Translations under genes and position numbers: made by a program
The notes under the pieces: model-generated
Databases searched by the model: none
What the model saw: only the letters and a program-made list of their open reading frames with translations
Told to the model about the DNA's origin: nothing
Shown: positions 1 through 43,468 of the stretch, piece after piece
How the letters are laid out: the number at the start of each line of letters is the position of its first letter
Numbering within the stretch: position 1 is the stretch's first letter
DNA from: an uncultured Lachnospiraceae bacterium
Lineage (GTDB): Bacteria; Bacillota; Clostridia; Lachnospirales; Lachnospiraceae
Length of the DNA: 43,468 nucleotides
Reading direction: 5' to 3'
Assembly: GCA_947588005.1 (NCBI GenBank)
Contig: CANPYE010000009.1
Coordinates: forward strand, 1-43,468

Positions 1-2
1 GG

Positions 3-392
3 AGGAATACGGGTGTTCCTCTGATAGTTAGTTCTATGAAGAATAATGGATCCGATCTGCCAATATTCAGGACGGATAAAGATAGAAGCTATTTTAGAGT
101 AATACTTCCAATTCATCCGATATTCCGGGATAAACAAAATCTACAGCAAGATATCACAAAGCAGAGAGAATCTGTACGCAGAAGCAGGAAAAAGATAAAA
201 AAACTAATTTTGGAAATCCTGGCGCAAAACGGGAATCTGTCAATGGGTGAAATAGCGGTTCAACTGGGATATGCCAGAATCAGTAATACGCTGCGGAGTG
301 TGATTAGGGAAATGATAAATGATGGAGAAGTAAAATTCCTATATCCAGATAAGCCGAATAGCAGGTTACAAAAAATATGTTTGGCTTCTTGA
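3..392 (+). CDS. C-terminal part of an AlbA_2/RecG-like ATP-binding transcriptional regulator (5' end outside window)
   Basis: The reading frame is open to the left edge (first whole codon at base 3), so the gene is cut off by the window; the internal ATG at 36 is unlikely to be the true start. The visible part contains FRTDKDRSYFRVILPIHP, which I recognise as the end of the ATPase-like half of AlbA_2/HATPase_c_4 'putative DNA-binding' proteins, where a similar TDxDRxYFxxxLPIHP segment is common. It is followed by a basic linker and a winged-helix-like tail (KKLILEILAQNGNLSMGEIA). The family is usually 400-500 residues and is annotated as a regulator or RecG-like helicase; the substrate is unknown. 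It is separated from galT by a tandem repeat and is probably not functionally linked to it. The family call rests on memory of the conserved motif, not on a search. Confidence 0.6.
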   Translation, partial: RNTGVPLIVSSMKNNGSDLPIFRTDKDRSYFRVILPIHPIFRDKQNLQQDITKQRESVRRSRKKIKKLILEILAQNGNLSMGEIAVQLGYARISNTLRSVIREMINDGEVKFLYPDKPNSRLQKICLAS

Positions 393-417
393 CTTGTTTG
401 ATTGTCAGAGTTGATAT
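389..417 (+). promoter_or_regulatory. possible promoter for galT
   Basis: TTGACT (389-394), a 17-base spacer, then TGATAT (412-417). The -35 fits well and the -10 moderately. It lies just after the stop of the upstream gene and before the tandem repeat and galT, so it is placed correctly, but the -10 box is imperfect. Confidence 0.35.
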
Positions 418-441
418 GATGGACATACGTTTCAGGTGAAC

Positions 442-528
442 ACAGAGTGTTTCCGGAAGGGAGGAACATAACAGAGTGTTTCCAGAACGGAGGAACATAA
501 CAGAATGTTTCCGGAACGGAGGAACATA
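442..528 (+). repeat. three tandem 29-bp repeats, each with a Shine-Dalgarno-like GGAGG
   Basis: Three head-to-tail copies at 442-470, 471-499 and 500-528 differ by only a few bases. Each copy holds GTTTCC followed by GGAGGAACATA. The array ends 15 bases before the galT start, and a fourth partial copy (ACAGGAGGAACA) supplies the probable galT ribosome binding site. The period is not a multiple of three. The array lies in the galT 5' leader and could change copy number by slippage. Confidence 0.9.
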
Positions 529-543
529 ACAGGAGGAACAGGT

Positions 544-2145
544 ATGGTATACGAAGCGATCGCGAAACTGGTACAGTATGGAATTGACGCGGGACTGATT
601 CAGGAGGTGGACCGCATCTATGCGGCGAACCGGATTCTGGAGCGGATGCAGATGGATGAATATGAGGAGCCGCAGGGGGAAGCGGGCAGCGGAACGGAAG
701 TCCGCGGCGGCAGCGCGGCCGGAGCGGGCAGTGCGGAACCGGCAGAGACCAAGCCGGCGGATTCGGCCGGACGTCCCTACTACGCGGATCTGGAGGCCGT
801 ATTATCCGAACTTCTGGACTACGCCGCCGAAACCGGCGTCTTGAAGGAGAACACCGTCACCTACCGCGACCTGTTTGACGCAAAGCTGATGAACTGTCTG
901 ATGCCGATGCCCCACGAGGTGGTGGACACCTTCTGGAACAAGTATGAGCATTCGCCGGAGGAAGCGACGGATTATTTCTATAAGCTGAGCCAAGATTCGG
1001 ATTATATCCGCCGCTACCGCGTCTGCAAAGATATGAAATGGGTGACGAAGACCAAATACGGCGATCTGGATATCACGGTGAACCTGTCCAAGCCGGAGAA
1101 GGATCCGAAGGCGATCGCCGCGGCCAAGCTGGCGAAGCAGAGCGGTTATCCCAAGTGCCTTCTGTGCATGGAGAATGTGGGCTACGCCGGGCGCGTCAAC
1201 CATCCGGCCCGCGACAACCACCGGATCATTCCGGTTACGATTAACGGAAGTCAGTGGGGATTTCAGTATTCGCCCTATGTTTATTACAATGAGCACTGTA
1301 TCGTCTTTAACGGTCAGCATGTGCCGATGAAGATCGAGAAAGCGGCGTTTCAGAAGCTGTTTGATTTTGTGAAGCTGTTCCCCCATTATTTCCTGGGCTC
1401 GAACGCGGATCTGCCCATCGTGGGCGGTTCGATCTTAAGCCACGACCATTTCCAGGGCGGGCATTATACGTTCGCGATGGCGAAGGCGCCCATGGAGCGG
1501 CTGTATACGAAGGCCGGCTATGAGGATGTGGAAGCCGGGATCGTATACTGGCCCCTGTCGGTGCTGCGTCTGCGCGCCGATGATTCGGACCGGCTGGTGG
1601 AGCTGGCGACGGAGATTTTGGCGGCGTGGCGGGTCTATTCGGACGAAGCGGCATTTGTCTTCGCGGAGACGGATGGGGAGCCGCATAATACGATCACGCC
1701 CATCGCCAGAAAGGCCGGCGGCAAATACGAGCTGGATCTGGTGCTGCGCAATAATATTACGACAGAGGAATTTCCGCTGGGCGTCTACCATCCGCACCAG
1801 AACCTGCATCACATCAAGAAAGAGAATATCGGGCTGATCGAGGTCATGGGACTGGCTGTGCTGCCCGCAAGGCTTAGGGACGAGCTGTCGCTTCTGGGCG
1901 AATATATCGTCGCCGGGAAGGACGTGGCTTCGGAGAAATCCATCGCCAAGCACGCGGACTGGGTGAAGGAATTCGCGCCGAAGTACGAGAAGATCACGGC
2001 TGAGAACGTGCAGGAGATTCTGCGGCATGAGGTGGGCCTGGTATTTGAGAAGGTTCTGGAAGACGCAGGCGTTTACAAATGCACCGCCGAGGGCCGGGAG
2101 GCGTTCGAACGGTTCCTGACGTCGGTGGGTTTTGTGCGGCACTGA
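544..2145 (+). CDS. galT: UDP-glucose--hexose-1-phosphate uridylyltransferase, class II (Firmicute type)
   Basis: Leloir-pathway enzyme: exchanges UMP between UDP-glucose and galactose-1-phosphate, giving UDP-galactose and glucose-1-phosphate in the cytoplasm. The 533-residue length and sequence match the class II GalT family. Visible features are a CLLC pair (about C205/C208), RVNHPARDNHRIIPV, and HDHFQGGH at about 300-307, the equivalent of the class I catalytic HPHxQ region. I prefer the ATG at 544 because AGGAGG (531-536) lies 7 bases upstream and the product begins MVYEAIAKLVQYG as usual; an in-frame ATG at 505 would add 13 residues encoded by the tandem repeat. No galK or galE is adjacent. 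UDP-galactose could feed the downstream polysaccharide operon, but that is inference. The gene ends at a strong terminator. Confidence 0.93.
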   Translation: MVYEAIAKLVQYGIDAGLIQEVDRIYAANRILERMQMDEYEEPQGEAGSGTEVRGGSAAGAGSAEPAETKPADSAGRPYYADLEAVLSELLDYAAETGVLKENTVTYRDLFDAKLMNCLMPMPHEVVDTFWNKYEHSPEEATDYFYKLSQDSDYIRRYRVCKDMKWVTKTKYGDLDITVNLSKPEKDPKAIAAAKLAKQSGYPKCLLCMENVGYAGRVNHPARDNHRIIPVTINGSQWGFQYSPYVYYNEHCIVFNGQHVPMKIEKAAFQKLFDFVKLFPHYFLGSNADLPIVGGSILSHDHFQGGHYTFAMAKAPMERLYTKAGYEDVEAGIVYWPLSVLRLRADDSDRLVELATEILAAWRVYSDEAAFVFAETDGEPHNTITPIARKAGGKYELDLVLRNNITTEEFPLGVYHPHQNLHHIKKENIGLIEVMGLAVLPARLRDELSLLGEYIVAGKDVASEKSIAKHADWVKEFAPKYEKITAENVQEILRHEVGLVFEKVLEDAGVYKCTAEGREAFERFLTSVGFVRH

Positions 2146-2213
2146 TATTGAGAATGCTTTAAAGTTTGCGCAAACTCAAAAAACAAAATAAGATTTTGCG
2201 GTACGTTACCAGG

Positions 2214-2248
2214 GGGCAGAGTCTTTTTCAGGCTCTGCCCATTTTTAT
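2214..2248 (+). terminator. Rho-independent terminator after galT
   Basis: GGGCAGAG (2214-2221) pairs with CTCTGCCC (2233-2240) across an 11-base loop and is followed by ATTTTTAT. It separates galT from the invertible segment. In the inverted state it would face a promoter pointing left. Confidence 0.85.
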
Positions 2249-2383
2249 ACCCTATTTTAAACGCATGCTATCCCTGCCAGGGAAAAGGAATCATAAAATA
2301 AGCCCCCGGATTTCCGGCGTCCGGCTGCTCAGGATAGGACTGTTTTTTGTAGGCAAGCGGGTTCGAAATATATTTTTCTCAAA

Positions 2384-2416
2384 AGAAAATGTCGTGGAGT
2401 TGTCCACTCTGCGGCA
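2384..2416 (+). repeat. left inverted repeat (recombination site) of the invertible promoter cassette
   Basis: A 33-base sequence matching the reverse complement of 3814-3846 at 31 of 33 positions, with a 21-base identical core (2390-2410 against 3820-3840). The core contains GTGGAGTTGTCCAC, two 5-base inverted arms around an asymmetric 4-base centre. That layout suits a tyrosine-recombinase crossover site whose asymmetric centre sets orientation. Confidence 0.9.
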
Positions 2417-2465
2417 GATAACGGGCGGCGTCTGTCCAATCCGGTTCAGCGTATCTTCTGCATTT

Positions 2466-3650
2466 TTACCACCCGACAGCCATCAGCGCCGACAGTTTCT
2501 GCATATTTCTGCGCTTCAGTTCCATCGTCGGATGCACATACCGGTTCAGCGTAATGTTCACGTTCGCATGCCCAAGTATTTCGCTTAAGCTCTTTACGTC
2601 AAACTCCATTTCCACGCACCGCGTCGCGAAGGTATGCCTGAGCGCATGAAAATTGACGTTTTCTAAGCCCGCTTTCTCCAGTACCTTCTTAAAATGCCGC
2701 TCCATGGTTCTCGGCTCCACGCAGGAGTCTGTCCGTCCGGTCAGAACATAGCCTCTCCGGTTTCCGCGATAGGCGGACAAAAGCATGGCAAGCTCTGCAG
2801 TCATCGGGATCTTTCTGACCGAACTGCGGCTCTTGGGCGGCGTGATGATGATTTTTGTCCTGCGTCCCGCTTCCGCCTTCCCTGTCCCGTCATCTTTTAT
2901 CTGAATCCGCTGCATCGCCTGATGCACATAAATCGTATGCTCGGAAAAGGAAATATCCTCCCATCGGAGGGCGCAGATTTCCCCCAGCCGTAATCCGGTA
3001 AACAGACAGATCAAAAGCCCTATATTCCGATCGTTAAGATTCCCGCGGAGATACCGATACAGTTTCCGGCCTTCTGCCTCTGTCAGAATCCGCATTTCCT
3101 TTGATTCTTTTTTTACGGTAATGGAAGATATGTTAAACGGCATAGCCGCGCCGCAGTCGGCGGCGTAACGGAACACTCTCCGCAGAACCGCCATGACATC
3201 CGAGACAGTCCTGGATGAAAGCCCGCTTTTCTTCTGTCCCCCGACGGAAAGCAGCCTGCTTACGAACAGTTCCACCGTCCCCCGGTTGAGCGTATACCAC
3301 TGCATATTGCCCAGCTCCGGAATGATATAGGTATTCAGCAGGTTCCAGTATTTTATATAGGAAGACTCCTTGATCTGCCACTTCAAACTGTCAAGCCATT
3401 TCTGCGCATACTCCCCAAGCGTAACGGCATTCTGCGCGCGTACATTCCGTATAGCCGCAGTCCGCGCGGCTTCCGCCGGCGGAGCCTGTGCATCTGCCGC
3501 CACGGCCGTCCCCGATATTTCGCGTGTTTCCAACGCTTCCAATCCGCAGGGAACAAGCACATACCGGCCTTCTTCCGACCGCTCAATCACATATAATTCC
3601 GCCCCATGGCCATCCGGATCAAGATAAACCATCTTTCTTTTTTCTGCCAT
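2466..3650 (-). CDS. tyrosine site-specific recombinase/invertase
   Basis: 394 residues from the ATG at 3650, chosen because AAGGAGG sits 8 bases upstream; a longer frame to 3713 lacks such a site. The first 70 residues are unusual (EKRKMVYLDPDGHGAELYVI) and lead into a SAM-like core-binding domain (about 78-175) and a catalytic domain (about 185-390). The full catalytic set is visible: R221 in TGLRLGE, K273, H335 and R338 in HALRHTFATR, H361 in LGHANV and nucleophile Y371 in NRYVHPT. The enzyme cuts and rejoins DNA through a phosphotyrosine. No excisionase, phage or conjugation genes are nearby and the gene sits between inverted repeats, so I infer it inverts its own segment rather than integrating an element. 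The N-terminal 70 residues may be a regulatory or arm-binding region. Confidence 0.92.
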   Translation of the reverse strand: MAEKRKMVYLDPDGHGAELYVIERSEEGRYVLVPCGLEALETREISGTAVAADAQAPPAEAARTAAIRNVRAQNAVTLGEYAQKWLDSLKWQIKESSYIKYWNLLNTYIIPELGNMQWYTLNRGTVELFVSRLLSVGGQKKSGLSSRTVSDVMAVLRRVFRYAADCGAAMPFNISSITVKKESKEMRILTEAEGRKLYRYLRGNLNDRNIGLLICLFTGLRLGEICALRWEDISFSEHTIYVHQAMQRIQIKDDGTGKAEAGRRTKIIITPPKSRSSVRKIPMTAELAMLLSAYRGNRRGYVLTGRTDSCVEPRTMERHFKKVLEKAGLENVNFHALRHTFATRCVEMEFDVKSLSEILGHANVNITLNRYVHPTMELKRRNMQKLSALMAVGW

Positions 3651-3695
3651 CGCATAGTCCTCCTTCTCTGAGCAGAGTTGTGCTGCGAATTTATG

Positions 3696-3701
3696 ATTAT
3701 A
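3696..3701 (-). promoter_or_regulatory. possible -10 box of the recombinase promoter
   Basis: ATTATA on the plus strand reads TATAAT on the minus strand, 45 bases upstream of the recombinase start. No good -35 lies at 17 bases; that position overlaps the first 19-base direct repeat, so activation or repression through the repeats is plausible. The promoter is divergent to the operon promoter at 3755-3783. Confidence 0.4.
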
Positions 3702-3715
3702 ACTATTTACCAATT

Positions 3716-3753
3716 ACTTATAGAGCAAATCCGTACTTATAGAGCAAATCCGT
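3716..3753 (+). repeat. two perfect 19-bp direct repeats between divergent promoters
   Basis: ACTTATAGAGCAAATCCGT occurs at 3716-3734 and again at 3735-3753 with no gap. The second copy ends one base before the -35 box at 3755, and the first overlaps the expected -35 of the minus-strand recombinase promoter. The repeats are positioned as binding sites for a regulator or as arm-type sites for the recombinase itself. Confidence 0.85.
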
Positions 3754-3754
3754 A

Positions 3755-3783
3755 TTGACAAATTCACCCCCCTTTTGTATAAT
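3755..3783 (+). promoter_or_regulatory. consensus sigma-A promoter driving the polysaccharide operon (inside the invertible segment)
   Basis: TTGACA (3755-3760), a 17-base spacer and TATAAT (3778-3783): both hexamers are perfect consensus with ideal spacing. It lies 31 bases inside the right inverted repeat and about 100 bases before the first operon gene at 3887. The transcript should start near 3790 and carry the right repeat in its 5' leader. Being inside the inverted repeats, its direction should depend on the state of the switch. Confidence 0.9.
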
Positions 3784-3813
3784 ACAGATGACATAGCAGC
3801 AGCTCTTTGACGA

Positions 3814-3846
3814 TGCCGTAGAGTGGACAACTCCACGACACTTTCT
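3814..3846 (-). repeat. right inverted repeat (recombination site) of the invertible promoter cassette
   Basis: Reverse-complement partner of 2384-2416 (31 of 33 bases, mismatches at 3819 and 3841). It lies between the operon promoter and its first gene. Transcribed left to right it contains GTGGA-CAAC-TCCAC, which could form a small hairpin in the leader RNA. Confidence 0.9.
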
Positions 3847-3886
3847 GCTAAATTATATACTATATTGCCACGGGAAAGGAGGGTAT

Positions 3887-4354
3887 ATGCCAGAATCGGT
3901 TCTGGAAAATACATCCAATTTTCTGCTCCATACGGAGATGACAGATGACGGCGCGGTGAGAGGCGCGGTCATCCGCGTATCCCGCGGCGCGGCGGTACCC
4001 TTTATTGGTCTTGACCAGGCCTTTCTTGTGATAAATGAATGGCTGGAGGAAGAAAACCCTCTTTCCGAGGACGCTGCCATGCGGACATTTATGGCCGGAC
4101 ACAGAAGAAAAAGCAGGTTTTCTGCTGACGCCGGCCGCGTGGGGACGACCGCCGGACGACGGGATGATTTCTTTGTCCGTGTCATCTTCCGGGAACACAA
4201 CAGCTGGCAGGGGGAAGTCCGCTGGAACGGCCAGCGGGCTTATTTTCGGAGCGCACTGGAGCTGTTATGTCTGCTCAATTCTGCTTTGGCTCCCGGCGCG
4301 GCGAAAGAGAAGGCTGCCGCCGGGGTGATTGGCTTACGGAACAGGCAATCTTAG
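3887..4354 (+). CDS. small protein of unknown function, first gene of the polysaccharide operon
   Basis: 155 residues, soluble-looking, no signal peptide or membrane segment. The start is set by AAGGAGG at 3876-3882, immediately before the ATG. I cannot assign a family. The second half has a compact segment (VRVIFREHNSWQGEVRWNGQ, then RAYFRSALELLCLLNSAL) that looks like one conserved small domain, and the middle has GLDQAFLVINEWLEEE. I have a weak recollection of similar short proteins beside recombinases in Lachnospiraceae, but cannot verify it. It sits directly downstream of the switch, the place occupied by antitermination factors (UpxY, LoaP) in other polysaccharide operons, yet it shows no NusG/KOW-like sequence. 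A regulatory role is possible only by position. Confidence 0.7.
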   Translation: MPESVLENTSNFLLHTEMTDDGAVRGAVIRVSRGAAVPFIGLDQAFLVINEWLEEENPLSEDAAMRTFMAGHRRKSRFSADAGRVGTTAGRRDDFFVRVIFREHNSWQGEVRWNGQRAYFRSALELLCLLNSALAPGAAKEKAAAGVIGLRNRQS

Positions 4355-4404
4355 CCGCGCAGGCTGACCAATAAGTATTACGACAGTACAAGAGGTGATA
4401 ACAT

Positions 4405-5097
4405 ATGGAATACCGCCGCAACCCGGTGAGCGGAAAGCGCTACGATATCAGTCAGCGACGCGACCATATGCAGGAGGTTTATTCAAAGAAAAGCCGGATT
4501 TATAAGATAACAAAGCGTTTTTTTGACATTACGCTGTCCTGTGCGGCGTTAATTGTCCTGTCTCCGCTTCTGGCGGCGACGTCAGCGGCGATTCTGCTGG
4601 ACGACGGCGGCCCGGTGATTTTCTCGCAGGACAGAGCCGGCAAGGATATGAAACCCTTCCGAATCTATAAGTTCCGCAGCATGTGCAGGGACGCTGATAA
4701 ACAGCTCCCGGAAATGCTCAAATACAACGAGCAGACCGGACATGCCTTTAAGATTAAAGACGACCCGCGCGTCACCCGCGTGGGCAGGTTCATCCGCCGC
4801 TGGTCCATCGACGAGCTGCCGCAGCTCGTGAACATCATAAAGGGGGACATGAGCATCGTCGGCCCCCGTCCGATCCTGCTCTTCCAGATGGAGGAGAGCA
4901 ACGACTACGAAAGGCAGCGCCTGGCGGTCCAGCCGGGCCTTACCTGTTACTGGCAGATCGGCGGCCGCTCCGATATCAAGTGGGACGAGTGGATAGAACT
5001 GGACCTGGATTACATCGAGGATATGAGCTTCTGGACGGATTTGGTGATGATAATAAAAACAATCCCCGACGTGGTTCGGGGGGGTGGGGCTGAGTGA
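4405..5097 (+). CDS. polyprenyl-phosphate phosphosugar transferase (bacterial sugar transferase), initiating enzyme
   Basis: Transfers a sugar-1-phosphate from a UDP-sugar to undecaprenyl phosphate, the first step of the repeat unit, at the inner face of the membrane. 230 residues match the small monotopic PGT class (PglC/WcaJ C-terminal-like). Visible parts are a basic N-terminus, one hydrophobic re-entrant segment (about 40-66), FRIYKFRSM (about 85-93), WSIDELPQLVNIIKGDMS and VGPRP (about 133-155), then GGRSDIKWDEWIELDLDYI. The sugar cannot be deduced. AGAGGTGAT just upstream serves as ribosome binding site. The stop overlaps the next gene's GTG. As the committed step, this gene is the natural target for control by the upstream switch. 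Confidence 0.93.
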   Translation: MEYRRNPVSGKRYDISQRRDHMQEVYSKKSRIYKITKRFFDITLSCAALIVLSPLLAATSAAILLDDGGPVIFSQDRAGKDMKPFRIYKFRSMCRDADKQLPEMLKYNEQTGHAFKIKDDPRVTRVGRFIRRWSIDELPQLVNIIKGDMSIVGPRPILLFQMEESNDYERQRLAVQPGLTCYWQIGGRSDIKWDEWIELDLDYIEDMSFWTDLVMIIKTIPDVVRGGGAE

Positions 5098-6305
5098 GTG
5101 GAATGAAGGAAGCGATTGAAATCATTGCCCGTAAGACCTTGATAGGAAGTTACTCTTGCTTAAGCTCTCTGAGGAGAAAATCAATTAGGAACAAGAGCAA
5201 GTCCATAGTTATTATTATGAGCGGTGTGCTTGGAGATTGTGTTGTTTTATTAGGAACTTTGCGTGAACTGATAAAAATGTATAGTCCGCAAAAAGGGTAC
5301 CAGATAACGATTGTTTGTTGTACTGGCATGCGCACGTTTTTAAGCGATAATTTGAGTGAGGAGATTCGGCTCATATCTTGTGATGTAAAAGGGGCAGATT
5401 GGCCGTCTGTTGCGGAATTCAAAAATATGGCAGCTTCATTGAGAAATATGTACTTTGATAAATGCATAGTACTGATGCTTCATGGATGGGCAGACTATCT
5501 TGCATTATGTGTAAATGCCGATCAGAAAATAAAGATGTGTTCGAAATATCAATATGATAATAAAGTCCTTATTTCAAAATTTGTTTGTGATCATATGTAC
5601 AATAATTTTTTGAAATATGAAAATGAACTGTTTCTTGCGAAAGCAGGAGCCCGATTGATACATAGTTTGAATCATACTGATTATTCTACCGAAAAAGAAA
5701 TGATTAAGTATCGACAAGGGGTGAATACACAATACAAAGACTATATCATTGTTGCGCCGATGGCGAGTTCATCCTGGCGCAATCTTTCGTCAGAGCAGAC
5801 AATTGCGATTACTGAATATATACTGGATAGAACAAATGCATATGTCTTAATTACAGGTGAGATTTCACATGCGGCATTTATTGAATCCATAATCGATTTC
5901 ATAAATAGTGAAAGAGTAGTGAATTATGCCGGAAAAACAAATCTGGAGGAATTTATTCAATTGATTAAGGGGTCAAAAATGGTGATAGGGTCCGATAGCG
6001 GACATATTCATTTAGCCGCGGCACTGGATATACCGTCTGTCTGCCTGCCGTGGAAAGGAGTAATGGGATTGTTTTTCCCGTATGATTATGACAAAAAAAG
6101 TGCGAATGACCCGATCTGTGCTTTTAGTGATATACCGTGCAAAAACTGTATGCATCATGGAAAGAAACCTGGCAATCGCAATCGTCAATGTACAAAAAGG
6201 ATTCGTAATGGTGAAAACGCCTTATGCGTAGAGACGATAGATTTAAAAAGAGTGTTCCAAAGTATTGACGATGTCTTAGTCAGGCTTGAAGGAGATTCTC
6301 AATAA
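5094..6305 (+). CDS. glycosyltransferase family 9 (heptosyltransferase-like)
   Basis: 403 residues. An N-terminal GVLGDCVVLLGTL loop matches the GT9 acceptor-domain start (GDxxxxxP type), and a C-terminal GSDSGHIHLAAAL (about 299-311) matches the nucleotide-sugar binding GSDSGxxHLAA signature of ADP-heptose:LPS heptosyltransferases. A Cys-rich tail (PCKNCMHHG, RQCTKR, LCVET) is often seen in this family. I infer transfer of a heptose or similar sugar onto the lipid-linked unit, because an HldE-type heptose enzyme lies four genes downstream. The GTG at 5094 overlaps the previous stop; an ATG at 5103 is an alternative. From here the sequence becomes clearly AT-rich compared with its flanks, suggesting acquisition by transfer. 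Confidence 0.85.
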   Translation: MSGMKEAIEIIARKTLIGSYSCLSSLRRKSIRNKSKSIVIIMSGVLGDCVVLLGTLRELIKMYSPQKGYQITIVCCTGMRTFLSDNLSEEIRLISCDVKGADWPSVAEFKNMAASLRNMYFDKCIVLMLHGWADYLALCVNADQKIKMCSKYQYDNKVLISKFVCDHMYNNFLKYENELFLAKAGARLIHSLNHTDYSTEKEMIKYRQGVNTQYKDYIIVAPMASSSWRNLSSEQTIAITEYILDRTNAYVLITGEISHAAFIESIIDFINSERVVNYAGKTNLEEFIQLIKGSKMVIGSDSGHIHLAAALDIPSVCLPWKGVMGLFFPYDYDKKSANDPICAFSDIPCKNCMHHGKKPGNRNRQCTKRIRNGENALCVETIDLKRVFQSIDDVLVRLEGDSQ

Positions 6306-7513
6306 TGAAGGAGAAAAATGTCATTTGTTTGTCATACATAAAGCTATTTATATTAATCGTTCCGCTTTTAGGACCGGAAGGATTAAAAACTTTATCACCG
6401 GTGACTTATTGTGTGTTTTTTAAAATATTTAAATTATTGGATCTGAGTTTTATTATATTTTTATTTATTAGGAAATATTTAAAGCATAAAAAAGTATCAC
6501 CGTTTCTGGTGCTTTTTTTGGTAATGATAGGAATTAATGTTGGATTAACGGTTCTTTATCATGGAGCAGTATACGAATGTTTGAATGTTTATATATGTTC
6601 TGTAGGAATGATAATGCTGTTAAATCTGTATGAGGAGGATATTTACAAAGTTTTAGATGTTGCTTTTTTTTACTTATCGTTTCTATTGATTGCAAATTTA
6701 TTTTTTATATTATTATTTCCCAAAGGCATGTACCATAGTGGGGGACCAGAAAGTTATACTTTAAACTGGCTGTTGGGTTACAAAAGCTCGCTTCAATATT
6801 ATGCGTTGCCGGCATATTGTCTGGGCATGATTAGAATAAAGAATAATATTGGAAAACTGGTTGAAAGCGCAGTTATAATTGTATGTCATTTGTCGGCCGT
6901 GCTTGCCGATAATAGAATGCTTATCGTTGGACTATTGCTGTTGGATATTATTTTTTTAACGAGAATGAATCAATTATATAACATCTTTAATGCTGCGTTT
7001 TATGGAGTTGCTGCTGTTGGAGCTAACATAACGCTGTTATTATTTCCTTATAATAATATACACATTATATCCTTTATTCTGACAGATGTATTAAATAAGA
7101 ACTTGGAAAATAGCAGAGGTCGAATGTGGAATGTCACAATGGAATGGATAAAAAAGTCATGGATGATTGGATATGGAAATACACAGAGCAGCATACGTTA
7201 TGAGATGTATGGCAGATGGCCGCATTCACATAATCAAATCCTGGAACTGCTGTTCCAGGGAGGTGTTGTCCTGCTTATTGCGTATATTATTTTGAATATA
7301 TATGTGATATGGAATCTGATGAAGCATAGGAGCAGAGCAACCGCTCAGGTGCTTGCTGCCTGCATTTTTTCTCTTTATATAATGACCTGTGTAGAAATAT
7401 TTACCCGATATATCGGGACCATGTTATGGTTATTATTTGCTTTATCGGAATATATACCTCAGATAGAAGAGCAGTATGATAGGTTGAGGTCAACATTAAG
7501 AAAGAAAACATAG
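6305..7513 (+). CDS. Wzy-type polysaccharide polymerase (O-antigen ligase/polymerase family)
   Basis: 402 residues, almost entirely hydrophobic with about ten membrane spans, and one larger external loop holding SRGRMWNVTMEWIKKSW, then GYGN and HSHNQILELLFQGG (about 266-320). That RxxxW...HxHN pattern is typical of O-antigen polymerases. Expected role: joining flipped repeat units on the outer membrane face. The ATG overlaps the GT9 stop (TAATG) with AAGGAG about 10 bases upstream, so the genes are translationally coupled. Wzy proteins are specific to their glycan. Confidence 0.85.
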   Translation: MKEKNVICLSYIKLFILIVPLLGPEGLKTLSPVTYCVFFKIFKLLDLSFIIFLFIRKYLKHKKVSPFLVLFLVMIGINVGLTVLYHGAVYECLNVYICSVGMIMLLNLYEEDIYKVLDVAFFYLSFLLIANLFFILLFPKGMYHSGGPESYTLNWLLGYKSSLQYYALPAYCLGMIRIKNNIGKLVESAVIIVCHLSAVLADNRMLIVGLLLLDIIFLTRMNQLYNIFNAAFYGVAAVGANITLLLFPYNNIHIISFILTDVLNKNLENSRGRMWNVTMEWIKKSWMIGYGNTQSSIRYEMYGRWPHSHNQILELLFQGGVVLLIAYIILNIYVIWNLMKHRSRATAQVLAACIFSLYIMTCVEIFTRYIGTMLWLLFALSEYIPQIEEQYDRLRSTLRKKT

Positions 7514-7518
7514 AACAA

Positions 7519-8952
7519 ATGGGCAGGATGGATAGTTTAAATAAAAATACTATCATTTGGAATTATATTGGTACTTTTTTTAGTATGGGGCTCCAGTTCC
7601 TGTTATTGCCTTTTCTTTTGTTTTTTCTTACAGCGGAAGAATTGGGTCTATGGTATGTTATGCTGTCCTTTTCCAATCTTTCTGGTATCTTCAGCTTTGG
7701 TTTTACTCCTGCGTTTGCCAGAAACGTAGCATACTGTTGGAACGGAGCCAAACAACTGAAAAAGAGCGGGAAGGAACGTGATGTAGGAAAGGACGAAACG
7801 ATAGATTTCGTTCTGATGAAAAAGATACTTATTACAAGCCGGTTTCTGTACTTCCTTTTGGCGAGCCTGGGAGTAGGATTTCTTGCGGTGTTTGGAACCA
7901 TGCACATATGGAAGATTGCCGCAGACGTCTTGAATAAAACCGTCGTAGTCAGCTGGATTTTATTCCTGATATCGGTTTTTCTCAATATATATTACGGATA
8001 TTACTCTTCCTATTTGATCGGTATCGGTAAGGTGAAGGAGGCAAACCAGATTATAGCAATAGCTGCTTTGGGGCGCCTTATTGTCACGGCAGCTATGATG
8101 TTTTTGGGTTATGGTCTTATGGGCGCGGCATCCGGATATCTGATCCAGGGAATACTCTGTAGGGTGCTGAGCAGCCGGGAGTTTTACAGGGATAAAAGGC
8201 TGAAGGACGGATTCGCTGAATTCAGGATGACGAGAATTCACCTTCGTGAAATAAAAGAGTGCTTTGAGATTGTTTGGTACAATGCATGGAAGGACGGAGT
8301 CGTGTCGGTAGCAGAGTATTTTTCTACCCAGATAAATACAATCGTTTGTTCCAGCTTTTTAACCTTGGGAGAAACTGCTATGTTTTCTCTGATTGTGCAG
8401 CTTGCCGCAGCAGTAGGAAAGATATCCAGATCAATACATAACGCTTACACCCCTGTTTTCCAGCGGGCGTATATTACCGGAGATTGGAGAACAGCCAGAG
8501 AATCGCAGGCATTTTGTATCTTTGCGTATACAATAGTTTATGTGGCAGGCATTCTAACGCTTCAAGTAATAGGGATTCCGCTTATTCGGATTTTTAAGCC
8601 GGGATTGCAGATTGACAGATATGCATTGTCTGGTTATGCGATATATCAGTTTATGTTGTCTTATCGGAATTGTTACGGAGCCTATTTATCATGTACAAAC
8701 AGGCTTTGGTATTGGAAAAGCTATCTGTTAACCAGTATGGCTACAGTCGCTGCCTATACTGCGGCTTTTGTACTAATCGGGCCCAGTGTATGGTGGGTAA
8801 TTGTTATCTCAATTATAGGAGAAGGTCTTTATAACTTTTGGAAATGGCCGGGATTGGTCAATCAGGAGCTTCAGCTTACCTGGAGAAATATCATGGAAAC
8901 AGGCTTTCGGGCAACGCAAAAGCTGCTGACAGGGAAGGAAAGGAAGTCATGA
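7519..8952 (+). CDS. Wzx-type flippase (MOP/oligosaccharidyl-lipid exporter family)
   Basis: 477 residues with 12-14 predicted membrane spans. The N-terminus NTIIWNYIGTFFSMGLQFLL and the LTAEELGLWYVMLSF segment are typical of polysaccharide flippases in the MATE/MOP superfamily. It would move the undecaprenyl-linked repeat unit across the membrane for Wzy. It lies 5 bases after wzy and overlaps the following gene by ATGA. An ATG at 7528 is an alternative start; neither start has a strong ribosome binding site. The Wzx/Wzy pair defines the pathway as Wzy-dependent rather than ABC- or synthase-dependent. Confidence 0.88.
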   Translation: MGRMDSLNKNTIIWNYIGTFFSMGLQFLLLPFLLFFLTAEELGLWYVMLSFSNLSGIFSFGFTPAFARNVAYCWNGAKQLKKSGKERDVGKDETIDFVLMKKILITSRFLYFLLASLGVGFLAVFGTMHIWKIAADVLNKTVVVSWILFLISVFLNIYYGYYSSYLIGIGKVKEANQIIAIAALGRLIVTAAMMFLGYGLMGAASGYLIQGILCRVLSSREFYRDKRLKDGFAEFRMTRIHLREIKECFEIVWYNAWKDGVVSVAEYFSTQINTIVCSSFLTLGETAMFSLIVQLAAAVGKISRSIHNAYTPVFQRAYITGDWRTARESQAFCIFAYTIVYVAGILTLQVIGIPLIRIFKPGLQIDRYALSGYAIYQFMLSYRNCYGAYLSCTNRLWYWKSYLLTSMATVAAYTAAFVLIGPSVWWVIVISIIGEGLYNFWKWPGLVNQELQLTWRNIMETGFRATQKLLTGKERKS

Positions 8953-10397
8953 CAGGAAAGAAGATATTAGTAGCGGGAGATGTGATGCTGGATATCTACC
9001 GTTTCGGAAAGGTAGAGCGTATTTCGCCTGAAGCGCCGGTGCCTGTGCTGAGAATAGAGAATGCCAAAGAGAGGCGTGTACCTGGCGGGGCGGCAAACGT
9101 AGCTATGAATCTGAAAGCGGCTGGTATGGAAGTATCTTTATTTTCCATTGTCGGAACAGATGAAAATGCCCAGATTCTTTGCCGCCACATATTAGAGAAT
9201 GGTATAGACATGGACTATTCTTATCGCGACAGAAAGCGGCTGACCACAACAAAGCTCCGGTATATGGGACAAAATAATCAGCAGATTTTACGGGTGGATT
9301 CAGAAGAAAACTTAGAGGTCCCTTTTTCACTTTTAAAAAAAGAAGTCAGCAAGTTGGATAATAATGCTGAGCAGTATTCTGTGTTTGTTCTTTCAGATTA
9401 TGAAAAAGGGTTTTTATCATATGACGTAACCCAGCATCTTATTAAGCTGGCTGAAAGTAAAGATATTCCTGTTTTCATAGATATAAAAGGAGATTATTAC
9501 GAAAAATATCGGGGGGCAACTTTGTTAAAAGCGAACCGAGCGGAATTAAGCAGAATTACTCAAAAAAACGTAAATACAGAGGAGCAGCTGTTGAATGCGG
9601 CGATGGACTTATGTCGTCGGGCGGAATGCCATTATGTTCTTATCACTTTGGGCGCAGATGGTATGATGCTGGCCGACGCAAATGGACTGTTGAAAAAAGT
9701 CAGGAGCACAGCGCGTGAGGTTTATGATGTTACCGGAGCGGGAGATACAGCTTTGGCCTATTTGTCGGTAGGATTGGTGAATGGGCTGGATATCCTGAAA
9801 ACGGTAGAGATAGCGAATGACGCGTCGGGTATTAAGGTCGCGAAACTGGGAACTGACATCGTTTATCCGGATGAAGTCAAGATGCTGTCCGGCGCGTATC
9901 CAAAGAGACTTAATATGTATCAGCCGGGAGGATTCATATGTTTGCGGGAGCTGAAAAAGAGGCATAAAAAAATCGTATTTACAAATGGCTGTTTTGATAT
10001 TCTTCACGCGGGACACGTGAATTATCTGAACAGGGCAAAAGCCCTGGGGGATATTCTTGTTGTCGGGCTTAACAGTGATGAATCGATAAAAAGGCTGAAG
10101 GGGAACGGAAGGCCAATCAATTGTTTAGAAGATAGAGCTGCGATGCTGACAGCATTATCTTCTGTTGACTATGTCGTGCCCTTTGAAGAAGATACGCCTC
10201 AAAAATTGATTGAGATGATAGAACCAGATGTATTAGTAAAGGGCGGGGATTATGAGATTGAGAAGATAGTGGGTTATGATTATGTAATACAACATGGCGG
10301 GCAGGTATATATCCTTCCTTTCTTAGAAGGAAAATCAACAACGGAAACGATCGGCAGGTTGCGTAAAGAGGGATTTCCCATTGCAATGTATCCATGA
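8949..10397 (+). CDS. hldE: bifunctional D-glycero-beta-D-manno-heptose-7-phosphate kinase / heptose-1-phosphate adenylyltransferase
   Basis: 482 residues from the ATG at 8949 (overlaps the flippase stop; AAGGAAG upstream). Residues 1-320 form a PfkB/ribokinase-type kinase: VAGDVMLDIY, PGGAANVAMN, and the GAGD anion hole with its catalytic Asp at 263-266. Residues about 340-482 form a nucleotidyltransferase: GCFDILHAGH (347-356) and VKGGDY. This is the HldE/RfaE domain order, and the length is close to the Gram-negative enzyme. It phosphorylates heptose-7-P and adenylylates heptose-1-P toward ADP-heptose. Partner genes gmhA, gmhB and hldD are absent from the window and must be elsewhere, or the product is used as ADP-D,D-heptose. 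With the GT9 gene it points to heptose in the glycan, which is noteworthy for a Gram-positive. Confidence 0.9.
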   Translation: MTGKKILVAGDVMLDIYRFGKVERISPEAPVPVLRIENAKERRVPGGAANVAMNLKAAGMEVSLFSIVGTDENAQILCRHILENGIDMDYSYRDRKRLTTTKLRYMGQNNQQILRVDSEENLEVPFSLLKKEVSKLDNNAEQYSVFVLSDYEKGFLSYDVTQHLIKLAESKDIPVFIDIKGDYYEKYRGATLLKANRAELSRITQKNVNTEEQLLNAAMDLCRRAECHYVLITLGADGMMLADANGLLKKVRSTAREVYDVTGAGDTALAYLSVGLVNGLDILKTVEIANDASGIKVAKLGTDIVYPDEVKMLSGAYPKRLNMYQPGGFICLRELKKRHKKIVFTNGCFDILHAGHVNYLNRAKALGDILVVGLNSDESIKRLKGNGRPINCLEDRAAMLTALSSVDYVVPFEEDTPQKLIEMIEPDVLVKGGDYEIEKIVGYDYVIQHGGQVYILPFLEGKSTTETIGRLRKEGFPIAMYP

Positions 10398-10515
10398 GAT
10401 TGTATCAGAGTATAAACCGTATGTCCGGTATCATACCAAAGGTGTCAGTGAAACGGCCATAGCAAGACGGTTTCAATGTCATTATTTGAGAGAAAGTAAA
10501 GAAACAATATGAGAA

Positions 10516-11811
10516 ATGAAAAAAAAAGATTTCTTTGTATCTGAAATACAGATAGAGAGAGCGGACCGCATTTTTTATAAAAAATTTCGCAAATTTTGCA
10601 TTGCTAACCTGTCATGGCAGAACGATATTTATTATCGTTTTGGCTATGAGACATTTGGGATTATTTTGTATGGTTTTTGTGAATGGCTGATAGAAGATTT
10701 AAAAAAGCAGGGAATATCACAAATTTTATTTTTTTCGAGGGACGGATATATTATGAAGGAGGCATTTGAAAGGATGCCGAATCATGAAAGGTTTGATGCA
10801 CAGTATATATATGTTTCACGGAGAAGCCTGCGAGTTCCGCTGCTTTGGAAAAAAAACCGGGCCAGTATTGATGAGATATGTCCAACGAGATACATCTCTT
10901 TAGCGGATCTTTTAGTTTCGTTAGGTTTGGAGCCGATAGAATATGCAAAGCTTGCCGAAAAATATCATTATACCTTGCAGACAGTTGTAAAAGACAGCGA
11001 TATAGAAAAAAATGAATTATTGATAAATTTTCTGGATGAGATATGGGGAGATGTAACGGCTAATTCAAAAGAGGAATACGAAAAGCTTAAATTATATCTT
11101 GAACGGTTTGACCTGGCTGAACGGATTGCTGTTGTGGATATTGGCTGGAGGGGATCCATGCAGTATTTCCTTGGGAAAATGCTTGAATCCATGGGAAGGA
11201 GAGGACATTTGCGCGGGTATTATATTACTCTTTCCAGCAGTATGAAAAAAGGATTGGATATGCATGGCTATTTGCAGGGCGTTGACGGAAACAGCAAGGG
11301 GTGCGATTTGTTACGGGGATATGTAGGGCTGATCGAGACATTATTTTTGAAACCAGATGGTTCTGTGAGAAATTATAAGATAGAAAATGGAGAAGCTGTC
11401 CCAGAACTTTTTACATGTGAATATATTGAAAAGGATGGAAGTTATTCCAAAGAAATACGGGCGGTACAGAATGTGCAGAAAGGGGCATTACAGTTTATAG
11501 AGGACTATATATCAGATGGTATGGATAAAAACGATAACTTTTCACCAAAAACTGCTTTTGCAAACTTAAGTCATTTTTCAAATCATCCTACATTGAAAAA
11601 TCTTGAAATGTTTGCGGATTTTAAGTTTTATAATGGGACAACTACATATTTGGCAAAAGCAGGGCGGCTGAGGCAGTATGTGCTGCATCCAGGAAAATTA
11701 AAAGAAGATTTTTACGGATGCAGGTGGCGCATAGGATTTATGAAGAATTTATTCAAGATTCCCTTTCCATACTATTGGCTGTTTCAGCTTCTTATGAAAA
11801 TGACGTTATAG
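10516..11811 (+). CDS. COG5610-type HAD-like protein, second-domain homologue
   Basis: 431 residues, no membrane segments. Recognisable segments are FGYETFGIILYGFCEWL (about 42-58), QILFFSRDGYIMKEAFE (about 69-85), YVSRRSLRVPLL (about 99-110) and VVDIGWRGSMQYFLG (about 206-220). These recur in the C-terminal half of large HAD-superfamily proteins (COG5610) in polysaccharide and glycosyltransferase loci. The SRDGY motif resembles a degenerate HAD motif I. Catalytic activity is uncertain. The following gene encodes what is normally the N-terminal HAD domain of the same family, so the two products probably act together. The start at 10516 has no clear ribosome binding site and follows a 118-base gap. 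Confidence 0.65.
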   Translation: MKKKDFFVSEIQIERADRIFYKKFRKFCIANLSWQNDIYYRFGYETFGIILYGFCEWLIEDLKKQGISQILFFSRDGYIMKEAFERMPNHERFDAQYIYVSRRSLRVPLLWKKNRASIDEICPTRYISLADLLVSLGLEPIEYAKLAEKYHYTLQTVVKDSDIEKNELLINFLDEIWGDVTANSKEEYEKLKLYLERFDLAERIAVVDIGWRGSMQYFLGKMLESMGRRGHLRGYYITLSSSMKKGLDMHGYLQGVDGNSKGCDLLRGYVGLIETLFLKPDGSVRNYKIENGEAVPELFTCEYIEKDGSYSKEIRAVQNVQKGALQFIEDYISDGMDKNDNFSPKTAFANLSHFSNHPTLKNLEMFADFKFYNGTTTYLAKAGRLRQYVLHPGKLKEDFYGCRWRIGFMKNLFKIPFPYYWLFQLLMKMTL

Positions 11812-11841
11812 ATATTAAGGTTGATGAAATAAGTGATTTGG

Positions 11842-12534
11842 ATGAAAGAAAGCTTAAAAATAATTTTAAGAATACTATTTGGAACCGATCAAAAAAGGTT
11901 AATTGATATTATCCAAAAAAAGGATTATAAAATTATTTCATTTGATATTTTTGATACATTGATAGTGAGAAAGGTTGGAAAACCAGAGGCGCTGTTTCAA
12001 TATGTACAAAGAATGATTAGCGACATAGACAGTAATTTTACAGAACACAGGAAAGAAGCGGAAAGAAATATAAGAAATCATTTAGAGGTTGAGGAGGTAA
12101 CGCTGTCAGATATTTATCATGAGTATCAAAAAATGACCGCTTGTTCAAGAGAAACGGCTGATTTTCTCATGAATTTAGAGAAAAAGACAGAAGTTGAAAT
12201 CTGTTTTGGTAACAAGGATGTAATGGAGTTGTTCCAACAATGCATTGAAAGAAAGATAAAAGTAGTCATCACATCTGATATGTATTTGGATAAAGAGATT
12301 ATAAAGACGATATTAGCAAATGCGGGTTGTAATGAATATCAAAAGTTATATTTGTCCAGTAATGAAAATGCCTCCAAAAGAACAGGAAATCTGTTCCGGT
12401 TAATGTTAAGGGAGCAGGGGGTTGAAGCAAATGAAGTATTACATATTGGAGACAATCCGTTTTCTGATTATTTGATGCCTAGATTAATAGGAATTAGAGC
12501 AATTTTGTTAAAAAATAGTTTTCACAGATGTTGA
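11842..12534 (+). CDS. HAD-superfamily hydrolase domain protein (COG5610-like)
   Basis: 230 residues from the ATG at 11842; a GTG at 11833 would add three. It has the full HAD set: motif I SFDIFDTLIVR (about 33-43), motif II TSDMYLDKE, motif III Lys in SKRTGNLF and motif IV HIGDNPFSD. HAD enzymes use the motif I Asp for phosphoryl transfer, so this is likely a phosphatase or phosphotransferase of an activated sugar, polyol or lipid intermediate; the substrate cannot be deduced. In COG5610 proteins I know, this domain precedes the domain found in the previous gene. Here they are separate genes in reverse order. The 3' end overlaps the upstream end of the LicD reading frame. Confidence 0.75.
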   Translation: MKESLKIILRILFGTDQKRLIDIIQKKDYKIISFDIFDTLIVRKVGKPEALFQYVQRMISDIDSNFTEHRKEAERNIRNHLEVEEVTLSDIYHEYQKMTACSRETADFLMNLEKKTEVEICFGNKDVMELFQQCIERKIKVVITSDMYLDKEIIKTILANAGCNEYQKLYLSSNENASKRTGNLFRLMLREQGVEANEVLHIGDNPFSDYLMPRLIGIRAILLKNSFHRC

Positions 12535-12554
12535 GAAATGGGAGAGTGTCTGAT

Positions 12555-13364
12555 ATGCCTTCTGAATTGGGAACGAAAGATTTACATTCCAAGATGTTGA
12601 TTTTACTGGAAAAGTTCCATGAAATTTGTATAAAAAATGGAATCAAATATTCTCTCCATGGAGGGACTTTGCTGGGGGCCATAAGAGAAAAAGGTTTTAT
12701 TCCATGGGATGATGATGCAGATGTTACTATGGTGCGCACTGAATATGAGAAACTGTGTAAAGTTATGAAATCGCAGGATCCAGATGGGAGGTTTTTATTT
12801 TTTGACCATTTAGATTTATTGCTGCCGCGTCTTTGCCTGGTGGAAAAAGGACAACCGAGAGTATGGATTGATATATTCGTTTATGATTATATCGCCCAAT
12901 ATAAGTTGGAACAGAAGATTAAAAACATTGTTATACTTTGGCTTAAAGGGTGTTCAAAAACTTCTGAAGAATGGAGAATCACAAAGACGAGAGCGAATTA
13001 TTCGAAATGGGAGTCCAGACTATATTATATTTTGTGTCTGCCGAGTCATATATTGCCTATACGATATATGCGACATTTACACAACTTTTGCTGCCAGCAT
13101 TTGTTTTGCGGAAATAAAAAAATGATACACCGAAGCAATGATCAATATATAGGAATGGTTAAAGTGTTACCGGCCCATGTAATGAAACGATATATGCTTG
13201 TTCCGTTTGAGAATATAAAGCTGATGATATCCCGCGACTATAAAGATATGTTAGTGTCCATGTATGGAGAAGATTATTTGATTCCTAAAAAGTATGCTGA
13301 AGATGAATTTGCCGCGCATGATATTTGTCGCAGAATGTTAGAAAAGAAGATTGCCAGTAATTGA
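12555..13364 (+). CDS. LicD/FKRP-family phosphotransferase
   Basis: 269 residues from the ATG at 12555, supported by GGGAGAG 8 bases upstream; upstream in-frame starts (12528) would overlap the HAD gene. The LicD core is plain: YSLHGGTLLGAIREKGFIPW followed by DDDAD (about 32-56), where the DDDxD acidic motif binds metal and nucleotide. Family members transfer phosphocholine or phospho-polyols from CDP donors to glycans. The next gene encodes a CDP-polyol-type cytidylyltransferase, so I infer the glycan is decorated with a phospho-polyol or related group made from that CDP donor. Choline is less likely, since no licA/licC-like genes are present. Confidence 0.88.
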   Translation: MPSELGTKDLHSKMLILLEKFHEICIKNGIKYSLHGGTLLGAIREKGFIPWDDDADVTMVRTEYEKLCKVMKSQDPDGRFLFFDHLDLLLPRLCLVEKGQPRVWIDIFVYDYIAQYKLEQKIKNIVILWLKGCSKTSEEWRITKTRANYSKWESRLYYILCLPSHILPIRYMRHLHNFCCQHLFCGNKKMIHRSNDQYIGMVKVLPAHVMKRYMLVPFENIKLMISRDYKDMLVSMYGEDYLIPKKYAEDEFAAHDICRRMLEKKIASN

Positions 13365-13428
13365 ATGGGGGAAGACATACCGTCTGAAAAGCTTTATTAA
13401 TTTAGAAACAAGCAGGAGAGTAATGACC

Positions 13429-14145
13429 ATGAACATCGCGGTTATCTTCGCAGGCGGCTCCGGTCAGCGAATGCACAATCAAGATAAACCGAAACAGTTT
13501 CTTATCATGGATAAAAAGCCGATTATTGTACATACAGCAGAGATATTCAATGAGCATCCGGAAATTGACGGAATCATTATTGTGTGCATCAGGGATTGGA
13601 TTCCTTATATGGAAAGTCTGGTGCGGCAGTACGGCTTACACAAGGTGAAAAAGATAGTTCCGGGCGGCATTACAGGTCAGATGTCGATATATTGCGGTTT
13701 GAAGGCGGCAGCTGAAGTATACGGAAAAGAGAATGTAATAACTCTGATCCATGATGGCGTCCGGCCATTGATTGATCAGAAAATCATTGCTGATAATATA
13801 GCCGCCGTCCGGGCTCACGGTTCCGCGATCACCTGTGCGCCGACCACCGAAACCTTTATCCTGGTCAATGATGATTATGAGCTCTCCGATGTACCGGACC
13901 GCTCTCTTTCATGGGTGGCGAAGGCGCCGCAGAGCTTCTGGCTGAAGGATGTGCTTGAAGTACAGGAAAAAGCGATATCCGAAGGACATACAGATGTGAT
14001 TGATACCTGTACTCTGATGTGGATGTATGGACGGAAACTTCATCTGATAAAGGGATCAGGCTATAATATAAAGATTACGACGCCGGAGGATTTTCAGATA
14101 TTTCAGGCGCTGTATGAATCAAAGGAGACCTCATGTGGGAAATGA
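13429..14145 (+). CDS. IspD/TarI-family cytidylyltransferase (probable CDP-polyol synthesis)
   Basis: 238 residues from the ATG at 13429, 8 bases after AGGAGAG; an ATG at 13423 is too close to it. IspD/TarI signatures: FAGGSGQRM (about 7-15) and K20-P-K22 for CTP binding, then HDGVRPL and a C-terminal KITTPEDF. The family uses CTP with methylerythritol-4-P, ribitol-5-P or similar. Its position between LicD and an SDR gene, rather than with isoprenoid genes, favours a TarI-like role supplying a CDP-polyol to LicD. Sequence alone cannot separate the substrates, so no symbol is given. It overlaps the next gene by 13 bases. Confidence 0.85.
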   Translation: MNIAVIFAGGSGQRMHNQDKPKQFLIMDKKPIIVHTAEIFNEHPEIDGIIIVCIRDWIPYMESLVRQYGLHKVKKIVPGGITGQMSIYCGLKAAAEVYGKENVITLIHDGVRPLIDQKIIADNIAAVRAHGSAITCAPTTETFILVNDDYELSDVPDRSLSWVAKAPQSFWLKDVLEVQEKAISEGHTDVIDTCTLMWMYGRKLHLIKGSGYNIKITTPEDFQIFQALYESKETSCGK

Positions 14146-15164
14146 GTCGGGAATATGAAGAGGATTTGGAGAGAATCGGTTCGGCTGATTTCATACCTTG
14201 GGAGAAACTGCGCGGTAAGACTGTCTTTATTACAGGGGCCACCGGGCTGATAGGGTTTAACCTGGTGAATGGTCTGCTTTATGCGAATCGGAAGAAAGCC
14301 CTGGGAATGAATATCCTCGCGCTGGTGCGTGATGAGGCACGAGCGAAGGAACGGTTCGCTGCGGTTGTCCGTGCGAAAGAACCGATTCAATGGATTGTCG
14401 GAACCGTGGAAGAACTTCCCGAAGTTGCGCAGTCTGTTGATTATATAATCCACTGTGCAGGCCAAACAGCCAGCAGGGCTTTTGTCAAACGGCCGGTGGA
14501 GACGATTCGTACTTCCGTATTAGGGACATTACAGACCTTGGAATTGGCGCGGCGGAAACATGCGGCAGGCTTTGTTTACGCGTCCAGCATGGAGGTATAT
14601 GGTCATCCCCCTAAAGGGCACAAAGTTTCTGAGACAGATGTATGTGGACTGTCTCCATTGGCAGTGCGGAACAGCTATCCCGTCAGTAAACTGCAGTGCG
14701 AGAGTTTGTGCTGTGCTTATGCGTCTGAGTGCGGAGTTCCGGCTATGATTGCCCGGCTGGCCCAAACTTTCGGCCCGGGCGTGCATCCGGATGATAACCG
14801 TATTTTCGCTGAATTCGGTCACTGTATTCAGGGAAAACAGGATATCGTGCTGCGAACGAAGGGGGAAACGGAACGGAGCTACCTGTATACTGCAGATGCG
14901 GTCACGGCGTTACTGACGATTTTACTGAAAGGACAGCCAGGAAAGGCGTACAATGCAGCGGATGAGAATACTTACTGTTCTATCGCGGAAATGGCGCAAA
15001 AGGTGGCGGCTGCTAACCATATCAGGGTGCGGTTTGAGCTGAGAAAAGAAGATGAATGCGGATATCCCGAACCGGTTTATATGAATTTGGACACTTCAAG
15101 TTTGCGGATGTTGGGATGGGAAATAAAAAAGACGATTCAATGGAAAGGATGCTTTGCTGTATAG
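14133..15164 (+). CDS. NAD-dependent epimerase/dehydratase (extended SDR)
   Basis: 343 residues. Rossmann motif GATGLIG (35-41), ASSMEVYG, and the catalytic pair Y182 and K186 in SYPVSK identify an active extended SDR. AAAGGAGA lies 5 bases before the ATG, inside the cytidylyltransferase gene, so the two are coupled. Similar SDR partners of IspD-like enzymes in capsule loci act on sugar or polyol precursors; here it may reduce or epimerise the group passed to LicD (inference). The C-terminus is odd: after MLGWEIKK it ends abruptly at WKGCFAV, while the +1 frame continues with MERML-like sequence, so a small 3' frameshift after a run of A residues is possible. It is the last polysaccharide gene before the RiPP genes. 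Confidence 0.85.
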   Translation: MWEMSREYEEDLERIGSADFIPWEKLRGKTVFITGATGLIGFNLVNGLLYANRKKALGMNILALVRDEARAKERFAAVVRAKEPIQWIVGTVEELPEVAQSVDYIIHCAGQTASRAFVKRPVETIRTSVLGTLQTLELARRKHAAGFVYASSMEVYGHPPKGHKVSETDVCGLSPLAVRNSYPVSKLQCESLCCAYASECGVPAMIARLAQTFGPGVHPDDNRIFAEFGHCIQGKQDIVLRTKGETERSYLYTADAVTALLTILLKGQPGKAYNAADENTYCSIAEMAQKVAAANHIRVRFELRKEDECGYPEPVYMNLDTSSLRMLGWEIKKTIQWKGCFAV

Positions 15165-15229
15165 TATGATCGGATGATGCGGGATATTTCAGGATCCGAT
15201 TGCTTGTGAAATACAGTTCTGTTAAGAAT

Positions 15230-15976
15230 ATGGAAAAACATGTTTATCGGTTTGCGGGCCACACGGTAGAAATATGCTCGCTGTATCCGCAGATACACAC
15301 AATGTGCAGCGAGTATCGGACGGAGAATCACCCGGAATTGGTATTGTCCATCAGCCAGAGCGACATTGACTGTGAGCGCAGGCGATTCGAGGAAAAGGAT
15401 CCTGCCGAAGATGCGCAGGGCCGGCATCCCAGTGACAAATATCTGGAGACACTGGCGGTTTACCGCAAGCTTGCCGAGAGCCTGATCGAGTACAACACCT
15501 TACTGTTTCATGGATCCGCCGTGGCGGTGGACGGCGCAGGTTATCTTTTTGCCGCCAAAAGCGGTACAGGAAAATCCACCCATGCCCGTCTGTGGCGGGA
15601 GCTTTTGGGCGACCGGGCCGTTATGGTAAACGACGACAAACCGCTCTTATCCGTTTCTGAAACGGGCGCTGTCGTCTGGGGGACGCCGTGGGATGGGAAG
15701 CATCACTTAAACAGCAATATTTCCGCACCGCTGCGGGCAATTTGTCTTCTGGAACGAGGGGAAGAAAACAACATGGAACCCATTTCTGCGAAAGAGGCGT
15801 GGCCGACGCTTTGGAGGCAGAGTTATCGGCCAACGGAACCGGAAAAGCTGAAGCGGGTATTGGCTATGACGGATATCCTCTCAAAGCACACCCGTCTCTA
15901 CCGGCTGCGCTGTACCCCGGATATTCAGGCGGCCCGCATTGCTTATGAAACTATGAGTGAAGGAGGAGCACTATGA
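15230..15976 (+). CDS. HPr-kinase-like P-loop kinase of a RiPP locus
   Basis: 248 residues from the ATG at 15230; TTG 15200 and GTG 15206 are alternatives and no start has a strong ribosome binding site. The core reads LLFHGSAVAVDGAGYLFAAK followed by SGTGKST (about 91-117), a Walker A motif in the HprK/PckA-like setting, then NDDKPLL (about 134-140) and WGTPWDGKH. This is the small HprK-like family found with PqqD-type proteins in RiPP loci. A relative in the paeninodin lasso cluster phosphorylates the precursor's C-terminal Ser. Here a role in modifying or tailoring the peptide is inferred. The stop overlaps the start of the PqqD gene. Confidence 0.82.
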   Translation: MEKHVYRFAGHTVEICSLYPQIHTMCSEYRTENHPELVLSISQSDIDCERRRFEEKDPAEDAQGRHPSDKYLETLAVYRKLAESLIEYNTLLFHGSAVAVDGAGYLFAAKSGTGKSTHARLWRELLGDRAVMVNDDKPLLSVSETGAVVWGTPWDGKHHLNSNISAPLRAICLLERGEENNMEPISAKEAWPTLWRQSYRPTEPEKLKRVLAMTDILSKHTRLYRLRCTPDIQAARIAYETMSEGGAL

Positions 15977-16227
15977 AACTGAAAGACACATTTATCACCT
16001 ATGCCGCCAGCGGAGAGCACACTATGGTGTCAACGGAGGGCTTTTCCGGCGTGGTCCGGAGCAATAAGACCGCCGCGTTCATCATTGAGTCGCTGAAAGA
16101 GCCTACAACAATGGAGCAAATCGTGGAGGCAATGGAGGCAAAGTACGATGCGCCGCGGGAGGTCATTGAAAAGGACGTGGCGAAAGTGCTGGAAGAGCTG
16201 CGTTCCATCGGAGCCATCGAAGAGTGA
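15973..16227 (+). CDS. PqqD-family RiPP recognition element protein
   Basis: 84 residues, the usual size of a stand-alone PqqD/RRE protein: three short N-terminal strands (TFITYAASGEHTMVS), a VRSNKTAAFIIESL helix and a winged-helix-like second half ending KVLEELRSIGAIEE. Such proteins bind a RiPP leader peptide and present it to modifying enzymes. A GGAGGAGC site precedes the ATG, and the ATGA overlap with the kinase gene and the GTGA overlap with the peptidase gene show tight coupling. The precursor at 16747 has a YxxP leader motif of the kind bound by lasso-type recognition elements. Confidence 0.88.
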   Translation: MKLKDTFITYAASGEHTMVSTEGFSGVVRSNKTAAFIIESLKEPTTMEQIVEAMEAKYDAPREVIEKDVAKVLEELRSIGAIEE

Positions 16228-16667
16228 GCGTTCGCTTTGAAGAGATGCTGGCCAGGAACGGGAAACTCATTTATACCTGCGTAGGTACGAGCATGATGCC
16301 CATGCTGCGTCAGCGCCGGGATCTTTTGATCATCGAGCGGCCCTGCGGCGCGTTACAGAAATACGACGTTCCGCTTTTTAAGCGGGATTCGGGCAAATAT
16401 GTGCTGCACCGTGTGCTGAAAGTGCGGAAGGACGGCTATGTTCTCTGCGGCGACAACCAGTGGCGACGGGAGTACGGCGTCACCGACCGGCAGATTATCG
16501 GTGTGCTGACTGCCTTTGTGCGGGACGGAAAAGAGATCCCGGTGACAGACCCGCGCTACCGGCTGTATATACATCTTTGGTGCGATCTGTTTTGGCTGCG
16601 GGCAGCGGTTCTGTGGTGTCTTGCCCTACCCGGCCGGATCAAAAGAAAATGCGCAAGGCACCCATAA
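16224..16667 (+). CDS. S24/S26-like (signal peptidase I-like) peptidase of the RiPP locus
   Basis: 147 residues from the GTG at 16224, overlapping the pqqD stop. VGTSMMPML (about 19-27) carries the catalytic Ser of the S26/S24 superfamily, YVLHRVLKV follows, and VLCGDNQ is the conserved GDN box. There is no N-terminal membrane anchor; instead a hydrophobic C-terminal stretch rich in Trp and Leu (about 117-140) could anchor it. The canonical general-base Lys of signal peptidase I is not obvious; the His of LHRV may serve, as in Ser-His types. Since the exporter in this locus lacks a C39 peptidase domain, this protein is a candidate for cutting the leader from the precursor. Confidence 0.8.
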   Translation: MSVRFEEMLARNGKLIYTCVGTSMMPMLRQRRDLLIIERPCGALQKYDVPLFKRDSGKYVLHRVLKVRKDGYVLCGDNQWRREYGVTDRQIIGVLTAFVRDGKEIPVTDPRYRLYIHLWCDLFWLRAAVLWCLALPGRIKRKCARHP

Positions 16668-16746
16668 CAAAACGACTGAATCGGGGGGGAGTAACCCGTC
16701 CGTTCAGAATATAAATCAAGAATTCTAACTGAAGGAGGAAAAACCC

Positions 16747-16863
16747 ATGAAAGAAAAGTATGAAGCCCCCGTGATAGAGATCGCCGTCATCGATGAGGTG
16801 GACATCATTTTTGCCAGCGGCGGCACTTGTGAATGCAATCAATCTCCCGCAGAATGTCCTTAA
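16747..16863 (+). CDS. RiPP precursor peptide (38 aa, three Cys in the core)
   Basis: Too short for routine gene calling but well supported: AAGGAGG (16732-16738) lies 8 bases before the ATG, and it sits between the recognition/peptidase genes and three radical SAM genes. The N-terminus MKEKYEAPVIEI has a YxxPxI leader motif like those bound by lasso-type recognition elements. An acidic-hydrophobic stretch follows (DEVDIIFAS), then Gly25-Gly26 and a short core TCECNQSPAECP with Cys28, Cys30 and Cys37. A cut after Gly26 would release a 12-residue core. The Cys residues are likely targets for thioether or other radical SAM chemistry. I saw no second precursor in the locus. The peptide's activity is unknown. 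Confidence 0.85.
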   Translation: MKEKYEAPVIEIAVIDEVDIIFASGGTCECNQSPAECP

Positions 16864-16961
16864 AAACCATTGTCATCAAAAGGCGCTGAGGTCCCAAGCG
16901 TCTAAAGCCGGTTTCATATAGTTGTTTGTAGACCGGAGCTACCAGTGAGAGGAGGAATCAT

Positions 16962-18320
16962 ATGCGTCAAGTTGTTCCGCCTATCCCTATAGTCCAGAAA
17001 ATACTTGGATTGCAGAAGCTGACCGAAGGGGTCCCATACCGGCTGACTACACACTGTATTCGTGTGGAGCAGCCGGAGGGGGTCCTGCTCTATCATACCC
17101 TGACGGGGGAGCTGCTGCTGCTGTCCCGGGAAGAGGCGGCGTTGCTGGAAGAACTGCTCAGTCCCGTCCCCCCGGCTCTGGAGGCGATGGGTCCCAAGTG
17201 GTTTCTGCGCCCGGTAGAGGCGGACGACATGGCCCTGGCGGACCAGGTGCGCCAGATCGCGGAGCGGTTCAAGAAAAAAGAGCCCGCCCTGACCAAATAT
17301 ACCATCTTCACCACCACAGCTTGCAATGCCCGGTGCTTCTACTGTTTTGAAGCGGGCTGGGAAAGCAGCACCATGACGGAGCAGACCGCCCGGGACACGG
17401 CGGCCTACATCGCGGCCCACCGGGGCGGCAAGTCAGTCCACCTGGAGTGGTTTGGGGGCGAGCCGCTGGTGAACGCAAAAGCCATCGACGTCATCACCGA
17501 TAGCCTGCGCCGGCAGGGCGTGGCATTCCGCTCCACCATGACCACCAACGGGTATCTCTTCGACGAGGCGCTGGTGCGCCGGGTGAAGGATGCCTGGAAC
17601 ATGGAGCTGGTACAAATCACCCTGGACGGCACGGAGGCGGTCTACAACGCCCGCAAGGCATACGTGAATCCGACGGGCAGCCCTTATCAGCGGGTGCTGG
17701 AAAACATCGGCCTGTTGCTGGACGCAGGCGTCCGGGTCAAGGTCCGTCTGAACATGGATATGGACAACGAGCGGGACCTGTACACTCTGATAGACCAATT
17801 GGCGGAACGATTTGGGAAAAGGCCGGGTTTCGGCGTCTATACGATGGTGCTGCAGGAGAATGCGGGGATTGACCCGCACGGCTATACGGAGGAAGAGCGT
17901 CGCATCTATGCCGAGAAATCAAAGGCAATGCTGGCCTATACAGAAATGAAGGGCATGGCGGCTTGGACACCGCTGAAACGCAAGTTCGCCGTAAATGCCT
18001 GTTCTGCCGACAATGACATTGCTACCACTGTAACGCCAGAGGGACGGCTGGGCCGGTGCGAGTCCTGCAGAAACGATGCTATCTGGGGCAGCATTTATTC
18101 GGAGGAACGGGACGAGGGGGTACTCTGCCAGTGGAGAGAGCGCAAACCGCCGGAAGCGGCCTGTCGGGCATGTGTTGTCTACCCTCAATGTATCCGGCTG
18201 AAAAAATGCCCGGGGTGGCCGGAACACTGCTCACCAATTGAGCGGTCACGCCAAGAAGGAAAGTTCCAACGGGCCGTCTTAGGTGCCTACGAGGACTGGA
18301 AAACCGCCGGTCAGGTCTGA
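16962..18320 (+). CDS. radical SAM/SPASM peptide maturase, copy 1
   Basis: 452 residues. The N-terminal ~100 residues (PYRLTTHCIRVEQPEGVLLY, LTGELLLLSREEAALLEEL) look like a built-in peptide-recognition region. The radical SAM CxxxCxxC cluster is CNARCFYC (C121, C125, C128), followed by WFGGEPLVN and the VQITLDGTEAVYN segment. The C-terminal SPASM-like domain is Cys-rich (GRCESC, CRACVVYPQC, KKCPGWPEHC) and should hold auxiliary iron-sulfur clusters. Such enzymes install thioether, carbon-carbon or epimer changes in RiPPs. The start follows GAGAGGAGG. Downstream, an inverted repeat overlaps the stop codon. The three copies probably act on the single precursor at 16747. Confidence 0.92.
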   Translation: MRQVVPPIPIVQKILGLQKLTEGVPYRLTTHCIRVEQPEGVLLYHTLTGELLLLSREEAALLEELLSPVPPALEAMGPKWFLRPVEADDMALADQVRQIAERFKKKEPALTKYTIFTTTACNARCFYCFEAGWESSTMTEQTARDTAAYIAAHRGGKSVHLEWFGGEPLVNAKAIDVITDSLRRQGVAFRSTMTTNGYLFDEALVRRVKDAWNMELVQITLDGTEAVYNARKAYVNPTGSPYQRVLENIGLLLDAGVRVKVRLNMDMDNERDLYTLIDQLAERFGKRPGFGVYTMVLQENAGIDPHGYTEEERRIYAEKSKAMLAYTEMKGMAAWTPLKRKFAVNACSADNDIATTVTPEGRLGRCESCRNDAIWGSIYSEERDEGVLCQWRERKPPEAACRACVVYPQCIRLKKCPGWPEHCSPIERSRQEGKFQRAVLGAYEDWKTAGQV

Positions 18321-18330
18321 CTGGCGGTTT
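18301..18330 (+). promoter_or_regulatory. hairpin overlapping the stop of radical SAM copy 1
   Basis: Bases 18301-18313 pair with 18318-18330 (13 pairs including one G-U) around a 4-base loop; the TGA stop at 18318-18320 lies in the right arm. It is followed by AAGTTATAAGGAGG, not a T-run, so it is not a classic terminator. It may stabilise, process or attenuate the mRNA between copies 1 and 2. Confidence 0.6.
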
Positions 18331-18351
18331 AAGTTATAAGGAGGAAACGAT

Positions 18352-19725
18352 ATGCGTCAGATTATTCCGCCTGTCACTTTGGCGCAAAAGATACTGGGCG
18401 AACAGAAGAAAAACGAGGGTGTCCCTTACCGGCTGACCACCCACTGTGTGCGGGTGGAGCGGCCGGAGGGGGTCCTGCTCTATCACACCCTGACGGGAGA
18501 GCTGCTGCTGTTCCAGGAAGAGGCGGCGCTGCTGGCGGCGCTGCCCGGTCCCGTCCCCCCGGCCCTGGGAGAGCTGGTTCCTCGGTGGTTTCTGCGCCCG
18601 GAGAGGGCGGACGACATGGCCCTGGCGGACCAGGTGCGCCAGATCGGGTCGCGTTTTCAGAAAAAAGAAACCGCTCTGACCAGGTATACCATCTTTACCA
18701 CCATGGACTGCAACGCCCGGTGTTTTTACTGCTACGAGGCGGGCTTGGAAAAGAGCTCCATGACCGGGCAAACGGCCCGGGACACGGCGGTCTACATCGG
18801 GGCTCATCGGAGCGGCAAGCCTGTCCACATCAGGTGGTTCGGGGGCGAACCGCTGGTGAACGTCCGGGCCATCGATATCATTACTGACAGCCTGCGGGAG
18901 CAGGGAGTGGAATTTTGCTCCACCATGACCAGCAACGGCTATCTCTTCGATGAGGCGCTGGTGCGCCGGGTGAAAGACGACTGGAAAATGGAGATGGTAC
19001 AGATCACCCTGGACGGTACGGAGGAGGTCTACAACCAACGCAAAGCCTATGTGAACCCCAAGGGCAGCCCCTTTCAGCGGGTGCTCCGGAACATCGGCCT
19101 GCTGCTGGACGCGGGGGTGCAGGTCAAAGTCCGCCTGAACATGGACGGGGACAACGAGAAAGACCTGTATGCCTTGGTGGACCAGCTAGTGGAGCGGTTC
19201 GGGGGAAAGTCTGGCTTCGGCATCTATCCGGTGGTGCTTCTGGAAAACGCAGGAATTGATCCTCATAGCTATACGAAGGAGGAACGCTGCGACTATGCCG
19301 AAAAGGCCAGATCACTGCTGACTTATATTGACGGAAAGAACGTCATGGCGCGAGAACCTTTGAAGAACGGCTTAATGACAAGTTCTTGTGTTGCTGATAG
19401 AGACGGAGCGACAACAGTGACGCCGGAGGGGCAGTTGGGTCGGTGCGAAGTCTGTATAAATGATACCATCTGGGGAAGCATTTGCTCCGATGAGCGGGAG
19501 GAAGAAGTGATTTGCCAGTGGCAGGCGCACAAACCGCCGGAGACGGCCTGTAAGACCTGTCCCGTTTACCCCCAATGCATTCGGGTTGAAATGTGCCCGA
19601 TATGGTTAAGACACTGTTCACCTATTGAGCAGGTGTATCGGGAGAGCCTGCTCTACCAAGGCATTCTGGGGGCCTATGAGGAATGGAAGGATGCCGAGAG
19701 GGCCGATCGGCATAAGGAGGAATAG
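18352..19725 (+). CDS. radical SAM/SPASM peptide maturase, copy 2
   Basis: 457 residues and clearly a paralogue of copy 1. The cluster motif is CNARCFYC (C120, C124, C127) followed by YEAG; RWFGGEPLVN and VQITLDGTEEVYN are conserved. The SPASM-like end has GRCEVC, CKTCPVYPQC and VEMCPIWLRHC. A one-residue gap in the N-terminal region (ELLLFQEEAALL) distinguishes it from copies 1 and 3. TAAGGAGG precedes the ATG. It is more similar to copy 1 across the catalytic domain, whereas its first ~300 bases are nearly identical to those of copy 3. Confidence 0.92.
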   Translation: MRQIIPPVTLAQKILGEQKKNEGVPYRLTTHCVRVERPEGVLLYHTLTGELLLFQEEAALLAALPGPVPPALGELVPRWFLRPERADDMALADQVRQIGSRFQKKETALTRYTIFTTMDCNARCFYCYEAGLEKSSMTGQTARDTAVYIGAHRSGKPVHIRWFGGEPLVNVRAIDIITDSLREQGVEFCSTMTSNGYLFDEALVRRVKDDWKMEMVQITLDGTEEVYNQRKAYVNPKGSPFQRVLRNIGLLLDAGVQVKVRLNMDGDNEKDLYALVDQLVERFGGKSGFGIYPVVLLENAGIDPHSYTKEERCDYAEKARSLLTYIDGKNVMAREPLKNGLMTSSCVADRDGATTVTPEGQLGRCEVCINDTIWGSICSDEREEEVICQWQAHKPPETACKTCPVYPQCIRVEMCPIWLRHCSPIEQVYRESLLYQGILGAYEEWKDAERADRHKEE

Positions 19726-19727
19726 AT

Positions 19728-21101
19728 ATGCGTCAGATTATTCTGCCTGTCACTTTGGCGCAAAAGATACTGGGCGAACAGAAGAAAAAGGAGGAAGTCC
19801 CGTACCGGCTGACCACTCACTGTATGCGGGTGGAGCGGCCGGAGGGGATCCTGCTCTACCACACCCTGACGGGGGAGCTGCTCCTGCTGTCTCGGGAAGA
19901 GGCGAAGCTGCTGGAAGAATTGCCGGGCCCCGTCTCCCCGGCGCTGGAGGAACTGGTCCCTAAGTGGTTTCTGCGTCCCGAGAGAGCGGACGACGTGGCC
20001 CTGACGGACCAGGTTCGGGATATTGCATGGCGTTTGAGCAGCAAAGACAAGACCCTGACGGAGTATCTGATTTTCACCACCACCGCCTGCAACGCGCGGT
20101 GCTTCTACTGTTTTGAGGCCGGCATCCCGAAAGCCGCCATGACCGAGGAAACGGCGCGGGCGGCGGGAGAGTATATCGCGGCGCACTGCGGCGGGAAGCC
20201 GGTTAATATCGCGTGGTTCGGCGGCGAGCCGCTTGTGAATGTGAAGGCGATAGACGTGATCTCGGGCGTTTTGCGTCAAAGGGGTGTCACTTTCCGCTCA
20301 AGGATCGACAGCAACGGCTATCTCTTCGACGAGGCGCTGGCACGGAGAGTCAAGGACGATTGGGGCCTTTACGAGGCGCAGATCACCGTCGACGGAACGG
20401 AGGAAGTCTACAACAGCCGCAAGGCTTTTGTGAATCCCGACGGCAGTCCGTTCAGGCGCGTTCTTCGGAATATAGGTCTTTTGCTTGACGCGGGCGTTCA
20501 GGTCGATGTCCGCATGAACATGGACGGTGAAAACGAACGCGATCTGTATGCGCTCGTGAGCGAGCTTGAGATGCGCTTCGGCGGAAGGCCCGGGTTCGGC
20601 ATCGCGCCGCGGGTGATAATAGAAAATAAGGGGACGGCTCCCCACCGCTATAAGGAGGACGAGCGGCGTTCTCTTGCCGAAAAGGATCGGGCGATGTGGG
20701 CGTTCCTCGACAGCCGCGGCCTCACGTCCGAAAGGAAACTGAATCGCGGCCCCATGCTTTATTCCTGCTGGTCCGATAAGCTGAATGCATCCACCATCAC
20801 GCCGGACGGACGTCTCGGGCGGTGCGAATCCCATATCGACCGAGGGCTTTGGGGCAGCGTATTTTCAGACGAGCGGGACGGGGCGGTGCTCCAGGCATGG
20901 AGGGAAGAGCGGGAACACGAAGAGCTCTGTCGGACCTGCGCTCTCTACCCTAGGTGTATCCGGCTGAAAAATTGCGTGATACGCACCAAGCTGTGCTCGG
21001 CGATCGAGCGGGAGGAAATGCGGATTCGGTTGGAGCAGGCGATTTTGGGCACTTACAGAGAATGGAAGGCGGGCCGCATGGCCCGGATGGATACAGTATG
21101 A
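19728..21101 (+). CDS. radical SAM/SPASM peptide maturase, copy 3
   Basis: 457 residues. The cluster motif is CNARCFYC (C121, C125, C128). The SPASM-like end is more diverged (YSCWSDKLNAS, GRCESHIDRG, CRTCALYPRC, LKNCVIRTKLC), with SH in place of the SC of copy 1. The 5' ~300 bases nearly match copy 2, but from about 20020 the DNA diverges and changes codon style, so the gene looks like a mosaic. AAGGAGG overlaps the copy 2 stop and the ATG follows that stop after 2 bases. The retained recognition-like N-terminus suggests the same precursor, and the diverged catalytic part suggests a different site or reaction (inference). Confidence 0.92.
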   Translation: MRQIILPVTLAQKILGEQKKKEEVPYRLTTHCMRVERPEGILLYHTLTGELLLLSREEAKLLEELPGPVSPALEELVPKWFLRPERADDVALTDQVRDIAWRLSSKDKTLTEYLIFTTTACNARCFYCFEAGIPKAAMTEETARAAGEYIAAHCGGKPVNIAWFGGEPLVNVKAIDVISGVLRQRGVTFRSRIDSNGYLFDEALARRVKDDWGLYEAQITVDGTEEVYNSRKAFVNPDGSPFRRVLRNIGLLLDAGVQVDVRMNMDGENERDLYALVSELEMRFGGRPGFGIAPRVIIENKGTAPHRYKEDERRSLAEKDRAMWAFLDSRGLTSERKLNRGPMLYSCWSDKLNASTITPDGRLGRCESHIDRGLWGSVFSDERDGAVLQAWREEREHEELCRTCALYPRCIRLKNCVIRTKLCSAIEREEMRIRLEQAILGTYREWKAGRMARMDTV

Positions 21102-22264
21102 TTATGGAAAGCACAGTGCAGACTCTGTGCCGTCTTCTGGCTGCATGGATTCATGAAACCGCTTTGGAGGTGTCGGAAACGCCGGACTTCGAGGCACTTT
21201 TTCAGACAGCAGGCAGGCACCTGTTGTCCGCCGCTGCATGCGCAGCGTTGGAAAAGACCGGTCTGATAGCGGACTGCCCGCCCGAAACGGCGAAGCGCTT
21301 TCGGGAGGCAAAGGCAAAATCCATCCGTAAGACGATTCTTATGGACGCGGAACGTGGAAAGCTCCTTACGGCTCTGGAGGAGAAAGGCATCTGGTATGCG
21401 TCCTTAAAGGGCGCAGTCATCAATGCTGTTTACCCCCAGTACGGTACGCGGCAGTTTGCGGACAACGACATTCTTTTTGACGCAGAGCGCTGGCGTGATG
21501 TGCGGAAGTATATGAGGCGAAATGGTTACACGGCAGAAGGGTTTCGTTTTGGAATACATGACGTCTACTATAAACAGCCCTTATACAACTTTGAGATGCA
21601 TCGGAAATTATTCTCGGTAGGCAGCAGGAGTACTTTTCAGTTTGTCTATGCTGACTACTACGGGAACGTACGGGAGCGCCTGATCAAAGACGAGGACAGC
21701 CGCTTCGGATATCATTTCAGCGATGAAGATTTTTACATTTATTTTCTTGCCCACGCCTGTAAGCACTATTATACAGACGGTACGGGGCTGCGCACCCTGC
21801 TGGATGTGTACCTGTACCGGCGGGCCAGGCCTGAACTGGACACGGTTTATATCGGAGAAGAACTGCAAAAACTGGAATTGACGGAGTTTGAGAATGTCTG
21901 CCGCTCCTTGGGGGAGAAGCTTTTTAGTTCGGTTCCCTGTCTGGAACTGACGGAGAAGGAACGGGATATGCTGAATTGGGTGGAGAGCTCCGGCGTATAC
22001 GGAATCGCTGCCCACCATGTTCAGTCTGGACTGCGCAGGCTTCAGGGCGATGAAAAACCGGTGACGGCCCGGACAAAAATGAGATACCTGTTTCGGTGGA
22101 TCTTTCCTGAATGGAACTGGTATCGGGTCAAAGCGCCATTTGTTTACCGTCACCGATGGGCTGTGCCGTTTTACTGGGTATACAGGCTCTTCCGGGGGGT
22201 GTTTGTCTATGGCCGAAGAAATTTCCGCGTAATGGGAGCGGTATTCACATATCATGAGAAATAA
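21098..22264 (+). CDS. NTP_transf_5-type nucleotidyltransferase family protein of the RiPP locus
   Basis: 388 residues from the ATG at 21098, which overlaps the copy 3 stop (ATGA); an ATG at 21104 is an alternative. YASLKGAVINAVYPQYGTRQ (about 95-114) followed by ADNDILFD is the family hallmark: Lys-Gly, then Arg and an acidic pair. The rest is helical with many Tyr and His residues (LAHACKHYYTDGTGLRTLLD). Members occur with HprK-like kinases in Firmicute lasso and other RiPP loci and are presumed to nucleotidylate the peptide or an intermediate; the reaction is not established here. Confidence 0.82.
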   Translation: MIMESTVQTLCRLLAAWIHETALEVSETPDFEALFQTAGRHLLSAAACAALEKTGLIADCPPETAKRFREAKAKSIRKTILMDAERGKLLTALEEKGIWYASLKGAVINAVYPQYGTRQFADNDILFDAERWRDVRKYMRRNGYTAEGFRFGIHDVYYKQPLYNFEMHRKLFSVGSRSTFQFVYADYYGNVRERLIKDEDSRFGYHFSDEDFYIYFLAHACKHYYTDGTGLRTLLDVYLYRRARPELDTVYIGEELQKLELTEFENVCRSLGEKLFSSVPCLELTEKERDMLNWVESSGVYGIAAHHVQSGLRRLQGDEKPVTARTKMRYLFRWIFPEWNWYRVKAPFVYRHRWAVPFYWVYRLFRGVFVYGRRNFRVMGAVFTYHEK

Positions 22265-22302
22265 CGGGCGTGTTCTGTCTGCCGCGGAAAGGACATAGAA
22301 GC

Positions 22303-24018
22303 ATGATTAAAACGATCGTCACTCTGATTGGGCCGAAGCGCAGGAATCAGATGCTGGCTCTGATTCCCGCGATGCTGCTGGCTTCCCTTCTGGAAATGGC
22401 CGGTCTCACAATGGTTGTCTCCATCTGCGCCTCCCTTGCGGACAGCGCGTGGCTGGGAGAAAACCCAATCGCGCTCTGGCTGCGTGGTACTCTGCGAATT
22501 CAATCGGAAGCCGCTCTGACGGAAGCGCTTCTCCTTGCGCTGATCGCGTTATACGCGTTCAAGCTTCCGTATCTGGCGTGGGAGAATTATATTGCGGCGA
22601 AGTTTGCGCGTAAGGCACGGTATGAGGTATCCGCACGGCTGTACGAACGCATGATACGAAGCCCCTACGCTTATTTTATACGGCACAGCACGGCGGAACT
22701 GCAGAATCTGCTTGGACAGGATATGTTCCAGTTTTCCGCGGGGCTTGAGGCATGTATGCAGATCGTGATGGAATCGCTTGCTGCGCTGGGAATGGGACTC
22801 TGCCTGTTACTGATCGATCCGGTCATGACGCTGTTTTTGGCGATGGGGATCGCATTTTTAATGCTGCTGATCCGCGTGATACTCATCCGGCCGATTCGGA
22901 AAGCCTCGCAGCGGCAGCGTGATGCGAACCGAAGGTACTGGAAGTGGCTGCATCAGATGGCCGAGGGGATCAAGGACATTAAAACCGGGCATCATGAATC
23001 TTTTTTTGAACAAAGATTTAAGGAAGCTGATGCGGAATACTTGCGGTCCGATTATCTGAGACAGTTCTGGATCAAGTTGCCGACCCTGTGTATGGAGAGC
23101 GTCATGGTGCTGACTGTGCTGTTGTATCTCCTCTTTTTTGTGCGGTCGGGGAAAGGTCTGATCGATTATCTGCCCGGTCTTTCCGCCCTGGCGTGGACGG
23201 CAGTGCGCCTTTTGCCGGCATTTAACCGGATCAATGGCGGTCTGACCCGGCTAGGCTATGCAAAGAGCTCTGTGGAGGCGATCCGGCTTGCCCTGGAAGA
23301 AACGGCGGCAGGGGAGAAGGAGCCGCCTGTCCGGCAGCCGGAGACGAATATGAACGGGAACATCCTGCTGGAGCACGTGTCCTATACCTACGACAGGGAG
23401 GAGAAAACCGTACTGCGGGATGTGGAGATGGAGATCCCTGCGGGAACATCGGTCGGCATCATCGGCCCTTCTGGCGCGGGCAAGACTACGCTCTTGGATA
23501 TTCTGCTCGGACTGCTTGCGCCGGATGAGGGACAGGTCCGGATCGACGGCGTTCCTGTCGCCGGTCAATACAGGATACCGGATCAGATCGCTTATGTGCC
23601 GCAGACCACATTTCTGTTAGATGATACCGTTCGGAATAATGTAGCGATGGGCTTCGAAAGAGAGCAGATTCGGGACGACCAGGTGTGGGAGGCGCTGGAG
23701 AAGGCCGCGCTTGCCGATAAGATTCGAGCTCTTTCCCGCGGCCTGGATACACAGATCGGGGAACGGGGGATCCGTCTTTCCGGCGGGGAGCGTCAGCGCC
23801 TGGGGCTTGCCCGCGCAATCTATCGGAATCCGGCGCTGATTGTTTTTGACGAAGCGACCTCGGCGCTGGATCTGAAAACGGAGTCCGCCGTCCTGGATTC
23901 CATCAACCGCCTGAAAGGACAGAAAACATTGATTATCGTTTCGCACCGAATGTCAGCGATCGCGGGCTGCGACAGGATTTACCGTGTGGAAAACGGAACA
24001 GTCTGCCGGGAGAAGTGA
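22303..24018 (+). CDS. ABC exporter (fused permease and ATPase) of the RiPP locus
   Basis: 571 residues from the ATG at 22303 (GAAAGGA upstream); a GTG at 22270 would add 11 residues. Six-helix transmembrane domain in residues 1-310, then an ATPase with Walker A GPSGAGKTT (about 388-396), signature LSGGERQRLG (from about 492), Walker B LIVFDEATSALD and switch SHR. It is an MsbA/McjD-like half-transporter that should work as a homodimer. It has no N-terminal C39 protease, so it would export a leaderless or separately cleaved peptide. It is also possible that it moves a lipid-linked glycan, since polysaccharide genes are upstream, but the RiPP setting is closer. Confidence 0.9.
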   Translation: MIKTIVTLIGPKRRNQMLALIPAMLLASLLEMAGLTMVVSICASLADSAWLGENPIALWLRGTLRIQSEAALTEALLLALIALYAFKLPYLAWENYIAAKFARKARYEVSARLYERMIRSPYAYFIRHSTAELQNLLGQDMFQFSAGLEACMQIVMESLAALGMGLCLLLIDPVMTLFLAMGIAFLMLLIRVILIRPIRKASQRQRDANRRYWKWLHQMAEGIKDIKTGHHESFFEQRFKEADAEYLRSDYLRQFWIKLPTLCMESVMVLTVLLYLLFFVRSGKGLIDYLPGLSALAWTAVRLLPAFNRINGGLTRLGYAKSSVEAIRLALEETAAGEKEPPVRQPETNMNGNILLEHVSYTYDREEKTVLRDVEMEIPAGTSVGIIGPSGAGKTTLLDILLGLLAPDEGQVRIDGVPVAGQYRIPDQIAYVPQTTFLLDDTVRNNVAMGFEREQIRDDQVWEALEKAALADKIRALSRGLDTQIGERGIRLSGGERQRLGLARAIYRNPALIVFDEATSALDLKTESAVLDSINRLKGQKTLIIVSHRMSAIAGCDRIYRVENGTVCREK

Positions 24019-24103
24019 AGTAGCCGGACGCGGTTCGGTCTGTCAGGCAGGCGGTAAGGCGGTTCGGGCCCGGCAAATCAATTGCGAGCGGAGGGAGCGA
24101 CCT

Positions 24104-25246
24104 ATGACACGGGAGGAGAAAAGAAAGATCTTTACCTGGAAGAATGTCATTCTGTGTGTATTGATCGCGCTGGCGGTTATTGTCCTGGCCGGTTATGCGG
24201 TCTTTCATCACTATTACAGTCTTCTGGATTACCATGATCCGAATGATTATGATTACGAAGAAGCCATGCATACGGAAGAGGGCGATACGATGGCTTCGGA
24301 CGGCAGTGCGGAAACACCCGAGCTTTATATCGATATACAAACCGATGGCGATACTGTCATCGAGACCGCCGAAGGGGCTGGTTCCGAGGGGGAGATTGAA
24401 GACCAGATTCTCGCGAATCTCAGGCAGATGGAAGAAAGCTCTTCCCTTTATGAGACCGACGCGTTCAATCTGCTGCTGATCGGCATAGACGCCCGAGAGG
24501 ATTCATTTTCAGGGAATTCTGACGCCATGATTCTGCTCAGCATCAACAGGAAAACGAAAAAGGTGGTCATGACCTCCCTGCTTCGTGATATCTATCTGTC
24601 AATTCCCGGGCATGGGAACAACAGGCTGAACCACGCTTATCTGACGGGCGGGATGAGTCTTCTGACGCAGACCATTCAGAATAATTTCGGAATCCATGTA
24701 GACAGATGCGTCGTGATTAATTTTTATCTGATGATGGACATGGTAGACGCCCTGGGCGGGCTGGATCTTGACGTATCCGCGGATGAGATCAAAGTGATGA
24801 ATATGTATATCGAAAATCATAACCGTATGCTGGAAAGGCCGTTGGAAACAGATATATTGTCAGAAGCAGACGCCGGTCTTCTGCACGCGAATGGCAGCCA
24901 GACGCTGGCGTACACAAGGGTACGGTATGTGGGAACGGATTTTGCCAGAACCGGAAGACAGCGCACCGTGATTAATAAATGTCTTGAGAAGATAAAGAAC
25001 ATGAATCTCGGAGAGCTTATGGCGCTTGCGGAGGAATTCCTGCCTGAAGTGCGGACTGACCTGACGCAGGGCGACTGCGCGTCCCTGCTTCTTATGCTTC
25101 TCCGTTTCCCCGATTATCAGATCGAGACAATGACAATTCCCATCGAAGGCACATACCGATTCGCGGAGATTCGGAATATGTCGGTGCTTACGGTTGATTT
25201 CCAGAAAAATACGGAGGAATGGCATAAGCTGGTGGAGGGAGATTGA
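24104..25246 (+). CDS. LytR-CpsA-Psr (LCP) family cell-wall glycopolymer ligase
   Basis: 380 residues from the ATG at 24104 (GGAGGG 8 bases upstream). A basic cytoplasmic start, one membrane helix (about 14-36), an acidic spacer rich in Asp and Glu (about 40-105), then the LCP domain: FNLLLIGIDAR, SDAMILLSINRKTKKV, TSLLRDIYLSIPG, NRLNHAY and the later TRVRYVGTDFARTGRQR, whose Arg and Asp residues bind the polyprenyl pyrophosphate. LCP enzymes move a finished glycopolymer from its lipid carrier to peptidoglycan outside the membrane. As last gene of the run it is suited to anchoring the polysaccharide made by 4405-15164, with the RiPP genes lying between. Confidence 0.92.
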   Translation: MTREEKRKIFTWKNVILCVLIALAVIVLAGYAVFHHYYSLLDYHDPNDYDYEEAMHTEEGDTMASDGSAETPELYIDIQTDGDTVIETAEGAGSEGEIEDQILANLRQMEESSSLYETDAFNLLLIGIDAREDSFSGNSDAMILLSINRKTKKVVMTSLLRDIYLSIPGHGNNRLNHAYLTGGMSLLTQTIQNNFGIHVDRCVVINFYLMMDMVDALGGLDLDVSADEIKVMNMYIENHNRMLERPLETDILSEADAGLLHANGSQTLAYTRVRYVGTDFARTGRQRTVINKCLEKIKNMNLGELMALAEEFLPEVRTDLTQGDCASLLLMLLRFPDYQIETMTIPIEGTYRFAEIRNMSVLTVDFQKNTEEWHKLVEGD

Positions 25247-25298
25247 CACAGGAAATAATCTTACACGCAGGTGGCGGCAGACTTATATTTACAATTCA

Positions 25299-25327
25299 TT
25301 GAAAATAAAGTGGGCATGTGATATTAT
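25299..25327 (+). promoter_or_regulatory. promoter for the mntA-hepT pair
   Basis: TTGAAA (25299-25304), 17 bases, TATTAT (25322-25327; TATAAT at 25325-25330 overlaps it). It precedes the toxin-antitoxin operon by about 145 bases and marks the start of a new transcription unit after the LCP gene. Confidence 0.6.
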
Positions 25328-25335
25328 AATGAGGA

Positions 25336-25368
25336 AAGCGCCGATGACGCTTGCATCAATCGGCGTTT
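25336..25368 (+). promoter_or_regulatory. hairpin in the mntA leader
   Basis: Bases 25336-25345 pair with 25359-25368 (10 pairs, one G-U) around a 13-base loop. No T-run follows, so it is not a standard terminator. It sits just after the predicted transcription start and might influence expression of the toxin-antitoxin genes. Confidence 0.45.
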
Positions 25369-25474
25369 GACGAGTATCTCCATCGAGACGCCAGACGAGA
25401 TGGTGTTATGAATAATTGAAAACGGGTATTGGCCGCTTTCCTGAGACTAATTCGCCCGGAACTGGGAGGCTTTT

Positions 25475-25804
25475 ATGGACAGAATCTATACTTATCAGGA
25501 GATACAGAACTTGATATCGCCGGTTATGCGCAAATATGGGGTTTCCAGAGCGTATTTGTTTGGCTCTTACTCCAGAGGAGAGGCAACGCCCGAAAGTGAT
25601 ATTGATTTGCGGGTTGATTGCGACCGGCTAAAGGGACTGTTTGGCTTAGGAGGCTTATATGCTGATTTGGAAAGGGCTTGCGGAAAAAAGGTTGATCTGG
25701 TAACTTCGGGGGCTATGAACCATCCGGCAAATATAGATAAGGTGAGGGAGTTCCGCGACAGTATAAAAGAGGATGAGAGGTTGATTTATGAAGAAGGATA
25801 TTGA
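25475..25804 (+). CDS. mntA: MntA-like nucleotidyltransferase antitoxin
   Basis: 109 residues with the minimal nucleotidyltransferase signature GSx10DxD: G30-S31 and D42-x-D44 in LFGSYSRGEATPESDIDL. In studied pairs this enzyme neutralises the partner HEPN RNase by adding AMP to a Tyr next to its active site. It overlaps hepT by 17 bases. TGGGAGG precedes the ATG. The pair is chromosomal, compact and of the usual antitoxin-first order. Confidence 0.88.
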   Translation: MDRIYTYQEIQNLISPVMRKYGVSRAYLFGSYSRGEATPESDIDLRVDCDRLKGLFGLGGLYADLERACGKKVDLVTSGAMNHPANIDKVREFRDSIKEDERLIYEEGY

Positions 25805-26138
25805 TATTCTGAAGAATATAAAAACATATTGCGAATATATTTGGAAGACCATTGCCAGATTTGGGGATAGTAAAGAAGTATTTGACGCGGATCAGGATTA
25901 TCAGAATTCTGTATGTATGAATCTGCTTCAAATTGGGGAATTAGTAGGCCGGCTGTCAGAGGGCTTTAAGAATGCAACATCGGATCATATATATTGGCCG
26001 GCTGTTAAAGGAATGAGAAACGTATTAGTACACAATTACGGAGCAGTTGATTATGACCGTGTATGGGATACGGCTAAAAATGACATTCCTGTTTTGTATG
26101 CTGTTTGTACTGAATTGGTAGAGTTGTATGAAAAATAG
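25788..26138 (+). CDS. hepT: HepT-like HEPN toxin (DUF86)
   Basis: 116 residues, all-helical HEPN fold. The RNase motif Rx4HxY is present as R77, H82 and Y84 in MRNVLVHNYG; the Tyr is the residue AMPylated by MntA in characterised systems. GEL and the helix around QNSVCMNLLQIGEL are typical of DUF86. All motif residues are intact, so the toxin should be active unless neutralised. Followed by a strong terminator. Confidence 0.88.
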   Translation: MKKDIDILKNIKTYCEYIWKTIARFGDSKEVFDADQDYQNSVCMNLLQIGELVGRLSEGFKNATSDHIYWPAVKGMRNVLVHNYGAVDYDRVWDTAKNDIPVLYAVCTELVELYEK

Positions 26139-26168
26139 CTGTGCCTCATCTTTCCAAAAACGCAAAAA

Positions 26169-26222
26169 GAAAGACTGATACGTTCAGACCGTTATGATCC
26201 GGCTGTCGCGTATCAGTCTTTC
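26169..26222. terminator. bidirectional terminator between hepT and the PAP2-like gene
   Basis: A 14-base stem (26169-26182 with 26209-26222, GAAAGACTGATACG and its complement) around a 26-base loop. Flanking A-rich sequence on the left and TTT on the right let it work for the convergent genes on both strands. Confidence 0.75.
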
Positions 26223-26233
26223 ATTGTCTGGCT

Positions 26234-26890
26234 TCAGCCCAGCGCTTTCCTGCGGAACCTCCGCTCTTCGGTGGCGTAGGAAGAACCGTAGGCCATCGGA
26301 TAGAGGAGGTAGGCCAACACCAGCGCGCCCATTACGTCCACAACGGAGTGCTGTTTCAGGAACACGGTGGAGGCGCAGATCAGAATGCACAGCACCAGTG
26401 ACAGCTTCCGGAAGAGCGGATGTCTGCGCAGGTCCTCGCTCTTCATCACGGCCACATGGACGGCCACGGAGTCGAAGACATGGATGCTCGGGAAAATATT
26501 GGTTGAGGTGTCGATGCCCTGCAGCACCGATACCAGCCAGGCGAACACATTTTTGTTCGGATCAACCTGCGGCCGCATGTCCGTGCCGTTATGGAAGACG
26601 GTGCAGATCATCAGGCAGATCGTCATTCCGACGAACAGGTAGGCGCAGACCCGGTAAAAATCCCGTGTATTCTTAAAGAAGAAATAAAACACGGTTCCGA
26701 ACATATACACAAACCACAGCAGATACGGCACGATGAAATATTCTGAAAATGGAATCATATCGTCGAGTGCCGTGTGTATGACGTGAAAATCCCGGGTTAC
26801 CGTATGCTCCAGCCAGATAAACCATGGCATATACAGCAGGAAATACACGGCCACCCAGGCGTGTCTGTACTTTTTGATCCGTTCTTTCAT
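26234..26890 (-). CDS. PAP2-superfamily membrane phosphatase-like protein
   Basis: 218 residues from the ATG at 26890 (GGGTGGGGG just upstream); an in-frame ATG at 26905 adds five. About six membrane spans. PSIHVFDS carries the motif-2 His and KQHSVVDVMGA the motif-3 His and Asp of the PAP2 fold; motif 1 (normally KxxxxxxRP) is weakly represented by MRPQVDP. It could dephosphorylate or transfer groups on polyprenyl or phospholipid phosphates; the substrate is unknown. It is transcribed alone from the promoter at 26928-26956. Confidence 0.8.
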   Translation of the reverse strand: MKERIKKYRHAWVAVYFLLYMPWFIWLEHTVTRDFHVIHTALDDMIPFSEYFIVPYLLWFVYMFGTVFYFFFKNTRDFYRVCAYLFVGMTICLMICTVFHNGTDMRPQVDPNKNVFAWLVSVLQGIDTSTNIFPSIHVFDSVAVHVAVMKSEDLRRHPLFRKLSLVLCILICASTVFLKQHSVVDVMGALVLAYLLYPMAYGSSYATEERRFRRKALG

Positions 26891-26927
26891 GACCCCCACC
26901 CTCATCTATTTTTTTCTCTAAACGTGC

Positions 26928-26956
26928 ATTATAGCACGCTTCGCGTTTGCATACAA
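26928..26956 (-). promoter_or_regulatory. promoter of the PAP2-like gene
   Basis: On the minus strand: TTGTAT (26956-26951), 17 bases, TATAAT (26933-26928). Perfect -10, good -35 and ideal spacing, about 38 bases upstream of the start codon. Confidence 0.75.
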
Positions 26957-27019
26957 GGGTGTTTCGAAAATGTTAATAATTTTTCAAATTGTTAAGAAAA
27001 TCGGAAAACAAAGAAGCGG

Positions 27020-27048
27020 TTGAAATGGAACAGGGGTTGTGATAGACT
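27020..27048 (+). promoter_or_regulatory. promoter of the apbE gene
   Basis: TTGAAA (27020-27025), 17 bases, TAGACT (27043-27048) preceded by TGA giving an extended -10. It is divergent from the PAP2-like promoter. Confidence 0.65.
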
Positions 27049-27111
27049 GGTTTCCGAGAGGGCGGAACAGTGAACCTACCGGCAGAAGAGAAAACAGGAT
27101 CACGGGAGAAT

Positions 27112-28206
27112 ATGGGACAGGCGCGCGGTGCGGCCGTCTGTTTTGTCATGCTCATCTGCCTTCTTTTGTCCGGCTGCGGAGCGGGCGGCGGGCAGAGGCT
27201 TAACCGGTACAGCGCCCAGTATTTCGATCTGTTCGATACCGTGACGGTGTTTACCGCGTATACGGCCGATGAAGAAGAATTTAACCGCTATGCGGAAGAA
27301 ATGCACGAGGAGATGGCCATGTACCACCGGCTTTATGATATTTACCATGATTATGAAGGCGTTAACAATTTAAAGACGATCAACGATAACGCGGGCCTTA
27401 CGCCGGTGAAGGCGGATGGGAGGATACTCGGACTGCTGGAGGAAGCGGCGGAGCTTTGCGGTCAGACCGGCGGCGCTGTCAATATCGCGATGGGGAGCGT
27501 TCTGTCCATCTGGCATGATTATCGGGAAGCGGCGCTGGCTGACCCGGCGCAGGCGCAGGTCCCGCCGATGGAGCTGCTTAAGGAAGCCGCCGCGCATACG
27601 GATATCGCGGATCTTAAGATCGACCGGGAGGCGTCCACCGTCTATCTGGCGGATCCGGAAATGCGTCTCGACGCGGGCGCCGTGGCGAAAGGCTACGCGA
27701 CGGAAATGGTATGCCGAACGCTTCAGGCGGACGGACTGACATGCTTTATGCTGAACGTGGGCGGCAATGTCCGCACGGTCGGGCGCAAACCGGAGAGCGC
27801 GGGGGCTGGTCTTCTCCGGTTCGGAACGGCGGATGCAGGAGAACCGTGGTCCGTGGGAATCCAGAATCCGGATACGGACGGCGGGGAGGCGTACCTGCAT
27901 ACGGTGGAGATCGCCGACTGTTCGCTGGTGACCAGCGGAACCTACCAGCGCTATTATGAGGCGGACGGCGTCCGCTATCATCATATCATTCATCCGGATC
28001 TTCTGATGCCCTGGGACCGGTACGCGTCGGTCACGATCCTCTGCGAAGATTCCGGCCTGGCGGACGGCCTTTCCACGGCTGTATTTAATATGGAGATCGA
28101 CGACGGCCTTAATCTGATCGAAAGCCTGAACGGCGTGGAAGCGCTGTGGATCTGCCCGGACGGAACCGAACAGAGAAGCTCCGGCTTCGCCCGATATGAG
28201 AAATAA
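27112..28206 (+). CDS. apbE: FAD:protein FMN transferase (ApbE family), lipoprotein
   Basis: 364 residues from the ATG at 27112, which gives a normal lipoprotein signal (MGQARGAAVCFVMLICLLLS) with lipobox Cys22 in LSGCG; the GTG at 27070 would lengthen the n-region by 14 residues. ApbE hallmarks: FDTVTVFTAY, a central GAVAKGYATE, LNVGGNVRTVG, LVTSGTYQRYYE and HHIIHP. The enzyme uses FAD to attach FMN covalently to Thr of exported or membrane flavoproteins (Rnf/Nqr subunits, flavocytochromes). No flavoprotein partner is adjacent, so its substrate must be elsewhere. Confidence 0.92.
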   Translation: MGQARGAAVCFVMLICLLLSGCGAGGGQRLNRYSAQYFDLFDTVTVFTAYTADEEEFNRYAEEMHEEMAMYHRLYDIYHDYEGVNNLKTINDNAGLTPVKADGRILGLLEEAAELCGQTGGAVNIAMGSVLSIWHDYREAALADPAQAQVPPMELLKEAAAHTDIADLKIDREASTVYLADPEMRLDAGAVAKGYATEMVCRTLQADGLTCFMLNVGGNVRTVGRKPESAGAGLLRFGTADAGEPWSVGIQNPDTDGGEAYLHTVEIADCSLVTSGTYQRYYEADGVRYHHIIHPDLLMPWDRYASVTILCEDSGLADGLSTAVFNMEIDDGLNLIESLNGVEALWICPDGTEQRSSGFARYEK

Positions 28207-28243
28207 GCGATAAAGCATGCATAGAATCGGAGAGAATAATACT

Positions 28244-29146
28244 ATGAACAGAAAGAAAATGCGCAGCAGTTTTCTGCTGCTTTTAACGGCGTTTATATGG
28301 GGAACCGCCTTTGTAGCCCAGAGCGTGGGGATGGAGTATGTAGGGGCGTTTACGTTCAATATGTGCCGCTTCCTCCTGGGCGGAGCGGTTCTTCTTCCGG
28401 CCGTGCTCCTTATGGTGCGGCGCGTTCGCCAAACACATCCGGAAGGATCCCCGTCCGCCGCCCGCCGCAGCCGCATCCGCGACGGCATAAAAGGCGGCCT
28501 GGCCTGCGGCGTCGTCCTTTTCGTGGCCAGCAGCTTTCAGCAGATCGGCATCTCCATGACCACGGTCGGCAAAAGCGGCTTCATCACCGCCCTTTACATC
28601 GTTCTGGTCCCGGTCTGCGGCGTCTTCATGAAAAAACGCATCCCGCGCCACGTCTGGCTCGGCGTTGCGCTCGCCACGGCCGGTATGTATCTGCTGTGCG
28701 TCACGGAAAGCTTTACAATAAACCGCGGCGACATGTATCTCTTCTTCTGCGCCCTCAGCTTCACGGTCCACATCCTGGTCATCGACCGGGTTTCGCCGCG
28801 CGCAGACGGCATTCTGATCTCCTGCGTCCAGTTTTTCACCGCCGGAGTTCTTTCCGCCGTCCTGACATTTCTCTTTGAGACCCCGCGCCTGGCCGCCATC
28901 CTTTTCGCCGTGTCGCCGATCCTTTATTCCGGCGTCCTTTCCTGCGGCGTCGCCTACACGCTGCAGGTCATCGCCCAGAAAGACACCGACCCCACCGTCG
29001 CATCCCTCCTCATGAGCCTGGAGTCCGTCTTCTCCCTCCTCGCCGGCTGGGTCATCCTGCACCAGCGTCTCTCCGCGAGAGAACTGTCCGGCTGCGCCCT
29101 GGTCTTCGCCGCCGTCATCCTCGCCCAGCTCCCCGCCCGCGAGTAG
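28244..29146 (+). CDS. EamA-family (DMT) transporter
   Basis: 300 residues from the ATG at 28244 (GGAGAG 9 bases upstream). Ten membrane spans in two EamA repeats; LLTAFIWGTAFVAQSVGMEY and the second-repeat SLESVFSLLAGWVILHQ are typical. Likely exports a metabolite or amino acid, substrate unknown. The Arg-rich loop (about 65-87) is cytoplasmic. It follows apbE by 38 bases and may share its transcript. Confidence 0.87.
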   Translation: MNRKKMRSSFLLLLTAFIWGTAFVAQSVGMEYVGAFTFNMCRFLLGGAVLLPAVLLMVRRVRQTHPEGSPSAARRSRIRDGIKGGLACGVVLFVASSFQQIGISMTTVGKSGFITALYIVLVPVCGVFMKKRIPRHVWLGVALATAGMYLLCVTESFTINRGDMYLFFCALSFTVHILVIDRVSPRADGILISCVQFFTAGVLSAVLTFLFETPRLAAILFAVSPILYSGVLSCGVAYTLQVIAQKDTDPTVASLLMSLESVFSLLAGWVILHQRLSARELSGCALVFAAVILAQLPARE

Positions 29147-29172
29147 ATAGACAAGCGCGATAACCAGCTCCA

Positions 29173-29221
29173 CAGCAGGGGCCGTGCGGCTTGAAACCTG
29201 AAAGCCGCGCGGCCCCTGCTG
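29173..29221. terminator. long hairpin between convergent genes
   Basis: A 20-base stem (29173-29192 with 29202-29221, one G-U) and a 9-base loop, very GC-rich. There is no T-run on either side, so it is either a strong bidirectional termination or mRNA-stabilising structure, or a small palindromic repeat element. It lies between the convergent EamA and spore-coat genes. Confidence 0.6.
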
Positions 29222-29255
29222 CGGAGCGTATCACCCGCGAATCCCCCCGAAACGC

Positions 29256-29504
29256 CTACTCCTTCCCCGCAAACTGATTCTTCACCTTCCGAATCTTCTC
29301 CATCTCCGCATTATCAGCCGTATACCATCCCTTCGCGGACATCTTCCTGTAGATATCATCCTGAATCCCCAGGCTGTCGTCCAGCGCCCTGTCAAAAGTC
29401 TGGTGCACATTCTGCGTCGAAGACTCAATCGTCCCATGCAGATACAGATCGCATACGCCCTTGGTCGTCAAGAGCAGGTTCTCCATAATACATTTGTCAT
29501 CCAT
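29256..29504 (-). CDS. spore coat protein (CotF-like)
   Basis: 82 residues. MENLLLTTKGVCDLYLHGTI and then KMSAKGWYTADNAEMEKI are characteristic of the small CotF-type coat proteins of Clostridia and Bacilli. It should be made in the mother cell late in sporulation and be part of the spore coat. GGAGGG 7 bases upstream of the ATG sits just after the stop of the companion gene at 29518-29691, so the two form an operon. It supports a spore-forming host. Confidence 0.85.
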   Translation of the reverse strand: MDDKCIMENLLLTTKGVCDLYLHGTIESSTQNVHQTFDRALDDSLGIQDDIYRKMSAKGWYTADNAEMEKIRKVKNQFAGKE

Positions 29505-29517
29505 CTCTTTTCCCTCC

Positions 29518-29691
29518 TCAGATCAGATTATAAAACGAATCAAATATCTGCCGGTGCTTTTGCTGGATTTCCTCCACGCAGGATCTAAGCTCCGGATCCT
29601 GCAGACTGCGGATCGCATCGTCGCACTGGTTCTTCAGAAAACTCTCGTGGCTTAATGCGTCTTCAATATACGTCAGTTCCTTCGGGCTCAT
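29518..29691 (-). CDS. 57-aa protein, probable spore-coat operon partner
   Basis: A short gene easily missed. MSPKELTYIEDALSHE starts 8 bases after AAGGAGG. The peptide is helical and charged with one Cys pair separated by 16 residues (about C23 and C39) and ends DSFYNLI. It lies 13 bases before the CotF-like gene in the same direction. Similar small proteins precede CotF genes in related genomes as far as I recall, but I give no firm family. It probably assembles with, or is controlled with, the coat protein. Confidence 0.75.
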   Translation of the reverse strand: MSPKELTYIEDALSHESFLKNQCDDAIRSLQDPELRSCVEEIQQKHRQIFDSFYNLI

Positions 29692-29982
29692 GTCGGCGCC
29701 TCCTTTTTCGCAATTATTTTCACATGCAGCGGTTCAGCCGTTCCGATTTCCATACAAAAAAGTGCGGAACGGAATCCGGCCGGAACGCTGCCCGTACGCT
29801 TAATATGCGCAGAAGCCGGCGTATTTATAAGCAAACCGCTCGTCAATATAAGACAAAATGCAGCCTGCTTCTGGAAGAATCACGAAAAATGTGATACACT
29901 TCCTGTAAGCGCCGCAAAATCCCGCGCGTTTTTAGAACAGCGCGCCGCAGCGGCAATGCAAAGAACAGATAAGGCGGACATT

Positions 29983-31887
29983 ATGCTGTACCAGATCACA
30001 GACGGAACCGTATCCATGGGCGGCGAGACGGTGCTGTCCCACATAAGCTTTGAGATAAAAGGAAATGAAAAGATCGCTGTGGTTGGCCGCAACGGCGCCG
30101 GCAAGACGACCCTTCTGCGCCTTCTGGCCGGAGAAGCGGAGCTGGACCGGGACGATAAGCGGCTGACGCCGGGCGTCTATATGTCCAGACGGCTGAGCGC
30201 CGGCATGCTGCGCCAGCAGGCGGATCCCGCCGACCGGGAGAAGACCGTGGAGGAACTGCTGCTTGCCGGATGCCCGGGGAGAGGAGAGGCGGGACCAGCC
30301 GCCGGCACGAATGACAGTCTTTGCGGGAATCCGGCGCAGGAAGCGCTGTATTCCCGCGAGCGCTACGATTACGAGAAGGAATACGACCGTCTTTTCACCG
30401 GCTTCGGCTTTGACAAATCGGACAAATACCGCCGTCTCGGCGATTTCTCCGGGGGACAGCAGACGAAGATCCGGCTGATCCGGCTGCTGCTTGAAAAGCC
30501 GGATATCCTTCTTCTGGATGAGCCAACGAATCATCTGGATCTTGCGTCCGTGGAATGGCTGGAGCGGTATATCCGCAGCTATCCGGGCGCTGTCGTCCTG
30601 GTCAGTCACGACCGGTTCTTCCTGGATCAGACGGCGGAGGTGATCTATGAGCTGTCCGGAAACCGCCTGACGCGCTATCCGGGCAATTACACCCATTACC
30701 GCCAGGAGAAGGTGAAGAAGCTCCGGCTGCAGCAGAAGGCCTACGAACAGCAGCAGGAGGAGATCGCGCGGCTTACGGGGCTGATCGAACGTTTTAAGCA
30801 CAAACCGGCCAAGGCCGCTTTCGCCCGTTCCAGAAAGAAGCTCCTGGAGCGGACCTCCCTTGTGGAGAAACCGGAGACGGACGACGTCCATATCTTTACC
30901 GGGCCGATCACGCCGGATACGGCCGGAAGCAAATGGGTCCTGGAAGCGGAGCATCTGAAGATCGGCTACGACAGGCCGCTTCTGGAAATGGAGCTGCGTC
31001 TCCGCCGGGGCCAGAAGCTTGGCGTGCTGGGTCCTAACGGCGCGGGAAAGACCACATTTCTTAAGACGGCGGCGGGACGGATCCCGCCGATTTCGGGGAG
31101 CCTCAGGCTCGGCGCGAGGGTGACGGCCGGTTATTTTGACCAGCACTCCGCGCAGATCGAGTCGGAAAAAAGCGTGGCGGAGCATTTCCATGACTGCTTC
31201 CCGGCCCTTACCGAGAAGGAGACGCGGCAGATACTGGGGGCGTTCCTTTTTGGAGGCAGGGCGGCCCAGACGAAGGTGTCGGAGCTGTCCGGCGGGGAGA
31301 AGGCCCGGCTGGTGCTGGCGGAGCTTCTGCAGAGCCGGCCGAATTTCCTGATCCTGGACGAGCCGACGAATCACATGGATATTCAGGCGAAGGAGACGTT
31401 GGAGTCGGCTTTTCGGGCTTATGAGGGAACAATCCTGTTCGTTTCCCACGACCGGTATTTTCTCCGGCAGGTGGCGGACAGTATGCTGATTTTCGAGGAA
31501 GGGCAGGTGTTTTACTATCCGTTCGGATACGAGCATTATCTGGAGCGGCTGCGGAAGGGGGAGAACGGGGATTCCATCACGGCCCGCGTGAGCGCGGAGG
31601 ACGAGGCGCTGATCGCCGGGATCCGCGCCGTGCCAAGGGCGGAACGCCAAAGGCTTGCGGAAATCCCGGAGGAAGAAGCGTACGCAGACTGGCGGAGAAG
31701 GCTCGCAGGGGAGAAAATGGAACAGACGGCCCGGGCCGCACAGGAGAGCTTTGCGCGTCTTGAAGAAACATGGGAGACGGACCCGCAGAAAGAGGAGCAG
31801 CTCCGCGGGGATTACCAAAAAGCGTGGAACGCCTGGCACGAAGCCTGCCTGGAGTGGTATGACGCATACGTGGAAACGGAAATGTAA
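29983..31887 (+). CDS. ABC-F family ATPase (ribosome-associated)
   Basis: 634 residues from the ATG at 29983 (AAGGCGGA upstream); an ATG at 29956 is possible. Two soluble ABC domains without membrane segments: first Walker A GRNGAGKTT (about 35-43), SGGQQ and LLLDEPTNHLD; second GPNGAGKTT, LSGGEKARL and LILDEPTNHMD. The two are joined by the basic helical ABC-F linker (YRQEKVKKLRLQQKAYEQQ) that enters the ribosomal exit site. A charged C-terminal extension (about 520-634) has several Glu-, Lys- and Arg-rich helices. Members act in translation or in ribosome protection against antibiotics; nothing here proves resistance. The 291-base gap upstream holds only a weak extended -10 (TGATACACT, 29892-29900). 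Confidence 0.9.
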   Translation: MLYQITDGTVSMGGETVLSHISFEIKGNEKIAVVGRNGAGKTTLLRLLAGEAELDRDDKRLTPGVYMSRRLSAGMLRQQADPADREKTVEELLLAGCPGRGEAGPAAGTNDSLCGNPAQEALYSRERYDYEKEYDRLFTGFGFDKSDKYRRLGDFSGGQQTKIRLIRLLLEKPDILLLDEPTNHLDLASVEWLERYIRSYPGAVVLVSHDRFFLDQTAEVIYELSGNRLTRYPGNYTHYRQEKVKKLRLQQKAYEQQQEEIARLTGLIERFKHKPAKAAFARSRKKLLERTSLVEKPETDDVHIFTGPITPDTAGSKWVLEAEHLKIGYDRPLLEMELRLRRGQKLGVLGPNGAGKTTFLKTAAGRIPPISGSLRLGARVTAGYFDQHSAQIESEKSVAEHFHDCFPALTEKETRQILGAFLFGGRAAQTKVSELSGGEKARLVLAELLQSRPNFLILDEPTNHMDIQAKETLESAFRAYEGTILFVSHDRYFLRQVADSMLIFEEGQVFYYPFGYEHYLERLRKGENGDSITARVSAEDEALIAGIRAVPRAERQRLAEIPEEEAYADWRRRLAGEKMEQTARAAQESFARLEETWETDPQKEEQLRGDYQKAWNAWHEACLEWYDAYVETEM

Positions 31888-31904
31888 AATATTTGTATTT
31901 TTTC

Positions 31905-31934
31905 TTGTGGCGGTACAGGAAGATGTGATAGGAT
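31905..31934 (+). promoter_or_regulatory. possible promoter of the AGE isomerase gene
   Basis: TTGTGG (31905-31910), 18 bases, TAGGAT (31929-31934) with an extended TGA. It is placed 41 bases before the start codon. Confidence 0.45.
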
Positions 31935-31974
31935 AGAGAAAGAATATAAGTTATCATCAGGAGGGTGAGCATCT

Positions 31975-33225
31975 ATGGAAAAGGCAAAGAAATATCAGCT
32001 CGGCACGGCGGAGAACCGTGCGTTTCTGAAAGAAGTCGGGGAAGGGATCCTCCGGTTCGGAACGAGATTTCCTTCGCCGGGCGGTTCGTCCTATTACCTG
32101 GGAGACGACGGAACGCCCTGGACGGACAGGCCCAGGGAGACCTGGATCACCTCCCGCATGGTCCATGTGTACAGCATCGGCCATATGATGGGATATGAGG
32201 GCTGCGGGGAGCTGGCAGACCGGGGGCTTAAGGGCCTTATGGGAGAACTGCACGACGACGCGAACGGAGGCTGGTACGCGGGACTTAAGGCGGACGGCGG
32301 GTACCTTCCGACCAAACAGTGCTACGCCCACGCGTTTGTGATCCTGGCGGCGACCTCCGCGCTGCTGGCCGGACGGGAAGGCGCCGGAAAGCTTCTGAAA
32401 GACGCGTGCAGGCTGTACGATGAGAAATTCTGGAACGAGGCCGAGGGATTATCCTGCGATACCTGGAACACGGAATTTACGGAGCTGGACAGCTACCGCG
32501 GACTGAACGCCAATATGCATACGGTGGAGGCGTTCCTGGCGGCGGCCGACGCGGCGGGGGATGAGAAGTACCGCGTACGCGCCGGAAGGATCATCGATCA
32601 TGTGCTTACATGGGCGCAGCAGAATGACTGGCGGCTGCCGGAGCATTTCTCAAGCAGCTGGGAGGCGGATCTGGAGTGCAATAAGGAAAAACCGGATGAC
32701 CCGTTCAAGCCTTACGGCGCGACGCCGGGACACGGCATCGAGTGGGCGAGACTGATCACCCAGTGGGCGGTATCGGCCTATGGAGCGGCTTCCGAAACGA
32801 GCGCCCAATATCTGGATACGGCGAAGAAGCTGTACCGCAGGGCCGTATCCGACGCCTGGAACTGCGACGGAGCGCCGGGCATCGTCTATACGACGGACTG
32901 GAACGGCAGGGCGGTGGTCCACGACCGGATGCACTGGACGCTGGCCGAGGCCATCAACACCTCCGCAGTTCTTTACCGTGTTGCCGGCGAGGCGGAATAC
33001 GCAGAGGATTACGCGGCGTTTATGGAATATCTGGACACGACGGTGCTGGATCATGTCAATGGTTCCTGGTTCCACCAGCTCGACGAGAAGAACCGGCTGA
33101 TGGGAACGGTATGGCCCGGCAAATCGGATCTGTACCATGCGTTCCAGGCGACGCTGATTCCGTATAACGAGAAGACCGGCCTGTCGATTGCCGCGGCTGT
33201 GAAAGCGGCCGGACGGAAAGGGTGA
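31975..33225 (+). CDS. AGE-family sugar isomerase/epimerase, YihS-like (aldose-ketose isomerase)
   Basis: 416 residues, an (alpha/alpha)6-barrel enzyme. It closely follows E. coli YihS landmarks: TWITSRMVHVYSIGHMMG, GGWYAGL, YRGLNANMHTVEAFL, TPGHGIEWARL, and the C-terminal WFHQLDEKN and KSDLYHAFQ segments. Catalytic His residues (in NANMH and PGHGIEW) and the partner Glu are in place. YihS-like enzymes interconvert mannose/fructose/glucose or sulfoquinovose/sulfofructose; AGE-family isomerases also start sulfoglycolysis in gut Firmicutes. No sulfoglycolytic aldolase or transaldolase genes are adjacent, so the substrate is open. AGGAGGG lies upstream of the ATG, and a terminator follows. Confidence 0.85.
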   Translation: MEKAKKYQLGTAENRAFLKEVGEGILRFGTRFPSPGGSSYYLGDDGTPWTDRPRETWITSRMVHVYSIGHMMGYEGCGELADRGLKGLMGELHDDANGGWYAGLKADGGYLPTKQCYAHAFVILAATSALLAGREGAGKLLKDACRLYDEKFWNEAEGLSCDTWNTEFTELDSYRGLNANMHTVEAFLAAADAAGDEKYRVRAGRIIDHVLTWAQQNDWRLPEHFSSSWEADLECNKEKPDDPFKPYGATPGHGIEWARLITQWAVSAYGAASETSAQYLDTAKKLYRRAVSDAWNCDGAPGIVYTTDWNGRAVVHDRMHWTLAEAINTSAVLYRVAGEAEYAEDYAAFMEYLDTTVLDHVNGSWFHQLDEKNRLMGTVWPGKSDLYHAFQATLIPYNEKTGLSIAAAVKAAGRKG

Positions 33226-33233
33226 ATAAGCGG

Positions 33234-33266
33234 GCTGCTGCGGGATGTATTTCGCGGCAGCTTTTT
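33234..33266 (+). terminator. Rho-independent terminator after the AGE isomerase gene
   Basis: GCTGC-T-GCG (33234-33242) pairs with CGC-G-GCAGC (33253-33261), with one internal mismatch, followed by TTTTTAATATTT. Confidence 0.85.
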
Positions 33267-33335
33267 AATATTTCCATGTTATTTTTCTTCCCCGATGCAT
33301 AGGATTGGTATGAATAGCCGTGCCGGGAGGAACGC

Positions 33336-35072
33336 ATGCAGGATCAGAAGCTGGAAAATCTGCTGAATCTGGCGCTTGGAGCCACGAAAGAGGAACGGGA
33401 GCGGTCCGGGGAGCTGTCTTTGGGCTATAACGGCGCGGCGCGGACCTGGGAACTGATCGTGAAGCACAGCGAGCCGCTTGACGGGATGCTTTCGGAGCTG
33501 AATGAGGCCGGCGCCGGGATCAAGGCGGAGAGTCTGCTGAATAATTATTCGATCCTGACGGTGCCGGAGGATCTGGTGGAGAAAATATCGGAATATCCGC
33601 AGATCGAGTATGTGGAGAAGCCGAAACGACTGTATTTTGCCGCCGCTCAGGCTCGCTCCGCTTCCTGCGTCCCGCTGCTGCAGCTTTCCGAAAACGCGTA
33701 TCTTCCGAACCTGACGGGACGCGGCGTCCTGGTGGCGGTGATCGATTCCGGGATCGATTATTTCCATGAAGATTTCCGGAATGAGGACGGAACCACCAGG
33801 ATCGCGCTTTTGTGGGATCAGACGCTTGGGAGAGTGTTTACGCGTGAGGCGATCAATGAGGCGCTGGCCGCGGGAAGCCGCCTGGAGGCGGGACGGCTCG
33901 TGCCGTCGGCGGATGGAAGCGGTCACGGAACGGCGGCAGCGGGCATCGCGGCGGGGAACGGCCGGGAGAGCGGCGGGAAATACCGCGGCGTGGCGTACGA
34001 GAGCGAGCTGGTGGCGGTGAAGCTGGGAATTGCGGCTCCGGAGGGCTTTCCGCACACGACAGAGCTGATGCGCGCGCTGGACTTTTCGGCCCGGTACGCG
34101 GCGGCGGAGAAAAAGCCTGTAGCTGTGAATATCAGCTTCGGCAATACGTACGGTTCTCACGACGGAACCAGTCTTCTGGAAACATATATTGACGGAATCG
34201 CGTCCTACGGGCGGACTTCCATTGTGACCGGCACCGGCAATGAAGGCGCGCAGAACGGACACATCTCGGGAATGCTGACCGTCCGGGCTCCGGCGGAGAT
34301 CGAGCTGGCCGTCTCGGATTATGAAACCGGCTTAAGCGTCCAGCTCTGGAAAGAATATGTGGATGAGATGCGTATTTCCCTGATCGCGCCGGACGGCACC
34401 GAACTGGGACCGCTGCCGCCAGCGGCCGGAGTGCAGACGCTGGATCATAAGAATACGAGGATCCTTATATATTACGGAGAACCGGGACCCTACAGCGCGG
34501 CGCAGGAGATCTATTTTGACTTTATGCCCCGGTGGGGGGATTATCTGAGCGGCGGCTTTTGGAAATTCCGGCTGGCTCCGGAGCGGATCGTATTTGGAAG
34601 GTATGATTTCTGGCTGCCGTCCGCCGCGGTTCTTAATAAAGCTACCGGCTTTCTCGGAGCGACGCCGGATACGACGCTGACGATTCCTTCAACGGCGAGG
34701 GCGGCGATTTCCGTGGGAGCGTACGACAGTGCCTACCAGACATACGCGGACTTTTCCGGACGTGGGTTTACAAGGATGACCGGGCAGGTAAAGCCGGAGC
34801 TGGCGGCGCCGGGCGTGGGTATTATGGCGCCAAGGGCCGGCGGCGGCTACGAGGCGGTGACGGGAACCTCCTTCGCCGCGCCGGTCGTGAGCGGAAGCGC
34901 GGCGCTTCTGATGCAGTGGGGGATCGCGGACGGCAACGACGCGTTTCTCTACGGGGAGAAGCTGAAAGCGTATCTGATCCGGGGCGCCAGGCATCTGCCG
35001 GGATATTCCGCCTGGCCGAATCAGCAGCTTGGGTGGGGAGCGCTGTGCGTGCGGGACAGTCTGCCGGTCTGA
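33336..35072 (+). CDS. S8 (subtilisin) family peptidase, Csp-like
   Basis: 578 residues with no signal peptide. The catalytic triad is intact: D137 in VIDSGIDY, H197 in GSGHGTA and S512 in GTSFAAPVV, with oxyanion N302 in GTGNEGA. The N-terminal ~110 residues look like a propeptide (ILTVPEDLVEKISEYPQIEYVEKP), and the region between His and Ser holds the ~130-residue insertion typical of Csp proteases. Csp proteins of Clostridia process the spore cortex lytic enzyme SleC and sense germinants. Many Lachnospiraceae carry several copies, so this one may or may not act in germination. GGGAGG lies 6 bases before the ATG. Confidence 0.87.
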   Translation: MQDQKLENLLNLALGATKEERERSGELSLGYNGAARTWELIVKHSEPLDGMLSELNEAGAGIKAESLLNNYSILTVPEDLVEKISEYPQIEYVEKPKRLYFAAAQARSASCVPLLQLSENAYLPNLTGRGVLVAVIDSGIDYFHEDFRNEDGTTRIALLWDQTLGRVFTREAINEALAAGSRLEAGRLVPSADGSGHGTAAAGIAAGNGRESGGKYRGVAYESELVAVKLGIAAPEGFPHTTELMRALDFSARYAAAEKKPVAVNISFGNTYGSHDGTSLLETYIDGIASYGRTSIVTGTGNEGAQNGHISGMLTVRAPAEIELAVSDYETGLSVQLWKEYVDEMRISLIAPDGTELGPLPPAAGVQTLDHKNTRILIYYGEPGPYSAAQEIYFDFMPRWGDYLSGGFWKFRLAPERIVFGRYDFWLPSAAVLNKATGFLGATPDTTLTIPSTARAAISVGAYDSAYQTYADFSGRGFTRMTGQVKPELAAPGVGIMAPRAGGGYEAVTGTSFAAPVVSGSAALLMQWGIADGNDAFLYGEKLKAYLIRGARHLPGYSAWPNQQLGWGALCVRDSLPV

Positions 35073-35101
35073 ACAAAAATAAGAACATACGTTCGAAACG
35101 G

Positions 35102-35130
35102 TTGCTATTTCAGAAAAAATGTGGTATACT
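35102..35130 (+). promoter_or_regulatory. promoter of the DNA glycosylase gene
   Basis: TTGCTA (35102-35107), 17 bases, TATACT (35125-35130), about 60 bases upstream of the start at 35193. It may also read into the dgt-like and dnaG genes. Confidence 0.65.
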
Positions 35131-35192
35131 AAAATAGGTTTATCTGCCGCGATCGCGTCGGGACGGCAGAACCCGGAAAGGAGGCGGCTGTC

Positions 35193-35717
35193 ATGCCGGA
35201 ACGTACCCATCAGGTACATCTGTATGAACCGGTATACGATGCGCGTTCGAGGGTTCTGATCCTGGGGACGTTTCCGTCGGTAAAGTCCCGCGAGAACGGG
35301 TTTTACTACGGACATCCCCGCAACCGGTTCTGGCAGGTGCTGGCCGCGGTGACGGGCAGGCCGGTCCCTCATTCGATCGGCGAAAAGAAGGCCTTCCTTC
35401 TGGACAGCCGCATCGCGCTGTGGGACGTGATCGCGTCCTGCGATATAGCCGGTTCCAGCGACGCGAGCATTACGAATGTGGTTCCGACGGATATCAGCCG
35501 GATCTTAAAGGAGAGCCCGATCGAACGGATCTATGCCAACGGAACTGCGGCCGGACGTCTCTACGAGACCTGGCAGAAGAAGCAGTGCGGGAGGGAGATC
35601 ATTCTTCTTCCGTCCACCAGCCCGGCGAACGCTTCCTGGTCCTTCGAACGGCTTGCCGCCAGATGGTCCGAGCTGCTTTCGCTGGACAGTATCCCGCCCG
35701 CGTGTACGCGCGCTTGA
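35193..35717 (+). CDS. DNA-deoxyinosine glycosylase (uracil-DNA-glycosylase superfamily)
   Basis: 174 residues. LILGTFPSVKSRENGFYYGH and the following PRNRFW (about 23-48), ALWDVIASC, and a C-terminal STSPANASWSF are the marks of the hypoxanthine-DNA-glycosylase branch of the UDG superfamily. It would remove deaminated bases (hypoxanthine, possibly uracil) from DNA in base-excision repair. AAAGGAGG lies 9 bases before the ATG. It is placed beside the replication genes but has no special link to them that I can see. Confidence 0.87.
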   Translation: MPERTHQVHLYEPVYDARSRVLILGTFPSVKSRENGFYYGHPRNRFWQVLAAVTGRPVPHSIGEKKAFLLDSRIALWDVIASCDIAGSSDASITNVVPTDISRILKESPIERIYANGTAAGRLYETWQKKQCGREIILLPSTSPANASWSFERLAARWSELLSLDSIPPACTRA

Positions 35718-35770
35718 AACAGTCGTAAAATGAACGATCATGAAATATACATAGAACAGGGGGTGCCGGT

Positions 35771-36778
35771 ATGTTGGCCAGAGAGATGCTTGAACAGATG
35801 GAAGCGGAATATTTAAGCCCCTACGCGGCCCTGAGCCAGAATACCATGGGGCGGGACCGTTCGGAGCCGCTGTGCGATATGCGCCCGGAATACCAGAGGG
35901 ACCGGGACAGGATCCTGCACTGCAAGTCGTTCCGCAGACTGAAGCATAAGACGCAGGTTTTCCTGGCGCCGGAGGGCGACCATTACCGGACGCGTCTGAC
36001 GCACACGCTGGAGGTCTCGCAGATCGCCAGGACCATCGCCAAGACACTGCGCCTGAACGAGAGCCTGACGGAGGCCATCGCACTGGGGCACGATCTGGGC
36101 CACACGCCGTTCGGGCATTCCGGCGAGTATGTGCTGAACCAGATCTGCGAGGACGGATTTGTCCACGCGGTTCAGAGCGTCCGCGTGGTGGAAGTGCTTG
36201 AAAAGGACGGCCAGGGGCTGAACCTGACGAAGGAGGTGCGGGACGGGATCCTGAACCATCGGACGTCGGGCAGGCCTTCGACGCTGGAAGGGTGTATCGT
36301 GCGCCTTTCCGATAAGATCGCGTATATTAATCACGATATCGACGACGCCATCCGCGCGAAGATCTTTACAGAGAATGATCTTCCGCGGGAATACACGGAG
36401 GTGCTGGGCTGCAGCGTCCGGGACCGCCTGAATAATATGATCCACGACGTGATCGCTCAGAGCATGGACAAGCCGGCGATCCTCATGTCGCCGGACGTGG
36501 AGAAGGCCATGAAGGGCCTGCGCGTCTGGATGTTTGCCAATGTCTACAGCGGAAGCGTGGCCAAGAGCGAGGAAAAGAAGGCCCAGCAGCTGATCGAGAC
36601 GCTGTACCGGTATTATAGCGAGCATGCGGACCAGCTTCCGGACGAGTACCAGAGACTGATGAGCGACCGGGGAGAGAAGAAGGAGCGTGTGGTCTGCGAT
36701 TATATCGCGGGCATGAGCGACAGCTACGCGATTGACCGGTTTGAGGAGCTGTTTGTTCCGAAGGCCTGGAAGGCGTGA
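35771..36778 (+). CDS. deoxyguanosinetriphosphate triphosphohydrolase-like HD-domain protein
   Basis: 335 residues. Metal-binding HD residues are seen in RTRLTHTLEVSQIART, in GHDLGHTPFGHSGE, and in the later KIAYINHDIDDAI. The family splits dNTPs into deoxynucleoside and triphosphate; many Firmicute members have broad or unknown specificity. A dgt-like gene ahead of dnaG and rpoD is the usual order in Clostridia. It is preceded by GGGGGTG. Confidence 0.9.
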   Translation: MLAREMLEQMEAEYLSPYAALSQNTMGRDRSEPLCDMRPEYQRDRDRILHCKSFRRLKHKTQVFLAPEGDHYRTRLTHTLEVSQIARTIAKTLRLNESLTEAIALGHDLGHTPFGHSGEYVLNQICEDGFVHAVQSVRVVEVLEKDGQGLNLTKEVRDGILNHRTSGRPSTLEGCIVRLSDKIAYINHDIDDAIRAKIFTENDLPREYTEVLGCSVRDRLNNMIHDVIAQSMDKPAILMSPDVEKAMKGLRVWMFANVYSGSVAKSEEKKAQQLIETLYRYYSEHADQLPDEYQRLMSDRGEKKERVVCDYIAGMSDSYAIDRFEELFVPKAWKA

Positions 36779-36831
36779 GCGGCGGAAGGGGCTGGAAGTG
36801 CGGCTGAAAGAAGCGGAGAGGGGGTGTTCTC

Positions 36832-38721
36832 ATGTATTACGCGGACGACGTGGTGGAGGAAGTCCGTTCCAGGAACGACATCGTGGATGTTGTCTCCGGA
36901 TATGTGAAGCTGCAGAAGAAGGGCAGCAGCTATTTCGGACTGTGTCCCTTCCATCATGAGAAATCCCCGTCGTTTTCCGTTTCCCCGAATAAGCAGATGT
37001 ATTACTGCTTCGGCTGCGGCGCGGGCGGCAACGTCATCACATTTCTGATGGAATATGAGAACTATACCTTTCCGGAGGCGCTGAAGGTACTGGCCGACCG
37101 TGCGGGGATCGAGCTTCCGAAGCAGGAGATGTCGAAGGAGGCCAGAGCCCAGGCGGATCTTAAGATGACGCTTCTTGAGATCAATAAGCTGGCGGCCAAT
37201 TATTTTCACTATCAGTTAAAGCAGCCGCAGGGCAGGGCGGGATATGAGTATCTGTCGAAGCGCTGTTTAAGCGACGATACGATCCGGCACTTCGGCCTGG
37301 GATATTCGAACAAGACCAGCAACGATCTGTACCGCTATCTGAAAGGAAAGGGCTACGGCGACAGTATTCTCAAGGAATCGGGACTGTTCACCATATCGGA
37401 GCGGGGAACGTGGGACAAGTTCTGGAACCGGGTCATGTTCCCGATCATGGATACGAATAACCGGGTCATCGGATTCGGCGGCCGCGTCATGGGAGAGGGG
37501 GAACCCAAATACCTGAACTCTCCGGAGACGAAGCTGTTTGACAAGAGCCGGAATCTTTACGGACTTAACTTCGCCAGATCGACGCGGGAGAAGTATTTCC
37601 TGATCTGCGAGGGCTACATGGACGTGATCGCCATGCACCAGGCAGGTTTTACCAATGCGGTGGCCTCTCTTGGAACGGCGTTCACCACCCAGCACGCGTC
37701 GCTTCTGAAACGCTACACCAGCCAGGTGGTGCTGACCTACGACAGCGACGACGCGGGAGTGAAGGCGGCCCTGCGGGCGATCCCGATCCTGAAAGAGGTG
37801 GGGATCTCCTGTAAGGTGCTGAATATGAAGCCGTACAAGGATCCAGACGAATTTATCAAGAACCTGGGCGCCGACGCGTTCCGCAAACGGATCGACGAGG
37901 CGAAGAACAGCTTTCTGTTTGAGATCGACATACTGAAACGGGGATATGATCTGGAGGATCCGGAGCAGAAGACCAATTTCCACACGGCGGTGGCGAAGAA
38001 GCTTCTGGAATTTCCGGACGCCCTGGAGAGGGACAATTACATACAGGCGGTTTCCAGAGAGCAGTTTATCAATTATCAGGATCTGAAGCAGTTGGTAAGC
38101 AGGACGGCCGCGAGGCTCGGACCGGCGTGGGCCGAGACGAGACAGACGGCCGGCTATCGGGGTTATACGGATTCCGGCGGACCGTCTTTAGCGGCCGTCG
38201 GCGCAGGCGAACGGGGAGCGCGGGAGGAAACGCTTTATGAGCAGCGGGGCAGCCTGGCAGCGGGCGGCAGGACGCGGGGGCCGGGACAGAGGAAAAGGGA
38301 AAAGGACGACGGCGCGAAGCAGTCCCAGAGACTTCTGCTTACCTGGCTGATCGAGGATCCCCGGCTGTTTGATAAGATCCAGGGCATTATTACGCCGGAT
38401 GATTTTAAGGACGAGCTGTATCATACGGTGGCGCAGATGGTATTTGACGGACATGCGGCCGGCAATCTCTCGCCGGCCGGGATATTAAATCATTTCATCA
38501 ATGACGAGACACAATACAAGGAGGCAGCGGCGCTTTTCAATGCCAGTCTAAAGGATTCTCTCGGAAGTGAGGAGCAGAAAAAAGCGTTTTCGGAGACGGT
38601 GATAAAGGTGCGCAAAAACAGCCTGGACGAAGCCAGCAGAACGGCCGCGGATATCGGTCAGCTGCAGGAGATCATCAAGGCGCAGAGCGCGCTTAAGACC
38701 CTGCATATTTCCTTTGATTAG
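36832..38721 (+). CDS. dnaG: DNA primase
   Basis: 629 residues. CHC2 zinc finger near the N-terminus (CPFHHEKSPSF, then CFGCGAGG), the RNA polymerase domain with the EGYMDVI TOPRIM motif and DSDDAG, and a C-terminal DnaB-interacting region. Makes RNA primers at the fork with DnaB helicase. A Gly-, Arg- and Glu-rich low-complexity linker (about 440-490) precedes the C-terminal domain. It is part of the conserved dnaG-rpoD operon. Confidence 0.97.
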   Translation: MYYADDVVEEVRSRNDIVDVVSGYVKLQKKGSSYFGLCPFHHEKSPSFSVSPNKQMYYCFGCGAGGNVITFLMEYENYTFPEALKVLADRAGIELPKQEMSKEARAQADLKMTLLEINKLAANYFHYQLKQPQGRAGYEYLSKRCLSDDTIRHFGLGYSNKTSNDLYRYLKGKGYGDSILKESGLFTISERGTWDKFWNRVMFPIMDTNNRVIGFGGRVMGEGEPKYLNSPETKLFDKSRNLYGLNFARSTREKYFLICEGYMDVIAMHQAGFTNAVASLGTAFTTQHASLLKRYTSQVVLTYDSDDAGVKAALRAIPILKEVGISCKVLNMKPYKDPDEFIKNLGADAFRKRIDEAKNSFLFEIDILKRGYDLEDPEQKTNFHTAVAKKLLEFPDALERDNYIQAVSREQFINYQDLKQLVSRTAARLGPAWAETRQTAGYRGYTDSGGPSLAAVGAGERGAREETLYEQRGSLAAGGRTRGPGQRKREKDDGAKQSQRLLLTWLIEDPRLFDKIQGIITPDDFKDELYHTVAQMVFDGHAAGNLSPAGILNHFINDETQYKEAAALFNASLKDSLGSEEQKKAFSETVIKVRKNSLDEASRTAADIGQLQEIIKAQSALKTLHISFD

Positions 38722-38759
38722 GGCTAAACTATATGCAGACTGCGGAAAGGTAGGACCAT

Positions 38760-39887
38760 ATGGACGAAAAGGTATTGGGATTTGAGGAAAAACTGCAGCA
38801 GCTTCTGGCGGAGGCCAGAAAGAAGCGGAATACCCTGGACAGCCAGGAGATTCAAAGTTTTTTTGCCGGCGACGACCTGGATTCGGATAAATGGGACGCG
38901 GTCTATGACTTTCTGGATTCGAACCAGGTGGATGTGATCCATATGGGCGGGGGGGACGATCTGGATCTGGATCTGTTTCTGGATGAGGAGATGGATCTGG
39001 ATAACGAAGAAGAAATCGACCTGGAGAAGATCGACCTGTCCGTACCGGAAGGCGTGGGGACGGAAGATCCGGTCCGCATGTACCTGAAAGATATCGGCAA
39101 GATCCCGCTCCTTACCATGGAGGAGGAGATCGAGATAGCCAAACGGATCGAATTGGGGGATGAGGAAGCGAAGAAGCGTCTGGCCGAGGCGAACCTGCGG
39201 CTCGTGGTAAGCATCGCCAAGCGCTATGTCGGGCGCGGCATGCAGTTTCTGGATCTGATCCAGGAAGGCAATCTGGGGCTTATCAAAGCCGTGGAGAAGT
39301 TTGATTATACGAAGGGATATAAGTTCAGCACCTATGCGACCTGGTGGATCCGGCAGGCCATTACCAGGGCCATCGCCGATCAGGCCAGGACGATCCGGAT
39401 ACCGGTGCATATGGTGGAGACGATCAACCGGCTGATCCGCACATCGAGACAGCTTCTGCAGGAGCTGGGCCGGGAGCCGCAGCCGGAGGAGATCGCGGAG
39501 CGGATGGAGATGCCGGTGGACCGGGTACGGGAGATCATGAAGATCTCGCAGGAGCCGGTGTCGCTGGAGACGCCCATCGGCGAGGAGGAAGACAGCCATC
39601 TCGGCGATTTCCTTCCGGACGACCATGTGGCGGTACCGGTGGACGCGGCTACGTATACGCTGCTTCACGAGCAGCTTCTGGAGGTTTTGGAGACGCTGAC
39701 CGACAGGGAGCAGAAGGTATTAAAGCTCCGTTTCGGGCTGGACGACGGCCGGCCGAGGACGCTTGAGGAGGTCGGAAAGGAATTTAACGTGACCAGGGAG
39801 CGCATCCGCCAGATCGAGGCGAAGGCGCTCCGAAAGCTCCGTCATCCCAGCCGCAGCAAGAAGCTGAAGGATTATCTGGATGAGTAG
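38760..39887 (+). CDS. rpoD: primary sigma factor (sigma-70/SigA)
   Basis: 375 residues. Region 1.1 is short with a very acidic stretch (about 55-85, many Asp and Glu). Regions 1.2-2.4 are complete ([44 protein letters not shown]) and region 4 ends with the helix-turn-helix [20 protein letters not shown]. Provides recognition of the TTGACA/TATAAT promoters noted in this window. The stop overlaps the next gene's ATG. Confidence 0.98.
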
Positions 39888-40698
39888 GACGGCTTTGCAG
39901 CGCGGATACGCTGCAGGTACGGCGGCAGAACCGGTTCCCGGTGGGGGCGCCGCGGGTACGGATGCAGAACCGGTTCCCGGTGGGGGCGCCGCACAGACAG
40001 ATATGAAACTGTCGGACAGGCTGGAAATGGTGGTCTCCTTTGTGCTTCCCGGGAGCTGTGTGGCCGACATAGGGACGGACCACGGCTATGTGCCGATCGC
40101 GCTTGTGAAGCGGGGAATCGCCGTCCGGGCGCTGGCCATGGATATAAGGGAAGGACCTCTTGCCCGCGCAAAGGAGCATATCAGCCGGTACGGACTTGAC
40201 GGACAGATCGAAACACGGCGCAGCGACGGCGTCAGCGGCCTTAATCCGGGGGAAGCGGACACGGTGATTGCGGCTGGTATGGGCGGCGAACTGATTCTAC
40301 ATATCCTCCGGGAAGGACGGCGGCTGTGGGATACGGTCGGGCACTGGATCCTGTCGCCTCAGTCGGAACCGGAGAAGGTGCGGGTATATCTGCAGGAGAA
40401 CGGATTTAGGATCGCGGCGGAGCGGATGCTTTGCGAGGACGGTAAGTTTTATGTAGGAATGGATGCGGTCCGTGGGGAGATGGAGCCGCTTGACGGGGTG
40501 CAGGCTCTTTATGGGCCGTGCCTGATCCGGGAGAGGGATCCGGTCCTTTATGATTTTCTGAAACGGGAGGAAGGCGTACTGTCGCGGATCCTGACCGGCC
40601 TGGAAGGACAGACCGGCCGGAAAGCGTCGGCGCGCAGGGAAGAACTGAGCCAGCGTCTCGCATGCGCGCGGCATGCTATGGACGCATACCGCGCGTGA
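39880..40698 (+). CDS. trmK: tRNA (adenine(22)-N(1))-methyltransferase
   Basis: 272 residues from the ATG at 39880, overlapping the rpoD stop, with AAGGA upstream. The conserved part begins at [12 protein letters not shown] (about residue 42) and has the SAM-binding [20 protein letters not shown] and [11 protein letters not shown] motifs of TrmK/YqfN. The first ~41 residues are extra and contain a duplicated 13-residue unit rich in Gly, Pro and Ala, encoded by a tandem repeat. The ATG at 40003, just before KLSDR, lacks a ribosome binding site but would give the standard protein. The gene order rpoD-trmK-Nif3 is usual in Firmicutes. Confidence 0.9.
39916..39993 (+). repeat. two tandem 39-bp repeats at the start of trmK
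   Basis: Units at 39916-39954 and 39955-39993 are nearly identical and in frame (13 codons), each containing the palindrome GAACCGGTTC and a GGGGGCGCC run. They encode the EPVPGGGAA units of the TrmK N-terminal extension. Confidence 0.88.
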
Positions 40699-40783
40699 GC
40701 GTACGGTGTATGTGCCGCATGACGGATCGGACTGCGGAGCAGGATGCGGACGGAGATACCGGCTGAGAAGGAGGCTGATTTTA

Positions 40784-41581
40784 TTGAAATGCGCTGAATG
40801 GATCGAGAAACTGAAGGAGCTGGCGCCGGAGAGCTATGCCTGCAGCTGGGATAATCCCGGCCTTATGACCGGGCGGTCGGATAAGGAGATCAGCAGGGTG
40901 CTCGTGGCGCTGGACGCTACCGACGAGGTGGTGGAGAAGGCGGTTTTAGAGAAGGCGGATCTTCTGCTGACCCATCATCCGCTGATCTTTTCACCGGTAA
41001 AGCATGTGAACGACGGAGATTTCATCGGAAGGCGGCTTGTGCGCCTGATCCAAAACGATATCTGCTGTTATGCGATGCACACGAATTTTGACGCGGCGCC
41101 CGGGTGTATGGCAGACCTGGCGGCGGCAAGGCTCCATCTGCTGGACGGGAAGCCGCTGGAAGTGATGGGAGAAGCCGGCGGAGCGCCCTATGGGATCGGC
41201 AAGGCGGGGATCCTTCTGGAAGCGGTATCGCTTAAGGAACTGGCGGAACAGGTGAAGGAGGCCTTTGGACTGCCGTTTGTGACCGTTTACGGCGCGGAGC
41301 GCGCGTCTGAGACGATCCGGCGGGCCGCTCTTTGTCCCGGCTCCGGCAGAGGCATGGCGCCGGAGGCGAAGAAGGCGGGGGCGCAGGTGCTGATTACCGG
41401 GGATATCGGTCATCATGACGGCATTGACGCGGTAGCCGAAGGCGTGGCTGTCATTGACGCGGGACATTACGGACTGGAGCACATTTTTATTGATTTTATG
41501 GCGGACTACTGCAGGGAGAAGATCGACGGAAGGGCGGCTGTGATGACCGCGCCGGTGTCGTTCCCGGCCGCAGTCTGGTAG
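40784..41581 (+). CDS. Nif3-like dinuclear metal-centre protein (YqfO/NIF3 family)
   Basis: 265 residues from a TTG at 40784, chosen because AAGGAGG (40768-40774) is 9 bases upstream and the product then begins LKCAEWIEKLKELAP as in the family. Metal-binding residues: LLTHHPLIF and AMHTNFDAA in the first half, and GDIGHHDG followed by DAGHYGLE near the C-terminus. Members form hexameric rings; function is unsettled (GTP cyclohydrolase-like fold). It lies after trmK as usual in Firmicutes. The sequence between 40698 and 40784 holds no gene. Confidence 0.9.
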   Translation: MKCAEWIEKLKELAPESYACSWDNPGLMTGRSDKEISRVLVALDATDEVVEKAVLEKADLLLTHHPLIFSPVKHVNDGDFIGRRLVRLIQNDICCYAMHTNFDAAPGCMADLAAARLHLLDGKPLEVMGEAGGAPYGIGKAGILLEAVSLKELAEQVKEAFGLPFVTVYGAERASETIRRAALCPGSGRGMAPEAKKAGAQVLITGDIGHHDGIDAVAEGVAVIDAGHYGLEHIFIDFMADYCREKIDGRAAVMTAPVSFPAAVW

Positions 41582-41599
41582 AAAGGAAAGGTTTTTAAG

Positions 41600-43255
41600 G
41601 TGGTAAAGGCATTTATAGAAGGGGAAGAACGAGAATACGAGAACGGGACGAGGCTCTATGAGATCACGGAGGAATTCCAGCCGAAGCATCCGTATGACAT
41701 CATTCTGGCGTCTGTGGACGGGAAGTTGACGGAGCTTCATAAGAAGATCAAGGGCGGAAGTCACGTCCGCTTCATTACCACGGCGGAGAAGCCGGGACTG
41801 CAGACATACCAGAGAAGCGCTACGCTGATCATGCTGAGAGCGTTCTATGAGGTAGTGGGGGCGGACCGGATCCGGAAGATATCCGTGGATTTCTCTGTGG
41901 GAAAGGGATTTTTCGTGGACGCCCGGGGTGATTTTACGCTTACCGGGGAGCTGCTTAAGCAGGTTCGGGATAAGATGCGGGAATATGTGGAGCGGAAGAT
42001 CCCGATCATGAAGCGGAGCGTGGGGACGCAGGACGCCGTCGAGCTGTTTGAGAAATACGGAATGCACGACAAGGCGCGGCTGTTTTCCTACCGGCGCGTA
42101 TCGCGGGTGAATCTTTATAATCTGGATGGATTTGAGGATTATTTTTACGGATATATGGCGCAGAACACCGGATACATACGGTATTTCGATCTGGTGCCCT
42201 ATGAATACGGCTTCGTGCTGATGCTGCCGTCGCTTTCGGAACCGACGGTCGTACCGGAATTCGTGCCGAGCAGGAAGCTGTTCGAGGTGCTGCGGGAGTC
42301 GTCGGAGTGGGGCGATAAGATGGAGATCGCCGACGTGGGAGCCCTGAATGAGAAAATCTGCATGGGCAGCGGGGACGACCTGATCCTGATCCAGGAGGCG
42401 CTTCAGGAGAAGCGGATCGGTCAGATCGCGGAGATGATCGCCGGACAGCCGGGGAAGAAATTTGTGATGATCGCCGGGCCGTCTTCGTCGGGCAAGACGA
42501 CATTTTCCCACAGGCTTTCCATCCAGCTGAGGGCGCTGGGGATGAAGCCGCATCCGATCGCGGTGGATAATTATTTTGTGAACCGCGTAAACACGCCCAG
42601 GGATGAGGATGGCAACTACAATTTCGAGTGCCTGGAAAGCCTGGATACAGAGCAGTTTAATAAGGACATGCTGCGGCTTCTGGCCGGTGAGACCGTGGAG
42701 CTGCCCAGATATAATTTCATCAGCGGAGAGCGGGAGTACAAGGGTGATTTCCTGACGCTGGGCGCCGACGATATCCTGGTCATCGAGGGCATCCACTGTC
42801 TGAACGACCGGCTGTCCTACAGCCTGCCTAAAGAGAGCAAGTTTAAGATCTACATAAGCGCTCTGACGCAGCTGAATATCGACGAGCACAACCGGATCCC
42901 CACAACCGACGGCAGACTGCTGCGCCGCATGGTGCGGGACGCCAGAACCAGAGGGATCACGGCCAGGGAGACGATCCAGCGGTGGCCATCGGTCCGAAGG
43001 GGCGAGGAGGAGAATATTTTCCCGTACCAGGAGGAAGCGGATGTGATGTTTAATTCGGCCCTGGTCTATGAGCTGGCGGTGCTAAAGCAGTACGCCGAGC
43101 CGCTGCTTTTCCAGATCCCGAAGGACTGCGAGGAGTACGCGGAGGCCAAGAGGCTCCTTAAATTCCTGGATTATTTCCTGGGAGTGGACAGCGAGAGGAT
43201 CCCGCATAATTCCATTACGAGGGAATTTATCGGAGGGAGCTATTTCCCGGTCTGA
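41600..43255 (+). CDS. nucleoside kinase (uridine kinase-like) with TGS/ThrRS-like N-terminal region
   Basis: 551 residues from the GTG at 41600 (AAAGGAAAGG upstream). The N-terminal ~70 residues form a TGS-like domain (VVKAFIEGEEREYENGTRLY), followed by a ThrRS second-additional-domain-like part, and the C-terminal half is a P-loop kinase: GPSSSGKTTFSH (about 294-305), VDNYFVN and VIEGIHCLND. This architecture is common in Clostridia and is annotated as nucleoside or uridine kinase. It would phosphorylate a nucleoside for salvage; specificity is unproven. Confidence 0.88.
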   Translation: MVKAFIEGEEREYENGTRLYEITEEFQPKHPYDIILASVDGKLTELHKKIKGGSHVRFITTAEKPGLQTYQRSATLIMLRAFYEVVGADRIRKISVDFSVGKGFFVDARGDFTLTGELLKQVRDKMREYVERKIPIMKRSVGTQDAVELFEKYGMHDKARLFSYRRVSRVNLYNLDGFEDYFYGYMAQNTGYIRYFDLVPYEYGFVLMLPSLSEPTVVPEFVPSRKLFEVLRESSEWGDKMEIADVGALNEKICMGSGDDLILIQEALQEKRIGQIAEMIAGQPGKKFVMIAGPSSSGKTTFSHRLSIQLRALGMKPHPIAVDNYFVNRVNTPRDEDGNYNFECLESLDTEQFNKDMLRLLAGETVELPRYNFISGEREYKGDFLTLGADDILVIEGIHCLNDRLSYSLPKESKFKIYISALTQLNIDEHNRIPTTDGRLLRRMVRDARTRGITARETIQRWPSVRRGEEENIFPYQEEADVMFNSALVYELAVLKQYAEPLLFQIPKDCEEYAEAKRLLKFLDYFLGVDSERIPHNSITREFIGGSYFPV

Positions 43256-43343
43256 CGGAGATTATGCAGCGCCGCGGCGGGGGAATGCTGCCGATATACA
43301 TCCGATATTCGCATGAAATGCCCCCTGCGCGGATAAAAAGGGA

Positions 43344-43372
43344 TAGAAGTTTCGAAAATTATGTGATAAGAT
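43344..43372 (+). promoter_or_regulatory. possible promoter of rnpB
   Basis: TAAGAT (43367-43372) preceded by TGA (extended -10), with a weak TAGAAG (43344-43349) 17 bases upstream. It lies just before the RNase P RNA. Confidence 0.4.
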
Positions 43373-43377
43373 AGCAG

Positions 43378-43468
43378 ATGAGCAAGACAGGTGATCGCTG
43401 CCGCGGGACCGAAAGGCCGCGGGGGAGGAAAGTCCGGGCTTCACAGGGCAGGATACCAGATAACGTCT
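43378..43468 (+). ncRNA. rnpB: RNase P RNA, 5' part (continues beyond the window)
   Basis: The strongly conserved GAGGAAAGTCCGGGCT (43425-43440), followed by CACAGGGCAGG and CCAGATAACG, is the CR-I/P4 region of bacterial type A RNase P RNA. Upstream, a GC-rich hairpin (CCGCGGGACCGAAAGGCCGCGG) fits P3. The exact 5' end is estimated. The RNA is the catalytic part of RNase P, which trims tRNA 5' ends. Confidence 0.93.

Follow-up and report, generated by a model that had tools for sequence, protein, structure and literature searches.

The best-known cases of promoter inversion come from Bacteroides and C. difficile, and the Hin segment of Salmonella also contains an outward promoter. To our knowledge, the enzyme–site pairs of invertons in most Clostridia are unassigned. 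In the portions of the sources available to us, Hin is a serine recombinase with a Fis-bound enhancer (PMC3798978), and its gene is located within the invertible segment (PMC5903667). The same portion of PMC5903667 describes RecV of C. difficile, one tyrosine recombinase needed for several invertible-segment switches (flg, cwpV), and Mpi, a serine-type enzyme that works on many scattered regions. Bacteroides capsule promoters invert ahead of glycan genes, often with a gene for the NusG-like UpxY beside the inverton, according to the available parts of two further reports (PMC11892184, PMC8748976). The available text of the former also lists inverton group 139, paired with invertase group 35, in which 32 of 33 invertons are from Clostridia, a tyrosine-type recombinase lies nearby, and the inverted-repeat motif is reported as new; two examples have ~200–230 nt between the arms (PMC11892184).

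Here we describe a 1.46-kb segment that can probably switch a cell-surface sugar operon on or off. It lies in a 43,468-nt stretch of DNA from an uncultured Lachnospiraceae bacterium, the whole of which we call the window; the host assembly, a draft, consists of 232 contigs and is 81% complete. The features of the locus are as follows.

505..2145, plus strand: galT, toward which the promoter would point when OFF
2214..2240, plus strand: terminator-like stem after galT
2384..2416, plus strand: distal inverton arm, identical core 2390–2410, same site class in relatives
2469..3650, minus strand: tyrosine recombinase, 394 aa, inside the arms (Pfam Phage_integrase, 3.7e-29, and Phage_int_SAM_3)
3715..3752, no strand: two 19-nt direct repeats in perfect tandem, between recombinase start and promoter, just inside the segment
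3755..3783, plus strand: outward promoter TTGACA-17-TATAAT, 12/12 hexamer matches, 17-nt spacer
3814..3846, minus strand: proximal inverton arm, identical core 3820–3840
3887..4354, plus strand: operon gene 1 (P0001), 155 aa, no Pfam or NCBIfam match, relatives recur beside these invertons
4405..25246, plus strand: surface glycan operon, from a sugar transferase to LytR_cpsA_psr (Pfam)

The initial annotation had proposed that inverted arms here enclose one tyrosine recombinase and a perfect-consensus promoter directed out through the right repeat into the glycan operon, and each element was recovered. A repeat search returned the two arms, 33 nt each, inverted, matching at 31/33 positions and separated by 1,397 nt. 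Their central 21 nt are identical and occur at only these two places in the window (≤3 mismatches), and the same search found none in 100 dinucleotide shuffles of it. The enclosed recombinase gene is intact. The promoter points through the right arm toward the operon, whose first gene begins 103 nt past the −10 element, at 3887. The segment thus has the anatomy of a promoter inverton, inverted repeats around an outward promoter. Inversion maps position x to 6230−x, as had been calculated, and the assembly captures the ON orientation that had been claimed, with the promoter pointing into the operon. The 19-nt repeats could serve as a regulator or accessory site. Just 5′ of galT, about three tandem units of roughly 30 nt each are visible by eye (440–540).

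Including the P0001 gene, the whole promoter-driven operon spans 3887–25246. Its Pfam content comprises Bac_transf, GT9, Wzy_C, Polysacc_synt, PfkB/cytidylyltransferase, HAD and LicD, followed by IspD-like, epimerase, three radical-SAM proteins, NTP_transf_5, an ABC transporter and LytR_cpsA_psr. The three radical-SAM proteins are consecutive and, with the NTP_transf_5 protein, occupy 16962–22264. The P0001 family, recurrent near these switches, consists of two beta3-alpha repeats; a Pfam search gave no match and structure comparison no clear one. In the window, the P0001 gene precedes a sugar transferase, unlike relatives (in L046, L047, L048 and L053) that precede open frames of ~1,700–2,200 aa, some cut by the end of the stretch. 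Both frames tested (n=2) carry SpaA with FctA or DUF5979 domains. In another genome, G023, a short inverton precedes a sugar transferase 93% identical in DNA to that of the window.

Our preferred reading, which we hold with high confidence, is a self-contained promoter inverton whose internal recombinase flips the segment together with its own gene, switching the glycan operon ON or OFF. The recombinase encoded inside the segment would bind two head-to-head end sites, each with a variable core of about 5–7 nt flanked by two near-palindromic arms. Strand exchange at these sites would then flip the segment, recombinase gene included. In the orientation found in the window the promoter would drive the glycan operon (ON); in the flipped orientation it would fire toward galT, leaving the operon without a promoter (OFF). 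We infer that the promoter at 3755–3783 is active, that operon expression follows orientation, and that the internal recombinase does the flipping.

One half of the condition that had been set for refuting the reading was the absence of any related locus with the segment in the opposite direction; we looked for such a locus and found it in a sister species. This orthologous locus (L045, G025:C29) has the same galT and sugar-transferase flanks, collinear with the window at 1669–2416 and 3814–5098 bar small indels, and the interval 2387–3846 is reversed at 91.6% identity. The two mismatches between the window arms lie on opposite sides of the core. In G025 the arms are mosaic, with the outer base kept with the flank and the inner base moved with the segment, which places the strand exchange within the 21-nt core. 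The reversed orthologue and the crossover inside the core show, at the level of genome comparison, that this locus inverts. At a second chromosomal site with conserved flanks, four genomes divide 2:2, with L042 and L060 in one orientation and L049 and L058 in the other.

Alignment of the end sites gave the consensus T(G/T)TCGYRGAGT-N5-ACTCYRCGA(C/A)A. The N5 differs between loci and is identical within each of the 57 pairs compared (44 long and 13 short, two long pairs, L150 and L155, having been dropped for weak arms). The five central positions carry only 0.01–0.67 bits across loci, whereas the arms are conserved across pairs and left/right mismatches number 0/57 at each of 14 central positions; the pairs were found by matching, which favours identity, and mismatches still appear further out. 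Strand exchange by tyrosine recombinases typically needs an identical overlap sequence, and identity within pairs despite variation between loci is the pattern expected from that need. Outside the genus, hits to the exact pattern are hardly above background (6/148 family genomes versus 4/148 in the control).

Within the genus, the pattern occurs 89 times in 15/26 genomes, and the control, the same pattern read backwards, at one place in one genome. Since the pattern misses the window's own two sites, 89 is an undercount. Contig ends come within 60 nt of eight of these 89 sites, where rounded genome sizes and contig counts predict 0.77. In all four cases tested, those with a known alternative continuation (G002:C225, G001:C12, G025:C169 and the pair G011:C22/C171), the distance from the contig end to the final base common to both arms is exactly 77 nt. 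G002:C225 is a short inverton without recombinase and G025:C169 belongs to a distant branch (43% identity). Three further contigs (G011:C162, G008:C7, G019:C10) begin at a site with a similar look; the test set covers contigs with a known partner. Contigs of the tested bins carry SPAdes-type names (NODE), and 77 is a usual k of SPAdes. A repeat of 26–28 nt alone should not fork a 77-mer graph, but molecules in mixed orientation would, so that ends at 77 nt are expected from both orientations. The assembly ends therefore support the presence of both orientations in the sequenced DNA of single samples, in relatives of the window.

The window switch, noted at first as a single case, belongs to a family that occurs in many Clostridia and that has short counterparts with no recombinase. 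Comparing the recombinase with the 26 genus genomes gave 31 matches at E ≤ 1e-100, spread over 13 of them, and both arms surround the gene in 26/31. Two others (L054, L068) have one arm and a contig end on the other side, and three of the 31 (L061, L063, L036) have no arms; family members hence need not be self-contained. The wider set was the best 80 of 572 loci, of which the first 12 repeat genus loci and the other 68 are L093–L160, including two contig-edge pieces from a genus genome (L120, L130). Among these 68 from the best 80 of 572, a spanning repeat was found in 50, compared with 0/204 shuffled controls. Inspection by eye showed that L109 in this group of 50 is another repeat and that L135 has a different arm sequence; for L106 and L127 another repeat ranks first and the site-like pair comes second. 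The remaining 18 had no spanning repeat at threshold, 11 with less than 400 nt of room on one side and 7 with more than 400 nt on both. Of 46 long segments, the window's included, 43 have an outward promoter (≥10/12 matches) at 36–68 nt from the outer edge, the exceptions being L107, L132 and L133; in the genus segments the distance is 48–64 nt in 27/27.

Six loci of the best 80 of 572 (L095–L100) are copies of one locus, on DNA common to named isolates of different genera, in which the family member and its arms lie beside an erm(B) gene. The erm(B) protein was identified in L095, which the other five match at the DNA level (99.5–100%). In L095 the outward promoter is directed away from erm(B), an orientation common to the other five. 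The invertons L102, L119 and L111 adjoin a type VII secretion EssC gene, an NRPS-like gene and a protein-kinase gene, respectively.

Within 1.5 kb of 41 of the 59 invertons there is a LoaP-like or P0001-like gene oriented away from the segment, with weak target or state calls at L123 and L150 (low similarity) and L191 (promoter). LoaP is an antiterminator; the LoaP-like label is based on two tested proteins with NCBIfam scores of 121.7 and 110.6 bits, both below the cut-off of 125. The promoter points toward that gene in 8/41 assemblies and away from it in 33/41. In the genus alone, 6/35 are ON (binomial P = 6e-5 versus one half, with orthologous loci not independent).

The short set comprises 13 pairs of 215–570 nt with the same sites, leaving out two further pairs in G020; ten of the 13 have a promoter matching at 11/12 positions. 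Most of these short segments share homology with the promoter end of the long ones over their final ~92 nt. Only L191 has a family recombinase in its fetched stretch, these stretches being short at contig ends; L196 shares a contig with the arm-less recombinase L061, ~7.6 kb away. Short and long forms occupy the same chromosomal site in different genomes, L182 (G023) versus L069 (G008) and L188 (G008) versus L065 (G021). In G008, which is 98% complete, three short invertons accompany a single family recombinase (E ≤ 1e-25) that itself lies inside a long inverton, an arrangement that points to action in trans; a recombinase more distant than the family members may also act on these short invertons. 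G019 combines an arm-less recombinase, its only one, with two or more short invertons. The three short invertons of G008 (C27, C55 and C57; L188, L189 and L190) are 92–95% alike with different cores, as if copied around. Taken together, the genomes suggest that autonomous and non-autonomous invertons coexist. We tentatively consider, at somewhat less than even odds, a system like that of transposons and MITEs, in which full invertons would supply recombinase and short ones would be flipped in trans, the 5-nt core would be the address that pairs ends and keeps co-resident switches apart, and one enzyme family would run mostly-OFF surface loci.

Trans action bears on the window as well. The segment might be invertible yet flipped by another recombinase, the internal gene being a passenger or having lost its role. 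The existence of recombinase-less short invertons with these sites makes trans action likely within the family, the window's genome encodes three recombinase paralogues at 68–72% identity, and another, more distant recombinase could be the one acting. However, the gene sits within arms in 26/31 genus relatives, has no internal stop in any of the 31, and retains R221, H335, R338, H361 and Y371, which we take to be the catalytic residues, invariant in 15/15 aligned sequences; we regard an outside enzyme as an unlikely explanation here. That the window's species carries a relic frozen ON is very improbable. The left flipped junction had 0 matches (≤2 mismatches) in the window's own genome assembly, which holds one orientation only, but recombinase gene, promoter and core are all intact and the sister species is in the opposite state.

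The recombinase scores 32.3 bits against NF007370 (tyrosine-type DNA invertase; presumably the FimB/FimE-type invertases), below the curated cut-off of 221. Its nearest solved relatives are the Int proteins 6en0 (3.5e-25), 6emy and 6emz, presumably all Tn1549 integrase. These relatives, and the family member on DNA common to several genera (L095–L100), would fit a small mobile element of integrase plus ends, its repeats serving integration and excision rather than a switch. Against this, orthologues have stayed in place and are related to each other by inversion, with mosaic arms, only one gene lies inside, and the outward promoter keeps its place near the edge in all 27 genus segments, making such an element very improbable. 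Compared with a Tn916/Tn1549-type conjugative element, the segment shares the relationship to Tn1549 Int; no transfer genes lie between the ends, and one gene fills the 1.46-kb segment.

Tn1549 Int, presumably the protein in 6en0, the closest solved sequence relative, is the integrase of a conjugative transposon and tolerates a heterologous overlap, whereas the central bases match in 57/57 inverton pairs here. From the part of the literature available to us, RecV shares with the window enzyme the tyrosine chemistry, the Clostridia and the invertible segments, but it acts on several switches and is not described as lying inside them, as the window recombinase does. Likewise, the Bacteroides Mpi and local-invertase systems, compared by layout, resemble the window switch in promoter inversion before glycan genes and in the LoaP-like genes near many relatives; Mpi differs, as described there, in being serine-type and serving many regions, the window enzyme being tyrosine-type. 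Group 139 may be the same family in short form, compared by description rather than motif, and an internal recombinase, present in the window segment, is absent from the portion of its description available to us (PMC11892184).

Our literature search, whose coverage probably missed relevant papers, turned up neither a self-contained promoter inverton with a tyrosine recombinase nor a description of full and short forms occurring as pairs. In many genera the sequence gives enzyme, site and target together, which makes phase-variable loci of this kind predictable and testable, and recombinase-less copies with matching cores offer a handle on how many switches share one chemistry without scrambling the chromosome. 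The closest likeness in gene placement is to Hin and its H segment, where the recombinase gene is likewise inside; the window enzyme differs in being a tyrosine rather than a serine recombinase, by its Phage_integrase domain, and in its site. With a recombinase inside its own segment known for the serine enzyme Hin, the tyrosine-type self-contained form would, judging from sequence, be a variant on that theme.
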